From Thelonectria olida (lineage: Eukaryota; Ascomycota; Sordariomycetes; Hypocreales; Nectriaceae): DNA of 64,000 bases. The stretch is from NCBI GenBank assembly GCA_020736575.1, contig JAGPYM010000082.1, positions 1 to 64,000 on the forward strand. Direction: 5' to 3'. Under the pieces are notes generated by a model. That model saw nothing but the letters and a program-made list of their open reading frames with translations. It searched no databases and was not told where the DNA came from. Shown one piece after another: positions 1 through 64,000 of the stretch; the stretch's first letter is position 1; each line of letters opens with the position of its first letter. The translations under genes and the position numbers were made by a program.

Positions 1-1374
1 TCTAGCTATTATAACACTAAAAAGATATCTTTTAATATTAAACAAATAGCTTTTACCTTTTCTTTTTTATCTTTTAATTGTATAAATTTAGAATTTAATA
101 AGCCAGATTTTAAATTAGAAGACCCTTTAAATTAAAAATCTATATTTTTATAAATAAACTTTTATTAAAAGCCTTCTTCTAATTAACCTATTAAAAAGTA
201 GGGAAATAATTATTAGTTATATAATATAATTATTTTCCATTTTTATTAGTTATTTACATTAATTAATTTTTATAATTATTTTTTAACTAAATTATTAAAA
301 TTAAAGCTTTATTACTTCCAATTTTAATAGTATTATAAAATAATATATTTCTATTACTTATAATAAGTAATTTAAAGGTTTTAAAAAAAAAGTAAGTTTT
401 TATTAATTAGTCTGTTTTCTAATATTAAGTAAATTTAAAACTAGATTTACTATTAGCCTAAATTCTAGGGAAAACTTCTTTAATTTAATATTAGAGAAAA
501 GTAACTTAAAATTAATTCTTTATTTAATAAAGAAGATACTATTTAAAAGGTTTTTAATTTCTTATAGAAAATAACCTTCTTTTAAAGCTTTAAATAGCTC
601 TTCTTTTTAATAACTATTAAAATATTTTAATAGGTATTTAATATTTTATTTCTTTTATTCTATTTATATATTTTTAAAAAGAAAATACTAATTATTTTTA
701 TAATTCCCTATATTAATAGGTAGATATTAAGTCTATTTTATAAAAGGCTTATAATTTAAATTTAAATAATTTAAATTAATAATTAGTAGCTAATATTAAA
801 TATTAGGGAATTCTTTTAATTTTTAATATTTAGACTGCTAATAATTAAAATGCCTATTTAGGTATTATTTTAGCTTATATTAATTCTAATTTTAAATTAG
901 AATATAAGCTTATTATTAGTATTTTATCCTTATAAAATAACCTTCTAATTGATTTCTTAGGTTTAATTATTTAAATAAAAGTTATATAGAATATATTATA
1001 AGTAATTTTTATATTTTAAATATTTATCTTTCTATTAATATTAAAAATATCTTTAGGTAAGTTTTATTAATTTCTATTAATATATTTATAATTAAATTAG
1101 TATTACTAGGGATAATATATTAAAGAATAATTAATTTTTAAATGCTTTTAAGGATATTTATTTAAATACTTTAATAAGCTATTTAAAAATATATTAAGTA
1201 TATTAGTTTATTTTAAATATTATAGTTTAAGATATTCTTAAAAAATATTTAAATTCTAATTTTTTAGATTTTTATTATTTAATATATAAATCTATATTTT
1301 AGAAAATTTAAAAGCTTTAGAAGAATTTAAATTTATACTTTTAGTTTTAATAGTAAGTTATTAACTTATTTATT

Positions 1375-1392
1375 TATATATATATATATATT
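1375..1392. repeat. (TA)n microsatellite
   Basis: A run of nine TA dinucleotides inside the AT-rich block. It is a simple repeat with no sign of function. Confidence 0.8.
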
Positions 1393-2064
1393 AATTTTCT
1401 TTTAGCTTTTATTAGCTATTTAAAATAATTAGCTATAATTATTAAGTATACTAAAAGGGTAAAAGCTTATTAAAAGAAGGAATAAATAATTTAAATTAAA
1501 GGTTTTTACCTTTAATTTTAATAAGAAATTAATTCTTTTAATAAGTTATTTTCTTTTATTCCTATTAGTCATTTTAATTATTATTTTACTAATTAATATT
1601 TTAAATAATATTATTAGATGGAATTTAACTTATTATATAATGAATACTACTTTTTTATTAAAAGACCCTATTAATTATATAAATAAAAATTCTATTAATA
1701 AGAAAGTTAAAAAGGTCGCTTTTAATTATAATAATTAGATAGCTTTAAAATAGTTAGAAAGAATTTTTTAAACTTGTTTAAAGCTTTTAATTAAATTATA
1801 AGGCCAGTTTTATATAACTATTCCTTATAGCTTATTATATATTTATTAATTATATGATAAACTAGAAGAACTTTCTAAATACTTTACAAATCAAGCTAAA
1901 ATTTCTAATTTAATAAGTTATTTTTCTATTAAATAATATGTATTATTTTATTAGGCATTTTTTTTAAAATATTTAAAAGCTAGTTTAAAAGGCTTAAATA
2001 AGCTTAAAAAATATTTCTTAATTGACTTTAATAATTTAATAATATAAAAATATAAGCCTTTTAT

Positions 2065-2870
2065 TTAGCTATATCTTAAACCTAGACTTAAATTAGTATA
2101 ATTTAAGTCTAGTAGCCTTCTTTTTTATTATAAAAATATTAAAAGAGATATATTTATTTATTTAAAGCTAAATATAATAGGTAAGTTTTTTTATCCTTTT
2201 ATTTAAATATATTAATATTTTTTATTAATTAAAAACTTACCTATTATATATAAATATAATATCTAATTTATATATAATAGTATTAAGGTTAAAAAGAAGG
2301 TTAATTTATATTTAATTTATTTTTAATAAATTAAATAATAATATATATTCTAAATTTATTAGAATTAAGTTTAGATTCTAATAAAAGCTATATATATTAA
2401 ATTCTAACTAAATAGAGGAATTTAAACTCTATTTAAATAAAAATAGGGTAAATTATAAGGTAAGTAATTATTATTATTCTTATAAGCTATTTTATTCCTT
2501 TTTTTCTATTTATTTATTTTTACTAATTATTATTAATAGATCCTTAACCTATTAGAAGTAAAATAGCTCATTATTTCCTATTCTAGTAATTTGAATTAAA
2601 TATTATTTAGCAATTCCTACTACTTCTACCTTAATTAAGAGAATATTTTCTATTTCTAATAATATAATTATTCAAAATAGAAATAGGATTACTAATAATA
2701 TAATTAAGCAATTAATTTTATTAAAATCTTAAAAGATATGAAATTTAGATATTTTAAAAGTAGAATTAAAAGAGGAAGATGAAAAAAAAAAAAAAAAAAG
2801 AGAGGAAATTAAAGTAATTATTAATTTAGAAAGTGATTAGTTTTATTTTTATTAGTAGTCTTTTTGTATT
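2065..2870 (+). mobile_element. hAT-type transposon 3' end, heavily decayed copy
   Basis: This stretch aligns along its length with 3082-3870, in the same orientation, about 1 kb away. Shared landmarks are the start (TTAGCTATA-like), the AAAAATATTAAAAGAGA segment and the region coding for the hAT C-terminal dimerisation domain at about 2520-2780. Where the copies differ, this one mostly has A or T where the other keeps G or C. The transposase frame is broken by several stops. An 18-A run lies at about 2782-2799. The element's left part probably extends towards position 1 but is too decayed to delimit. Confidence 0.6.
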
Positions 2871-3081
2871 AATTTATTCTATTTGATATCTATTTATTAT
2901 TATTTTACTTATAATTCAAATATTATAATTTTAAAGTTTAATTTAAAATAATTATTTTATTATATTAAACTTTAAATAAAATTAAATTTCTAATATTAAG
3001 GATTAAAAATAATTAAATTACACTAGTAAATAAAAGGGATAAAAAATGTAATTATTAAATCTTATAATATAGCCTTTTCTT

Positions 3082-3870
3082 TTAGCTATAGTCTCAGACC
3101 CTAGATTAAGATTAGTACAATTTACGTCTGGTGGCTTTCTTTTTTATGATAAAAATATTAAAAGAGAGATATTTTAATAAGTAAGTTTTTTTAAGCCATT
3201 TATGTAAATATATTAATATTTTTTATTTATTATTGGTTTAAAAAGACTTACCTATTACACATAAATATAATGAGCTAATTTATATAAAATAGTATTAAAA
3301 TTAAGAAGGAAGGTCAGTCTATTTTTAATTCATGTTTTGATAAATTAAATAAGAATATATATTCTGCAAATTTACTAGAATTAAGCTCAGATTCTAATAA
3401 AGAGCTTTAGATATCAAATTCCGATCAAATTGAGGAATTTGAGCTCTATTTAAATGAAAATAGGGTAAATCGCAAGGCAAGTTATTATTATTATTTTCCT
3501 TTTTAAAATAAATTACTAATTATTATTAGATAAATCCCTTAACTTATTGGGAGCAAAATCGCTCTCGATTCCTATTTTAGCAATTTTAGCTAGACGTTAT
3601 TTAGCAATTCCTGCTATCTCTGCCTCAATTGAGAGGATCTTTTCTATTTCTAGTAATGTAATTACTAAAAGTAGAAATAGAGTTGCTAATAGTATAATTA
3701 AGCAGCTCATTTTATTAAAAGCTTGGGAGCTTTGGAATTTCGAGTTTAAAAGAGGAATTAAGGGATGAAAATTGGGATGAAAATGAAGAAGTTGGAAGCA
3801 GCAAATTAAAATTGAGGATAATTTAGATAGTAATTAGTTTAGCTTGTTTTTTTTTAGCTTTTTTCCTTTC
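3082..3870 (+). mobile_element. hAT-type transposon 3' end, less decayed copy
   Basis: This is the better-preserved member of the tandem pair with 2065-2870. It keeps the only protein-like frame in the AT-rich block (3547-3768). Terminal inverted repeats and target-site duplications could not be delimited, so the borders are those of the similarity between the two copies. Confidence 0.6.
3547..3768 (+). pseudogene. hAT transposase C-terminal dimerisation domain fragment
   Basis: The 73-residue frame contains LARRYLAIPAISASIERIFS followed by SRNR and a leucine-rich LILLKAWEL segment. This is the conserved C-terminal dimerisation block of hAT transposases (family pattern YLAIPATSA..ERVFS). The frame has no ATG at its start and lacks the catalytic region and BED zinc finger, so it is a relic. 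The domain call is secure; activity is excluded by the missing remainder. Confidence 0.75.
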
Positions 3871-4489
3871 TTTAATAAAAACTATTTTATTATTGTATAA
3901 AGCTATTTAAATAAAAAGTATTAAAGTTTTCAAGTTTAAATTAAGCTATTTATTTAATCAAGTCTTAATTAAAAGAAATATACTAAATAAAAGAATTAAC
4001 ATATTTTATTTGAATATAGATAAAATTTTCTATTAATTAATTCTATACTTATATATATATTAATAATTTAAATTAAAAATATTAGAATTTTGAAGCTTAA
4101 AATAAGCTAGTTATGTAATAAGCTTTTAATATAAGAAAAGTAAATAAATTAAAAACAGTTTATAAGAAATTTAATAACTAGCTTAATATAAACTTTAAAA
4201 ATAGAAAGGCTTCACTTTTATATTATATTATTAAATACTGGCCTAATAGTAGCCTGTATTAAGTTTTATTAAGCTTTTTTATAGTTTTTAATAATATACC
4301 TTAAACACCACCTATTTATTTAATATACAAAAATACAGAACTAGTTTGATATAAATATTAAAACTTTTGAAAAGTTAATTTTAATATAATCTTTTTATAT
4401 AATAATCTAACAATAGGCTCTAATAATTTTTCTTAAGCTTCTTTATAATTATTTAATAAAATACCTGAATTAACTATTAGTCAGTTTTG

Positions 4490-4700
4490 AATTTTTTAGT
4501 CAGATTAAAAAAGTTAGTAACTTTTTTAGTCCAGTCACCTAAGTGAATTAATTCACTAGTGAATTATTTAGTCAGACTAATTTAGTTATTAGTCCAGTCA
4601 TAAGGGTGAATTAATTCAGGCTGACTAAAAACATCAGGACTTTTTTAGTCAAGAATTATTTAGTCAGTGACTTAAGTTAGTGACTGGAATCACCACCCTG
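4490..4700. repeat. Cluster of short palindromes and TTAGTC/CCAGTCA motifs
   Basis: This 210-bp patch repeats TTTTTTAGTC, AGTCCAGTCA and GTCAGACTAA in both orientations. It contains the perfect 16-bp palindrome AGTGAATTAATTCACT at 4542-4557. A related patch with AGTCCAGTCCAGTAACTG and CCCAGTCACTTGGG lies at about 8,218-8,310. Such clusters resemble transposon subterminal repeats, here perhaps of the hAT relics, but no element ends could be matched to them. Confidence 0.5.
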
Positions 4701-7700
4701 ATTATTAGTTTTTCTTTAAAATAATTTATTCTGCTCTATACATTAGTAATATTTTATCTTGTTAATACTTCAATTTAATATGAATAATCCTTACATTTTT
4801 ACGTTATATATCTTAATTCCTATATAACCTGAGATAATATGTAAATAAATCAAATCAAATATTTACTAGATATACACTATATATATAGAGTTTAAAATTA
4901 TACTACATCTTTTTATTTTATTCCTATCTAGATTAGTAATATGAAGCTATTTTTAAACTACTATATATATTATACCCCATAAACTTTAGCATTATACTAC
5001 GATAACTATTATAAATGTCTAACTTTACTTTTATAGAAAAAGTAAATATATATAAGTTGAACATTTTATTAAAGGCTTTATAATTCTATGACTTATTTGA
5101 ATTTTATTTCTTACCTTTTCAAGAAAAGATAGCTCATATTAAGGTATATTATATATTAACGATTTTCATATTAAAACTATTAAAACTGTATTCAAATTAT
5201 GTTTTATAATTAATAGAGTTTCATTGTTTCATATTAAGTATATTATAATACACAACACTTTTTAAATTTTAAGATATAATGGCCACTATAATACACAACT
5301 ATTTATATTATTAAAATTATTTACTTGATATTCTTACTACCTTCTATATAGAGAGCTATTTGTAGTAGCTATTTTATTCCTATGAAACTAAAGAAAGTAA
5401 TATACAACTTATTAATCTACTTCATTGTTTAATATATTTGAAAAAATTTAATATAAAGTTAATTAAGATTTGTACTTAATATGAATTTATAATTTAGAAT
5501 AAGTAAAACAGCTCTTACTATTAATACTTTATATTATCATTACCTTAATGCAGTACCTTTCTAATAATTATATATTTTATTATGCTATTTTACTTTAATT
5601 GTAGTTTTATTAAAAGGTTCTTAAAAGTTTAAGATTTTATTTATATATTTTACACTTTGTATATTTTTTACTATATTTAAAACTATACAATTAGTGTATT
5701 TAACTATCACTTAAAATAAAATCAAAATATTTAATTTTTTAAGCTTAATTATTAAGACCATTGATGTGTTTTACTTATGTGAGTAAATAGGTTTACTTAT
5801 AGCTAATTTAATTAAGCTTTTTTAATAATTTATGTTCTTATGAAAGTAGTTTACTAGTTTATCGTATTAATTTAAATTGTAAACCTATATATACATAAGG
5901 AATAATATTAATCATTATTATACATAGTTTTAAGCTTAATATAAAATATAATTTTCAATGTAATATATAAGTTATTAAAATATTTGTACAAATTTCACAT
6001 ATAAATATAAAAGATTAAAAATATTATAAAATAAAAATAGAATATATTCAAGCTTTTACTTTCCAATCTATATTATAAAATATATTATAACAGGATTATA
6101 TATCATAATCGTTAGAATATCAAACATACTTAAAATACTAAGAAGGATTAAATAGTTAGATCTATTTTAAAGGCTTTATATAAAAGTTTAAAAACTATTA
6201 ACCAATTTAAAAAAGAATGTATTTATACTTCTCTTATATAAATAGTAAATAACTATTTTATTTACACTATTAAAAAATACTATTTAGGCTATAGTAGTTA
6301 TTATAATACAAAATATGAACTTTTTCACAATTGATAAATGAGACATTATACAAATAAGTAACATGTATAAACGAAATAAGTTGTTTTTAAATTTATCTTT
6401 ATACTTACTATAAAATAAGTAACATATAAGAACATATTATATTAAGCTTAAATTTTTATAATAGAAACACATTTAGAAAAGGTTTTAACTGGGCCTTATG
6501 TATAAAAGAGATTATACATTATTATTTAAGTAAAGGCTAACTTTGGTTCTTTATATAGAGACTCCTTATTTTATTCATAATGTAAGATAATATAATTTAA
6601 TTAAATAGTAAGTTAAATATGTTATAATTCTATATAGATTTAAAGTTACATATACTATTTAATTAATTTTTGATTACATATTTAGCCTTACTATATAGCC
6701 CTTGAAGCTAAACTATTAATAAGATAATTTACTCTAAGCTCAACTTTACATCTTTTGCTTTCTAACTGTATTATAATAATCAAAATTAAAATTAATAAAA
6801 GTATTAAAAATATAAAGCCATCATAAAGAATTAAAACTATAAAAAAAAGGATTGTGTATTGTAATATGTTCTATTTATCTTATTTTAATATCCTTATTAC
6901 TCGCAAACTAGTCTCTTAGCCTCTGTCTATGGCTCATAGTTATAAATGGAGTTATAATTTTAATTACTAAGTTAAATTACTAATTATTAATCAAAAAAGT
7001 TAAATACGTTGACATATTCAAATAATTAAATTGATAATTAAAAAATGTTTAAAGAATTACAGGCAAATTACCTTTCTGTATTAACGTAACCGGAAGAATT
7101 AGACTCGGTAAGTAAATTTAAAAATAATTAGATGAATTAAATATGGAACTTTAAACATTATGGTAGTAAACTATTTAATTAAATACTAAGGAATATAAAC
7201 ACTATACTAAATGTACTTAGCTTTTTCATTAAAAATACAATGTAAATTTAAAGGTAAATTTCTATTAATTATTAACTAGTATAATAATCAGACCTAAATT
7301 ATTATTAAATAGTTATAAATTAATGTATTTACATTAGTGTATTATAATAGTTAGAATTAATGCATAAATTCATATTGGCAAATTAGTTTATTTCAATTAA
7401 TTAATTGCAGTAATTATACTGACATAATGGAAATATATGATAACTTGTTTATAGTATTAATAATATACTATTATTCCTTTATTATATAATTTATATATAT
7501 TTTATACTAAGAATGTAGAGCTATAGTTTTAAGAAATAACAGTAACAATATATAACTAATATAAACCTCTACTTATATTAACTACTGTATTTAGACTTTC
7601 TATTATATATTTAATTGAAATTTCTTATAGTGTCATATTAAATAGAAATATCATATTAATACTTGAAAGTTTTAATCTTATTCTATAGAGTCCATTTGTA

Positions 7701-8968
7701 AATATGAATATTATAAAATCCATAATAGCCAATTAATTGTTATTATATATAAGACTCCACATTGTATTAGCCTATTTACTATGTAAACATAAGCTAACTG
7801 TATTATGAGTAATTATTGCTAGGATAGTAAATATATTATAAGAGATTAAATGACCTCGAATATTTAATTATTATAGATATTTTTCTAAAGGTAAAATTTA
7901 TTACCTTTACTATCTGTTTTTTACTTGAAAGTATTTCTATATATAATAGTTCTGTAACACGGTTTTGAAATAAAACAAACAGGTGTTATAGCAATTGAGA
8001 TAATATGCCGAGAATTGCTTCTAATTATATTTTAATATTTATAAAGTTAAGTACGATATACACAATAATTGTTTCTTAAAATGCGGTATTATAGTAACTA
8101 TAGCTAGATAATATTTAATGGCTAAAAGCTGAAGCTTCTTATTTAAATAGACAGTTATTAATCCATTTATTATATAAATAATATTATAACTACTATAAGC
8201 AGGTTTATAATCCATTTAAGTCCAGTCCAGTAACTGAGGCAACTGGGATTATTAAATTAATTTACAGTTATTAGATAGTAACTTAAGCCCAGTCACTTGG
8301 GCAAATTAATGGGGCTTTCGTACATAAATTGTATATATATGTGTATAAATTGATGGTTAGTTACATGTAAATAGTAAAAATATAAGGGTTTTAGTTGTAC
8401 ACAGTGTTCCTATTAAGAAGCCCGATTCTTACTTGTAATATTTTTTTCCGGGCATTAATTCACGTATGTTTGAAAATCCCTTATATTACTAAATTAATTT
8501 ATTTATTTAGTTAAGCTCATTTTATATAAATATTAATAACTGTTTTAGTTTAATTAATAAAGGATAATAATTTTCAATTGATATATATACCATCCATAAT
8601 CTAAGGCCTAAATCCAACCTTTCATAGCCTTTTGGAGCCTAATTAAGCTTAGATATTAAAACACTTTAATATAGGTAAGTAAATAATTAATAGACTTTTA
8701 ATTTGAAATTAATAAATTATTTATCAGACTATTAAGGACTACCTATTACAAATAAACTGTTAAAGTTAGCTAATAGAAATTATTATAAATTACTTATTAT
8801 ATATTAATTATTATAATGTACTTATTATAAAGGAATTATTATAAGTGAATTACTGCAAGTTCATTATTATAAAGTAATTATTTAAATTAATTATTACAAT
8901 CTAAACTTATTGTAATTACTATTTTTTATACTTCTTTCATTTTTATAGTTTTAATTTGATATCAACCT

Positions 8969-9534
8969 ATTTAATTTATTTATTTAATTTATTTAATTTA
9001 ATTTATTTAATTTATTTAATTTATTTAATTTATTTAATTTATTTAATTTATTTAATTTATTTAATTTATTTATTTATTTAATTTATTTAATTTATTTAAT
9101 TTATTTAATTTATTTAATTTATTTAATTTATTTAATTTATTTAATTTATTTATTTAATTTATTTATTTATTTAATTTATTTAATTTATTTAATTTATTTA
9201 ATTTATTTAATTTATTTAATTTATTTAATTTATTTAATTTATTTAATTTATTTAATTTATTTAATTTATTTAATTTATTTAATTTATTTAATTTATTTAA
9301 TTTATTTAATTTATTTAATTTATTTAATTTATTTAATTTATTTAATTTATTTAATTTATTTAATTTATTTAATTTATTTAATTTATTTAATTTATTTAAT
9401 TTATTTAATTTATTTATTTAATTTATTTAATTTATTTAATTTATTTAATTTATTTAATTTATTTAATTTATTTAATTTATTTAATTTATTTAATTTATTT
9501 AATTTATTTAATTTATTTAATTTATTTAATTTAT
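8969..9534. repeat. 566-bp array of the 8-bp satellite TTATTTAA
   Basis: The unit TTATTTAA repeats about 70 times with almost no substitutions. A few units carry an extra TTAT at about 8,978, 9,068, 9,150-9,170 and 9,413. Homogeneity in an otherwise mutated block indicates recent slippage expansion. Pure A/T cannot be changed by C-to-T mutation, which also helps preservation. Confidence 0.95.
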
Positions 9535-9599
9535 TATCTAATTTAACTATCCTTTTTAAGTTATATTGTTCATAATCATTCTTTTTCAAAATGCTAATT

Positions 9600-9930
9600 A
9601 CTTGAGTATATATATTAGATAAAAATTATATCTTTTAATACGATAGAATGTACTTTTAGTTTTTCCTTTTTATCATTTAACTTTTTAAATCTAAGATGTA
9701 AGAGGCCCAATTTAAATCTAAACAGTCATCTTAAATTAAGAATCTATAGTCTTTTTAATTAATCTATGAAGCCATAGGGAAATAGTTACTCCGTATATAC
9801 TATGGGTTATGTACTTTTACTCTTTAATTATACTTTACCTAAAGTATAGAAATTGAGGGTTATATTACTTAAAGTCTCTTAAAGGGCTTAACTGTGTTTA
9901 TGAAGGTAGTAATTAGCTTAATTAATATTA
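9600..9930 (+). repeat. Second copy of the repeat found at the window's left edge
   Basis: Direct-orientation similarity to about 20-330. Shared landmarks in order are ATATCTTTTAATA, CTTTTTATCATTTAA-like, a TAAATCTAAGATG..GAGGCCCAATTTAAAT-like segment, TTAAATTAAGAATCTATA and GGGAAATA. This copy keeps more G and C, so the left-edge copy is the more decayed one. It is probably the 5' part of the same hAT family, judged by order only. Confidence 0.5.
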
Positions 9931-10440
9931 GGTCTTCTAAAAAGAAAATTATATTTTAAAATACTTAGATTAATCTTTTAATTAAGCCTCGTTAGTATAT
10001 TTTATTAGATAATAGATGGATATTGACAAACTAAATTTTTTAAATATTTATACAGGTTTTTTATTAGTTAAATATATTTAAAAACGTTTATATATTTTAA
10101 TTTATAATACCTATCCATTTAACCATTACTATTTTAAATTATCATTTATTTAATTAGTAGGAAGTTAGTTATATTAATTAAATTATAAATAATAGAGTTA
10201 AACAAATAGGTAGTTTTATTTTAAAATTCATAATAAACCCTATTAATAAACTTGTTATAATAGGTTTAAGGCTAGGGTTCGGCTTATATTAACCTCTATT
10301 ATATGCTTAAAACTTTAGCCATTTTATAGATATTATAAAAGTAATTATTTTCCTACCTTTCCTTTTGTATTTTAAACTTTTTCTTATAAATAGTAACAAA
10401 TAAACTTAAACCCTTACTGTTGCTATTTTTAGAATTATAT

Positions 10441-10530
10441 TAACCTTTTTAAAAGATTATATAATTATCTTAGCCTTTTTAAAAGATAATATAATTATCT
10501 TAACCTTCTTTAAAGATTATATAAGTATAT
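10441..10530. repeat. Tandem repeat, 3 x 30 bp
   Basis: Three consecutive 30-bp units each start with TWRCCTTYTTWAAAGATW and end with ATAATTATCT or ATAAGTATAT. Units 1 and 2 differ at two positions; unit 3 is more diverged. No function is evident. Confidence 0.85.
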
Positions 10531-11935
10531 TGAACTTTTGCTTTTTATTTAATTAGGGTAAAATACTTTTAAATGGACCTATTAGATGTCTTTTAAAGAG
10601 AATCAAAAGTTCGACTATATTTTTATATTTTCTCTTACGTAAACTACCAGTATTATTCATAGTTATATTTTTGTAATATATTTCTTTCTTTCTTATAACT
10701 TATTTTATATTTTTTAACTACTTATTATAAAAAACATACTTAATAAACCTTAGGATATTACAATCTTTTTAAAATTTTAAAGAACTATTATAACTTTTAT
10801 TAAGCTATTATAAATAATTATTATAAATAAGAATTATTAACTTAAACCAATTTATATAGATTAAATCATATAAACCTTTTAAATACTTACTACTTATATA
10901 CAATAGGCTAATTTTTCTGTTTTTAAATTTTACCTTTTACAACATATGTATAAAATACTTTATATTATATTTTAATATTAAGTTACTACTAATTATAGGC
11001 TTTTATAACGTAAATAATTATAATTTATGTATTTTTTAATAAGGTTTTATTAGTATATTTTCATTTTATATTTTATTTCTCTTTTACTTTTGTTTATTTA
11101 AAATACTAATTTTAAAATTACTATTAATTATTTAATATCTTTTAATTTTACTTTATAAAGTTATCTTTTATATAACAATATTAACAAATAGTTTTTTATA
11201 TTATCTATATAAAATTTTAAATAAATTAGATTTATAGATTTCTCTTTTCAATAAACCTTATAATTAATTGGTATGTTATTCTTATAAGGCTATTAGCCTC
11301 CAGGTTGTATCTTAATATAAAAATACTTTTAACTTTTATTAATTTTATAATCTTTTTATAACCATGTTAAAACTTTAAAATCTTATTAACTATACTAGTA
11401 AGATTTATATTGTAAGAGCGTATTAGCTTTTTAATAACATATTTTATTTCATTAGTATTAAATACTGATATACTCTTACCTTAAATTTAATATATAAGAT
11501 TATATGAAACTTCTAAAAAATACTTATAACCTTCCTTATACGTTCTTAAAATATTAAATATTTATATATACATTTCTTATTCAGCATTTTAATATAATGA
11601 TACATACTTTCAATAGATTATATAAATTGAAATCATATATACTATCTATAAATTTAGCTATTAGTAATATTATTTAAATATAATAATAACTACTTTATAT
11701 TTTATATAATTTTAATTCATGAAATAAAACCACTTAATTTATTATTTATTTTTTTATTTATACTTATTAAAATAGAGTTTATATAATGCTTTTTATTTTT
11801 CTACTTATTGTTTTAAATATAACTCTTTTAAAAAAAATTTTTTTTTGCTGATTATTTAATTTAACTATATGTAAATTTAATAATATTTTTAGACTTTTTA
11901 TATTATACATATAAACTTTTTAAAGTTTAATCATG

Positions 11936-12578
11936 TAAGGGTTAGCGTGGTGTGACTCGCCCGTCAATAGACCTATCCAGCAAAGCCAAAAAGATCAACC
12001 AGTTATCTCACTGCGTGAGAGAACTGCACCACACACCGGCCTATAAGGAGCCACAAGCTCAGCTCCTTACAGATCGATGACCTTTTCAATATCGGAAACG
12101 CTAGGAAACGCGAAGTAGTAAAGTGTGAATGGCTGATTACACATCACGTATTCGATATCGTCATCGTCGACCATTAGTTGTCGTTTAACAGGGCTGTCGT
12201 AGCTTCGAGATCATTTAGAAGCTCCTGCCATCGAGTACATCAACCGCCGTTCACAATGGAGCCCGCCTACGTAAACTAAACCTACCTCGGTTAACAGAAA
12301 CCCCTCGATGAACCTCTTGTGTGAGGCTTGTTCGAGCGTTGCATAAGCGGTCATGATATGTTTCTAGCCCCGCCTCCATCGCAGCCCCAAGAGAAAGTTT
12401 ACGTGGTGACGTCAAACTTGTTGGAAGTCGCGGGCGTTAGACGATCAAGTCGGTGGCAGAGCCCTAGAACATTCTACAGCTACCCATACCTATATATAGA
12501 TGGTGGCCCTTCCGCCTCGCACTTGTATGAATTAAGCAATCTGAATTCTCTCATTATAACAAAACTTAACATGGGAAG
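11936..12578. other. Boundary from AT-rich block to ordinary sequence
   Basis: Composition switches within about 20 bases at 11,935-11,945 from nearly pure A/T to balanced sequence. Just inside the boundary lies a perfect 8-bp inverted repeat, TAAGGAGC/GCTCCTTA (12,044-12,051 and 12,062-12,069, 10-base loop). No gene is supported; a plus-strand frame at 12,328-12,612 is antisense to the decayed gene that follows. So abrupt an edge fits either a RIP-spreading border or an insertion junction. Confidence 0.6.
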
Positions 12579-13052
12579 TCAAAGCAAGGTGAACAACGTG
12601 GTTTTCCCGTGAGGAACCCGGAGATGCACGTTGTAAGTTTCGAGTCCAATTCGATGCATGCTGTTATCTTCTAGTGCGATGCCTCCGGGACGGTGATTGC
12701 TATAGGCTGGAAACGCGATGCAGAGGCAGCTGAGAAAGCCTTTGTTTCGAAGTCATATGTGATGGAGAAATGAAGCACAAATCTGATGTTCGGTGTCGTA
12801 CTCGGTTTTAGATACTGGCATATCTAGGCCGAACCGGGAATAGTTTATGGAATAAAGCAAAGGGCTTACTTCATGATGTGCCATTTTGGTCGGAAGTAGA
12901 ATTCCTGGGTGTAAATGTGATGGTCGAACCCTATAGGGCCTACCCGAGGAATCCAGAGACGATTCAATCGTGATGAGTTTCGGAACTACTAAGAGCTCTT
13001 CATAGACCTTAATCCGGATCTCGCCGGGGAAGCTGAAGAAATCGACCGGCAT
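12579..13052 (-). pseudogene. Decayed fungal F-box-like / DUF protein, interrupted by one stop
   Basis: The ATG at 13,052 opens MPVDFFSFPGEIRIKVYEEL, the usual start of a very common fungal family of unknown function (F-box-like FPGEIRxKVYEELL). The motif SPLLYSINYSRFG follows. After 99 codons the frame meets TGA, yet the same frame continues past it with GFLSCLCIAFPAYSNHRPGG, again typical of the family, to a stop at 12,579. The first stop sits where the family usually has Gly, so a GGA-to-TGA change is the simplest explanation (inference from recalled family pattern). A truncated 99-residue product remains possible. Confidence 0.6.
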
Positions 13053-14293
13053 GACGATGATGGCCTTTCCGGCCTAAACCAGCTCTCTTCTAGGAATACG
13101 TCGTCAGCCTTGTTTTCAATTTGGGGCAATATGATATAAAGGATGTCGATTCAATTTGCGGTTGCGCTAGAGAGATTAACGATGCACTAAAACATTATTA
13201 CCCCGCTTGCCCCACAAGCGTCTGGATCCAGTATTGCGTTAGCAGATCAACAGCTCAAGTACATGGAATCGAACAGGTGACCAACTCCGCGGGCCGGGCG
13301 GCAGCTCGCCAGGCACACAGTGTCTCCGGTTTCTTTGCTCGTTGCTGAAAGCAAATTCAGCAAGCGTGAATCGCTGCCATTGCCCTCAAGATGAAAACAT
13401 ATACTCTCATCTTTGTGCATGCGGGTCACCATTTGTTTGGGCGACTCGACACGGCTCCCTACGTCATCTAATCCATTCTAGGGTAAATTTTCTCTCCCAG
13501 CGCACTGATGGCTGAGCAAAGCTGCTACAGGCGCAGGGTGCTCAATTGCGCGGAACTGCGCGTTTGTTGTCCACCTGATTCACGTTGATGTGAATTGGGG
13601 TTCACGAACTCAGAAGCTTGGATAAGGCTCGCACTATCCGAGACAAGCACATATCCCATGATCACGCAATTCTTGAGCCTCCTCGTTCGTTGTAGCAATG
13701 TGCCACGGTTATCAGGCACCAGGACACTTACAAGGACACTTGCATATGCGGTTAGTTTGCGTTCGGGATGGAGCGCTTGAGCTGTGTGATTCGACCGCGG
13801 TCACAGAATCACAAGGCCATACGGTCACCACGAGACGATTACAGGCCGCAAGTTGGTTGACGATCCATTTACGACATTGCCACGTCACATGGATGATCCG
13901 CGAGGCCGGTGAGTGATCTTCACATGACGGTGGGGCTCGTGTTCAGAGCAACCGAAGTGTGGTTGGCGGACATAAGGTGTAGGGCCCGAGGGAGAAATGA
14001 CGGCCTCTATATTCTGAGGCCTTCCAGGTTGTCACCCACCATACCTTGACATCAGACCTCAGCCCCGCTCCCCCTTTGCTGCAAACCAGTCAGCCGCAAG
14101 GTAATATTGGAGTGTGTTCTCTCTCCCTTCCGCCCCAAAGGCATACGTGTAGGCATTTTTGAAACGATCTTGATCACATATAATTTTCGCGCAGCGAAAG
14201 GCACCCGCCGTTATGTCGACTTGCTCCAATGGCCAGGTCCTCGGTCACTCAGTAACCATTGTCCGCTACGAGGGTTGAGACCACCACGATACG
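13053..14293. other. No gene recognised
   Basis: Balanced composition. Short frames on both strands (largest about 75 codons) have no recognisable motif, signal peptide or splice-supported extension. Part of it is the 5' flank of the methyltransferase gene. Confidence 0.5.
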
Positions 14294-15454
14294 ATGGAGA
14301 CATTCACAGCGGCTAACAGCACAATTTTGGACCCCGGCGGCAATGTTCATGACCATTCTGTTAGATCGTCCGCGAGCAGCATTATCGCGGCTTATCTGGT
14401 CGACAACGTCCCTGAGTTCCGGGAGCTAGCTGAACTTCGGACGAAGGTTGGTGCAATGTCGTTGCCTCTAATGGCCTGTCAACATTACTGATAAGACTCA
14501 TCACAGGGATGGAGCAATCCAAAGGGCGATGCATTTTTCCGCAAGCAACGTCGCAATGCAGATGAGAGCGATGAGAAGACAGCCGTATACTTCTACAACC
14601 TGATGAAGATAATTGGGCAGGAGCTTCAGGACAACACCAATGCCTTCGCGTTGCGAACGAGATCAACAAAACCGCCTAGCATTCTTGACATGTGCATGGC
14701 CCCAGGTGGCTTCCTCGCCAAGGCGTTGAGCTTCAACCCTAATGCACGCGCATTGGCATTCAGCTTGCCCGCTTCGGCGGGAGGGCACCGTGTCTTGTTG
14801 CCCAGAAGCCTGAATATCGAGAAGAGATTCCTGGATATCACAATGCTAGCTGAGGATATGGGAGTGCGAACTCTTCCAACGGAACACCCTGGTGTGGGGG
14901 GCTTTTTGCCGCGGCATTTAGAACCGTGGCAGCGCTTCGATCTGATCATTTGCGACGGTCAGGTCTTGAGAACTCACAGCCGAGCCTTTTATCGAGAGAA
15001 GCGCGAGGCTGTCAGGTTAACGGCAACGCAACTGGCTCTTGGTCTCGAGCACGTTAGGTTGGGAGGCACTATGATCGTCCTATTCCACAAGGTCGAAGCA
15101 TGGGATACCGTGACTACTCTGAGAAGATTTCACAGGTTCGCCTCTGTGAAGCTATTCAAGCCGAAGCGCGGCCATGCGACACGATCTTCTTTCTACATGG
15201 TAGCGACTGACATCCAGAGCCAGGGCCCAGAGGCCATTGCGGCCGTCGAACGGTGGAAGACGATATGGAGAGCTGCAACGTTCGGATCGGATGAGGAGTA
15301 CGAGTGTATGCTCTGTGAGGACGAACTGGACGCAGAAGAATTGCTCCGCAAATTTGGATCAGAGCTGGTAGGCTTGGGAAGGGAGGTTTGGAAGGTTCAG
15401 GCGGATGCACTTGCGAAAGCGTCATTCATTCGGGGCAGTAGAGTATCAGGATGA
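14294..15454 (+). CDS. FtsJ-like (RrmJ-fold) SAM-dependent RNA methyltransferase, fungal family
   Basis: Exons are 14,294-14,446 and 14,507-15,454. The 60-bp intron has donor GTTGGT, branch CTGAT and acceptor CAG; the spliced product is 366 residues and keeps frame. The protein has a Rossmann fold typical of FtsJ methyltransferases: the SAM-binding segment ILDMCMAPGGFLAKAL (PGG at about 117-119), the acidic motif FDLIICDG (Asp about 201) and the strand-loop IVLFHKVEAWD (Lys about 246). These match the Asp and second Lys of the FtsJ K-D-K-E tetrad. The usual S-x-E near the end reads RSSFYMVA here (about 277-284), so the final Glu seems absent. Substrate unknown; 2'-O-ribose methylation of RNA is the family function. 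The gene looks intact and stands alone. Confidence 0.8.
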
Positions 15455-15665
15455 TCTTTAGCCAAGGGTTAGTAGTCAGTTTGTCCACTCTGAAATACAT
15501 AATTTGTCTTCACCCGCTCAGTATCTAACATCCGTTACCAATTGACTTGAGCCAACATACATAACCTTCTTTTCCAGCAAGCGCTTTGCAAACGTATAGA
15601 GTTGCACCCACGCGATTCCGGCCCAATCGGGATAAGAGCATCTGTATGACCATAATTTTTCTTAC

Positions 15666-16110
15666 CTAAGAAGACACTTCTGCATATCTCCTTGGGTCGG
15701 AGGAGGAAGCTCATTCAGGTCCAGATTCTCTGTAAGCTGCTTTGCGCCTTCAACATCAATATCCAGTTGCTGAAAGAGGAGCTAAAGCTCAAGGTAACGC
15801 TTCAAAGCAAGCCCAACGTAAAAGAAGTCTAGTTCTTGAGCACGGGACTCGATGCTGGATTTGTGTTTGCCGCCAAGCAGTCGGAAGTCTGCCGAGTCAT
15901 GGAATTTGCCCCAGGTGGCAGCGGCTCGCATTATGCCTTTGAAGATGTTGAAGGGACCTAGGGAGTAGGAAGTACCATGGCCAAGATTGTCCCTGGATGG
16001 TAATGGAGCTGCGCGGAACGTTCGTTATGGACTATTGCGCGCCTAATAGTTGATCGTTAGTATCGCCGTCGCCTCATGGCCACGATTAAGGCTCACCTGG
16101 GAATTGCTCA
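15666..16110 (-). pseudogene. Decayed gene of unrecognised family
   Basis: On the minus strand a protein-like frame runs GPFNIFKGIMRAAATWGKFH, then HKSSIESRAQELDFFYVGLA, then a TAG, then LLFQQLDIDVEGAKQL and ELPPPTQGDMQKCLL. Upstream, in another frame, lies IVHNERSAQLHYHPGTILAM, which seems to belong to the same protein. The composition looks like real coding sequence but is broken by one internal stop and at least one frame change. I do not recognise the family. The unrelated gene remnant at 16.6-17.5 kb lies upstream on the same strand. Confidence 0.4.
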
Positions 16111-16610
16111 CAAAGGACTTCTACCAAGATGGACTCAGGAGGAAACTATCCTATCGTGACACCAAGCATGGCTGGCATTGATCAGGGCTGGCTGATGATG
16201 ACGGTTCGGCCGCTGAAAGAGAAATAAGACTTGATCCGGGGGAGTATGTGGAGAGTCATCCGAGTAGCATAGATCACATTCAAGGCGGTCTTGTTGCCCG
16301 GGCGCCGACGAGACGTGTCATTTCGCCGTAGTACGAACTCGACGGTAACCTGGGAGGTTAGGGTTTAGGCATTGGGTTGATGCTTTGGATAGCGCGATCA
16401 GGGGCACAGTGCAAGGTGATTACGCTTCCGGTCAAAGCAGACGAGAAGCTGGTAGTGCAAGCGGTGAGGAGCTGCTAGGTGTAGGACACAGTGGGATTGG
16501 GTGCGGCAATTCGATCTAGTCAAATGGCAAGAGGCAGTTTCAGAGAACTCCATCAACCACTGTCGTCACCGGCGAGAAACTCGGGTTTGTTGGTTTCGCG
16601 AGGAAGACTT
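16111..16610. other. No gene recognised
   Basis: No frame longer than about 60 codons with protein-like composition. It separates two decayed minus-strand genes. Confidence 0.45.
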
Positions 16611-17470
16611 TTAGGGCAAGGCGATACTTGTATGGGAGATGGAATCATCTAAAGCGCATACTTCCGTCCGCTTCGAGGCTCTGCGCTTTGGTGCTGGGGC
16701 AGAAAAGTCCGTGTCCTCAGCAGCCGCTCGTTCGTCGGCCTGCTGCTCTTGAAGGGCGTACGCTGCCTCGTCGTCAGACCTAATTATATCGCGAGGACTG
16801 GATGACGGCTTCCGCTTTTTTCTTTTCCGGCTTGACTTGGCGCCCTTATTAGGATCCCTGACGGATTGCATCTCTTCAGCCCGGGTCAAATCATCATGGA
16901 GCTGTCCGTATGAAATAGACAAAGCGGCGTGCTCGTGGCTGAGGGGTAGCTCATCTGTAGCAAAGTCACGGAGCCTCAAAGTCAAACAAGCATCAGGATC
17001 AGCAGGCGACCCCTCTGCAGACCGAAAGGGCTGTACAAAATTGTTAACATGTAGCGTAGCGGTCGGGCCATCCTGCGTACCTGATATCCAATCTCCTGCA
17101 TGACTTCCATAGTCTCGAACTCTTCGCCATCTTCTTGGAAAAACTTAGGACGCCACATCGATACGGTTGACTCTTTCCCACGATAGTTCAGGTCAAGGCC
17201 GATAACTGCTCTAAGGGTGAGGCCATTTGAGATTCTCCTGAAGCGAAGGCCTTGTGATGAAGTAACCAAAAGGCTCCCAGGTCTCAGGCAAAACGCGGAA
17301 CGTGCAAGCCTAAGGGAACAATCTGATCGTTGAGCAAGAAGGAATAGATGCCACCACACATAGAACATACATCATAGAAAAAGAGAAGATACCGAATCCT
17401 TTCTGCCTTTTCATAGCCTTCGCTCCCTGAATGTGTGACTCTAAAAGAGCAAAAACGCTGCGTACAAAGT
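16611..17470 (-). pseudogene. Decayed fungal gene of unknown family (two frameshifts)
   Basis: The 3' part is well ordered. An exon ends EVMQEIGYQ at 17,081, a 50-bp GTACGC..TACAG intron follows (17,031-17,080), and the last exon reads PFRSAEGSPADPDACLTLRL through RDFATDEL to a Lys/Arg-rich, probably nuclear tail (SSRKRKKRKPSSS) and a stop at 16,611. Upstream, RYLLFFYDVCSMCGGIYSFL, PFGYFITRPSLQENLKWPHP and LTLRAVIGLDLNYRGKESTV lie in three successive frames, so two single-base frameshifts are needed. I recall proteins with this order in fungal genomes but cannot name a domain. The start codon is not identifiable. Confidence 0.45.
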
Positions 17471-17527
17471 ACAAGCTGTTCGTCTCCCGCCCAACAGCAT
17501 ACTGATGATAGAAAAAGAGACATATAC

Positions 17528-18490
17528 TTAGTCAATGTTCTTCCACTCGGGTTGGCGGCCGCCCTTAGCCTTAATCAACTTGTTGATGCCTTCAACGAAC
17601 TAACCACTCGACCACTTGTCCTTGGGGTCCTCTTCAGGACGAGATTTTCCGAGCTTGAAGCTCCCGGCGATGCAGCACACCTTGTTGTGGTATCGCTACT
17701 GGAAGCACTGCCGATCGCGGTGGAAGTTAACGTCATTGGCGTGCTCCTCATACTTGGTTCCGAGGAAATGAGGAACGCGTAGCGCTCACTATCGTTGTTT
17801 AGGCTATCGTACTGCTTTTGTAGATATCGAGACCCTGCGACATGCACACGTAGAAGCAATGGTTGGGTCCTATGTGCGCGTACTTCTCGGTAACGTTCTT
17901 CTCATTTCCAGGCTTCTCCGGCTCTCGTTGTGCTCGCCAGCGTTGTTTTTGGCCTCCTCGGCGGGATAAAGATCGTACTCTGTGCGCCAGACCGCGTATC
18001 TCAGCCATCATCCTAACTGTCTCGCCGGAGATGACATATCCACTACCGCCGTAGCAAAGGGCATGTTCTTCAACAAAGTGATAGATCTAACATGCGGTGC
18101 CTCTCGGGAGTCACCTTGTTGTTGAGCTAGAAGATCAAGTTTGAACAAAAAACGTAGTTATCAGCTTCTGTGAACACGTACCACTTCTTTGTTGGTCGCA
18201 TCTTCCAAGTGCGCTCGATCATGTGGAGGAGCTTGTACTTATCGAGTTCCCATCTACCCCTCATCTCGCTTGTGTAGTCCTTTTGGGACATAGGACAGTT
18301 GGCTTGTGCATCGCAGACATCAAACAACATGAGGCCCTGCTTAGCTTCACTGAAGACATCAAAGAGAACATCGTAGAGATAGTAGTTTCCGAAATTTTGC
18401 TCCGGTGACAGTTCTTAGCGCAGCAATGTATCATTTACTAAGTCTGCAGATCGACAATGGGGTAGGATAGGCTCGAGAGCGGAGAACCGT
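17528..18490 (-). pseudogene. GT31-like (galactosyltransferase family) fungal glycosyltransferase, decayed
   Basis: Minus-strand pieces follow the order of fungal family-31 glycosyltransferases: NYYLYDVLFDVFSEAKQ, RWELDKYKLLHMIERTWKMR, KKWYVFTEADNYVF (the EAD-x-Y acidic motif), CYGGSGYVISGETV, and a C-terminal Cys-rich module CFQ-stop-RYHNKVCCIAGSFKLGK ... KDKW-SSG-stop-FVEGINK ending at TAA 17,528-17,530. Both internal stops fall where the family has Trp. TGG-to-TAG on the coding strand is CpA-to-TpA on the other, the preferred RIP change. A frameshift lies at about 17,775 and another stop at about 18,418. The N-terminal membrane anchor is not visible. A functional product is not possible without readthrough. 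Confidence 0.7.
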
Positions 18491-19071
18491 GTCCGGCGTT
18501 ATGTCATGCGCCTAGCTACTGGGAGTTTCCCTGTCGCATTACCAGTTGAGGCAAAGGGAATGCGCACTCCACCAGTGCGGTCGCTAATAATGGCTTGTAG
18601 CCTGAATTTGACAGTTACTAACTTGCTAAGCTAATGATATCATATGTACATAGCTTCGAGTTCATCTTTATGGCACGTCGGTCTAGGTTGATTGAGTGAG
18701 TGAACATGTAATGCTACGGGTGGGCGCTTGTATTCTCCGTCTCTGACACTCGCATACCCGAAGGGCAAGGGATACGTGTTTTAATTCTCTGGTGGCCATG
18801 AACTGCTTTTCCGTGCCATTATCGCCATCCATAGCGAGCTTCCACTGTTCCGCCTTGAAGCATTCACCCTAGAAGGACTATGGCCTGTATACTTCCCACT
18901 CGTAACACCAGGGGAGCATTTCTTGCCTTGAGCCAATGCCTTGCCCTTGTGCCTAATTTGGCCACCCTGTTTGCGTCAGTCTTGCCTGCGTCCCGCCCAT
19001 ACCCTGGTCCTTTAACGAAGCTCTACGCTTACAAGCGCAAACCCCACAGCCAACTCCTTTTACACATGACT
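18491..19071. other. No gene recognised
   Basis: Balanced sequence between the GT31 pseudogene and the GPI-protein gene. Frames up to about 92 codons lack recognisable features. It may contain the lost N-terminal part of the GT31 gene and the terminator of the next gene. Confidence 0.4.
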
Positions 19072-19685
19072 TTAAGCATTCAGAAAAGCGGCGAAGGCTA
19101 CCGTCGCCATGGTCAGTGCAATACCCATGCTAGAATGTACCGTTCTCGATCCAGATGAATCATTTTCACTATTCCCAGGAGTAACCTCGGGCGTTTCCGA
19201 GGCAATTCCGTTGACGATTGAGGCAATTGCTGATGAGTCCTCAAACAAGGCAGTCGCGTCTGACACCAATTCACGCTTGTCTCCCGGACTGCTCGTGACT
19301 GGGTGTAACAGGGCATCAAAGGCAGCAGAGAGAGCATTTTTCCTTAGGGGATAGTGTCAGCTAGCCACTTTAATCAGTGATAGAACTCACATCTTCTCAA
19401 CATCCTTGGTATCTACACTAGTATGAATTGAGGTCTCCTGAGGGACGATCGATGAGCTGACTTGCTCAACCTCGGTAGTAACAGCAGCATTTCGTTCGTT
19501 TTCACGATGTACGCTTCTTGATAGATGCTCCGATGCTTCATCGAGGGTATAGTAGGTGTCTCTCCTGAGGCCAGTGTCAGCGAATCCTGGTGAGCCGTTG
19601 AAAGTAAAGCCTTTTACTGGTCTGTAGATCTGTCGCATGCGGCAAGGCTGATCCACACAAGGAATAATGCAAGAAAGGAATGCAT
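19072..19685 (-). CDS. Small secreted, GPI-anchored cell-surface protein (predicted)
   Basis: Three exons: 19,618-19,685, 19,391-19,564 and 19,072-19,342, giving 170 residues. Introns of 53 and 48 bp have donors GTAAAA and GTGAGT, and both have CTGAC branch points. The N-terminus MHSFLALFLVWISLAACDRS is a signal peptide. The body is Ser/Thr/Glu-rich, with a Lys-Arg dibasic site (PGDKRE) that Kex2 could cut. The C-terminus has a small-residue segment NSENDSSGS followed by the hydrophobic tail MGIALTMATVAFAAFLNA, the layout of a GPI-attachment signal. No domain is recognised. Such proteins are typically covalently linked to the fungal wall or plasma membrane. The three-exon model keeps frame throughout, and a TATA box lies upstream. 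Confidence is good for secretion, moderate for the anchor. Confidence 0.7.
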
Positions 19686-19765
19686 TTTGCGCCTGAATCA
19701 AGGATAAAAGCGAACAAAGCTCTCAAAGCTGATGTGCGAGTATAAGTAAAGGAGGAGTGTGTCTT

Positions 19766-19773
19766 CTTATATA
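19766..19773 (-). promoter_or_regulatory. TATA box of the GPI-protein gene
   Basis: On the minus strand TATATAAG lies about 80 bases upstream of the ATG at 19,685, a normal position for a fungal core promoter TATA element. Function is inferred from position and sequence only. Confidence 0.5.
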
Positions 19774-20212
19774 CCAGGTCTGTCTGTTTTGGGCAGTACC
19801 CGAGGCTACTAATGGACGACTTTCATCCAATTTAGGAGTTGTTATATAGGACACGTGTTATGAAAGAAACCTGCTCTTTTTAAATAGAAGTACAGTAACG
19901 GCCGCGAAAAGTGTCCGCCAGTTAAATGTTGATGGATCGGTGTTCCCACTTGCAAAGTCCCAGACACGGCGCGCGTCGACGGGAAGACATCGCGGAAGAA
20001 ACGAAGAACAGCATCCGATACGCAACGCAAACGCCTCCAGTTGGAGAAATTGACGGATCGGCCAATGTCCGAAGGAGCATCAGCAGCCATAGTAGTGCTA
20101 GCGGATTCCTATATCGGACTTGGTGAGGAACTCGCTTGTTCATTTTTGGCTGGTCAAGACAATAAATAAAGAGATCGTCACACCCGAAGATGCGATAGAA
20201 CACAGAGTAAAA

Positions 20213-21883
20213 ATGATTGACACTTACGAGATTTGCCAACAGCTGGCCCTTTCGTCATACTCTTTGGCGGATCTACTGATGATTTGGGATGCTTTTCGAG
20301 TCTTGAAGACTAGGCATGCGGAATTTGCTCGATTGTGTGAGACCAAGGATAGCGAACCCGCATGCATGTGGGGATATCCCTCCCGGGAGCACTATACTCA
20401 TCAGCCTGACTTGATTGCCCCAATCCACCAAAGTAGTATTGACTATGCGGAGAGAATAGCGAATTCCTCATCTCCTGTTGAGAGTCTGGGAGTTTCGGTA
20501 GCTCAATGGGACTTGGTCCGTGGCAAAGCGGTCGATAAGGAACTCGTTGAGTCTTACTTGAAGCTACTGCAACCCAGAACCCCTGGCGTTACAATATCCC
20601 CCATCATAAACGAGTCAGACCTTGGGAATGCCTTAACACAGATGAATCATAGCGAGCGTACTATTCTGCCCATTCAGAAGGGCAGCGAGTGGGCTTTCGC
20701 TATCGCATATCCCGATGGTTCCATCCAATGGTATGACAGCAACCCAGACAGTATGATACCAGCGTTGGCTCAAAGCTCATTATACGTCTCTACAAATTGG
20801 TTTGGGCCACAACACGAACGATATGAAGATTCTGGCCTTTTCGTACTTCTAGGTATTCGACTTCTCGCTCGGACACTTCCGCACTTACCACAGGATAAGG
20901 CCCTTAGTGTCATCAAGACATTCCGCCCCCGTATGTTAGCTGAACTTCTTTGTGGTCGCCTAGATCCAAGTGAAGCCGACTTCAAGACAGCTATCAGTGG
21001 CCAACTCGAGTCAGAGTCAGCGGCCAACGGCGGACACCAGCCAGAGTTCTCGTTCTTCGATGATGCCAACTGGGCAATGGATGCATCCCGGGACCGCAGC
21101 AACACCTCTTCCGCTGAGCCTGAGTTAGATCCCCCCCAAACACGCACAGACCCTCATGAGCGTGTTCCAAGATATGGTGTTGTTCAGTCAAGGGCACCCC
21201 CTGTGGAGCGTATGGGAAGGCGACCGCAACCTAAACCATCTCCAAAAATGCTTCAACCCAGACCGATGGACGAACGTAGGGAGATCCTTCGACTTTTAAG
21301 CAGAGCAGCCGCATTCAGCAGAATTTCAAGGCTTTCTGATAAGAGTGATATAACACTCTTATGTTCATATTCTAACCGACAGGTTATATCCAGTGAGTTC
21401 CATAGGAGATATACCAGTGTGCTATTTCACAACGCTTCGGCGCAGCTTGGCAACTCTGCCAGCATTATTCGAGCAACGAATGGCAAACTAAATGAGGCCA
21501 CCGTTCGAAAAACCCAATCACGGTGCCTCGTTTGGAAGAAGTTGTGTGAAGTTGCTTTGGACTTGAATTTATATGAGTTTATACTTCTCTGTGTTATCCC
21601 TGAACAAAGCCCCAACAGGGATCCACCTTTAGAGGACGCATCCGATATCCATTGCCGTCTCTTAAATCACCCTAGGGATCCTCTTTTGTATTACGCTACA
21701 AAGGCATCGGATCTCTGCAAAGCGATTGTTGAAAACGCCTTGCATCCTAGGTCCCTAATGATTGAGTTGTATCCACATCGGCAGGGCGAAGAGATGACCG
21801 ATGCCGATTACGATATGTTTACAAGTACTGACCCTCATGTGAAGAGGGGAATACCAAGGGATAACAGGCAGTCATATGGATAA
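20213..21883 (+). CDS. Ulp1-like (C48) cysteine-protease-fold protein, catalytic residues substituted
   Basis: The ATG at 20,213 gives 556 residues; the frame is open 31 codons further upstream but has no ATG there. Residues about 93-240 follow the Ulp1/SENP order: VAQWDLVRGKAVDKELVESY, then ILPIQKGSEWAFAIAYPDGS with IQWYDS, then FGPQHERYEDSGLFVLLGIR. In active enzymes His precedes the Trp and Cys sits in DCG; here they are Glu159 and Ser207, while Asp175 and Gln200 are kept. It is therefore probably a pseudoenzyme that might bind SUMO or ubiquitin-like partners. Residues 330-556 form a disordered linker and a second, unrecognised helical region. No introns are needed. Real Ulp1 enzymes act at the nuclear envelope; location here is unknown. 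Confidence 0.65.
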   Translation: MIDTYEICQQLALSSYSLADLLMIWDAFRVLKTRHAEFARLCETKDSEPACMWGYPSREHYTHQPDLIAPIHQSSIDYAERIANSSSPVESLGVSVAQWDLVRGKAVDKELVESYLKLLQPRTPGVTISPIINESDLGNALTQMNHSERTILPIQKGSEWAFAIAYPDGSIQWYDSNPDSMIPALAQSSLYVSTNWFGPQHERYEDSGLFVLLGIRLLARTLPHLPQDKALSVIKTFRPRMLAELLCGRLDPSEADFKTAISGQLESESAANGGHQPEFSFFDDANWAMDASRDRSNTSSAEPELDPPQTRTDPHERVPRYGVVQSRAPPVERMGRRPQPKPSPKMLQPRPMDERREILRLLSRAAAFSRISRLSDKSDITLLCSYSNRQVISSEFHRRYTSVLFHNASAQLGNSASIIRATNGKLNEATVRKTQSRCLVWKKLCEVALDLNLYEFILLCVIPEQSPNRDPPLEDASDIHCRLLNHPRDPLLYYATKASDLCKAIVENALHPRSLMIELYPHRQGEEMTDADYDMFTSTDPHVKRGIPRDNRQSYG

Positions 21884-24800
21884 AAGAACATTGCTACACT
21901 AGTGAACGGAATAACTTTTCGGGCTCGTAAGGTTCATCCATGATTTGAAGGCTCAAAGAGTGCAACGTTTCATTCCGCACGACCTTAGCCATACGAGATT
22001 AAATGGATAATTCCGGATTGAGCTAATGATAATATAATATGATTCCATCCCAGGAAGATATAACTACACTCATCTACCTTCAGTGTCATTTCAATCCCAG
22101 CTTCTTCCCCATGGCAAATTACCTGCGCTCACCTGGACGGCCCAGGTCATCGTTTTCGACTACGCCTACTTCTTCCACGAGCTACGGATGGACCAGGTGT
22201 TGTGCCGTTGCAAGCAGGAGCAGGTTCTGTAGGCGCACAGTAGCTGCTAAGGTGGAAGTGCTTGCTAAACTTCCGGAATCCGGAAGCGGGGAGTAGCATG
22301 ACGTGCGGAATCAACTCTAAATCTATCCCTGCTTGACGGGATCTGCAATCGCGGCGGCGGGGATCTACGAGATGCTTACTCCGGAGTCAGTGAAGACTGC
22401 CACGCACGCGCAAGCATGTAACAAACGCCAACAGGCACCAGAGGGGTGGGTGCCTCAAAATGAGTGGTGGTTGGAGCAGGTCTCGCTTTGCATATCCGAC
22501 ACGTTCAGGCCGCGTGCGCCGTGGATCCACCACCGGCATGGTGTGCAAGAGGGATGAGACCCTTCCTGTTCGCAGTGAAATAAGAGTTGGCTGAAGTTGT
22601 GGTCGGGCTTTGCTTCTGTTTTTGGTTTCTTCGATCGTTGGCTAGCCGCGATTCGTGGTCACAAGTTGGCAGGATGAGCCAAGAAGCGAATATATCGTAC
22701 TGTTATCAATCTCTCAGACTAGGCCATATGGCGTATGGTGAGGTGTCTAATTGAATACCCACAGCAGCGCTCAGAGACCAACATATCCGACGAGCTGCTG
22801 GAAGAAATGTGCACAAAGTATGTTGATCTGTGATATCAATGAGCAACCATATCCTGGAGCCAGCTCTGCCTCCTCATGGCGATATCGCAAGTTGAGCTTA
22901 AAATTTAGAGAGCTTAATGTAGGTGAGTGCAAAAGATCTTAGCGAGACGCCATCGCCATTAGAAATGGAAAAGATTCTCAAGGCATTGAAGCCCGGCCTC
23001 GGTCGTCACGATTTTCATGAACTGGTTTGTCGCCGGGGGAGCCGGCTGTCGCGGCGGAACTAGATGTTCCAGCCAATGCCACCGGGGACTTGCTTGATAT
23101 TTTTCGTCGCAGATCAGCTGAATAGAGAAGCGATTGGAAATTTGGTGCCTTCGTTTCTTATGCATGGGCAGTCGTATGACGTTTGTTTTGCTGGAATTTG
23201 AGATTGGCAAAGAGTGACCAGGGCGCGTTGGAATTAAATGCCAATTCTTGATCTGTAATACTTGATAACGATAGCGATGGTACGATACGGACCTATAAAT
23301 ACCACGCATGGAAGGTTTGCCTTCAGAGAATAGTCATCTGAAAAGCCACCATTGGTTAAGAAGGGTAACGAAGTCCTGCATGATCCGGATGCAAGTGAGA
23401 TCACTATCTCGATTTCATAGAAACGCCATGATCAGGTATCCTACTTCTAACCACGAGGTGGAACGGTACTCAGATTTCCGCACTCGTATTTGGTGCCAGT
23501 CCTGTCAGAGTACGGTAACATGTTGCAGATACGTCTGGATTTTCGAGGGGACATCTCCTCAAAGAGATGTGCAATACAGTAGATAGTGTTTGTGTCTCAC
23601 TTGGTCCTGAATATAGTAATATCCCCAGTAATGGTCACTAGATGTTCAGTGCTGAATATCAGTCACTCGAACATGCGTGACCCTTCTATTCCTTGGTTCG
23701 ACGGAAATTGTAAAATCCGAAATGACAACGTTAACCCCTCATCAGTCGCTGCCCATTCTAACAGATGCCTCTATATACTCTCGGAGCTCGTTGAAAAGGA
23801 GGTCCTAACAAGGCCAAACGGCAGTTCTACATGATACCCATCGCGAGTTTGTTTTCAGCAGAATGAGTATTTCAAAAGTGGTTCGCGTTGATGCCCGCAG
23901 GTACTTAGGATCACTCGAACCTCATGACATAGAATATCCCCTGCCCAACCGAAGACGTTTCTGCCCTCGACGATGCACTCCAAGTCTCCAATTCTGCACT
24001 TCGCTAGTCCCTTTCCTTTTTACTTATTTTGATACTTCTGGACCACACTGGCTACTCCGGTCCGGGTTCGGACCCCAGTCCGCTCTCCCAGCCAAATGAA
24101 TTGGTCTGATGGCCTCTTCTACCCCAAAGGTTTTTGCCGCTTCAACGTCATCGTCCCACCTCTTAATGTTTTTCGGATCAAAATGTTCAACCGCCTTCTA
24201 TCCTAGCGCAGTACTGAGCCGTTCCAATAGGCCTAGAACCGGCCACGCTGGCCACGTGTGTACTTGATTGTCATCCCGTAAACCGTTGCATTGTCGCCGT
24301 GAAGGGGTGTTTTGAATGGGTTGTAACATTCTTGAAGAAGTCCTTTCGTTATATGCGCAGCATAAAGGATAAAGTCTTGCTGGTTTATATTCATCGTCAA
24401 AAGCCTCAGCTGAGGTCATGAAATTCACGCATTGCCAGTGTCATTCCTTTTGACTCAAGTGGTGAGTAGAAGTACCTTTGAACTATTACGAGGAAGATGG
24501 CTGCAACACAAGGATCTTGATCCTTGTCGGACGGTTTCATCCGTGTCTCTCTGAGGCAATGCAAACGAACCTTGCGGCCACACTTTTACCTCCAGGGAGC
24601 CTCAAACTGTCCTCTCGTAGCTGAGTAGGTTGGTCCCTGATAAGGTAAAAGAGCCTCGGGATCTTGATTTGCCTTGTTAGAGAAGGAGACAAAAGAGTGG
24701 AGGAGTCCGGTCATCGTACAGTACGTGATTTCGCCCGGACAAAGAATACAAACCTTCCTTCTTGAGAGGAAGGACTAATCGGGGTGCTTCTCGCACTATG

Positions 24801-25115
24801 GGGCTACCTAACGCCTGTGTCGGTACCCCGAGCAATACTCTTGAAATGTCTCACCAATCCAATGTCTACGTTCGTAGTGGTATACAATCGTGATGTTATT
24901 CCCGTTCTGCCACTGGGCTCCTTTCGGACGGTTGGGGCCAGTGGCTTAAGCAATGTTATGTCACATTCATAGTCAGCGTTAGAGGTACAGCAAGTAAACA
25001 GTTGACCTCGCTGAACTGGCGTTTACTTCCTTGTCCTGGAAAATAGGCCCAAAATTTGAAGTAGATATGAGATACCGCCTATAAGCTGACCGATTGAACA
25101 GAATGGGACGATAAC
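21884..25115. other. 3.2 kb without a supportable gene
   Basis: Frames of 60-116 codons on both strands (for example 22,039-22,296 +, 22,959-23,309 -, 23,308-23,586 +, 23,863-24,099 +) have no recognisable motif and do not join through good splice sites into a longer protein. GC content is ordinary. It may hold decayed genes or repeats I cannot identify. Confidence 0.4.
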
Positions 25116-25661
25116 ATGACAAGCAGCCAGCTTCCGTGGGCTTTATATAGGCGATGGCCCCAACCAAGATCAATCGACTTGTCCTACCCAGTAACGATGG
25201 ACTCTGAGAAGGCTACACTTATTTTCTTCATGACCATCTTTGTACCAAAGCAGTCTGAGTTTAATCCCACAGAGCTGTTGCAATTTGGACTCGACAAGGC
25301 CTTCCAGCCTCATTGGATGACGCGGCTCAAGTACCTGGGGCTTCGTCCCTACAAGTTCTGCGGGCGGGTGGGCTGCGACAGCACAGAGGAATCTCAACAC
25401 GAGGGAATTCGACTTGGCGTTGCCTGCAAGGAACCGCAAAGCTTGAGAAATTTCTGCGAAACACTCGAAATCCACCTACAAGACAAAATTAAAGGTGCGC
25501 ATGTAATGTTACACGAGCAGCTACAACCAAGAGAAACGTGGGTTTCTTTCGCACGAAGACAAATGGATATTATCGGCAACGGATGGGAAAACGATCGCTG
25601 GTGGTATCCCGGTGACCATCGTAGTGTTCAGCGAGTGATAGACCAGCTAAGGTCCCGATAA
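25116..25661 (+). CDS. Hypothetical protein, 181 residues
   Basis: A single open frame from ATG 25,116; an internal ATG at 25,197 (MDSEKATLIFFMTIFV) is an alternative start. Coding-like composition includes an N-terminal hydrophobic strand, a Cys pair in YKFCGRVGC, a middle helical segment and an aromatic C-terminus (GNGWENDRWWYPGD). I do not recognise a family. It stands alone in a gene-poor stretch and could be the 3' exon of a longer gene whose 5' part is unclear. Function cannot be assigned. Confidence 0.4.
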   Translation: MTSSQLPWALYRRWPQPRSIDLSYPVTMDSEKATLIFFMTIFVPKQSEFNPTELLQFGLDKAFQPHWMTRLKYLGLRPYKFCGRVGCDSTEESQHEGIRLGVACKEPQSLRNFCETLEIHLQDKIKGAHVMLHEQLQPRETWVSFARRQMDIIGNGWENDRWWYPGDHRSVQRVIDQLRSR

Positions 25662-26766
25662 GGATGAAGGAGGCAGGAGGAAGGAGAGATCTAAGAGGTG
25701 GCACAAAGGCGGTTCGAAATCCCAAATAAACCTGGATCGAATTGCGAACATATGTTGGTCCTTAAATTTATGAGCAAACGAGAAGTATGTGATGGTGGCT
25801 AGCATGTCAAATCGACGCCTGATTTCACGTCACGAGGTTATGGAGGTCCTGAGATGAATTCCTTTACCAACGCTGGCGATGTTTTCCCGCCGTCTCATAA
25901 TGTTCAAGCCATCTATGGTTATTATCTACAATTATTACTATGATTTAAATTTGCGAGCTTATGAACTATGCTTTAAGTTCAAAGTGGTGTTGACGACTCA
26001 AAATATGTTCTATTCCACGGGGTGGGTGAATAATTCTGCAGACAGCGATGAGCAACAGGAGTTAGGCCTTTACGCTGCTTTGACCATCTCGCCATCTCTT
26101 TAAAACTATCCGTAGCATTTCCCATACCTCCCATGATATCGCAAGCCATCCGTCGCCCTCAAAATTTTCTAGAACATCTGTCTTCTTACGGGAGTGAATG
26201 TTCGCTCGAGCCCCAGAGAACGCGGTAGCAGGCAACCGACTTGCTAGAGCTTCTTCACAGAAGTTGTGTGTCAAGACAGAAGAGGCTGTGTCGCTAGGCA
26301 TCATGAAGAAAGTGATTTAATGCAAATCGAATCGTTATTCAACGGCCTCCATGTTTGGCGCCACATTTTGGCCGTCTCATGGCGACTTTCTTGCATGATA
26401 GAAGACATGTTGCAGCCCAGGTCATCGGCGCATAAAGCGCCTCTGCATGGTATGAACCAAAATGTGACTTTCTCTGTCAAATGGAATATAAGCATTTCAG
26501 TGCGCTCGCATTCGTGGAGTGCGCATTCTCTTTTGCCGTAGTGGCTAAAAGTTTGACATCCTCTTTATTCTGCTGACCGTGACAAGTACTTTTCTCCTCC
26601 CGATTTTCGAAAAGGTTCCGTTTCTCACCATCAGACGGGTCTCTGGGAGAGGCTTTTTTAATGGATGTGATACATTGAGATAGCCATGAATCGCAGACTT
26701 TTGTTCTTGCTTGTACCGGCTCTGTGCTTCAAACTTCTCGCACCGAGCCTTTATCTGTTGGAGATC
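25662..26766. other. No gene recognised
   Basis: Several frames of 60-90 codons without motifs. The minus-strand frame at 26,545-26,772 begins in the ligase fragment described next and continues into unrelated sequence, so it is a chimera made by the breakpoint. Confidence 0.4.
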
Positions 26767-27110
26767 AGCCACTTGTGTCTAGCCTTGTGCTCCTCGATGT
26801 GCTTGTGAATAGCTGTCGCCACTTCGCTATCCAGCTTACCAATCGCCTTTTTTCAAGTATGCTCTAGGCACTTCGCTAGCCCTAACATTAGGTACCTAGA
26901 TCATGGTGCAGTCAGCCATAAAGGGATGGGCGAGGAGGTGTGATTTAAGCTCCGCTGGGGCAACCTTATGGTCCTGCATAACGCGTCAGGGGTTAGATCC
27001 AGGGAATTGAACCAGTACCATGGATTGAGGTTAGAATACCTTAACTTTGATGAGCTCCTTAATTCGATCTATGATAATAAATTGCTCCCCCTGGGTCCAA
27101 CGTGTGCTGA
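26767..27110 (-). pseudogene. RIP-mutated 3' fragment of an acyl-CoA ligase gene (paralogue of 39,824-41,853)
   Basis: Read on the minus strand, this aligns base by base with the end of exon 5, the last intron and most of exon 6 of the intact ligase gene. It reads DRIKELIKVK, the intron with its GACGCGTTATGCAG end, then VAPAELKSHLLAHPFMADCT, a TAG, VPNVRASEVPRAYLKK and EEHKARHKW. Most differences are C-to-T or G-to-A (GATCCAGGTACCC became GATCTAGGTACCT), including the CAG-to-TAG stop. The intron is kept, so this is a DNA-level duplication. Similarity stops abruptly at 26,767 and fades beyond about 27,110. The catalytic Lys segment (SGKILRR) is missing, so it cannot work. Confidence 0.85.
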
Positions 27111-28029
27111 GTCAGCGGTATAGTAGGATAATGGTCGCGTAACCTCGCCTTACTCGACTCGCTTCATCTGCAAGGACTAAACCGGATTCCAGCGCAAGCG
27201 GATAAGCAGGTTGTACTGAGCCGAGTTTCACATGCATATTTCCGGACACGCAATGACTTGACCACTTTGGTCAGGAAGTGGCCTAGCTTGAAGGTTAAAT
27301 GCAACTAACCGTAAAAATAAAGCCTCATTGGTCGGCTCCCTTCCCCCCTTCCTTGTAGGAAGCTGGACGCTGTTTTCAGACGTCTTTTGCGAGATGTCTT
27401 CCATGATACCAGCAAAAGCTGACCGCGAGTAACGCTAAAGTTGAGAATTGTTCGGCCAATACCAGTTGATCCTAAGGTGAAAGTTACTTCTCATCTTCTA
27501 AGTTTATGTTATTTCTATTATTAGATGTAGGTTTTTGATTGCCCTTTATTTTTTAAACTTAGTTCGCCACAACAAGGCCTAGAGCTTATAAGGTAGCTGG
27601 AGCACCTCGTTGGTTGTGAACGTTGCGGTCAATGCCCAATGTTTTGCCCTTCGGCGTGACGATTAGAGGTGTCTGTAACACACTATCCTAGCTATTAACT
27701 ACAGTTCAGTTGCATCGATCGTCGATTGAAGATTACTACATGTCACACCTCCCATCTTGTTTGCCTAGACCTCAACGCCCTAATCCGTCTGCCAACGTAG
27801 CCCTACGATCCGCAATTTACCAGTTGGAAATCGACCAGATCGTTACACTCTCAATGTTATATCAAAGATCTCCTCGGCGCGTCCGTTCTTACATGAGTGA
27901 CATCAATGGTTTATATAAATTTGAAGACGAATATTCATGATTTTTAGACTTCCACTAGTACAAAGAGATCGGGAAAAGGCCCTCTCAGTCTCTCTCACCC
28001 GGTGCCTCGTTTAGTATGCAAGTCAAGCA
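27111..28029. other. No gene recognised
   Basis: The first 100 bases may carry more-diverged ligase sequence (a DGWNP-like stretch at about 27,200 on the minus strand). The rest has no supportable gene; a 76-codon plus-strand frame at 27,710-27,940 lacks recognisable features. Confidence 0.4.
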
Positions 28030-28500
28030 TTAGGCAGTGTTCGGGGCAGCGTTCCGTTTCCCTTCTGAGATAGTCCCAGAACCCGATTTGAGGACAACGT
28101 CTTGAAAAGGATTTATGTATGAGCTAGATCTGAACGAGATATCGAATTCGCTGGCGTCGACGACCAGAGCTCCAAATGATTTCCCGTTTGGAACACAGAT
28201 CACGGCATCGATCTCGATAGCTTTAGGGGTGTCGGGAGATGTGGTCGGAAAATAAATGATTTCCAGTTGTTGGTCTGTCTTTATGCATCTTACGACCCCG
28301 CCAGATCCCTCGTACGCCAGATTGATCATGATATCGTCAATTTCAGGGGAACATTTCTGATCGAATCGGATGTTGATCACGCCATTAAAGGACACATTCT
28401 GACCTAAATGGAAGAATTTAGGACTAATAGTTAGGTCAAGACGATCCCCAGAGACAACCGGGAATCCAATTCGTTGAAGCGACCGAGAAGGTGGGTTCAT
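28030..28500 (-). CDS. Beta-rich hypothetical protein, possibly a fragment of a fungal adhesin-like (DUF4097-type) protein
   Basis: ATG 28,500 gives 156 residues. The sequence is rich in alternating hydrophobic residues (LDLTISPKFFHLGQNVSF, AIEIDAVICVPNGKSFGALV, FDISFRSSSY), like fungal extracellular beta-helix or adhesin-type repeats. No catalytic motif is visible. A second frame immediately upstream (28,436-28,711, NPFNLESVNVEGQYTCM) has similar character and may be the same protein split by a frameshift or an unresolved intron. I treat the gene as possibly incomplete. Family assignment is a guess from texture. Confidence 0.35.
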   Translation of the reverse strand: MNPPSRSLQRIGFPVVSGDRLDLTISPKFFHLGQNVSFNGVINIRFDQKCSPEIDDIMINLAYEGSGGVVRCIKTDQQLEIIYFPTTSPDTPKAIEIDAVICVPNGKSFGALVVDASEFDISFRSSSYINPFQDVVLKSGSGTISEGKRNAAPNTA

Positions 28501-29461
28501 TGTAGACTATGACGATCTTAGCATTTGACACTGCGAACTTCTGGTTCGTAGAGTGGGTCATCATACTCGAATAAAGGTAAGATGGCGACAAGTCGGTTGA
28601 TTCGAAATGAGGTTGGAACTTCATACATGTGTACTGTCCTTCAACATTCACGGACTCCAAGTTAAAGGGATTTATAGATACCCAACAACGTCCAAATATA
28701 ATCAATCCCATTACATGCTTTCGCTATTCTACGGTCAGATATTGCTTATTAGAATTGACTTCCACGCAATTTAGACTCCGACACTCTTGGCGGGCAAATC
28801 CATCTTTGAACTATGGGATGTATGCCGCCTTCTGACATTGGTCGTCTCTTTTTGTACTGCACTCTACAATGTTGAAGCGCTAGACTTGTGTATAAGTATT
28901 CGTTCCCGTACAAGATTTCGATACTGAGCGAGTATGGATGAGAAGTTAGCAGAGCAAGCCGTTTACTGCCTTATGAACTGACGATCTAATTCAAGAGCAA
29001 TCTCTAGTTGCAAAAGAATTCTTTCGAATAGCATGAGGACATTGAAGGTAGTATAATTATAACTAATGAATAAGTAACATGGTTCAATTATTTTTATTCG
29101 TAGGGATATTTATAGCCTTTGCGGTAAAAACACGTCCAATATTTTTAACATGGGTAGCTTGATCCCAAGTGTGTCATAAACACACGAAAGTCGTATGGTA
29201 TTTCGTATCTTGGAGACTAAGAGATAGAACACTGCCCCATTTGGCCTAGTCACAGCCCGAATGTGTACCATGAGGCATGGGATATCGATTCATTATGGAA
29301 CTACGCTCTAGCCACTGACCTTGGGAAGCAATTTGGTGACCTCCCAAGCCTCAGCATTGGGATTAGAATTATATAGCCTACCCTCTCCCAATTTTTGTTA
29401 TTTTTATTTATTCTTCCGAGTAGAGTTAGCGGAAACCAATGTGCTCACGAGCCGCTGCTTC
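28501..29461. other. Possible 5' part of the preceding gene, then no gene
   Basis: 28,501-28,835 may hold the broken 5' part of the beta-rich protein on the minus strand. 28,836-29,461 is mildly AT-rich with no supportable gene and includes the terminator region of the HP1-like gene. Confidence 0.4.
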
Positions 29462-30868
29462 TCAATCGGAAACGAGCTTGATGTTGTCATTCAAGTATTG
29501 GAGCACCTAGAACGTGTCAACAGAAAATCAGGAGGCTGACTAGCAAATGGGATTGAGTCACCTTTCGTGGACATCTTTTATAGAGAATTTGCTTTGGATG
29601 CTTCGTGCTCTGCCCATCCTCCCAAGATACGTGAAATACGAGACTCCCACTGTCATCAAGATCATGCGCATCGATTGATTGGATTTTCTCTTCCCATGAT
29701 CCCGGAGGCAGGCCCTCCGTCATAACAGCAGCACACGAGGAAATCGTACGGCGATGTGTGTGTCCTCTCAATGTAGAGAGGTTTGGTTGCGACCTCGCTT
29801 CCGTCACTGCCACTCCATTCTCGATCGTGGTGATCCTTAAGTTGCTGTCGAGAAAGTGAATCACCTGGTGGATGTCAGTTGGGAAGACAGAAGTTGATGA
29901 ATTGGCGGGGCAAAAGGCCGGTGAGTTACTACTTTCTGAGGACATTTTTCATCGAGGACTTTCTTGGCATGTCGAGTCCTTATGCCATTCTCCCAACGAA
30001 CAAATCCGACGAGCTGTCCGCTACTGTCGAGATCCAATGCATCAATCGTGTTGATCTCATTTTCCCACGAGACCAGGGGAGGACTCCACTTCTTCCTGGT
30101 CACAGACGGGGCCACCTTTGTAGTGCGCTTGGTTTGTGGTGTTGGTGTTGAGTTCTTGTGTGAGGCGGTTTCGGCTTCTCGCTTTCGTTTCTTACCCTTG
30201 AGTGCTTTGCTGCTTCTCTTGGAGATGTTGTCTCGTCCGTCTTTCTTAGCAAAGTATGTGTTGATGAGATCGTCCCCGGATGCCCTAGAGGAGCACAGGA
30301 GGTGAGCAGCGTGGAAGTCGGATTTGATGTACGCGGATCATAATTCATACCTCATGTTTACCTCAGGCTCCCACGTTTGCCCATCCTTACCCTCATAGCC
30401 CTCCCACTTCACTAAGAATTCCAGCGTACCCTTGGGGAGCGATTAGTCATAGGCGTGGTGGAGCGATTGACAACATAGTTACATATTTATTGACGCGGTG
30501 TTGAAGAATCTCTTCAACGACAAACCTGAATTTATCAATATTTTAGAAAGCACAAAGCACATAGGGGCCTCACATGTTTTCATCAGATTTGCTGCCTGTG
30601 GACCATGATACCGGGCTCCCGCCAGTGGATGTTGCTGTGCGTTTTCGTGAAGATCTTTCGTCGAGTAATGCTGCACTCAGCTTAGTTGTATTCTGAACAA
30701 AGCTTGCACAACAGTAACTGGCGTGAAGGATAACGCCTATTAACCTATTTTGCGGTTTTGTGTACAATGGCTATTCGCCTTGGTAGGTGACTTATGATCA
30801 GGGAAGCAGAGGAGGTATTTATTGGTGAGGGTGAACTTGAAGGTGGACAAAATCTTACCGGAGAACAT
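29462..30868 (-). CDS. HP1-like heterochromatin protein: chromodomain plus two tandem chromoshadow domains
   Basis: Seven exons (30,859-30,868; 30,574-30,670; 30,483-30,525; 30,351-30,430; 29,933-30,284; 29,562-29,864; 29,462-29,506) give 309 residues in frame. Residues 37-86 are a chromodomain (FVVEEILQHRVNK, GTLEFLVKWEGYE, TWEPE) with the methyl-lysine cage F37, W59, Y62. A basic linker (KGKKRKRE) follows. Residues about 145-203 and 246-305 are two chromoshadow domains, each with SWE..I..IDA, W..G..T.H and (K/R)CP(Q/R)KV. HP1 proteins read H3K9 methylation and dimerise through the chromoshadow domain; most have one. Both copies are interrupted by an intron at the same site, just before the V(I/L) after KCPxK, so the second arose by exon duplication. 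The tiny first exon is the least certain part. Confidence 0.85.
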
Positions 30869-31596
30869 GTTGAATGGGTTGTCATTCGTTTGGAGGATTC
30901 CCAGTTCCTTTCCGGGATGGTGCTGTTTTTCTTGTCATATGTTAGGATCAGATGGCGGACTGAATCCTAGCGCTAAAAACACGGTCACTGGTCTTCGTAG
31001 GTCTCAAGTGTTTGACGAATACTCGGTTCATTGTTTTCCACTTTCGAAGTAGTTTGTAGCCGAAAGAAGGAGGACTTTCTCTCATCAAATTTTGCGGCTA
31101 GCGTTAAGATGGCCTTCACCTTGTGCCGTGTGTGGAGCGCTTTTTGAACCTAAGGCCTTAAAAGGGGGCTCGCAAATTTTGACCAGGTCCAAAGTGTCTT
31201 CCCAAGTCGACCAATCGAGTCTCCATTCTATCAGCTCTGCGAGGGCCAATGCAGCCAGAATTGGCCTACCAGTCTCCAGGTTTCTGTCTTCCCCTACTGG
31301 CCGAGCCTCCTGTGGATGTTGTAGCGCGGAAGTTGTGATCTTAGTCAACTGAGAACCACTGGGTCGCTCACTATAAGAGTGGCTAGACTAGGAGTAGGAG
31401 AAGGTCATACAAAAGTCATATAAACTATATCTCCTTTCGTTTTCAGGCCGCTCCGAGTTCGGGATGTACCACACATCACGTCAAACATCACTTGACTACA
31501 GGGCACATAACGAGACGAAGTATCCGCTCACAGAATTTTCATTGCAGCTTCGATAATTTAAAGCCATACTACTCATTTAACTACTTCATCAAAACG
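30869..31596. other. Intergenic, divergent promoters
   Basis: Lies between the HP1-like gene (minus) and the F-box/nucleotidyltransferase-like gene (plus), so it should carry both promoters. Antisense frames at 31,085-31,352 have no ATG or motif. No clear TATA box was seen. Confidence 0.4.
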
Positions 31597-32787
31597 ATGG
31601 AGACACCAACGGGGCTTTTTGAGCTGCTGCCGAACGAGCTTGTCCTATACCTCGCTACTTTAATGCCAATCGAAGACGTTGTATCCTTACAAGATGCAAC
31701 ACATAACCTCATACCCGTGCTAGTCGAACGCATCGACCCATCTCGGTACCTCCAAAGCATTGGTCCTTTCACTAACATCCCCGAGCTATTGGAGGTCATG
31801 GCGACGCATGGTGCCGTGCTCTCCGGGTCAAGAGCTCTGGAATACTTTGTTCCAGGGTCATGTACTCATAAATCTGATTGGGATTTCTACGTCCCTTCTG
31901 TGCCGTGTTCTGTGACAGCAGTCAAGAACGCCCTGGAGCAGTCTGGGGTGATGTTTGAATCTACACTCGCGTGGGCGGCTCGCAAATTGAGACAAGAAAC
32001 TACGGTAGTTTTGAGTCGAAGCCAGATAGTCTCCATCGCCTACGAAGCATTCTCCAGCGCACGTTCATGGTCAACGGAGCAGCGAAAAGTGATCAATAGC
32101 ATCCACCATCTGTACCCAGCACTCACAGACATGGGATTACACATCCGTAAAGATGGTTCGGTCCGCTGGATAGATGACATCATTCCCATTCTCATCCAGG
32201 AATGCGGCTCTGCAACCTTTCTTGAGCCGCGCGAAGCCAGAACTCATGGCTACCCAGAAAACGTTGCGGCGAAGGTCCTCTCTGGAATAGCCCGTCGAAA
32301 CGGGAGAACGGTTTCTGTTCAGTTAGTGGTCGGAGCTATAGATTCTAGAATGGCGTCCGTCACTGAAGGCTTATCTCGAACGGTGTTTGGAAGCATTTTC
32401 ACTTTCTATGGTAGCCATGTGCAGTGCATCCTGACCAAACATGTTGCTTTTCATATGTATTACCGCCTCGCGGCAGAGAAGAGGGCGTATCGATGGCAAA
32501 TCCCTGAACCCATCCGAGAAAGGGCGGAAGATGCCGTGGAAAAATATGTCTCTCGTGGATTTCGGTTTACAACAGCTTCTCAGAACGATGAATGGACGTT
32601 TCGCTCAGCCCAAGATAATGACTCTTTCTTCATCGAGCTCGACACTCATCAGTACTACTCTCCTCCCCTTTCACAGGTTAAGGAACTTCGGTGGCGCCAT
32701 GCCGGCGAGGTGATCAAGCCGTCCTTGCAGCCCAAAACGATTGATTCAAGAAACGAGTTGCTCTGCTTTGGAATAGTCAGTAGTTAG
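31597..32787 (+). CDS. F-box and nucleotidyltransferase-like fungal protein
   Basis: The ATG at 31,597 gives 396 residues without introns; the frame is open 35 codons upstream without ATG. Residues 6-45 (LFELLPNELVLYLATLMPIE) look like an F-box, which would bind Skp1. Residues 73-99 read AVLSGSRALEYFVPG followed by SDWDFYV, the G-S and D-x-D arrangement (Gly77-Ser78, Asp94, Asp96) of the polymerase-beta nucleotidyltransferase superfamily. The rest is unassigned. The family recurs in fungal accessory regions. It is transcribed divergently from the HP1-like gene. The substrate is unknown; the F-box part is a moderate call and the nucleotidyltransferase part is based on the motif. Confidence 0.6.
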   Translation: METPTGLFELLPNELVLYLATLMPIEDVVSLQDATHNLIPVLVERIDPSRYLQSIGPFTNIPELLEVMATHGAVLSGSRALEYFVPGSCTHKSDWDFYVPSVPCSVTAVKNALEQSGVMFESTLAWAARKLRQETTVVLSRSQIVSIAYEAFSSARSWSTEQRKVINSIHHLYPALTDMGLHIRKDGSVRWIDDIIPILIQECGSATFLEPREARTHGYPENVAAKVLSGIARRNGRTVSVQLVVGAIDSRMASVTEGLSRTVFGSIFTFYGSHVQCILTKHVAFHMYYRLAAEKRAYRWQIPEPIRERAEDAVEKYVSRGFRFTTASQNDEWTFRSAQDNDSFFIELDTHQYYSPPLSQVKELRWRHAGEVIKPSLQPKTIDSRNELLCFGIVSS

Positions 32788-32918
32788 CATTTGTAGGTCT
32801 ATTAGAGTCTCACGGTATCCATAACCAGCAACCAGCCTCTCTGGAGTAACTATCTGAAGCATACCCTGAATTGCTTTCAGGGTACCTCCGAGTGTTATGT
32901 AAACGTTAGACCAATACT

Positions 32919-32974
32919 GCAGCAGCAACAACAACAACAACAACAACAACAATGGTAATAATAACAATAATAAC
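32919..32974. repeat. CAA/CAG and AAT trinucleotide microsatellite
   Basis: About eleven CAR triplets followed by (AAT/AAC)n lie downstream of the F-box-like gene. The tract is outside any supported coding frame. Confidence 0.9.
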
Positions 32975-33480
32975 GGCTAGCATGTGTGCTTACCCCTAGA
33001 AGGGTTCTTTCGGAGCCTGGCACTCATTGAGCAGAGGTGAGTTCTGAAGAACTGCGGCGTTAACGATGTTCACCCGAGGCCGCGTGTAGAGGTGGTTCAT
33101 TTTCGGGGCTAGCCGAGATCTATTTCTGCCTCGAATGAACACTTGTGCTTTTCGGACCCTGAGAAAAAAAGCCAGAAAAGGCTCCTCTGCGTAGAGTCTC
33201 TTAATCCTCCATTTGAGACTGTAGCGATTCGGCAAGAAGCTGTTGATGTCATAGCCTTGATGCATGCATCTTAGTAGAGATCTTAATCATTATATCAAGC
33301 CCGCGAGTACACCAGTTTTTCGTAAGTCTAGATGCCAATTTCTCTTTAAACCCTGAAAATCTTTGCGTGTCATTTGCTACGTGGGCTTCAGATATTCTAC
33401 TGTCACAGTCCTATTAGCTCTTATATCAATCCCGATTATAAGCCGAGGTTTGGAACTTTTCCGCCATCGCATGCACCAAG

Positions 33481-34300
33481 ATGCAAATGGAACTCCCCCC
33501 CCATTTTCTCCTCTTTTCAATCTACCTAGGCATTCTTGTCTATCACACACGACATACAGCCCCGATTTATCGTTCAAAATTTAAAAGGTCAAGTTCTTTA
33601 CCATTGTTGCTGCATGCTAGCGCTGGGATATTTGAAGTTGCGAAATATCACATCGCTGGAGCGCATGGACCGATCGTCCCCGACTTTTTCGACCTGGTTG
33701 CTTGCTTGATACAGTCGGCAACCAACCTCATTCTTTCGAAGACGTTAGTACGAGGGGACAAGACAACTCGACCATCCTATCAGGCAGGCGGCCTCGTGCG
33801 GCCGTTCCTTAGTGCGGCTGCCTTTCTTGCTCACGATCCATTCCTGCATCAGGCTTCAGTGAAACTCCTCAATGCATTTGTGTATACTCGCATCTTGATC
33901 TTTTTGGGGAAGAGGTTGCGGCTCAACAAAGTTTATTCTTACTCCACCATCTATGCACACGGCGTATTTCTGGGAGCCTTGATGGCATTTTACGAGTCAA
34001 AACTTCCGGGTGGTGTGCCACTATACATTGCCGCAGTTGCCGTCATTACAGCACTGAACAGGTACACGTCTGAATATGCAGCTCTGTGAGTCATAGAAAT
34101 ACCTATATTATGAGGCTACATTTGAACGACTAACGTTGAAATACAGCCAGCTGAATGGGCAGCGAAGCTCACCAGGGCGATGGGTTATCCGATTCCTCAT
34201 CTGGGTCGGTCTCACAGAACTTGAAACTTTGAAAGAAAGTGGCAAACATTCTGAACTTCGGTTCAAGGTACAAGACATCTACACTGAAGATCAAGGCTAG
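33481..34300 (+). CDS. Multi-pass membrane protein of unknown function
   Basis: Two exons, 33,481-34,085 and 34,147-34,300, are separated by a 61-bp intron (donor GTGAGT, acceptor ACAG). The product is 252 residues and keeps frame. Hydrophobic segments suggest about six membrane passes (near residues 7-20, 62-85, 103-118, 128-145, 155-172 and 178-193), with a soluble C-terminal tail ending YTEDQG. An R-x-S-Y-Q-AGG loop is the only conspicuous polar motif. I do not recognise the family; similar small membrane proteins occur in fungal accessory and metabolite loci. The exon-2 frame and splice signals make the gene model solid even though its role is unknown. Confidence 0.6.
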
Positions 34301-35134
34301 GAGAACCCTAGTGAAGCTCTGATGGCCGGTCTAACAAATGAGCGCCCGAGGTGTAGCAAGGCAGCAATTCCCAATCTGTGTAGCGGTTGGAGACATGACT
34401 TTCACTTAGAGATGGAGAAGAAGGATTCAGTGCGGTGCTTTCAATGAAGTGATTTTGAACCCGTGTGGCATACTGAGAAACATCTCCTGTGCAACATAAC
34501 ATACCTGATGTACTGGTTCAACGTTTTGTTTGTAGGAGTTCCTCTTCCACCAAGGGCCGAGTTCTTCCTATCGCCGACGGCTGACAGAGGTCCCATGGAG
34601 TACATACGCTTGTTCAGTGCGGGTGTCTGTCTCAAATGAGCAGCAATCTAGATAGAACGGAGCGAACCATACGGAACATCCACGATCTTCTGTTGCGGAG
34701 ATAAGATAAAAAATGAGGCAGAGGTCGTTGCTTGGATGAGAGAGTATAGTGTGCGAGGCTCAGAACGAATATCGATTGATGTATTGTGGTGATAGTCTAA
34801 TGAAAGGATGGAAAATTTTAGTCTCTACAAAAGGCGAGCAGAAGCAATGGAGACGGAAGTTGACAGTATTGATTGCTTTGTGCGGCTCAGGCCACCAATG
34901 TAATTATCAAGGACCAGTAAAATAATCTCTGCTCTGTGCAGCGTCCCCAAACGCGCTTGATAGTTTTATTCGAAGGATGCATTGTAATGATTAAATCTCC
35001 ACCCAGGGCATTTTGCAACCTGCGGATTGGGGGAACGCAGTTTAGCAATCTGCCGTTATGTGGCTAACCCTTGTCGTAGATGAACCGAGTGGCTCCCTTC
35101 ACGGCTGCTAGTCTAGTCGCTGGCGCATTATATC
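34301..35134. other. No gene recognised
   Basis: Balanced sequence between the membrane-protein gene and the left inverted arm. Only frames of about 64 codons, without motifs. Confidence 0.45.
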
Positions 35135-36080
35135 CTGATTTCTCGCACTTGGATCTGGAACTTGCCCTACTCAGACTGGCTACGCTACTCCTCAAGTTCG
35201 ATAATGGCGAGATGCAATGATCGCTCCGTCCCATTGAAGATGATCAGAGCTGAAACCAGACCCTGGGGCAGGGTGAGTGAGGTAGGAGGAATATAAGCGG
35301 ATAAACCCCCTCTAAAGTCTGTCAATTTCTTCTCCTAGACCTCCACTCGACATGCCGCTTCATCCTCAGTACTCGGCTCCTGAACAAGGCATTCCTTATA
35401 TTGACCTAGTAGGTGCTGACTATGAAGCCAAATGTTATGATAACAGCACTGGCCCCCGAATCTTAATGTCGCCTGTTGTCTCGTCCATTAATGAAGAGGG
35501 GAGAGGTCCTATACAGGCACCGGCGCGAATGGCTCAAAGACTCTTCATAGCGCACGCGCCCCGGAAGGAAGCACGAAAACGGAAGAGAGTCGACAAGCCA
35601 CCGAGGGCGCGCCGTAAAATCCTATGTATTGATTTGACTCTCGAAGGCAATCAGGGTGAGCCACGGTGCAGTAATTGTTCAGAACTTCTCTCTAAAGAGT
35701 ACGTATCGCAACGGCATGAAACTTCGGGAAAGGTACGCACTAGGCCACCTTCGCAGTATCTTTTCTAATAGTATGAAAGCTTTATTGCCTACCGTGCTCA
35801 GAACCAAATATGATTACACAATACCATTGGCGCGAATGTCCAGTTTGTTGGGGAGAGAGACCAATCAGCATTTTCACATCTTGCGGTAGGTGTCAGGTCA
35901 GTGAATATCTGAATAGGGCTGATCCGTCGAAGGGCATGCTTTTTGCGAATCATGTTGGGCCCGGAACAGCGGACGACATTGTCCTTACTGTAGAGCCGGG
36001 AATCTGAGTATGGTGGAGGAGAGGATATACCGAGCAGAACTAGGATATGAGCTCAGCCCTATAGGTGACGGAGAGGTATA
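35135..36080 (+). repeat. Left arm of a ~0.94-kb inverted duplication
   Basis: This segment matches the reverse complement of 42,240-43,179 almost base for base from CTGATTTCT to GAGGTATA, with a few scattered, mostly transition differences. Similarity is near-identical between about 35,155 and 36,045 and weaker at both edges. The arms enclose about 6.2 kb. Each carries the same small two-exon gene. They lack transposon-like ends, so they look like an inverted segmental duplication. Confidence 0.9.
35352..36007 (+). CDS. Small zinc-ribbon-like protein (left-arm copy)
   Basis: Predicted exons are 35,352-35,655 and 35,802-36,007, with a 146-bp intron (donor GTGAGC, acceptor CTCAG); 510 bases code 169 residues. 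The N-terminal half is basic (KEARKRKRVDKPPRARRK), a possible nuclear signal. The C-terminal half has WRECPVCWGE...SCGRCQ, two Cys-x2-Cys pairs that could bind zinc. An unspliced alternative of 138 residues ends in another CSNC motif. An essentially identical gene lies in the opposite arm, differing at five residues. No family is recognised. Confidence 0.5.
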
Positions 36081-36299
36081 GAAACTATGCCCAATGGACT
36101 TACTTAAGGTCTAGGGTATTCTTTGGCATGCATGTAGCGCGAGATAAGCTATAGTGTGTAACATCAAGGGGGATAGGTTCTTCCTCGATTCTGTGGTAAT
36201 GATGCAACGCCTTTGGGTCCTAGCAGATGGTGAACGTGAGTGCCATGGTTGCTGCATTGGTTGCTTCCCGGATCAGCAAGGCGATAGTGTGCTTGTCAA

Positions 36300-38334
36300 C
36301 TCTTTGAATGACCATGAATGAAAGGACCAGGTATACCCACGTCCTCGCATTGCAAGGCTTTGACTAGCACAAACCGATGTGTATTTAGACCGCGAGAGAA
36401 AACGGTAACATTGGCACCCTTAAATCGCTCACCCAAGGGTTGCGACCGTGGTTGCGTAGCCTATATGTATGGTATAGCCACACCTAGAACGACGAAGTCC
36501 AAACTGCAAAGAAAGATTTATGAAGCTTTCCAACGATTCATAGTGACAGATTAACGTTCAAATGAAAGACACACCCGCCTGACTTTGTATTAACTCCAGA
36601 ACCAACGAACAATAATACCCAGATCACTTCCGAGCACCGTATCCATGTATTGGCCGCCAAAGCAGAGGCAGAACATCTCCGCAGTCAAAACGAGATGAAG
36701 TCGTCGAATGAGACCCCTCAACATGACCCTCGAGAGAAAGAAATCAGATTCTCGACTGGCTGTGGGTCTACGTGTACAAGTTTGACAAACATGGTCGTTT
36801 CCAGAAGTGCGAGGCGCGTCTGGCCGGGATAGACGATCAGCAGGTCAAGTCGGCCTATGAAGAGATCTATGCAGCAAAATTTGCAGGACGGTCCTCTAGA
36901 ACATTGATGGCAATTGTTGTACGCTTCGATATTGAATTGATTTAGGACTCTACAAGAGCTTGGATTCCAAATAGTGCCCCATGGAGCCTGCTGTATGACC
37001 AAAGGCGGGATGATCATCTTCTTTTACGTTGATGATATCATTCCGGCATACCCAAAGCAGAGAGAGGACAGGATCCGGATCTCAAATGAACTGTAAAACG
37101 ATACAACTCATAGGAGGAAACCCATTGCAATGGTTACTTGGCATTGAAATCATCAGAGCCGGAGAGAAGAAGATCCTCTGGCTATCCCAATCCTATGGAA
37201 AAGATTGCTAACCTTGTTGATCGTACAGACCATTCGATGCGAAACTCCGATGAGACGAGAAAAGCTATTATCATACAATGAACCTGCCAACCTCTCATCC
37301 ATCCGACGATATCAACAAAAATCGGATTGGTTTTATTCACAGCAGATGTCACGCGCCCAGACATTGCATTCGCAATGCTGAGGCTTGCTAGATTCAACAA
37401 CAACCCCAGAACTGGGCATCACGCAGCGGCGGACCAGCTATTACTCTGTCTCAAAAGACACAAAATCATTGGCACCGCAATTAGTGGAGATGGTTCATTC
37501 ATCGTGGCCACCGATGCGCCAGTTGCCGACAACATGGTGAATCGCAAGAGCTCTCAAACATATGTCATGGCGCTATTCCTTGGAACGATCGAGTGGCGAG
37601 CCAGCAAGCAAGCCACTGTGACCACCTCAGCCACTTGAGACAGAACTTCTTTCACTTGCTCAAGCCAGCGACGTTCGTTTCAAGACTGATCAAGGAGCTG
37701 GGAATCCTGTTAACAGGACGGTGAATGGACACGAATCCAGTGCGACAATCAACAGATCATGCAACTTGTGAACAAGAATATCGCCAACTCACAAAGAAAA
37801 CTCAGACACATTGACATCCACAACCAGTGGCTGAGGCAAGAGGCACAAAGGAACAGGATCAAGGTCGAATATCGACCAACAACAGACATGATAGCTGATG
37901 GCTCACCAAGGCCATTAGCTATGCAAAGTTCTAGAGGCTCATCAAGCAGATCGGAGTCATGGACATTTCGAGCCATTTAGACAACAGGCGACTCCAGAAT
38001 CTCGGAGAAGAGGAGATATTAGACGGACTGGCAAGACTGGAGTCGCACGGCATGGCAGTTTCCGTTGACGCGGCGTCAACTTGAGGTGGTGCTTGGTTTG
38101 AGATTGACGCCATGTGTAGCTAAAGAGGCGCTAAAATTGTTGGATACGCAATGGGTATCTTGAACGCACGATGGGGTGAATTAAATATATCATGGAGCAG
38201 AAACTGGTGATTGTCACGGTGTTCATTTTGGATAATTGGACGTGTGATTGTTATAGCAATACCCTTGTAGCTACTTCAGTATAAGAATATACACACATCC
38301 AATCAGACTCTTCAGAGAATCCGGGCTCGTAACA
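36300..38334 (+). mobile_element. Ty1/copia-type LTR retrotransposon relic
   Basis: Successive frames spell copia polymerase: a stretch reading WVYVYKFDKHGRFQKCEARL, then YAAKFAGRSSRTLMAI, a jump to LQELGFQ-like sequence, GGMIIFFYVDDII (the YVDD reverse-transcriptase motif, about 37,010-37,040), LQWLLGIEIIRAGEKKILWL, VTRPDIAFAMLRLARFNNNP, RKSSQTYVMALFLGTIEWRA and KLRHIDIHNQWLRQE (RNase H). Several stops and frameshifts break the protein. Sequence between the FDIELI and LQELGFQ regions appears deleted, removing the first palm motif. A 197-bp LTR-like end follows. No matching 5' LTR, gag or integrase was identified. Confidence 0.75.
38138..38334 (+). repeat. Putative 3' LTR of the copia relic
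   Basis: The segment starts TGTTGGATAC and ends CTCGTAACA, so the ends are the short inverted repeat TGTT/AACA expected of LTRs. It follows the RNase H remnant directly and contains AGTATAAGAATATACACAC-like promoter sequence. The 5' partner is missing, so the assignment rests on position and termini. Confidence 0.5.
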
Positions 38335-39823
38335 TGATCTTAATTCATTGAAAAGCCTTGGCCATTGTCTTTTCTCGCTTGCTTGTCCTTCGTGCGGGGG
38401 CGTCGGTCCATTCCTCACGCCTTCTCCGCCACAAGCCACAAATATCGTTTTATTGGTGGCCTCACGCAGTCAAGAGGGACAGAGTGCGTATGGTTTCGCC
38501 GCAACGGGTCACCCGTCGCTGTGGTCTTATACGTAAACGCGTTAGACCGTAGCGTCAGAGAGGTTCCCGTCCGCGCTCCCCCGTAGGGAGGCAAGCGTCC
38601 GTATATTGCAGTGGTTCTATACACAGAGGGGAGGTGGGAGGGAAAATCGAGTCTTGACTGCGTGAGAGATGACGAGCTACTTGCAGAGAAGAGCAATTGA
38701 CTCCCGTGAGGCAGTTGCAGGAGGGAAGCCTATTCTGCAGTGTGGCCGTCACGTGAGGCAACCCCAATAAAACCAACCCCGACAGCAAATATTGTCATCT
38801 CTGTAACCGCACACAGGTGGCAATCTAACAAAAATTGTCGTTTTAAGCGCATGATGGGATGGATTTGTTAAATTGACGCCATTGTGTGGTTAGAGAGATA
38901 GCCATAACCAACTCAATATTCGTGTGTACAGATTAGTAGCGGAGTGAATTACTGACCGACCCCCCTTGTTAGGGCGGGAGCCCAAAGGCAATTATTGAGC
39001 TCCAGCCCCACACTGTGCCCAGCCACAGCAAAGTTTATAATTCTAAAGGACTGACGCTAAGCCTGGTCTATGGTGTAAAATTAGCACAATTTTGAGAGAT
39101 TTCAGAGCTCAAACACTGACGCTGAACGTAGGGTTTGGTCAGAAATGGACTTTGGATAATTATGGATGATCTTTTAAGAGGTAGGCGGCTAGAGGTTGCT
39201 CGTAGATCGGGTTGTTGATGTTGAACAGAGGGCATATGCTGGGGTGTCACGTGCGGGTCAAGGGTCTTATGATGAACGGCAGATCTTTCAGGGGCAGACA
39301 CACACAACATGAATACACTGGTTTGGATCAATGGACCGAATACACGTACTGTCTGACAGTTGATGCCCGAATGCCAAGGCACTTGTATGCTGTTATTGTT
39401 GGGGCATATTCGCACTAATTGCACACTGTGCATGCGCCACGCTTGGTCCATTTTTGGTCATTTTTCGCCATTTTTGGCAAAATTACAATGATAGATTACT
39501 GACGCTGGACCCACACCCCACTGTAGTGCAATCGCTGAAATACATGTTCGTTGGGGGTAGTTTGCCCTCGTCTTCTTGACACACCCTTCGTCCACTTTTT
39601 GCCTATGCCTTTCAGGTCATCGGTACATGGGAAGTATCTCGTACAACATGTCGCCGTCCAATCTCGGCATTAGCTGAGGAAGCTTTTATTGTCTCCCTCG
39701 CTTGATCAAACCATTCCCGTATCTCGCATACCTGCATTTTCTTTCACTTTGATAGGTCTTTGTAAAATTACTCACGAACTTGAGTCGCTTGCCCTCTTTC
39801 CTAAACCCTCCTTGCATGTCGCC
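38335..39823. other. No gene recognised; three CTGACGCT motifs
   Basis: No supported gene. The motif ACTGACGCT or CACTGACGCT followed by a purine-rich step occurs at about 39,050, 39,115 and 39,497, and ATTACTGACCGACCC at about 38,947. TTGACGCCAT..GTGTRG is shared between about 38,104 and 38,872. A small run of CCATTTTTGG/TCATTTTTCG repeats lies at 39,449-39,480. The last part is the promoter region of the ligase gene. Confidence 0.4.
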
Positions 39824-41853
39824 ATGGTCTTCACTCCCCCAGCGTGGGTGTCTAGGCTACCCTTCGGTATGCTATACTGCCTTAGCCCAATCCACTCTAA
39901 ATGTTCATGATATCTCACACAATTTAGACCCTCCCGACTCCATCACCATTGCGGAATTTGTGAGCAATGAACTCTACGGCCGCTATCCCATAGCTCAAGC
40001 AAGAAACCCTTTTACCTGTGGTGTCTCTGGGAAGACTCGCACGACTCAAGAGGTGCTTCAACGCGAGGAGTACATGGCGCGTGCCATGGCTAAGCGGCTC
40101 GGCTACAGCCTCAATAAAGGCTCCGAATGGGATCGGGTAGTCGGTCTGTTTTCACTAAACACAGTCTGTGGCCTTGTTTCTGGTCTACTCTGAAGGGTCT
40201 CTAACTATCAGCTCCTAGATCGACTACATTCCCTTTACTCACGCCGTCCACCGTCTGTCTGGGATTGTCACTCCCGCAAGTGCCGAATACACAGCTCCAG
40301 AACTGGAGCATCAACTTAGAACGTCCGGCGCAAATGCTCTGTTCACCTGTCTACCTTTGCTCGAGACTGCCGTGACTGCCGCAAAAGCAGTGGGGATTGG
40401 CGAGGATCGCATCTTCGTTTTGCCAATGGCCGGATTCGACAAGAAAGTGCCATTTAAGACTATCGATGACTTAGTCGAGGAGGGGAAATCACTGTCGGAG
40501 CTTCCCGCGTTGAGCTGGACTCCCGGTCAAGGCGCGAAGCAAGTCGCGTATCTATGTTACTCTAGCGGTACTTCGGGTCCTCCAGTAAGTCACATACGCT
40601 TTTTAGTTATCATGACCTCTCAGACTTACCATTTTATAGAAAGCCGTCATGATTTCTCACCACAATGTTATTGCCAACGTCATGATGACACAATGGTACG
40701 ACGATGAAGGACGCAAGGAGAACAAGGTAAAGACACAAGTAATGCTTGGCCTGCTTCCATTTTCCCATATCTACGGGCTCGTGGTTTGCGGTCTATATGC
40801 TTTACAAAATGGCAACGAGCTGGTCATCCTCCCCAAATTCGAACTGAAGCCTTTTCTCTATGCTGTACAGAGGTTCCGCATCGAGCACGTCGCCATAGTG
40901 CCTCTCATCATTGTTCAAATGCTGGAAAACCTGGAACTATGCCGCACATATGATTTGAGCTCCGTTCGACTCTTGCTCAGCGGTGCAGCCCCGTTAGGCA
41001 GAGAAACTATGGAAGAGATTCTTAGAGTGTACCCGAAATGGCACCTGTGTCAAGGATATGGTATGCTAGAAATTTCCTTTTCCAACTATGTGATTTAATG
41101 TACTAACTACCATGGCTAGGCCTTACAGAGACATCGTCCGTTGTCACATCTACAAGCGAGCTAGACATTATGACCGGCTCATCTGGTTCCCTCATTCCTA
41201 TGCTTAGAGCAAAGATCATGGATGCCAAAGGCAATGAAGTGACTGAGTATGAGAAGCCGGGTGAGCTGCTCGTACACGGTCCAACGGTCGCCTTGGGCTA
41301 TTTGAACAATGCCGGTGCTACGCGCTCGACTTTCATTCATGATGAAGACGGTTACTGGACAAGGACCGGCGATGAAGTCCTCGTCCGCCTATCTCCAATG
41401 GGAAACGAGCACTTTTTTATCGTGGACCGAATCAAAGAGCTTATCAAAGTCAGGGTATTTTAATAATCAATTATGATCCCGATTCGATCTCTAGGAGCTA
41501 ATCGCTGACGCGTTATACAGGGACATCAGGTTGCCCCCGCGGAGCTTGAGTCACACCTCCTCGCCCACCCCCATGTGGCTGACTGCGCCGTGATCCAGGT
41601 ACCCGATGCCAGGGCCGGTGAAGTGCCCAAGGCGTATGTGAAAAAAGCGATTGAGGCAGCGAACGAGCCGGATAGTGAAGTGGTGGCAGCTATTCGCAAA
41701 CACGTCGAGGAGCACAAGGCTAGACACAAGTGGCTCAAGGGCGGTATTGAGTTCATTGACGTGATTCCGAAGAGCCCTAGTGGGAAGATACTGAGAAGGC
41801 TTTTAAGAGATCGAGAGAGGAAGGCAAGGAAAGTGAACGGAGCGAAATTGTAA
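39824..41853 (+). CDS. Acyl-/aryl-CoA ligase (phenylacetyl-CoA ligase / 4CL-like), peroxisomal
   Basis: Six exons (39,824-39,866; 39,928-40,163; 40,219-40,584; 40,640-41,060; 41,120-41,454; 41,521-41,853) give 577 residues. Introns are 55-66 bp; one has a perfect TACTAAC branch. It is an ANL-superfamily AMP-forming ligase activating a carboxylic acid with ATP and CoA. The P-loop is YSSGTSGPPK (207-216); QGYGLTET, YWTRTGDE, DRIKELIKVR and the catalytic Lys556 in PSGKILRR follow. It ends in AKL, a canonical PTS1 for import into peroxisomes. Overall it resembles Penicillium phenylacetyl-CoA ligases of penicillin biosynthesis; true substrate unknown. It lies inside the inverted arms; a RIP-damaged paralogue fragment lies at 26.8-27.1 kb. 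It appears fully intact. Confidence 0.9.
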
Positions 41854-42239
41854 ATTTCACGTGTGTGATTCAAGGACTTTGCAATGTGTTTGGTATGCAA
41901 CTTGTAAAGTAAGAATAGATTGATTCCTATCTATTTTCTCTAGTGTGGAACGGCCCCGCTCGTTCCGAGAACCAGGAGAGTTATCTAGTGACGCCGAGAA
42001 GCGTACTCTGTCTATTCTGTAGCTTGTGGAAGCTACCATATTTGAACCTCGTAACCTCCTCGACCCTTCCGTGCCCTGCTCTAGTCTGTTTATCCTTCTG
42101 CTTAAGAAATTCCCCCTGCCACTGGATTTTCTCTTCTTCCGTATCCGGGAAAGAATCCGTCCCGCGATATTATACATTCATGCAATGCATAAAAGAATAC
42201 CTTGGACTTGAATAAGTTTATCCGATATACTATCTATAC

Positions 42240-43179
42240 ATACCTCTTCATTACCTATCGAGCTCATATCCTAGTTCTGCTCGATATATCCTCTCCTCCA
42301 CCGTACTCAGATTCCCGGCTCTACAGTAAGGACAATATCGTCCGCTGCTCCGGGCCCAACATAATTCGCAAAAAGCATGCCCTTCGACGGATCAGCCCTA
42401 TTCAGATATTCACTGACCTGACACCTACCGCAAGATGTGAAAATGCTGATTGGTCTCTCTCCCCAACAAACTGGACATTCGCGCCAATGGTATTGTGTAA
42501 TCATATTTGGTTCTGAGCACGGTAGGCAATAAAGCTTTCATACTATTAGAAAAGATACTGCGAAGGTGGCCTAGTGCGTACCTTTCCCGAAGTTTCATGC
42601 CGTTGCGATACGTACTCTTTAGAGAGAAGTTCTGAACAATTACTGCACCGTGGCTCACCCTGATTGCCTTCGAGAGTCAAATCAATACATAGGATTTTAC
42701 GGCGCGCCCTCGGTGGCTTGTCGACTCTCTTCCGTTTTCGTGCTTCCTTCCGTGGCGCGTGCGCTATGAAGAGTCTTTGAGCCATTCGCTCCGGCGCCTG
42801 TATAGGACCTCTCCCCTCTTCATTAACGGACGAGACAGCAGGCGACATTAAGATTCGGGGGCCAGTGCTGTTATCATAACATTTGGCTTCATAGTCAGCA
42901 CCTACTAGGTCAATATAAGGAATGCCTTGTTCAGGAGCCGAGTACTGAGGGTGAAGCGGCATGTCGAGTGGAGGTCTAGGAGAAGAAATTGGCAGACTTT
43001 AGAGGGGGTTTATCCGCTTATATTCCTCCTACCTCACTCACCCTGCCCCAGGGTCTGGTTTCAGCTCTGATCATCTTCAATGGGACGGAGCGGCCATTGC
43101 ATCTCGCCATTATCGAACTTGAGGAGTAGCGTGGCCAGTCTGAGTAGGGCAAGTTCCACATCCAAGTTCAAGAAGTCAG
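42240..43179 (-). repeat. Right arm of the ~0.94-kb inverted duplication
   Basis: Reverse complement of 35,135-36,080, with differences concentrated at the two edges. Interior differences are few, for example GTTGTCTCGTCCATT versus GCTGTCTCGTCCGTT. The arm ends about 390 bases after the ligase stop codon and about 250 bases before the double-chromodomain pseudogene. Confidence 0.9.
42307..42962 (-). CDS. Small zinc-ribbon-like protein (right-arm copy)
   Basis: Same gene as in the left arm, on the minus strand: exons 42,659-42,962 and 42,307-42,512 with a 146-bp intron, 169 residues. It differs from the left copy at five residues (Val/Ala, Ile/Val, Ala/Glu, His/Tyr, Thr/Ala). The CPVC and CGRC pairs are kept in both. 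Retention of both reading frames after duplication suggests either recency or selection. Confidence 0.5.
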
Positions 43180-43428
43180 AATGGCTCAACCGCGTTACGC
43201 AATCGGAATCAACGACTAATCATGACACCAAAACCGAGTGGCAAACTGACTTTTTGCTCTTAATCACGCAACTTCGGAAACCTCTCCTCTCTTATCACTA
43301 CCCTAAGTTGCCCTCCTTTGCACGCATCAAATTTAAGTGCTTTCCGTCGCACTACCTTCAGCACTACTGCTTGCCTTGAGCCACACGATGGTTAGAAAGA
43401 GTATGTAGAGACCGCACACGATATAATA

Positions 43429-44156
43429 ATGCGACACGAGGCCACCAAGACTATCCATTCTTCAGCACCCGGGCGAGATGAAGCTTACTTTACGCCAAGC
43501 GATCACAATGATTCACCTAACCCCGAGAGAAAAAGGAAGCCGATGTCTCGGGGCGAGATGGAGGGCGGAAAGGACCGGCAGCGCCTGGAAGGCAAGAAAC
43601 ACAAAACGAAATCGGCCGGGCGAAAGAACACAAGCAAGCTAGAGAATCTAGAGGAGCCAACTAACGCAGAAAATGCGGCTAAACTGGCCGAGTCTGAGGA
43701 GAAGAGAAATGATATGGAAGACCCAAGATACGAAGTGGAAAAAATCGTTGGTCACCGCATCAAAAACGAACCGAAGTCGAGCTCATGGTGAAATGGACTG
43801 GTTGCTCCGAGCCTACGCTCGTCGATGAGCGTACCTTTTAATAAGACTGCCCACATGTGCTTTACCACTACCGGAAAACCAGTGGGACCCGCGAGAAAGC
43901 AACGGGAATAAATTCATGATTCCACGCCTTTCGGATCCTCGATTGGAGGGCCAAGGGCAAATTGCTATTTCTGGTGCAGTGGGTTGGATACCCGCCTGAG
44001 GATTCGACGTGGGAGCTTGCGTGGAGGGTTAAGGCTTTCGCGGAGGAGATGCACATCCGGCTGGGAGGGTTGCTTGGGAAAAGAAGAACCAGACATAGGC
44101 TTGAGGAATCTGCATGCGATAGCCGATCCTTCGGTAGATATGGCACTCGCAGGTAG
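43429..44156 (+). pseudogene. Double-chromodomain protein gene, decayed
   Basis: ATG 43,429 opens a 120-codon frame: a charged, Lys-rich N-terminus (RKRKPMSRGEMEGG), then YEVEKIVGHRIKNE, the start of a chromodomain. After a frameshift at about 43,777 the domain continues EVELMVKWTGCSEPTLVDE. Two adjacent TAA codons (about 43,839) and a TGA (about 43,917) follow, and the same frame goes on with HAFRILDWRAKGKLLFLVQW and VGYPPEDSTWELAWRVKAFA, a second chromodomain with Trp/Tyr cage positions. The last piece is open to about 44,156. Chromodomains bind methylated histone tails. One frameshift and three stops make it a pseudogene unless introns remove them, and I see no suitable splice sites. Confidence 0.7.
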
Positions 44157-44938
44157 TTGTTGGTGGCCCATGGTATTGTTTGCTATATTGTTTGCTACTA
44201 AACAATAGGATAGCATGGTCGCCTGTGAGAGACTGTTACGATTGCGCAAGTCCCATCGATACAGCCTGAGGCAATTTGCTCGATGGACTCCACTTTAATG
44301 GGCATCAGGCTCATTAGCACTGTGGGTATTCAAGCTGGTTTCCATGGAGGCTGTAGCAGCCTTAATAAAACTTACTTAAAGTATGAGTGTCGCGCCTGTC
44401 CTCATTCATTTTCTCACATTGGGGTCGTCTTGCCGTTCTGCCGGGGTTTACGGTCTGCCGTGGACAGATTTTATGCATAGGCTGTAACAATTGTCTAGTT
44501 ATAGTAAATTATAAGTTATTTAGTTAACATTTTAGATATGATTTGACTTAGTTATAGGATATTCAATACAGTGATAAATCACACTTGGCGAACGCCCCTC
44601 ATATTATTTTGAAAAAGTTCTGTATGTCATTTACATTCACGGATCGGAAATAATTGAAGATTGGCCACGGGGACCGCCTCGAGCTTTTGGAAGCAGCACC
44701 ACAAGAAGAAGCGTCATAGTACACGCACCAACTCTGCCTGTTGCTTTCGTCCTGCAGGAAGAAAGTTCAATCCAGGGGTGACCCAGCCGAGGGCACCATC
44801 CTTAGCCCTAGACTTATTCCTACTATTGGTTGCCACAATCACCAACTTGCATCGCCATACGCAACACCCTGGCCGCTCAGACTTGTGCTATTGGGACAGC
44901 TGGGGAATGGGCTGCTGGGCGATTTACTAGATTGAAAC
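44157..44938. other. No gene recognised
   Basis: 44,490-44,640 is a small AT-rich patch. Plus-strand frames at 44,661-45,036 are antisense or adjacent to the PLAC8 gene and show no motif. Confidence 0.45.
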
Positions 44939-45574
44939 CTAGGGGCCCATTGCCATTCTCTCCTGTTTACTATCATAGGCCCGGGCAATGGAGTTGCGAG
45001 CGAGACGAGCCTTCACTTCCCTCTCCTGCTGGATGAGAGCGCAGCAGCCGCACCAGTAACTGACGCAGCAGTCGTTCATTGCACTACCCTTGATGCCGAA
45101 CCTCTCACGGACCTCACCCCGTTTCATCATGGAATAGCTGTTGCAAAGAGGTTAGAGAACGTCTGACACTGAAATGCTATTTAGGATAACCTCGGACTCA
45201 CATCCAACCGCAACAGGTGAAGCACTGGATGCCGCAGAAGATTGCGCAACCACTGTTACAAGTTCTGGCATTTCGCATGGTCGGGTCTCGTATGCGGTCG
45301 GCGGTCTTCCCGAGCACTATGAATTGCGGTGTTAGCGATCTTGTCCGTGTGGCGCTTGACCGTTGTCTTGGCCACGGTCGTCTATCGCTCATGGCAGAGG
45401 GTGAATGGGGGCGGCAGGTCAATGCCGATTCTTAGTCCAGGCGGTCAACTCACAAACGCATGGCAAGAAGGTGCCGAGCAAGCAGATGTCGCAAGGACCA
45501 CAGCTGCAGAGGCTATTAGTCCATTCATGGTTCCGTGTTGGAGGAATGGGTACTATAGTGTCCGGTCGGGGCAT
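44939..45574 (-). CDS. PLAC8-family cysteine-rich protein
   Basis: Three exons (45,454-45,574; 45,202-45,316; 44,939-45,137) give 144 residues. Introns are 137 bp and 64 bp, both with GTGAGT donors. The product has the full PLAC8 order: CSCGPCDICLLGTFLPCVLL GKTADR (residues 23-48), CNSGCAIFCGIQCFTCCGW (60-78), then MMKRGEVRERFGIKGS, NDCCVSYWCGCCALIQQERE (100-119) and VKAR. PLAC8 proteins sit at membranes and are linked to metal transport, cell-size control and ion flux in plants and fungi. The fungal biochemical role is unsettled. All the Cys clusters are present and the gene appears intact. Confidence 0.85.
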
Positions 45575-46662
45575 TGTCACCGATTTGGTTGGTGAAAGGA
45601 AGGCCAAGCTTGAAGCGATTTTGGAATTCAAGGGAAGCCGGCGGACATGGCAGATGGAAGAGGCTGAAGAGATAGAGAATGTTACAGTACACCATTGGAA
45701 ATCGAAGAAATATCTTTGATCTTGATGCTAACGCAAGACCGCCAGATCCGGCCGTTCGGTTTGTGACAACCGACGAAGTCGTTGGCGGATTTGAGCTTGC
45801 GGTGGTCTGCTCTCGAAGCGGCCTTAGAAAGATAGCTGCCGAAGTCAGCTCTTCTGGTCCATTTCAACAACGTAAAGTGCGAGTTATACTGTATTATATG
45901 CCCCAGTTCTCTATACCAGTCTACGAGCAGTCGAGCACAAACCTTCATGAGTTGAGGAAAGACCCACCGATGAAGGTGCAACGCTGGGCCGAAGCGGGAG
46001 ATACGCCTTGGTCAGGGGCAACACGCATACTAATTTGGCACAGATGTGATCTTCGATTAGGCTGTTGTGTTTAGAATGCGAAAGTTACAGTCCTTTATGG
46101 GGGAGAAGGGGAGATGAACATAACAATGAAGGCCCGTAGACTGTGGGGTTGGGTGTATTTCATGTCTTTAGGGATAACTACGCTGAAGGCCAGCGGCTTC
46201 GCATAGTTCTCAATACTTGTACTAGCTCGTCTGGCTGTTTTGAAGAGTAGGATCGCAGTGTCAGCCACTGGAAGAGTTCACTTAAATCATCCATGTAGAC
46301 GGGCGTTGCTTCATCCATGTTCTCTTGGCGCCTTATATCAGCGACAGAGACTTCTATGTTTGACCAGGGTAGAGGAATTGATATATGCACGCAGGTTGAA
46401 ACAGGCTCGAGGGGGCAACGTCTGTTAGCAAGGGTTACAGATTAGATGAAGCCGTATGATGTTGCCAAGGGCCAGCCTATAAAGCTGAATGCAGAACATG
46501 CAGCAAATGGATAGAATGCCAGGCGTCGGCCTTGGTTGCTTTTCGCTGAAAATTGCCGTGGGGCTCTCTAGGTAGGACGACTCACTGAGTAGTTACATAT
46601 TAAGCCTTGGCTGTTCCTTCTTTTCCAGTTTCTTATGGGAGCGCATGTGCACCGTATAAGCA
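45575..46662. other. No gene recognised
   Basis: Contains the upstream regions of the PLAC8 gene (minus) and the following membrane-protein gene (plus). A 131-codon plus-strand frame at 45,679-46,074 has no motif and is opposed by an equally long antisense frame. It is left uncalled. Confidence 0.4.
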
Positions 46663-47343
46663 ATGACAGAGTTAGAGAATCAGAGAGCATTTTCCAAGAC
46701 CGGGTCTATATCTAGGGCCCAGAAAATGTATCTGGATATGGACGAGATCCATTGGGTTTACTCTACTGCCGCAGCATCATGTTCTTGGTTTCTCTTGGCC
46801 GGGTACCTTATTTCTCCGTCCACGTATACATCAATCAGCGAATCGGACACTTTGAACAATACGGGGAAAGTGGGGAAGTCGCTGATGAAAGCGGTGCAGA
46901 ACGTTCCCTTGATCGTTATTGCTTCTGTTTTCTGTTTCGTTGCCACGTCGGGTTTGGTATTTCTTTGGAGACGGAACCAGAATAATTATTTCTGGGTGAA
47001 GCGATACGTAGTCATGTAAGTACATGCCTACGAAGCTTATCAGCTGATGTGTAACAAAAAACATGAAAGCCCGGTCTTGACCAACTCCGCGATGGGCCTC
47101 ATCACGACGATTTTGAATATATACACTGTTCGGGAGGGTCAGTGGTCTATCACGGCGATCATCACAGGGTCCATCATAGGAGCTTGGCTTCTTTTTTCCC
47201 TCGCTGTGTTTGTCGCCTACGATGGTTTTCTTATCCCCGGACTCGAAAAAAACAGAAACGACCGGGCTCTTCAATCTAGCATTCATTTCTGCCTTCAGCT
47301 CTGCGAGCGGTTCCGTGATACCCTGAAGCGGCGTGGTTTTTGA
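46663..47343 (+). CDS. Four-pass membrane protein of unknown function
   Basis: Exons are 46,663-47,015 and 47,070-47,343, with a 54-bp intron (donor GTAAGT, branch CTGAT); 208 residues. Hydrophobic segments are YSTAAASCSWFLLAGYLI (about 33-50), PLIVIASVFCFVATSGLVFL (about 83-102), a third around SAMGLITTILNIY (about 122-136) and IITGSIIGAWLLFSLAVFV (about 147-165). A Lys/Arg-rich cytoplasmic tail follows. The pattern WVKRYVVIPVLTNSAMGLI recurs in a fungal family of small integral membrane proteins. No transport or catalytic motif is seen. The stop codon lies only 23 bases before the transposon terminus, so the element inserted in the gene's terminator region. Confidence 0.65.
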
Positions 47344-47366
47344 CTGAGAGTCTGCGATTCTACGTA

Positions 47367-49202
47367 ATGTGCATGATAAGCGAGTGGATCAGACTGAGTG
47401 GATCACTTGACTACACCCTGACTTCCTCTAACCAGCAAAATCAACCACAACACTCTAAATCGGCTCAAATCAATTCACTATATTCTTGAGACACTTCTAC
47501 TTCTATCTGACATCTTCTTGCATTACGTCCTGTCTTGCCACAGACGCCACATCGCCGTTGCTTTATTTCCGCTCTCTGCTAGCGACGACCATTTCCTCGA
47601 CTTTTATTTTCCAACTGCACATCTACCTCTTTCTGACCTTGCAAATCCTGTCTTTGGTCTAGAGTATAGGTTCCTTCTTCTCGAAGTCGATTTTCTTAAC
47701 ATGTTGACGTCAACTAAGGGTCTTGTTCTCCTGTTGAAGGATCTAGTTCTCTAGCCTCAATAAAGCGATCTGATGCATGATTCCTTGTGTCCCTTTGGCA
47801 AACTCGCCAACAGCATTAATAATAGGTGTCGGGGAGCTATTTTGATGAAGGGAGATCCGATTTAATAAATTCAGACTGTGAGCTCGCCTTAATCGGGTTG
47901 TTTGGCGTCTTCGAAACCCAGGGGGCGGTTAGCTCATTAACCCCTTCAACTGGCGTTGGCGTTCGTAGCTTCACATCTGGCCTAGCAATCACAATTTCTA
48001 GATCAATGGAATAAGGCATGCGCCCCGCGAGCCTCCTCGAATGTTCTTTCCCGTCATAGAATCGTAGAATGCGGCGTAAAACACAGGGAAGAAGTCGTCC
48101 TTAGTGATGTGGCTTGTACCGGTCCTCATGTTCTTCTCAATTTGTCGGCCGTACGCTTGCTTAAGCGAGCAAAAGCAGCCGACGTCAAGAGCTTGGAGCA
48201 TGCGAGATGAATGAGGAGGCATACAAAGAGTAATGATGTTATTCTCCTTGCAGAATAGCTCGAAGTCTGTCGAGTGGTGACTTTCATGGCCGTCTAGGAT
48301 AAGGAGGCGATATCCGCCTGTGTACGGGTTTGGCATGCTTGTCGAAATGCTGAATCTATTCTAGGCCTCTTGCGTCCGTAGCCTAGCTGTTATTAGACGT
48401 GGCGATTACCTAGTCTTGAGGTAGAGGGCTGTCCTTATATCAGGTTGATAGGTGATATTTACCTGAAACGATGATGAATGGAGGGACCGCCCGGCCTTGG
48501 GAATTGGCGCCCGGGATGACTGTAGCTCATTCTCTGTTGCTAGGCTGCACTAATTTTGTGCTTGAACGCCTATCTGAGCTTGTGACGACCATGCCTGATG
48601 AGATAACTCCCACCATAAAACCAGTCTCGTCGAAGTTGTAGATATCTAAGGCCGCAATGCCGCCTTCGAGATTGTGTTCCGCACGAGGGCAAACCAGCCA
48701 CGAATAGTGTCTGGATCTTCGCACAAGGCTTTCTTGTAGTCATATCGGCGAAATATATGCGCCTTGAGCTCTGGCTGTCGTTTGACGAAGTTGAAAGCCC
48801 AGCGCTTGCCGACCTTGGGCGCGTCGCGCTCCGCGAGCAGTCGATTGGCCATATCTTCCACCTCACGAAGCCAGGGAGAATATGATCGCGTATCCAGGTC
48901 AAGATGTATTGAGCAATGGTTGATTCTTCCAGATCGGTAAGATGCTGAGATTTAGGCGTGCAGTCGCGGCGTGAAGGTAATACCCGATCGCGTCGACGCT
49001 GTACAGTACTGAAGGGGACTTCATACACTGCAGCAGCACGTCGGATGCTAAAATTAGGGCCTCTTTCGAGAGCTTGAATAGCAAGCATAAATCGAACTTC
49101 TTTGCTCGGCGGTTCCAGGTTTGGCTATTGACATATCTCAATTTAAACGTTTGGGGTAAGTGGTCCTCTCACTCATCTGATCCACTCGCTTATCATGTAC
49201 GT
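47367..49202 (-). mobile_element. pogo/Fot1-like DNA transposon, 1,836 bp, with TIRs and TA duplication
   Basis: The element is bounded by terminal inverted repeats. The left end ATGTGCATGATAAGCGAGTG (47,367 on) matches the reverse complement of the right end (ACGTACATGATAAGCGAGTG inward from 49,202). The match continues through GATCAGA and TGAGTG to about 45 bases. TA dinucleotides flank it at 47,365-47,366 and 49,203-49,204, the Tc1/mariner-pogo target duplication. Size and transposase type fit the Fot1 clade common in ascomycetes. Transposase is on the minus strand and broken, so the element is non-autonomous now but might be mobilised in trans. Confidence 0.85.
47998..49141 (-). pseudogene. 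pogo/Fot1-type transposase, frameshifted
   Basis: Pieces in order on the minus strand are MRYVNSQTWNRRAKKF; MLAIQALERGPNFSIRRAAA with YEVPFSTVQRR (Psq-type helix-turn-helix); EDMANRLLAERDAPKVGKRW and FNFVKRQPELKAHIFRRYDY (CENP-B/Tc5-type helix-turn-helix); DIYNFDETGFMVGVISS (first catalytic Asp, DETGF); and YRLLILDGHESHHSTDFELF with IITLCMPPHSSRMLQALDVG (second Asp, DGH, of the DDE_1 domain). At least three frameshifts and stops separate them. The family cuts and pastes at TA sites. The coding sequence probably starts near 49,141 and ends at about 47,990. Confidence 0.8.
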
Positions 49203-49204
49203 TA

Positions 49205-49902
49205 TACAGGAACTCATCAGACGGAGATGGATGGTGGTTCGTCACACGCTCTAGATGGGTCTGGACAGGTGTTCATGATGGTTGAGAAGTTCTTCACTCA
49301 TATGCTAATCTCGTTTGGAGAAAGAGCGAAGACTCATTGTATAATGCTGGACTTCCTGTGATGGATGAATGGGAAAAGGTTTGTCTCTCATAGAACATCG
49401 CGTTGTCGACGGGGTTGGGGAAGACTCAGCAAGCATTCACGTTTGATATGAGAATTCCACACTTTATTTTCGCTTAACGGTCCGCCACATACTTGCAACT
49501 GGAACCTGACTAGACACTCGAGCATTTTAGAGAAATGCCCATGTGTTTTAATACCACTGTTGTAGGGACATAGAACCTGATGCGGTAGCTAGGTTGAGGC
49601 TCTGCGCCGACCAGTTACTGGTGTTTTTCTTTACGTGACTAGTGGTACAGATCACAGAAGAAGAGATGGTCCGCTTAAGACGATGTGCCACCTGTACTTC
49701 AATCCCTTCCTTGGCCCATTCGACTGTTGACGTCCTTCAGCAGATCTGTCAGACAGGTATCGCTCACACGATTAATAAAGGGGTCACTTCAGGCGAGGCG
49801 AAGCGATTCAACACACGAAGCAGGCATAAGCTAGAATGGACCGTGGTCTGGATTGCAAAGCGCTTGTATTACTGCTTCGGCTTGGCCTGCAGCACCTGAC
49901 CG
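49205..49902. other. No gene recognised
   Basis: Between the transposon and the 3' end of the CenH3 gene. A plus-strand frame at 49,642-49,899 lacks an ATG and motifs. It holds the CenH3 terminator region. Confidence 0.45.
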
Positions 49903-50442
49903 CTACCCGAGTCCTCCCCAGATACCGCGAATTCTCCTAGCAAGGTGCACGTCTTTCTGCATAATAGTGACTCGTTTGGCATGCAACGCACAAAGATTGA
50001 TATCCTCGAATAAGTGCACCAGATACGCTTCGGTCGCTTCCTGCACGGCTTGGATGGCCTGAGTTTGCCAATGTATTCCCTCTCCCGGCGGACGACATGC
50101 GAGAGAAATTTCGCGAACCTGGACTCTTCGTTAGCCCGGATTCAGACAAATTTTGTGGAGAAGGTGATTCCAGACAAGGCGGGAGAATGGCATTTTGAGA
50201 AGCAGTAGATCAGTGCTCTTTTGATGGCGCCTGATCTCCATCAGAGCCCTCGTACCACGGCGGTAGCGCCGCCTTGGTCGGATAGGCACCGGATCCCCCG
50301 CTGAAGGTGTCATAGTCGGTCAGTGTGGGTCGAATAACCCTTGACAGAGCAGGAGCTACTCACCTTGGACGTCAAGTAGATGGGATTGGGAGGGGCGACT
50401 TGTGGTCACAGGGCCTGAAGGTGGATGCTGTCCTTTAGCCAT
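49903..50442 (-). CDS. Centromeric histone H3 variant (CenH3 / CENP-A)
   Basis: Three exons (50,364-50,442; 50,176-50,300; 49,903-50,118) give 139 residues. Introns are 63 bp (GTGAGT donor, CTGAC branch) and 57 bp (GTCTGG donor, CTAAC branch). After a short 26-residue divergent tail the protein runs [80 protein letters not shown] and [20 protein letters not shown], ending [11 protein letters not shown]: a complete H3 histone fold. Loop 1 ([13 protein letters not shown]) is about three residues longer than in canonical H3, and Phe of H3 is Trp (W85), both CenH3 hallmarks. CenH3 replaces H3 in centromeric nucleosomes and seeds the kinetochore. The N-tail lacks the ARTKQTARKS sequence of H3. No stop or frameshift is present. 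It could be the organism's only CenH3 or an accessory copy. Confidence 0.9.
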
Positions 50443-51902
50443 CGAGTTGTGAGTAGCTGAAGAGGAAGCGGAGGCAGGAGACTCCGGGCGAATGCATGAA
50501 ACGATGTTAGAATTAGACCAAGTTAGATCCAGGCGTCACATGAGAATGAAAGTGGATGGATTAAATGAGGTGGGACAGGGTTGATATAGATGGCGATGGA
50601 GTCATTCTGACATCTCTCGATCTACACGACGCTAGTTGGTCGTCCGTCCATAAAGAGCATAGCCATTTCCATTTTTGGGGCCCTTTACCTGTGCGAGGGC
50701 TGTGTGCATCGGTAGTTGGACGCTCTGGAATGGTCCCACCCTCATTCAACTTGTGAAAAAGATTTGCCAGCGTTTCCCTGTGCACCTAACTAAGCTGCAT
50801 GAGGATGCACCGAACTTCCATGAGAGGTCTTTGTTCTAGAATTTGATCCTGTGTTTTGCCTGTATGACTAAACTATAACTATAGAATTGGCTAGTAGTAA
50901 CAGAAAAATTAAATCGACGGCACGAACTCACCTTCGGATTTAGACGAGAAATATAAACATCGTATCACACATACCAATCATATTACAGTACTACAGGAAC
51001 CAGCTTCACCGTTCACGTAGGCTCATCAAATAGCCATTCTAAAAGTTCTACGCACTGCCAACTCAAACACCATCATAAACGCCATCCTGAGTGAGAAGCT
51101 TGAGACATTCTACGGTATTAACGCCATCCGTGGCTGCTTGCGACAGCTTCCCGCCAGGAATAGCAGTGAGGGCCCTCTGTGCAGGCGAGATGTGAGGGTG
51201 AAGTAGCAAGAACAGAGACTTCGCGGTGCAATGATAAGATCGATGTATCGCCTAATTTCTTTATTGATTTAGGGCCGAGTTACCATAAATATCCCGTTGT
51301 TCACTGCCACAATTCTGTCATTTGACTGGTGGATGACTATTCCAGCTGCCAACTTACATACCAATAGGATCCGACACGTGAAGAAGAAAATAGGATCAAA
51401 ATTGTTCCGTCAAGACCGTATCTACCTTTTTTGACATGTTTTCCAAGAAGGGAATGTATGTAGTTAAGCTATATAAGTTATGCCTAAATAAAAACAAAAG
51501 TAAGATTAACTATCGTGACTACTAATCAGTATCATGACCAACAATGCAAACGTAAGGTAGCGTGGCATGTCTGGCCGAGCCATGCTCGATGAGCCTCAGC
51601 CAACTTGCGGTAGAAGAAGAGGCTAGAGGTAAGACATGTTTACTATGGTACCGACCAACAAGAGTGATATAGATGCCTCTACAAGCTTATTCTGCTGACC
51701 CAGGAGCATGATTTGTGCTTTATCTGCGAACCAAGGATGATGCCGAGAGAATGAAAGGAAACTCTGGATGATGAATGACTTTCCCCCAAGCGGTCAAGTG
51801 ATTCGACGTAAAGCACACCAAAGGTTTGACATCGGCACGGCGGACCGCGTTCAGTGCAGAAGCCATCGCAGTAATAGCAAGTCAGGTGACACACTCAGGG
51901 AG
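50443..51902. other. No gene recognised
   Basis: Includes the CenH3 promoter region. 50,820-51,560 is mildly AT-rich with no frame above about 70 codons; no TATA box was convincing. Confidence 0.45.
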
Positions 51903-52538
51903 CTACAATATGGAGCATCTGAGAAGAATGTGAAGGAGGGGATACAAAAGTACCAGACTATTCCAGTGAGAAGCCTGGCCTGCCGAGGAGCTCGCGGCTA
52001 GAGAAGCCGTGGCGGCGGCTGTAGGAGACCACGGCGTCTGAGAGAGACTCTCGGTGGCTGTGGTGGAGATATTGGCAAACTTTGCGGTTGCTAGAGTTGA
52101 TGTTTGCCAAACCACCAAAGACGTGGTGGGGGGTGGGCTTATGCCTGTCAGTCCTGGGGTCACAAGTGTGATTTGGGTGGGAGACGACTCGGGGGTGATG
52201 ATTGATGTAGGCTGGACCTCCAAGTATTGGGTGAGTTGAGGACAAGAGCATTGTGGAGTAGTGAGAAACGTTGGAGGCAGGGCCGAACTTTCATCCGTGA
52301 CACTGCGGAGCTGATTGGTAAAAGCGGCATTGGTAGACGTGTCGGTGACCAATGTTTCATGCTCCGACGCACACATTGTGGTTGTATGGCACGAGAATAC
52401 TCGCATGTCCAAGGCCCGCCTTGACTTTTGTACTATTTCCAGTGTCCCAATCCGGCGACTATTGAACTTGGGGCCATAATGAACTGTGGAAGGCGATTTT
52501 GAATGAGGCGAGTGATAAGAACAAGGAAGTAATGGCAT
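51903..52538 (-). CDS. Ser/Thr-rich, probably GPI-anchored surface protein
   Basis: The unspliced frame from ATG 52,538 gives 211 residues. The body is Ser/Thr/Pro-rich (TSIITPESSPTQITLVTPGL, STTATESLSQTPWSPTAAAT), typical of O-glycosylated wall proteins. It ends with a small-residue segment ASSSAGQASHW and a hydrophobic tail NSLVLLYPLLHILL, like a GPI signal. The N-terminus MPLLPCSYHSP is a poor signal peptide. An alternative start at 52,554 (MQVPEYAITSLFLSLASFKI) gives a good one if a 49-bp intron joins it to the same frame, which the GT..AG boundaries allow. The neighbour is the divergent membrane-protein gene at 52,632. Confidence 0.45.
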   Translation of the reverse strand: MPLLPCSYHSPHSKSPSTVHYGPKFNSRRIGTLEIVQKSRRALDMRVFSCHTTTMCASEHETLVTDTSTNAAFTNQLRSVTDESSALPPTFLTTPQCSCPQLTQYLEVQPTSIITPESSPTQITLVTPGLTGISPPPTTSLVVWQTSTLATAKFANISTTATESLSQTPWSPTAAATASLAASSSAGQASHWNSLVLLYPLLHILLRCSIL

Positions 52539-52631
52539 ATTCTGGCACTTGCATTGGCTTTTAGAAAGCGTTTGCGTTATTTAAAATCCAGGGACGAGGC
52601 GCATCATTCTTGTTTCCCCAATTCAGTGAAC

Positions 52632-53559
52632 ATGAAACGGTTTCTACACGCCATCGCGTTATCCGCACGACAAGTAATTACACGGCGAAGAGCGCTCGTG
52701 GTCATTGTATGTCACATCATTTTGACAACGTCGATCCTTATTTATACTATCAAAACGCTCTCAGGCCATAAGTTAGAGAAGGAGGGCATCTTCAAGGTTT
52801 CGGTATGCACGGCGGATCTTTCTTACCGCCGAGAGGCGTAGCTGACTATTTGTCTAGTTTGGGCAGCAGATTTTTGGCCGAGGTTTTTCGAATCCCGTTG
52901 AGAGCATAAAGGCTCAGGCCACAGATGCCATCGCCAAAGCAAGCCAAGTTGTTACTGGTGCCACCGACGCCGTGGGAAAAGCGACGTCGGTAGCCGCCGC
53001 GCAAGCTACCAAAGTGGAGAATGACGTAAACAGCATCGTCCACAGTGCCATTGGAGCCGTCGAGACTCTACTGGGTGGACAGGTGCCAAAGGGGTGCAGT
53101 GTCGGTACTCAGGACGGCTGCGTCATATTCGAGAGCCGCTCAAAATGCGTACAAGTCCCGATCAAAAAGGACAGCATCTTTGCAAAAATGGCCAGTCTAA
53201 ACCCATCAATCGAGTCTCTTGGTAGTCTCCTCCAGCACATCCCACCTCTGCAGATGTTCCTCTATATTGGCTTGGCCTTGGTTTTTGTTTCATCCCTCAT
53301 CTCAATTATTGGTGCTCTGATGGATTTTCACCTCCCTTTTCAAGGTCTCGTCAACTTCATACTGAGTATGCTGGGGTTCATTTCACTGCTCGTGTTTGCG
53401 GCGGTGGTCCTCGCTGTGTATTCGTGGGGACTCCAACTGGAAAAATTGACCGAAGGGACTCTTCACAAAGGGGGTGCGTACGCTGCATCTATAACTATGG
53501 CGGTTCTGAGCTTCCTCCATCTAGCAGTTGTGACAGCAGAAGTTGTGATTGGCTACTAG
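52632..53559 (+). CDS. Four-pass membrane protein, SUR7/PalI-like topology
   Basis: Exons are 52,632-52,802 and 52,858-53,559, with a 55-bp intron (donor GTATGC, branch CTGAC); 290 residues. Segment 1 is ALVVIVCHIILTTSILIYTI (about 21-40). A long extracytoplasmic stretch follows with Ala/Thr-rich helical repeats (ATDAIAKASQ, ATDAVGKATS) and Cys residues in GCSVGTQDGC and SKC. Three more passes come next (MFLYIGLALVFVSSLISIIG, FISLLVFAAVVLAVYSWGL, ITMAVLSFLHLAVVTAEVVI). One N-terminal pass, a large loop and three clustered C-terminal passes is the layout of SUR7/PalI family eisosome and pH-sensing proteins. Sequence evidence beyond topology is weak. Confidence 0.6.
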
Positions 53560-54406
53560 GCGTTTCTTTGATGCTCTGGTACAAGTTGTAGGGTAGATCA
53601 CTCAACGAAGAACAACGTCGCAACAATATCGCGGCGCTAGTGGCCATGGTAACAAGGGCTTGTATAACTTTGCATTACTATGTGCTATGTGGTCTTGTAG
53701 AGTAAGCTTTGTTCTCTTTTTTTCCTGGCTTAGCTTTAGCTCTTGAGAGGTTAGGTCGGCCATGCTGCTGTCCGTTATAACAATCATTGCCCTTAGAAGG
53801 CAGAGTACGGACAGACGCCCCTTGAGCGCACGCAAATTGATACAATGATGCAAATCCCTATTCGGCATGGCGACCTCAGCTGTTGTATATTGAGTTCTTC
53901 AGTCGGACGAGGCCTACCTTTTCCCGGCACAAAGTTGGCCTCGTCTGCCGTTGCTCTGCCCCGACTTGCGTTGAAATGGTGACACACAGTGGCCCTATTC
54001 AATAATTTGGCATCTCAGATGGCAAATAAGTTCTATATTGATAAATATCATATGTATTCATGTATTTAAGGTAACGCGAATCGTCACGCGCCATGTGGCC
54101 ATGAAATGTGTGACAGAACTGCATGCAATCTCCTACAATCGGCACATGCCTCGGTGCCCATCAATTTGTTGCAGTACCCATCACCCTCACAACCTCAAGA
54201 ATCAGCGATACTAGCAACCTGCTCTCAATGTGCGCTAAAAGCAGGCATGTTGGATGGAGTTCCCCGCCTCACCTTAAGGCAGCAGCCCATCCGCTTTTGT
54301 ACCGTTCAAGCATGTTTGGTGAAACTGGTGTGCCAACTGGTCTATGCTCCGAGGCCGTATCCACCTGGATGCTGTTGTTTATCATCAGGTTACGACTCAA
54401 GTGTGC
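53560..54406. other. No gene recognised
   Basis: Convergent 3' flanks of the membrane-protein gene and the patatin gene. A minus-strand frame of 88 codons (53,602-53,868) has no motif. Confidence 0.45.
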
Positions 54407-57400
54407 TTATGGAAGCCTTCGGCGCTTGACATCTAAACGCATGTATTCGCTAGACGTTTTCCTCTTCCGATGGTCGTCGGTCCCGAACCACGCGTCTAGC
54501 CCTTGACTCTGGACCAGCCATTCGAGAGTAAAAGGAGATCCACTAATGTGGCGGCAGTCATCGTCGCTTCCTACCAATGTGATTTCAAAGCTGTCTTTTA
54601 CGTTGGGGACTACGAATCGCACTCGTTGGCTGAAGTTCTCGCCAATGTCTTCGGTTGTGAAGCCATATTTTTGGTTGCCTACCCGAAGCGCCGCTGATGT
54701 TTCGCGCAGCTGACGCATGAATTCTTGGTACTGGGCCGTCCCCGCACGCAGCCTACACATGACATGGCCCACACAAGTGAAACAACCATTTGCGAACTGA
54801 GGTGGATGTGAAGCATCTAGCTCGAAGAAGAAAAGCTCTGCCCGAAGGCATCGGGCTAAGCAGTGCAGAGTTGGTGAACCTTTTATGGCTTTGTGAGCTG
54901 CTTGACCCACTGCATCCATCTGATCCACCGCATCTAGATGAGGTTCCTTCCCCCCGAAATCAACATCGAACCTGAAGTATTGCGTCCGACTGCCGAGTAT
55001 GCGGTGTCCCAGCAGCTGTTTCCAGGCAACCTGCGAATTGGCCTGCCTCCAAAGAGCTCGCGAGAGCCTGAACGGAAACTTGTCACCCCACCAACTGTGG
55101 TTTCCTGATGCTTCGTCATCGTCGGAGGAAGAGGATCCTGTGCCAAGTGAGACAATCATGCTCGGTTCTGGAGCATTCGGATACAAAGCGGCGACCTCGC
55201 GCAATGCGATTGATGCGGGGTTGTTAAAGGCAAGCCCACCGTCTTGAAAAGCCCCCAAATCACCTATGCGTCTCGATTTGAAATAGCTGCGTCATCATCA
55301 GTCTAAAATACCTTGCATTGCGCCTGGCAAATCGCGACTTACAATGGAGCCGCTGTAGCGCAGCGAAGACTGGGTAAGGCGGCGGCGTTAGCGTGTCCAC
55401 TAGTCCCTGGGTAGGAGCAACTCACATTTCCCACAGCCTGACTCGACCATGACCTACCTCAGGAGGTAAGATGTCGTAATCTGTCTGAGAGTTAGCAGTG
55501 GAGGTGAGAGTAACGGTCTACGCGTCTTCGGTCACCTCGGTAAGTTGGTCGGTCTCCAACCCCATTGTAGTTGGTGGCGATGACGGCTTTGCCATTATGC
55601 GTATTTGTCAGTGTCACACCAACATGTGTGCCCATCTCGGTAGAAGCTGAACAATTCGTCAAAGTTCTGTCTGGCCCGCAAGTTTCCTGAAGAAGCCTTT
55701 CCAACCCGTCTGCGGAGTATTTACCGTCGACAATCATGATGTAGACGAAATAGAGGAAGCGGGCCACCTCTGATATTACGGGAACCTTGGAGAGCATTCG
55801 CAGAGCAATGGGGACTGGGCACTGAAAGGCTCGCTCAGCGAACGATTTGAAGTAGCACATGCAATCTTCAACGCTCCAGCCTAGGACATCAAGGCTGATC
55901 ACGCTCAGGGCACCTTAGGACTTTGCTTTAGTATCTGTTATTGAGAGAGCGAGTATGACTGAAGTTACCGGAACTAGTACCAAATTTGACATCAAAATGC
56001 CGCTGGACTTGGTAGTTTGGGATGCCAATCTCATCTTCTAATGCTTTCAGAAATGCGATTGGGGCGGACCCACGTATGCCGCCACCATCTATGCTCAATA
56101 CTCGGATCCTAGTAGTATCTGGGATTAGTCTAATCAAGAGATTTTGTATCGATGCTCCGCAAATCTGGCAAGCATCTAGCTGCACCACCCAGGGATCGGA
56201 ATCGGGATCGTTACCGCCCTGGCGATGAAATGATTTTACACATGTTTGACAGATGGCGTGGCCGCAATGCAGAGTGTACTGAGGCCTGCGCCTGATGCAG
56301 CACAAGCAAGTCTCATCTGACGAAGCTCTCGATAGAAAACTATGAGATTGTGAGAGCTGTAGTCGATGCCAATCCACTACTGACGACCCCGATGCCTGAA
56401 CTTCGGCATAGTGTGTGGCCATGCTGTCCTTTATCAACTCTACCATCTCCGACGGGAGCAGTGAGCCTCTGTTGATGTGAGTAAGATGACGGCTTGCCTG
56501 CCAGCAAGCATTGATATACAACACGTTGAAAACGTCGCATGGATTGAAAGCTGTTCCACCCAAAGTCAGTCGTGTCAACGAAGCGTTTCCCTCACGTACA
56601 ATGCATCCCGGGTGGGTAATGATCAAGTAAAAGGCTCGAAGCAATCAAGGGGATGGCAATTTGTTTTAGAGTCGCCAAGGATCGAAACTGATTCAAGAAG
56701 TTGACTAAATGAAGGGATAAGTCTGGAGCAGTGCCTCGATCCAACCGAGATATCTTGATGAAATCGAACGGCATGGCTGAGGCCTGTGCCGCGGATGTCG
56801 CGCCGTGATGAAGGAACGCGGCCAAGTGACGAATTGAGAAGAGGTATCCGGATCGCTTCCGTGTCTCCCTACTGGCTTCCAAGGATCTCAACACTTCGTG
56901 CCGCAGTACATCCCAGCAGCGCGTCCGGCTGCGTTTCTTATGTCTACCATTTTTAGACGGCCGGCTTGGAACCGCGAGGATGGATACGCTTTGGAAAACA
57001 TCTTCCAGTGTTGATTTATCTATGGAGCTTTTGAATTCTCGTAAACATGTTCGCGCATGTTTCTCGTCCTCTTTGTTTACGATGAAGAAGAGCCGTGGGC
57101 GAAGGGAAGCCGTAGATGATCGACCCAAGTCCAGCCAGGACGCCAAGCGCCTGATTGATGCTTCGATGCCTCCGACATCTGCCACGAAAAGGCAAACGAC
57201 ATCTGCAAAAGGAAAAAGAGACTTATGAAAGAGTTTATCGCTAAACTCGGAGGCACTCTTAGGATTTACCCTGGCCGTAAACCGTTCTCCAGCGACATTG
57301 TGACATGGGGGGTTCCTGCACGCAAAAGGTAGTCTTCCATGGCGGGGGATATCTGCATCGGCTATTAGGAAGCGTATCGCTTCGCGGCCCTTGAATGATG

Positions 57401-57659
57401 AGGCAAAGAGATGAACTTCGCCATTGCCTCGTTGGCCGAGTGTTCCGTTCTGTATCCTTAGTGTGGTGAACGCTGCTCGTTTAGATCGATTACCAATGAG
57501 CATCAACAAACCACCACGATCACTGTCGGGGTTTTGAAAGTCTTCCAGAAGACGCTGAGGTCGATCTGTGATTTCGAGTCCTAGTTCGGACTGTGCTTTC
57601 CAAAGTCTAAGCCAACTTGTATGTCTGCACCGACCCATGACTGTGTGGCATAAGAGCAT
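54407..57659 (-). CDS. RING-type zinc finger plus patatin-like phospholipase, 993 residues
   Basis: Six exons (56,600-57,659; 55,969-56,550; 55,536-55,913; 55,426-55,480; 55,343-55,369; 54,407-55,286) total 2,982 bases in frame; introns are 49-56 bp. Residues 1-430 are an N-terminal region known only from fungal patatin proteins (FADVVCLFVADVGGIEASIR). A RING-like finger follows at about 435-485 (CLCCIRRRPQYTLHCGHAIC, QTCVKSF, DACQICG). The patatin domain has the oxyanion hole DGGGIRG (508-514), nucleophile Ser547 in GTSSG and Asp716 in FQDGG, so the Ser-Asp dyad is complete. Patatins hydrolyse phospholipid acyl chains; in fungi and bacteria several are effectors of incompatibility or defence. 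The C-terminal 230 residues are unassigned, ending in a basic RKRKTSSEY..VKRRR tail. Five well-formed introns and an intact dyad argue for a working gene. Confidence 0.85.
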
Positions 57660-58546
57660 GTAGCGTGGGAGGTATCTTCGTATAAATACATACTTTCATG
57701 CTGCTACCTATTGCGTACAAAACCGGCTGTTGGGTTTTGATTATAGAACATCTTATATAATATGTACAGTCAATTTGGGTCATGGAAGACTCAGGCTTGC
57801 GTTCGCTTGGCCATAATTGGTTTTGCGTCATACTTGGCTATCTCATAAAACACAAGTCGATTGGCGCTGAATGGGTACAGTAGCTCTAAGCCGTTGTTTC
57901 TCCCTGACATCCTCTCCATCAAGGACCGAATTCCTTGATACTCATGAGTTTCGCAATGGACGGAACTGTCAGTATTAAAGACTTTTTCATATGATACAAG
58001 TCAAATACATAGAGTATCGAGACAACACTCTTCAAGCAATACACGTTTGGGCTGAAGACTGGCTGGACATCACTGAAAGTTTAGGCTGGGCACTTTTAAC
58101 CCCACTGGATACACGAATGACTATTGCTGACATCTCCCATGATAAGCTAGGCTGGAATGAAGTCATACAAATCCAAGAGGCAAGGCTTTATTTGTTCTCA
58201 TCTTGGGATACTAATTATTTAATAACTTTCTCCTGTGACGGCACGACGGCGTCTTACTAACCAGTGATTCTTAAATTTCAAAATACCGGCTGCGCTACTT
58301 GCATTGGCAGAAGGATCTCTAAAACTAACTTATATGTGTTATGTATCCATCCGGAAAATTACTTACTGCTTACATTATCACGCGAGTCCTGGTACTCTTC
58401 TTGCGCTACGGGTCGGATTCACTATGGCAACATGCAATGGGCGGGAGAAAGCATCCACTAGCTGTTCGGCATGTGCGAACTCTAGTGGTGGCAAGGCAAA
58501 GAAAAATTGAGGATCGGTTCTATGGTCAACACTATCAATCTCCTTC
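57660..58546. other. Intergenic, one possible short ORF
   Basis: A plus-strand ATG frame of 89 codons at 57,991-58,260 (MIQVKYIEYRDNTLQAIHVW) has coding-like composition but no recognised family. It may be a gene or a relic. The rest shows nothing beyond the patatin gene's promoter region. Confidence 0.35.
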
Positions 58547-59527
58547 TCACCGAACTACCACCTGTCGACTGGAACTTCGACCTGGGTCTTCTATTCGGTG
58601 TTTCTGTAGCTGATCCCTTGAAAATCGCCTTTGATTTGCGAACTTGCCGTATGGGCTCTGACTGTGTTCATCTCTATAATCCATATTTCTTCGCGCTTTG
58701 AACGCTACCTTCTCTTCTTCACTAAGGGCAAAGGCCTTCTTCAGCCAATGTAGTGCGCTCTTTGGTTTTCGTGTCCACCTTAGCTTTTGTTTTAGAAGAC
58801 AAGAAGTAAGTTCTGACGAAGTTTCAGACGAGGTATCAAAGTAGCTCCTCATTGCATCATCTTTACTCGGCGGACACAAGAAGCTATTTGAACTGTTGAG
58901 TGCTGTCCGGTTGCCTTGAGAATGAGCACCGTTATGCTGGAATGGTCCCCATGTATGAGCGTTTCCAAACATATCGGAGGCTGATTCACGGGGATACTGA
59001 GATCCCGCCTCATTCAGCGACGGTAAAGATCTTACGTGGTATGCGAAAAGGGAGCTGTTATGGGAGCTATAGCCAGAGCTAGTTACAACCCTTTTGTTGT
59101 TTGGAGATCGAGATCTAGAGAGGTGTGAATTTGATTCGCCGATTCGGGAGACATGGCCCAGTTCTATGGGATGGGTGTATCGTTGGAACGGGGTGCTTAG
59201 CTGTCTCTCGGGCTTTGCTTTTTTCTCTACGACTGAGCCGGTCTGGTGTAGCGCCGAAAAAGACGAGGACTCCAATTCCGGGCGGTCTTGCGATTGTGGA
59301 AGTTGAGACCAGCTATCTAGCTCGTCTTGAGCGGCAGTTAGAGCACTCGAGCTCTCGATGCGTTCACCAACGTACTCACGGTTGTCACCGAAGATGTCGA
59401 GAAGGTCGTCGATATGAAACCTCAAGGATGTGCGAATGGAGTGAAGCCTCGGGCGAGCAGGTGAGCGAGGAGGGATTGGAGGGGCTAGATTCACGCTTTG
59501 CGCCATGTCAGGATTGGCACCGTCCAT
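58547..59527 (-). CDS. Intrinsically disordered protein of unknown function
   Basis: The first ATG in the frame is at 59,527, giving 326 residues; the frame is open 107 codons further upstream without an ATG. The N-terminus is Pro/Arg-rich (LAPPIPPRSPARPRLHSIRT), then SLRFHIDDLLDIFGDNREYV, a possible helix. A long Ser/Asn-rich disordered stretch follows, and a basic C-terminal segment LRWTRKPKSALHWLKKAFAL with EEEKVAFKARR. This layout suits a regulatory or scaffold protein. No catalytic domain is visible and I do not recognise the family. Long opposite-strand frames at 58,900-59,601 are considered antisense shadows. Confidence 0.5.
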   Translation of the reverse strand: MDGANPDMAQSVNLAPPIPPRSPARPRLHSIRTSLRFHIDDLLDIFGDNREYVGERIESSSALTAAQDELDSWSQLPQSQDRPELESSSFSALHQTGSVVEKKAKPERQLSTPFQRYTHPIELGHVSRIGESNSHLSRSRSPNNKRVVTSSGYSSHNSSLFAYHVRSLPSLNEAGSQYPRESASDMFGNAHTWGPFQHNGAHSQGNRTALNSSNSFLCPPSKDDAMRSYFDTSSETSSELTSCLLKQKLRWTRKPKSALHWLKKAFALSEEEKVAFKARRNMDYRDEHSQSPYGKFANQRRFSRDQLQKHRIEDPGRSSSRQVVVR

Positions 59528-59680
59528 GTCTCTATATGGACGAGAAAAACTTAACCCAGTCAATCGTGCTGTGTGAAGAAACTTCTGTTTGGGTGCGTTG
59601 AGAAATGAGGCAAGAGCAACCCTTAAAAGACAAGCATTATCACGCGCCGACTTGTGACACGAGTGGCCTAAATCATACGG

Positions 59681-60418
59681 ATGAAGCCTCGCGGCGTGAA
59701 TCAGCTTGATCAGCCGCACGGTGTGGCCGAGCGAAGAGCAGAGCTCGACTACGGACGTATTTGGACAGAGCAGGAAACCAATCTTCTCAACTATATTAAA
59801 GACCACTGCTTTGGCATCATTAAAACTGAAGAAAAGCCTACGGGCCACTTCATCAGTAGTATCCTTTCAACACCGCCTCAACCTTGCTTGCGCCTTGAAT
59901 TTGATTCAACGAATCCCTCGGCCTGTAAACAAGATTGTTCAAGCCAATTTGAAAAGAAACAGCCGACAGCAAAAAAAGCCAATCCGAATATGCAGCACGA
60001 GGTTACAAGGCCGCACATCTCGATTTCAGAAGAGGAGCTCAATGAAGTACGCCAGTGCATGCGCGATGGCGATGCTTTGAATGCCCACAATGAAGAGTTG
60101 AGGCATGAGATTCAAGAAATTCGGCATCAACAGAACCAAATCAACTCATATGAAACCACGTATCGTCAGGTAATTGATACGCAGGACGAGTTGATCAAGT
60201 CACTGAGCAGCAGCATTGTTGCATTGAATCAGAATCAGAATCTGGCATCGTCAACGACATCACACGTTACTCAAGCACCTCCTGCGCCATCTCCAGCAAG
60301 TGCAGAATCTCCAGCAGCACCACCCTTGTACTTCTCAGATGGCTATTCCGCGGGATTCCAAGGGAGGCCGGATGAAGCAAGAGCATCGATGCAGCCTGAC
60401 GAGAGGCGACCGCTTTGA
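59681..60418 (+). CDS. Coiled-coil protein of unknown function
   Basis: ATG 59,681 gives 245 residues without introns. Residues about 113-175 (ISEEELNEVRQCMRDGDALN, then HNEELRHEIQEIRHQQNQIN) form a heptad-rich coiled coil. The C-terminus is Pro/Ala/Ser-rich and disordered (PPAPSPASAESPAAPP). The N-terminal WTEQETNLLNYIKDHCFGII segment could be a small helical domain resembling a Myb-like start, a weak suggestion. It is divergent from the disordered-protein gene at 58,547-59,527, only 153 bases away, so the two may share a promoter. Function unknown. Confidence 0.45.
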   Translation: MKPRGVNQLDQPHGVAERRAELDYGRIWTEQETNLLNYIKDHCFGIIKTEEKPTGHFISSILSTPPQPCLRLEFDSTNPSACKQDCSSQFEKKQPTAKKANPNMQHEVTRPHISISEEELNEVRQCMRDGDALNAHNEELRHEIQEIRHQQNQINSYETTYRQVIDTQDELIKSLSSSIVALNQNQNLASSTTSHVTQAPPAPSPASAESPAAPPLYFSDGYSAGFQGRPDEARASMQPDERRPL

Positions 60419-61716
60419 CTCCTGGACTGTTAGAGTTGTAGACAGTTCGGGGATTGGAATGGTATGTCATGATTGTATCTTCCCAACGAGGTTCTTCCGT
60501 TAACAAATTTGGAAAGCGGAGAGAGTGAAAATATCAGAAGAAAAAGGGGGTAGGTTGAAATTGTAGAAATAAGACATCAGAACATTGTGTTGAGATCCGT
60601 TGTTTGACGGATCAATGGCTATTCCAATCCATTGGTGGCTGGGATGTGGATGTCTTCTTGTCAATAGCTTCCGCTTGTTAGCGCTAGTTTTCTTCTTCTT
60701 CAATCAATACAACATGCTCATTTCAACACATTGTGACAAAGGAATAAACGACCACGGGTTCGATGACCAAACTGGTGGACTCATGGGATGGGATAGTGCA
60801 TCTTCTTCAAGATGTTAGGAAGTAGGCCTATTGAGCTAGGCACTGAAACAGAATCTTTGAGAAAATACAGCGTAGCTTCCCAACTGATGGTGCAATATCG
60901 TACAAATTGATTTGAGCCCTTCGGACGTAAGAGCTTCTGGTCATTCGTCCTATTCCACGCCTTTAAACTATTGTTTCTGAGGTTTGTCATCAGCCGTGAG
61001 ATTCGAAGCATGTCTACTGGCTATGTCTCATCCACTGTCATCCTATAATTATAGTCACTGCCAAAGGCCTCAAGAAACCCACCGTTAATGTGAAAAGCGC
61101 ACGGCTAGTGAAGTTGAAACACCTATTACCAAATAAGATTCTAGGGCTTATCACGGTCTAAGCTCCGAAAGGTTTCATTGCTTCTATTGATTAGATTATA
61201 TGCTACCCATGAACCTTCCTGAAGCTCTTGGCTTACGAAAGTTTGTTTTTCGATGCTCAATGTTACTACTGGAGACAGAAGCAGCTTGAACCCACCGCAA
61301 AACAGTACCCTTCCCCGGCAAAGCGATCGGTAGAGGTCAACCCGCTTAAGATTATGCAGGCTCCATCTACAATGGTCGTTGAAAATCTTGACTTGTTAAC
61401 GTATGCAGATGCTCTGCCACTTTCAATAAGAAGCGTATAAGTCACGGTGCAATAATTGGCGGAATTAGGGCATTAGAGAGCATGTATATGGCCATACGCG
61501 AAGGTTGATTTACGTCATCGGCTTTTCACAAAGCTTGTGGTAGTTTCTTGCCGACTCGTATCTGGCTAGAAATTGGTTTCGTCGATCCACTACCTCTAAC
61601 TTGCATTACTCCGAAAATGGTGCGTTGCATTACGCCGATGGCCAAAGAAAACAGAAGCGAGTATACGGAACCACAGATAAATACCCGCCCTGTCGCGACA
61701 TAAGTCTTACCACGCA
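60419..61716. other. No gene recognised
   Basis: Short frames only, for example 61,228-61,440 on the plus strand, starting without ATG. No motif or splice-joined extension was found. Confidence 0.4.
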
Positions 61717-62208
61717 ATGCCCAGGCCAATCCTGCAGACGCCCGTCATGACATCAGAGACCAATGATATCTCAAGGCTCCATGAGCAGAAAGGCTCACCC
61801 ATTCATCCGCCACGGTCAAAATTATTTCGCGATTTGTTTCCCCAAGTGGGAAACAACCAAAGCAGTAACCATCAGAACGAGGATGACGAAACTCGAACTG
61901 GCTCTGGGGGCTGTGGCGACGAACTGGAGATTTGCATAGAGCTGTTAAATATGGATCTTGACCAACACAAACAAGCTTTGATAGACACGCTTGCCGACAG
62001 GGCGCAACAGCTGTATGAGAGGGATTGCACCATTAAGACTCAGTGCCTCCACATTGTGACCATGAATCAAACCATAGAAGAGCTCATGAGAGAGAGATCA
62101 TGGTTGAATGAAACTGTTACTGATCTACGAAGAAAATTTGAGGTTTTGGCAAGTCACGATTGGCAATGTCGCAGTGGAATTAAGAAGAAGAGGAAGCTAT
62201 GCCCATAA
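61717..62208 (+). CDS. Small coiled-coil protein with basic C-terminus
   Basis: ATG 61,717 gives 163 residues. Residues 1-70 are disordered; 70-150 are strongly helical with heptad spacing (LLNMDLDQHKQALIDTLADR, QQLYERDC, NQTIEELMRERSWLNETVTD, LRRKFEVL). The end GIKKKRKLCP carries a KKKRK-type nuclear localisation signal. It resembles the coiled-coil gene at 59,681 in size and layout but has no clear sequence similarity. No family is recognised. Nuclear location is inferred from the basic motif only. Confidence 0.45.
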   Translation: MPRPILQTPVMTSETNDISRLHEQKGSPIHPPRSKLFRDLFPQVGNNQSSNHQNEDDETRTGSGGCGDELEICIELLNMDLDQHKQALIDTLADRAQQLYERDCTIKTQCLHIVTMNQTIEELMRERSWLNETVTDLRRKFEVLASHDWQCRSGIKKKRKLCP

Positions 62209-62856
62209 CAAGGATGACACTGGGACCTCATTAATAACCGACTTGATCATGCTGTAAATAAAAGATTATCCCGAATTGATGAAGAAATGGGTTTGGATCA
62301 CATGAGGCACTCACTCGTCAGGCTCCCCGTGTTTCATGTCTGTTTTGTCTTCAACACAGCCTTGCGTGCTCTCTTTCTCCTGCACGCATAATTCCCGTCG
62401 TGCTGTCAGTCGACGCTTCTACTCCGGTGTTAGCTGTGGTGAGTCGCCAAGATTGGTACAGTATGGGATTTGAAGTGGGCTGAGGCCGAATTTAGATTCA
62501 ACAGGGACCAATGACAAAGGGATACTAGAAACGTCCGGATGGAGGCCAGGTCAAAGGCCAATTATTGAATACCACCCCGTCCCAAACTGCAATTATGTCC
62601 AGGGTAAGCGACAACCCTGGCATTGCTACCAGCTGCATAGAGTTCGAGTCGTCAAAATTACACATTTGATACAGTCCTAGACGTCGTAAAGCAGCCTTTC
62701 AGTCGAGGTGAATGGATTGGAGTAAGACTTAATTGAGGGATACCACGTAATTGAATTTTTTTTTTTTTTTTGACTTTTTCTTCCTGTACTTCTCTTTTCC
62801 TATTCTTGATTCATCAGTTTGTCATAATCTTGCCTTGATCTCTTGGTTATCCCACA
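62209..62856. other. No gene; poly-T tract
   Basis: Contains an 18-base T run at about 62,756-62,772, upstream of the small Cys-rich ORF, possibly part of its promoter. Nothing else is supported. Confidence 0.5.
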
Positions 62857-63060
62857 ATGTGCGAACGTCTGGATATCATAACAAATTGCAATATTTGCCA
62901 AGCTCAATTAGAATGGAAGGCTTGTATAGTACTCTGTCAAGCAGCCAAGGCATCTAGAGGCTTCCGGCTGTGCGAAACCCCGATAATTCCCAGTAAAACT
63001 CGGGTGGAGATATGTAAAGCCTGTGTGTCAGATCATTCCCAATTGAATCGCTCAATTTGA
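62857..63060 (+). CDS. Small cysteine-rich ORF, 67 residues
   Basis: ATG 62,857 opens MCERLDIITNCNICQAQLEW with C-x2-C at residues 11-14 and further Cys at 23, 27, 39, 53 and 56 (ETPIIPS..VEICKACVSD ends in C-x2-C). The two C-x2-C pairs at the ends could bind a zinc ion. Short fungal proteins of this texture exist near pathogenicity loci, but no signal peptide is visible and I cannot name a family. The size makes chance possible. Confidence 0.4.
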   Translation: MCERLDIITNCNICQAQLEWKACIVLCQAAKASRGFRLCETPIIPSKTRVEICKACVSDHSQLNRSI

Positions 63061-63668
63061 CTTTATCGGTAGGTTTTACACTGAGAACTAAGCTTACAGA
63101 AACTAATCTCGAGAAATAGCTGCAATATTCTACAATAATTTGTGTTGATAACACGGCGGATTGGTCCCGGGAAGCCGAGATATGACGAGAGGGAGAGAAA
63201 GAGATCGGGATAAGGTGAAGGGAATTCGTTCATGTGCACATTTTCGACTTAATTGGTTTTAGAATTGATAATATCAATCATGCTCCACATACAACGATTT
63301 GAAATGCCGGGTGACATTTCAGCCTATTGCATTCGGCATGACCCGTCCTGAGCGAACGCCGAAGATGATCCATGATCCTATTTGTGTACAGTGCCCAGGG
63401 GAGGATTCCTATACGCCAGATTGAAGTCTCAGGGCCAAACAGGACGGCCGGACGAAGGCTAAGCACATCACGGCTTCAGACTATTAAGTTCGCGGGTGAA
63501 CTCCAATGCTTATCTGCAATACCCCTTTCCCGCTGGCATACAATCGTGCACGGTGTCAAGCTCACAGGCTAAGAACCCGAAGCCTGCTCGATATCTGACG
63601 CGAAGCCAAAGTGTATGCACCAAAGAGACCTATAAAGTTGTTGCATAGGGCCTGGAACAGAAAAAGGC
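63061..63668. other. No gene recognised
   Basis: Balanced sequence; frames up to 66 codons without motifs. Confidence 0.45.
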
Positions 63669-64000
63669 ATGCATCAAAGCTCTGCCCGGGCAATACTGAT
63701 CGAGTGGGTGGCCCTTGGGCATAGTCTGAAGGTTGGTGAACTGTGATTCTACTTAAGGATTCATTTTATGTCTGATCTCATTTAGTCAGTGCCGTCGGAT
63801 TCTCGGGAAAGATTTTGCCTCTGCCTTCAACTTCTGGGCTTGAGCTTACTGAGAGATTACAATAGCGACGAGGCAGACAAATTGTTAGCTCGGAACGAAG
63901 ATAGTATGCTAGCGACCTTCATGGAGATAGGGAGCCCAGGAGACCTTCAACGCTTTGATGATCGTCAAGCCTATCATTGTATAGCCCTGATGCGCCGCCT
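63669..64000 (+). CDS. 5' part of an unrecognised gene, cut by the window edge
   Basis: ATG 63,669 opens MHQSSARAILIEWVALGHSL. A 54-bp intron (63,732-63,785; donor GTTGGT, acceptor TTTAG) joins in phase to an open frame reading LGLSLLRDYNSDEADKLLAR, NEDSMLATFMEIGSPGDLQR and FDDRQAYHCIALMRR to the last base. The exon-2 frame has strong coding texture; the first exon and start are less certain. No family is recognised, and the rest lies outside the window. Confidence 0.4.

What the first reader, a model, noticed from the sequence alone, without database searches (positions are those of the whole stretch)
49903..50442. Complete, divergent CenH3 (CENP-A) gene in a transposon-rich region
Three short exons assemble into a full histone fold with the longer loop 1 and Trp that mark CenH3, followed by [11 protein letters not shown]. 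The N-terminal tail is only about 26 residues and unlike other tails. Fungi normally carry a single, conserved CenH3 gene. Finding it next to a pogo element and decayed genes raises the possibility of a second, accessory CenH3 that could mark supernumerary or selfish chromosomes.
Basis: partly seen in the sequence, partly recalled or inferred. Interest (0 to 1): 0.88.

Follow-up and report, generated by a model that had tools for sequence, protein, structure and literature searches.

The report
Extra centromere histone on accessory contigs
Besides its normal centromere-histone gene, the fungus Thelonectria olida carries two further intact, diverged copies on two small matching contigs that likely belong to accessory chromosomes, where they are predicted to help those extra chromosomes keep their own centromeres.

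Summary
The gene call holds: three minus-strand exons (50364-50442, 50176-50300, 49903-50118) give an intact 139-residue CenH3. The genome (Thelonectria olida by protein matches, 52.5 Mb) has three CenH3 genes: a canonical one on a 2.25-Mb contig, the window gene (C147, 84 kb), and a 94%-identical twin (C127, 127 kb). C147 and C127 are collinear over 66 kb, 93% identical where aligned; both end in AT-rich sequence with RIP-like ratios, and they share a repeat and HP1-like genes mostly with other sub-Mb contigs. Between the twins the histone fold is constrained (2 amino-acid, 9 silent changes; dN/dS 0.07); the tail is not. The twins form a clade with a Mariannaea sp. PMI_226 protein (99/98), apart from T. 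olida's own CenH3; a T. olida-only duplication is rejected (AU p 0.021). Scm3 and CENP-C gave one match each. An HP1-like gene lies about 19 kb away in both copies. Best reading: an old CenH3 carried by accessory chromosomes, likely loaded by host machinery. Expression, centromere binding, dispensability and chromosome identity are untested. B-chromosome CENH3 copies are known in plants; my searches showed none in a fungus.

The parts
50364..50442 (-). CenH3 exon 1 (ATG, tail)
   Evidence: tail codons 1-26 differ from the C127 twin by 5 nonsynonymous and 1 synonymous change
50176..50300 (-). CenH3 exon 2 (alpha-N and alpha-1 part)
   Evidence: Pfam histone scan E 1.7e-5 at 50173-50280
49903..50118 (-). 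CenH3 exon 3 (long loop 1, alpha-2, alpha-3, [11 protein letters not shown], stop)
   Evidence: Pfam histone scan E 3.6e-18; 6 synonymous and 1 nonsynonymous change against the twin; frame ranks 7th of 524 for constraint
17213..64000 (.). Part of the segment collinear (inverted) with C127:104480-12839; it runs on to C147:83542
   Evidence: 59,033 of 66,330 C147 positions covered, 93.1% of aligned bases identical
1..11900 (.). AT-rich block (17% GC) with RIP-type ratios, possible centromeric or pericentromeric DNA (inferred)
29520..30542 (-). HP1-like gene: chromodomain frame (30341-30442) and two chromoshadow frames (29864-30337, 29520-29948); also in C127 near 79.6-80.6 kb
   Evidence: Chromo E 9e-8, Chromo_shadow E 1.4e-6 and 8.6e-7; C127 chromoshadow matches, chromodomain letters; splicing inferred
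43396..44153 (+). Chromodomain-protein relic: one open frame in C127:57033-58088, split over frames here
   Evidence: C127 frame: Chromo E 4.3e-12, Chromo_shadow E 2.1e-5; frames compared
48573..49124 (-). Pogo-type transposase fragment
   Evidence: HTH_psq E 2.7e-5; 68% DNA identity of 47714-49009 with C127:27790-26491, where a frame has DDE_1 E 1.3e-31
52858..53556 (+). Neighbouring orphan gene frame, weakly SUR7-like
   Evidence: SUR7 19.8 bits, below the cut-off of 29.6; the only database match is T. olida itself
12418..12565 (.). Repeat fragment, probably LTR-derived (pairs about 5.5 kb apart on C82, C108, C118)
   Evidence: 23 other matches on 13 contigs, all 697,519 bp or shorter (lengths)

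Best explanation
The window encodes an intact CenH3, one of three in this genome, whose histone fold is conserved between twin copies and which likely works as a centromeric histone carried by an accessory chromosome. Shown: three CenH3 genes; the window gene and its twin lie in a 66-kb collinear pair of small contigs that end in AT-rich sequence; the fold is constrained between the twins; the pair forms a clade with a Mariannaea protein; one Scm3 and one CENP-C match in the genome. Inferred: the protein is made, the host's Scm3 loads it, its conserved WGGLG end is bound by the host's CENP-C, and it supplements or replaces core CenH3 on the accessory chromosome's own AT-rich centromere and so helps that chromosome persist. 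The HP1-like gene of the same segment would help package the flanking heterochromatin.
For: Three CenH3 genes. Fold codons 27-139: 2 nonsynonymous, 9 synonymous changes, dN/dS 0.067, binomial p 1e-4. Coding DNA differs at 17 of 420 bases against 178 of 1,975 in the flanking 2 kb. Accessory clade 99/98; AU rejects grouping with core T. olida CenH3, p 0.021. Four residues shared by window, twin and Mariannaea and absent from 30 other CenH3s. Collinear twin contigs with AT-rich ends. Repeat and HP1-like copies mostly on sub-Mb contigs. Scm3 and CENP-C one match each.
Against: No expression, localisation or strain-polymorphism data. Chromosome identity is unproven: no telomere on either contig, and contig lengths were read for only 68 of 165. 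The intron-2 donor is weak. Other frames in the segment are constrained too, so CenH3 is not singled out. The sub-Mb contigs also hold core genes (H3 on C90, Pre-SET on C86). Z. tritici centromeres are not in its AT-rich blocks (passage), so the AT blocks need not be centromeres.
Confidence: 0.55

Rival explanations
1. The two contigs are lineage-specific parts of core chromosomes (pericentromere or subtelomere) that carry an old CenH3 paralogue; no extra chromosome is involved.
For: Small contigs can be broken core chromosomes; no telomeres or strain data; core-type genes also sit on sub-Mb contigs.
Against: The 12.4-kb repeat is on 13 other contigs, none among the 20 largest read (34.05 of 52.53 Mb); the segment exists as two 7%-diverged copies while the core region is single.
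Confidence: 0.2
2. P0004 is simply the ordinary, only CenH3 of Mariannaea, and T. olida received a segment with that gene by horizontal transfer; there is no special accessory CenH3 clade.
For: P0004 is the only Mariannaea CenH3 in either listing.
Against: P0004 has 77.9% fold identity to core T. olida CenH3, whereas eight other Nectriaceae have 89-96%, odd for an essential core gene; the database is clustered at 90%, so a canonical Mariannaea copy may be hidden.
Confidence: 0.2
3. The protein is a neofunctionalised H3 variant with a role away from centromeres.
For: Changes at otherwise fixed sites, such as R84 to H, S87 to T and Q126 to H; long stem branch, 0.32.
Against: Long loop 1, Trp85 and the WGGLG end are kept; the tail-loose, fold-tight pattern is usual for CenH3 (recalled).
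Confidence: 0.12
4. Unexpressed relic.
For: Transposon-rich surroundings; a nearby chromodomain frame is broken on C147; weak intron-2 donor.
Against: Both copies intact at about 7% divergence with fold dN/dS 0.067.
Confidence: 0.07
5. Second haplotype, hybrid or contaminant genome.
For: Two 93%-identical versions of the segment.
Against: 9 kb around core CenH3 has no second copy; Scm3, CENP-C, Pre-SET and the canonical H3 are found once.
Confidence: 0.03

Closest known systems
B-chromosome-encoded CENH3 of sorghum, maize and Aegilops speltoides (PMC12849586, passages)
   Same: An extra CENH3 gene carried on a supernumerary chromosome beside the core gene
   Different: The sorghum B copy is 98.7% identical to the core protein and arose within its lineage; here the fold is about 76% identical to the core, forms a separate clade shared with another genus, and the host is a fungus
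Metarhizium robertsii accessory chromosome with two putative histones and histone-modifying enzymes (meeting abstract in PMC10687773)
   Same: A fungal accessory chromosome of the same order (Hypocreales, recalled) encoding histones
   Different: The abstract does not say which histones and does not mention CenH3 or CENP-A; I have not seen the full paper
Accessory-chromosome-encoded Kmt6b/c of Fusarium oxysporum (PMC12774646, abstract)
   Same: An accessory chromosome supplies chromatin machinery that acts in the host
   Different: A histone methyltransferase, not a centromeric histone
Canonical Nectriaceae CenH3 (core T. olida P0025, Ilyonectria, Fusarium)
   Same: Fold, loop 1, Trp, C-terminal end, and the same two intron positions as in the core gene
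   Different: About 76% fold identity against 89-96% among eight canonical Nectriaceae proteins compared with core T. olida; residues 44R, 63M, 87T, 126H

Membership tests
CenH3 / CENP-A | Histone H3-type fold by sequence | tested here: met
   Pfam Histone E 3.9e-35 for the C127 twin, 121 bits against a cut-off of 26.4; window exons
CenH3 / CENP-A | Closer to CenH3 than to H3 | tested here: met
   Cnp1 140.9 bits, best H3 124.2 (60 of 179 shown); H3 was not put in the tree
CenH3 / CENP-A | Loop 1 longer than in H3 | tested here: met
   28 against 25 residues over the same stretch
CenH3 / CENP-A | Divergent N-terminal tail | tested here: met
   Alignment A1; 5 nonsynonymous, 1 synonymous change in the tail
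CenH3 / CENP-A | Hydrophobic C-terminal end that binds CENP-C | tested here: inconclusive
   IWGGLG is kept in sequence; binding not testable
CenH3 / CENP-A | Sits at centromeres | not testable with these tools
   Needs ChIP-seq or imaging
CenH3 / CENP-A | Predicted histone fold in three dimensions | tested here: inconclusive
   AlphaFold2 monomer poor, pTM 0.29; Foldseek gave no match at E 0.001 or below
Fungal accessory chromosome | Small, repeat-rich, with content distinct from the core | tested here: inconclusive
   84- and 127-kb contigs; repeat on 13 other contigs, none of the 20 largest read
Fungal accessory chromosome | Presence/absence between strains, dispensable | not testable with these tools
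   One genome only
Fungal accessory chromosome | Own telomeres and centromere | tested here: inconclusive
   (TTAGGG)4 found on C18 only; AT-rich blocks present, centromere function unknown
HP1 (neighbour gene) | Chromodomain plus chromoshadow domain | tested here: met
   Both found in adjacent frames in the order seen in the C111 gene; the splicing that joins them is inferred

The most novel reading that the evidence does not exclude
Accessory chromosomes of Nectriaceae carry their own centromere-identity kit, a distinct CenH3 clade plus HP1 paralogues, which lets them keep a centromere in hosts of different species and so makes them portable between genera.
Probability: 0.25. Interest if true: 0.93.

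Novelty: new variant of a known kind. Interest (0 to 1): 0.76.

Why it matters
How accessory chromosomes persist, and sometimes cross species, is an open question. A chromosome that supplies its own centromeric histone would be a direct mechanism, and the question 'whose CenH3 sits on whose centromere' could be answered by ChIP-seq and by removing the gene pair. It would also break the rule of thumb that a fungal genome has a single CenH3 gene.

Tried and rejected
Second haplotype or contaminant: disfavoured by the single-copy core region and single Scm3, CENP-C, Pre-SET and canonical H3.

Recent duplication of T. olida's own CenH3: rejected, AU p 0.021 (the group was chosen after seeing the first tree, which weakens the test). 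Origin within Nectriaceae: not rejected, p 0.095.

RIP acting on the twin segments: no CpA excess. Share of C sites that differ: CpA 0.094, CpC 0.100, CpG 0.122, CpT 0.074.

Linkage with the Mariannaea contig through the neighbouring gene: its only match in 2,887 candidates was T. olida itself, so no answer.

Structure: AlphaFold2 of the C127 twin was poor (pLDDT 67, pTM 0.29) and Foldseek gave 36 matches, none at E 0.001 or below. Counted as uninformative; lone H3-type chains without H4 often model badly (recalled).

Telomere pattern: 16 exact matches, all on C18, so no help in defining chromosomes.

Literature: ten searches. Those aimed at accessory or duplicated CenH3 (9, 10, 12, 38, 53, 71) showed no fungal accessory-chromosome CenH3 in their listings, which were capped. 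Most subscription papers, and the Metarhizium paper itself, are not held.

Full report
OBSERVATION. The minus-strand exons 50364-50442, 50176-50300 and 49903-50118 give an intact 139-residue protein with GT...AG introns of 63 and 57 bp. Its best solved relatives are S. pombe Cnp1 chains (140.9 bits), ahead of the best H3 (124.2, 60 of 179 matches shown). Loop 1 is three residues longer than in H3 and Trp85 is invariant in 32 aligned CenH3s. The gene call is right. A short tail is not diagnostic: the core T. olida CenH3 is only 130 aa.

ORGANISM AND COPY NUMBER. The best database protein is the C127 twin, named Thelonectria olida, on a contig of 127,078 bases; the canonical T. olida gene is on one of 2,254,386 bases. 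Both lengths equal those of G000's C127 and C122, so I take G000 to be that assembly. The Pfam histone scan gave 15 matches; the CenH3-type ones form three genes: C122 (core), C127 and C147 (window). I read the letters of the eight matches that came with loci; the other matches are second exons of the same genes or weaker matches that I did not read. One H3-like frame on C93 has an in-frame stop. DNA search with the window gene gave C127 at 94% over the whole gene and C122 at 72% over part of exon 3.

SETTING. C147:17213-83542 is collinear, inverted, with C127:104480-12839: 59,033 of 66,330 C147 positions are covered and 93.1% of aligned bases agree. Both contigs end on the same side in AT-rich sequence: C147 1-11.9 kb at 17% GC with TpA/ApT 1.22 and (CpA+TpG)/(ApC+GpT) 0.63; C127 from about 114 kb, with 1.15 and 0.75. 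A passage of PMC4589918 says that long AT-rich regions hold the centromeres in N. crassa and several fusaria but not in Z. tritici, so a centromeric role here is inference. The geometry fits two related chromosomes or the two arms of an old isochromosome; I cannot tell. A repeat fragment at 12.4 kb has 23 other matches on 13 contigs, all 697,519 bp or shorter and none among the 20 largest contigs read, which hold 34.05 of 52.53 Mb; lengths were read for 68 of 165 contigs. Nine kb around core CenH3 have no second copy, so the genome does not look diploid. For scale, a table in PMC11433043 gives 41.60 Mb for T. discophora and 42.25 Mb for Mariannaea sp. PMI 226 (passages).

SELECTION. Between the twins the coding sequence differs at 17 of 420 bases, against 178 of 1,975 in the flanking 2 kb. 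In codons 27-139 there are 2 nonsynonymous and 9 synonymous changes (dN/dS 0.067, binomial p 1e-4); in the tail 5 and 1. Exon 3, downstream of the weak intron-2 donor, has 1 and 6, so both copies most likely still splice. Its frame ranks 7th of 524 overlapping frames tested, p values uncorrected. Other constrained frames include a fungal-rhodopsin one and several unnamed ones, so CenH3 is not the only live gene there.

ANCESTRY. In a tree of the fold (49 rows: 48 proteins chosen from the two searches plus the window; bootstrap not fully settled) window, twin and Mariannaea P0004 group at 99/98, while core T. olida sits with Ilyonectria and Dactylonectria at 94/78, which is not starred. On 45 rows (four gappy or over-long rows dropped) the AU test rejects the pair with core T. 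olida (p 0.021) but not with the Nectriaceae rows (p 0.095). R44, M63, T87 and H126 are shared by the three and absent from 30 other CenH3s; P0001 has 14 and P0004 10 fold residues seen in none of the 30, against 0-6 private residues per canonical row. Whether Mariannaea also has a canonical CenH3 could not be tested: none is named, but only 120 rows are listed and the database is clustered at 90%.

OTHER CHROMATIN GENES. Scm3, CENP-C and Pre-SET give one match each, on C1, C1 and C86, so a working accessory CenH3 would use host loading and kinetochore parts. The window carries an HP1-like gene about 19 kb from CenH3 (one chromodomain and two chromoshadow frames), also present on C127. Chromoshadow matches total 11 on 9 contigs: C111 (2.27 Mb, likely the core HP1) and eight contigs of 627 kb or less. 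A second chromodomain frame, open on C127, is split over frames on C147.

MECHANISM. Most likely this is an old accessory-borne CenH3, loaded by host Scm3, bound by host CENP-C, and helping the accessory chromosome hold its own centromere. Shown: gene, copies, clade, selection, neighbours. Inferred: expression, loading, site and benefit.

KNOWN KINDS. B-chromosome CENH3 copies are described in sorghum, maize and Ae. speltoides; the sorghum one is 98.7% like the core (passages of PMC12849586). A Metarhizium accessory chromosome carries two putative histones (abstract in PMC10687773), and F. oxysporum has working accessory Kmt6 copies (abstract of PMC12774646). A fungal accessory CenH3 did not appear in the listings.

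Noticed in passing
L055-L058; C108:219079, C110:181099, C81:621493, C98:332909: Four HP1-like copies with equal chromoshadow scores lie 3.7-5.6 kb from the ends of four contigs of 187-627 kb, which suggests a subtelomeric gene family.
   Followed up: partly
window 17213-64000 against C127: Two 93%-identical segments over 66 kb show no RIP-type CpA bias, although the AT-rich blocks beside them have RIP-type ratios: the pair may not have passed a RIP-active cross together.
   Followed up: partly
C127:95298-100628; window about 20354-20358: A Copia-type element (RVT_2, 1777-aa frame) sits in C127 and is missing at the matching place of C147, where the flanks overlap by 5 bases like a target-site duplication.
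   Followed up: no
window 1-11900: Parts of the AT-rich block are 87-88% like sequence on C73, C108, C119, C52 and C50 (10.7-223 kb contigs); matches on the larger C144 and C111 are 66-72% (39 of 220 candidates scored).
   Followed up: partly
L008 (C93:301289-301489): A divergent H3-like frame with an in-frame TAG and no CenH3-type loop: a decayed or odd H3 variant.
   Followed up: no
window 54410-57695: Frames with weak RING and patatin-phospholipase matches, constrained between the twins; a NACHT frame lies on C127 at 84495-86237.
   Followed up: no
window 14495-15451 and 16587-18406: An FtsJ-type methyltransferase frame, and stretches 73-79% like core contigs C133 and C1.
   Followed up: no
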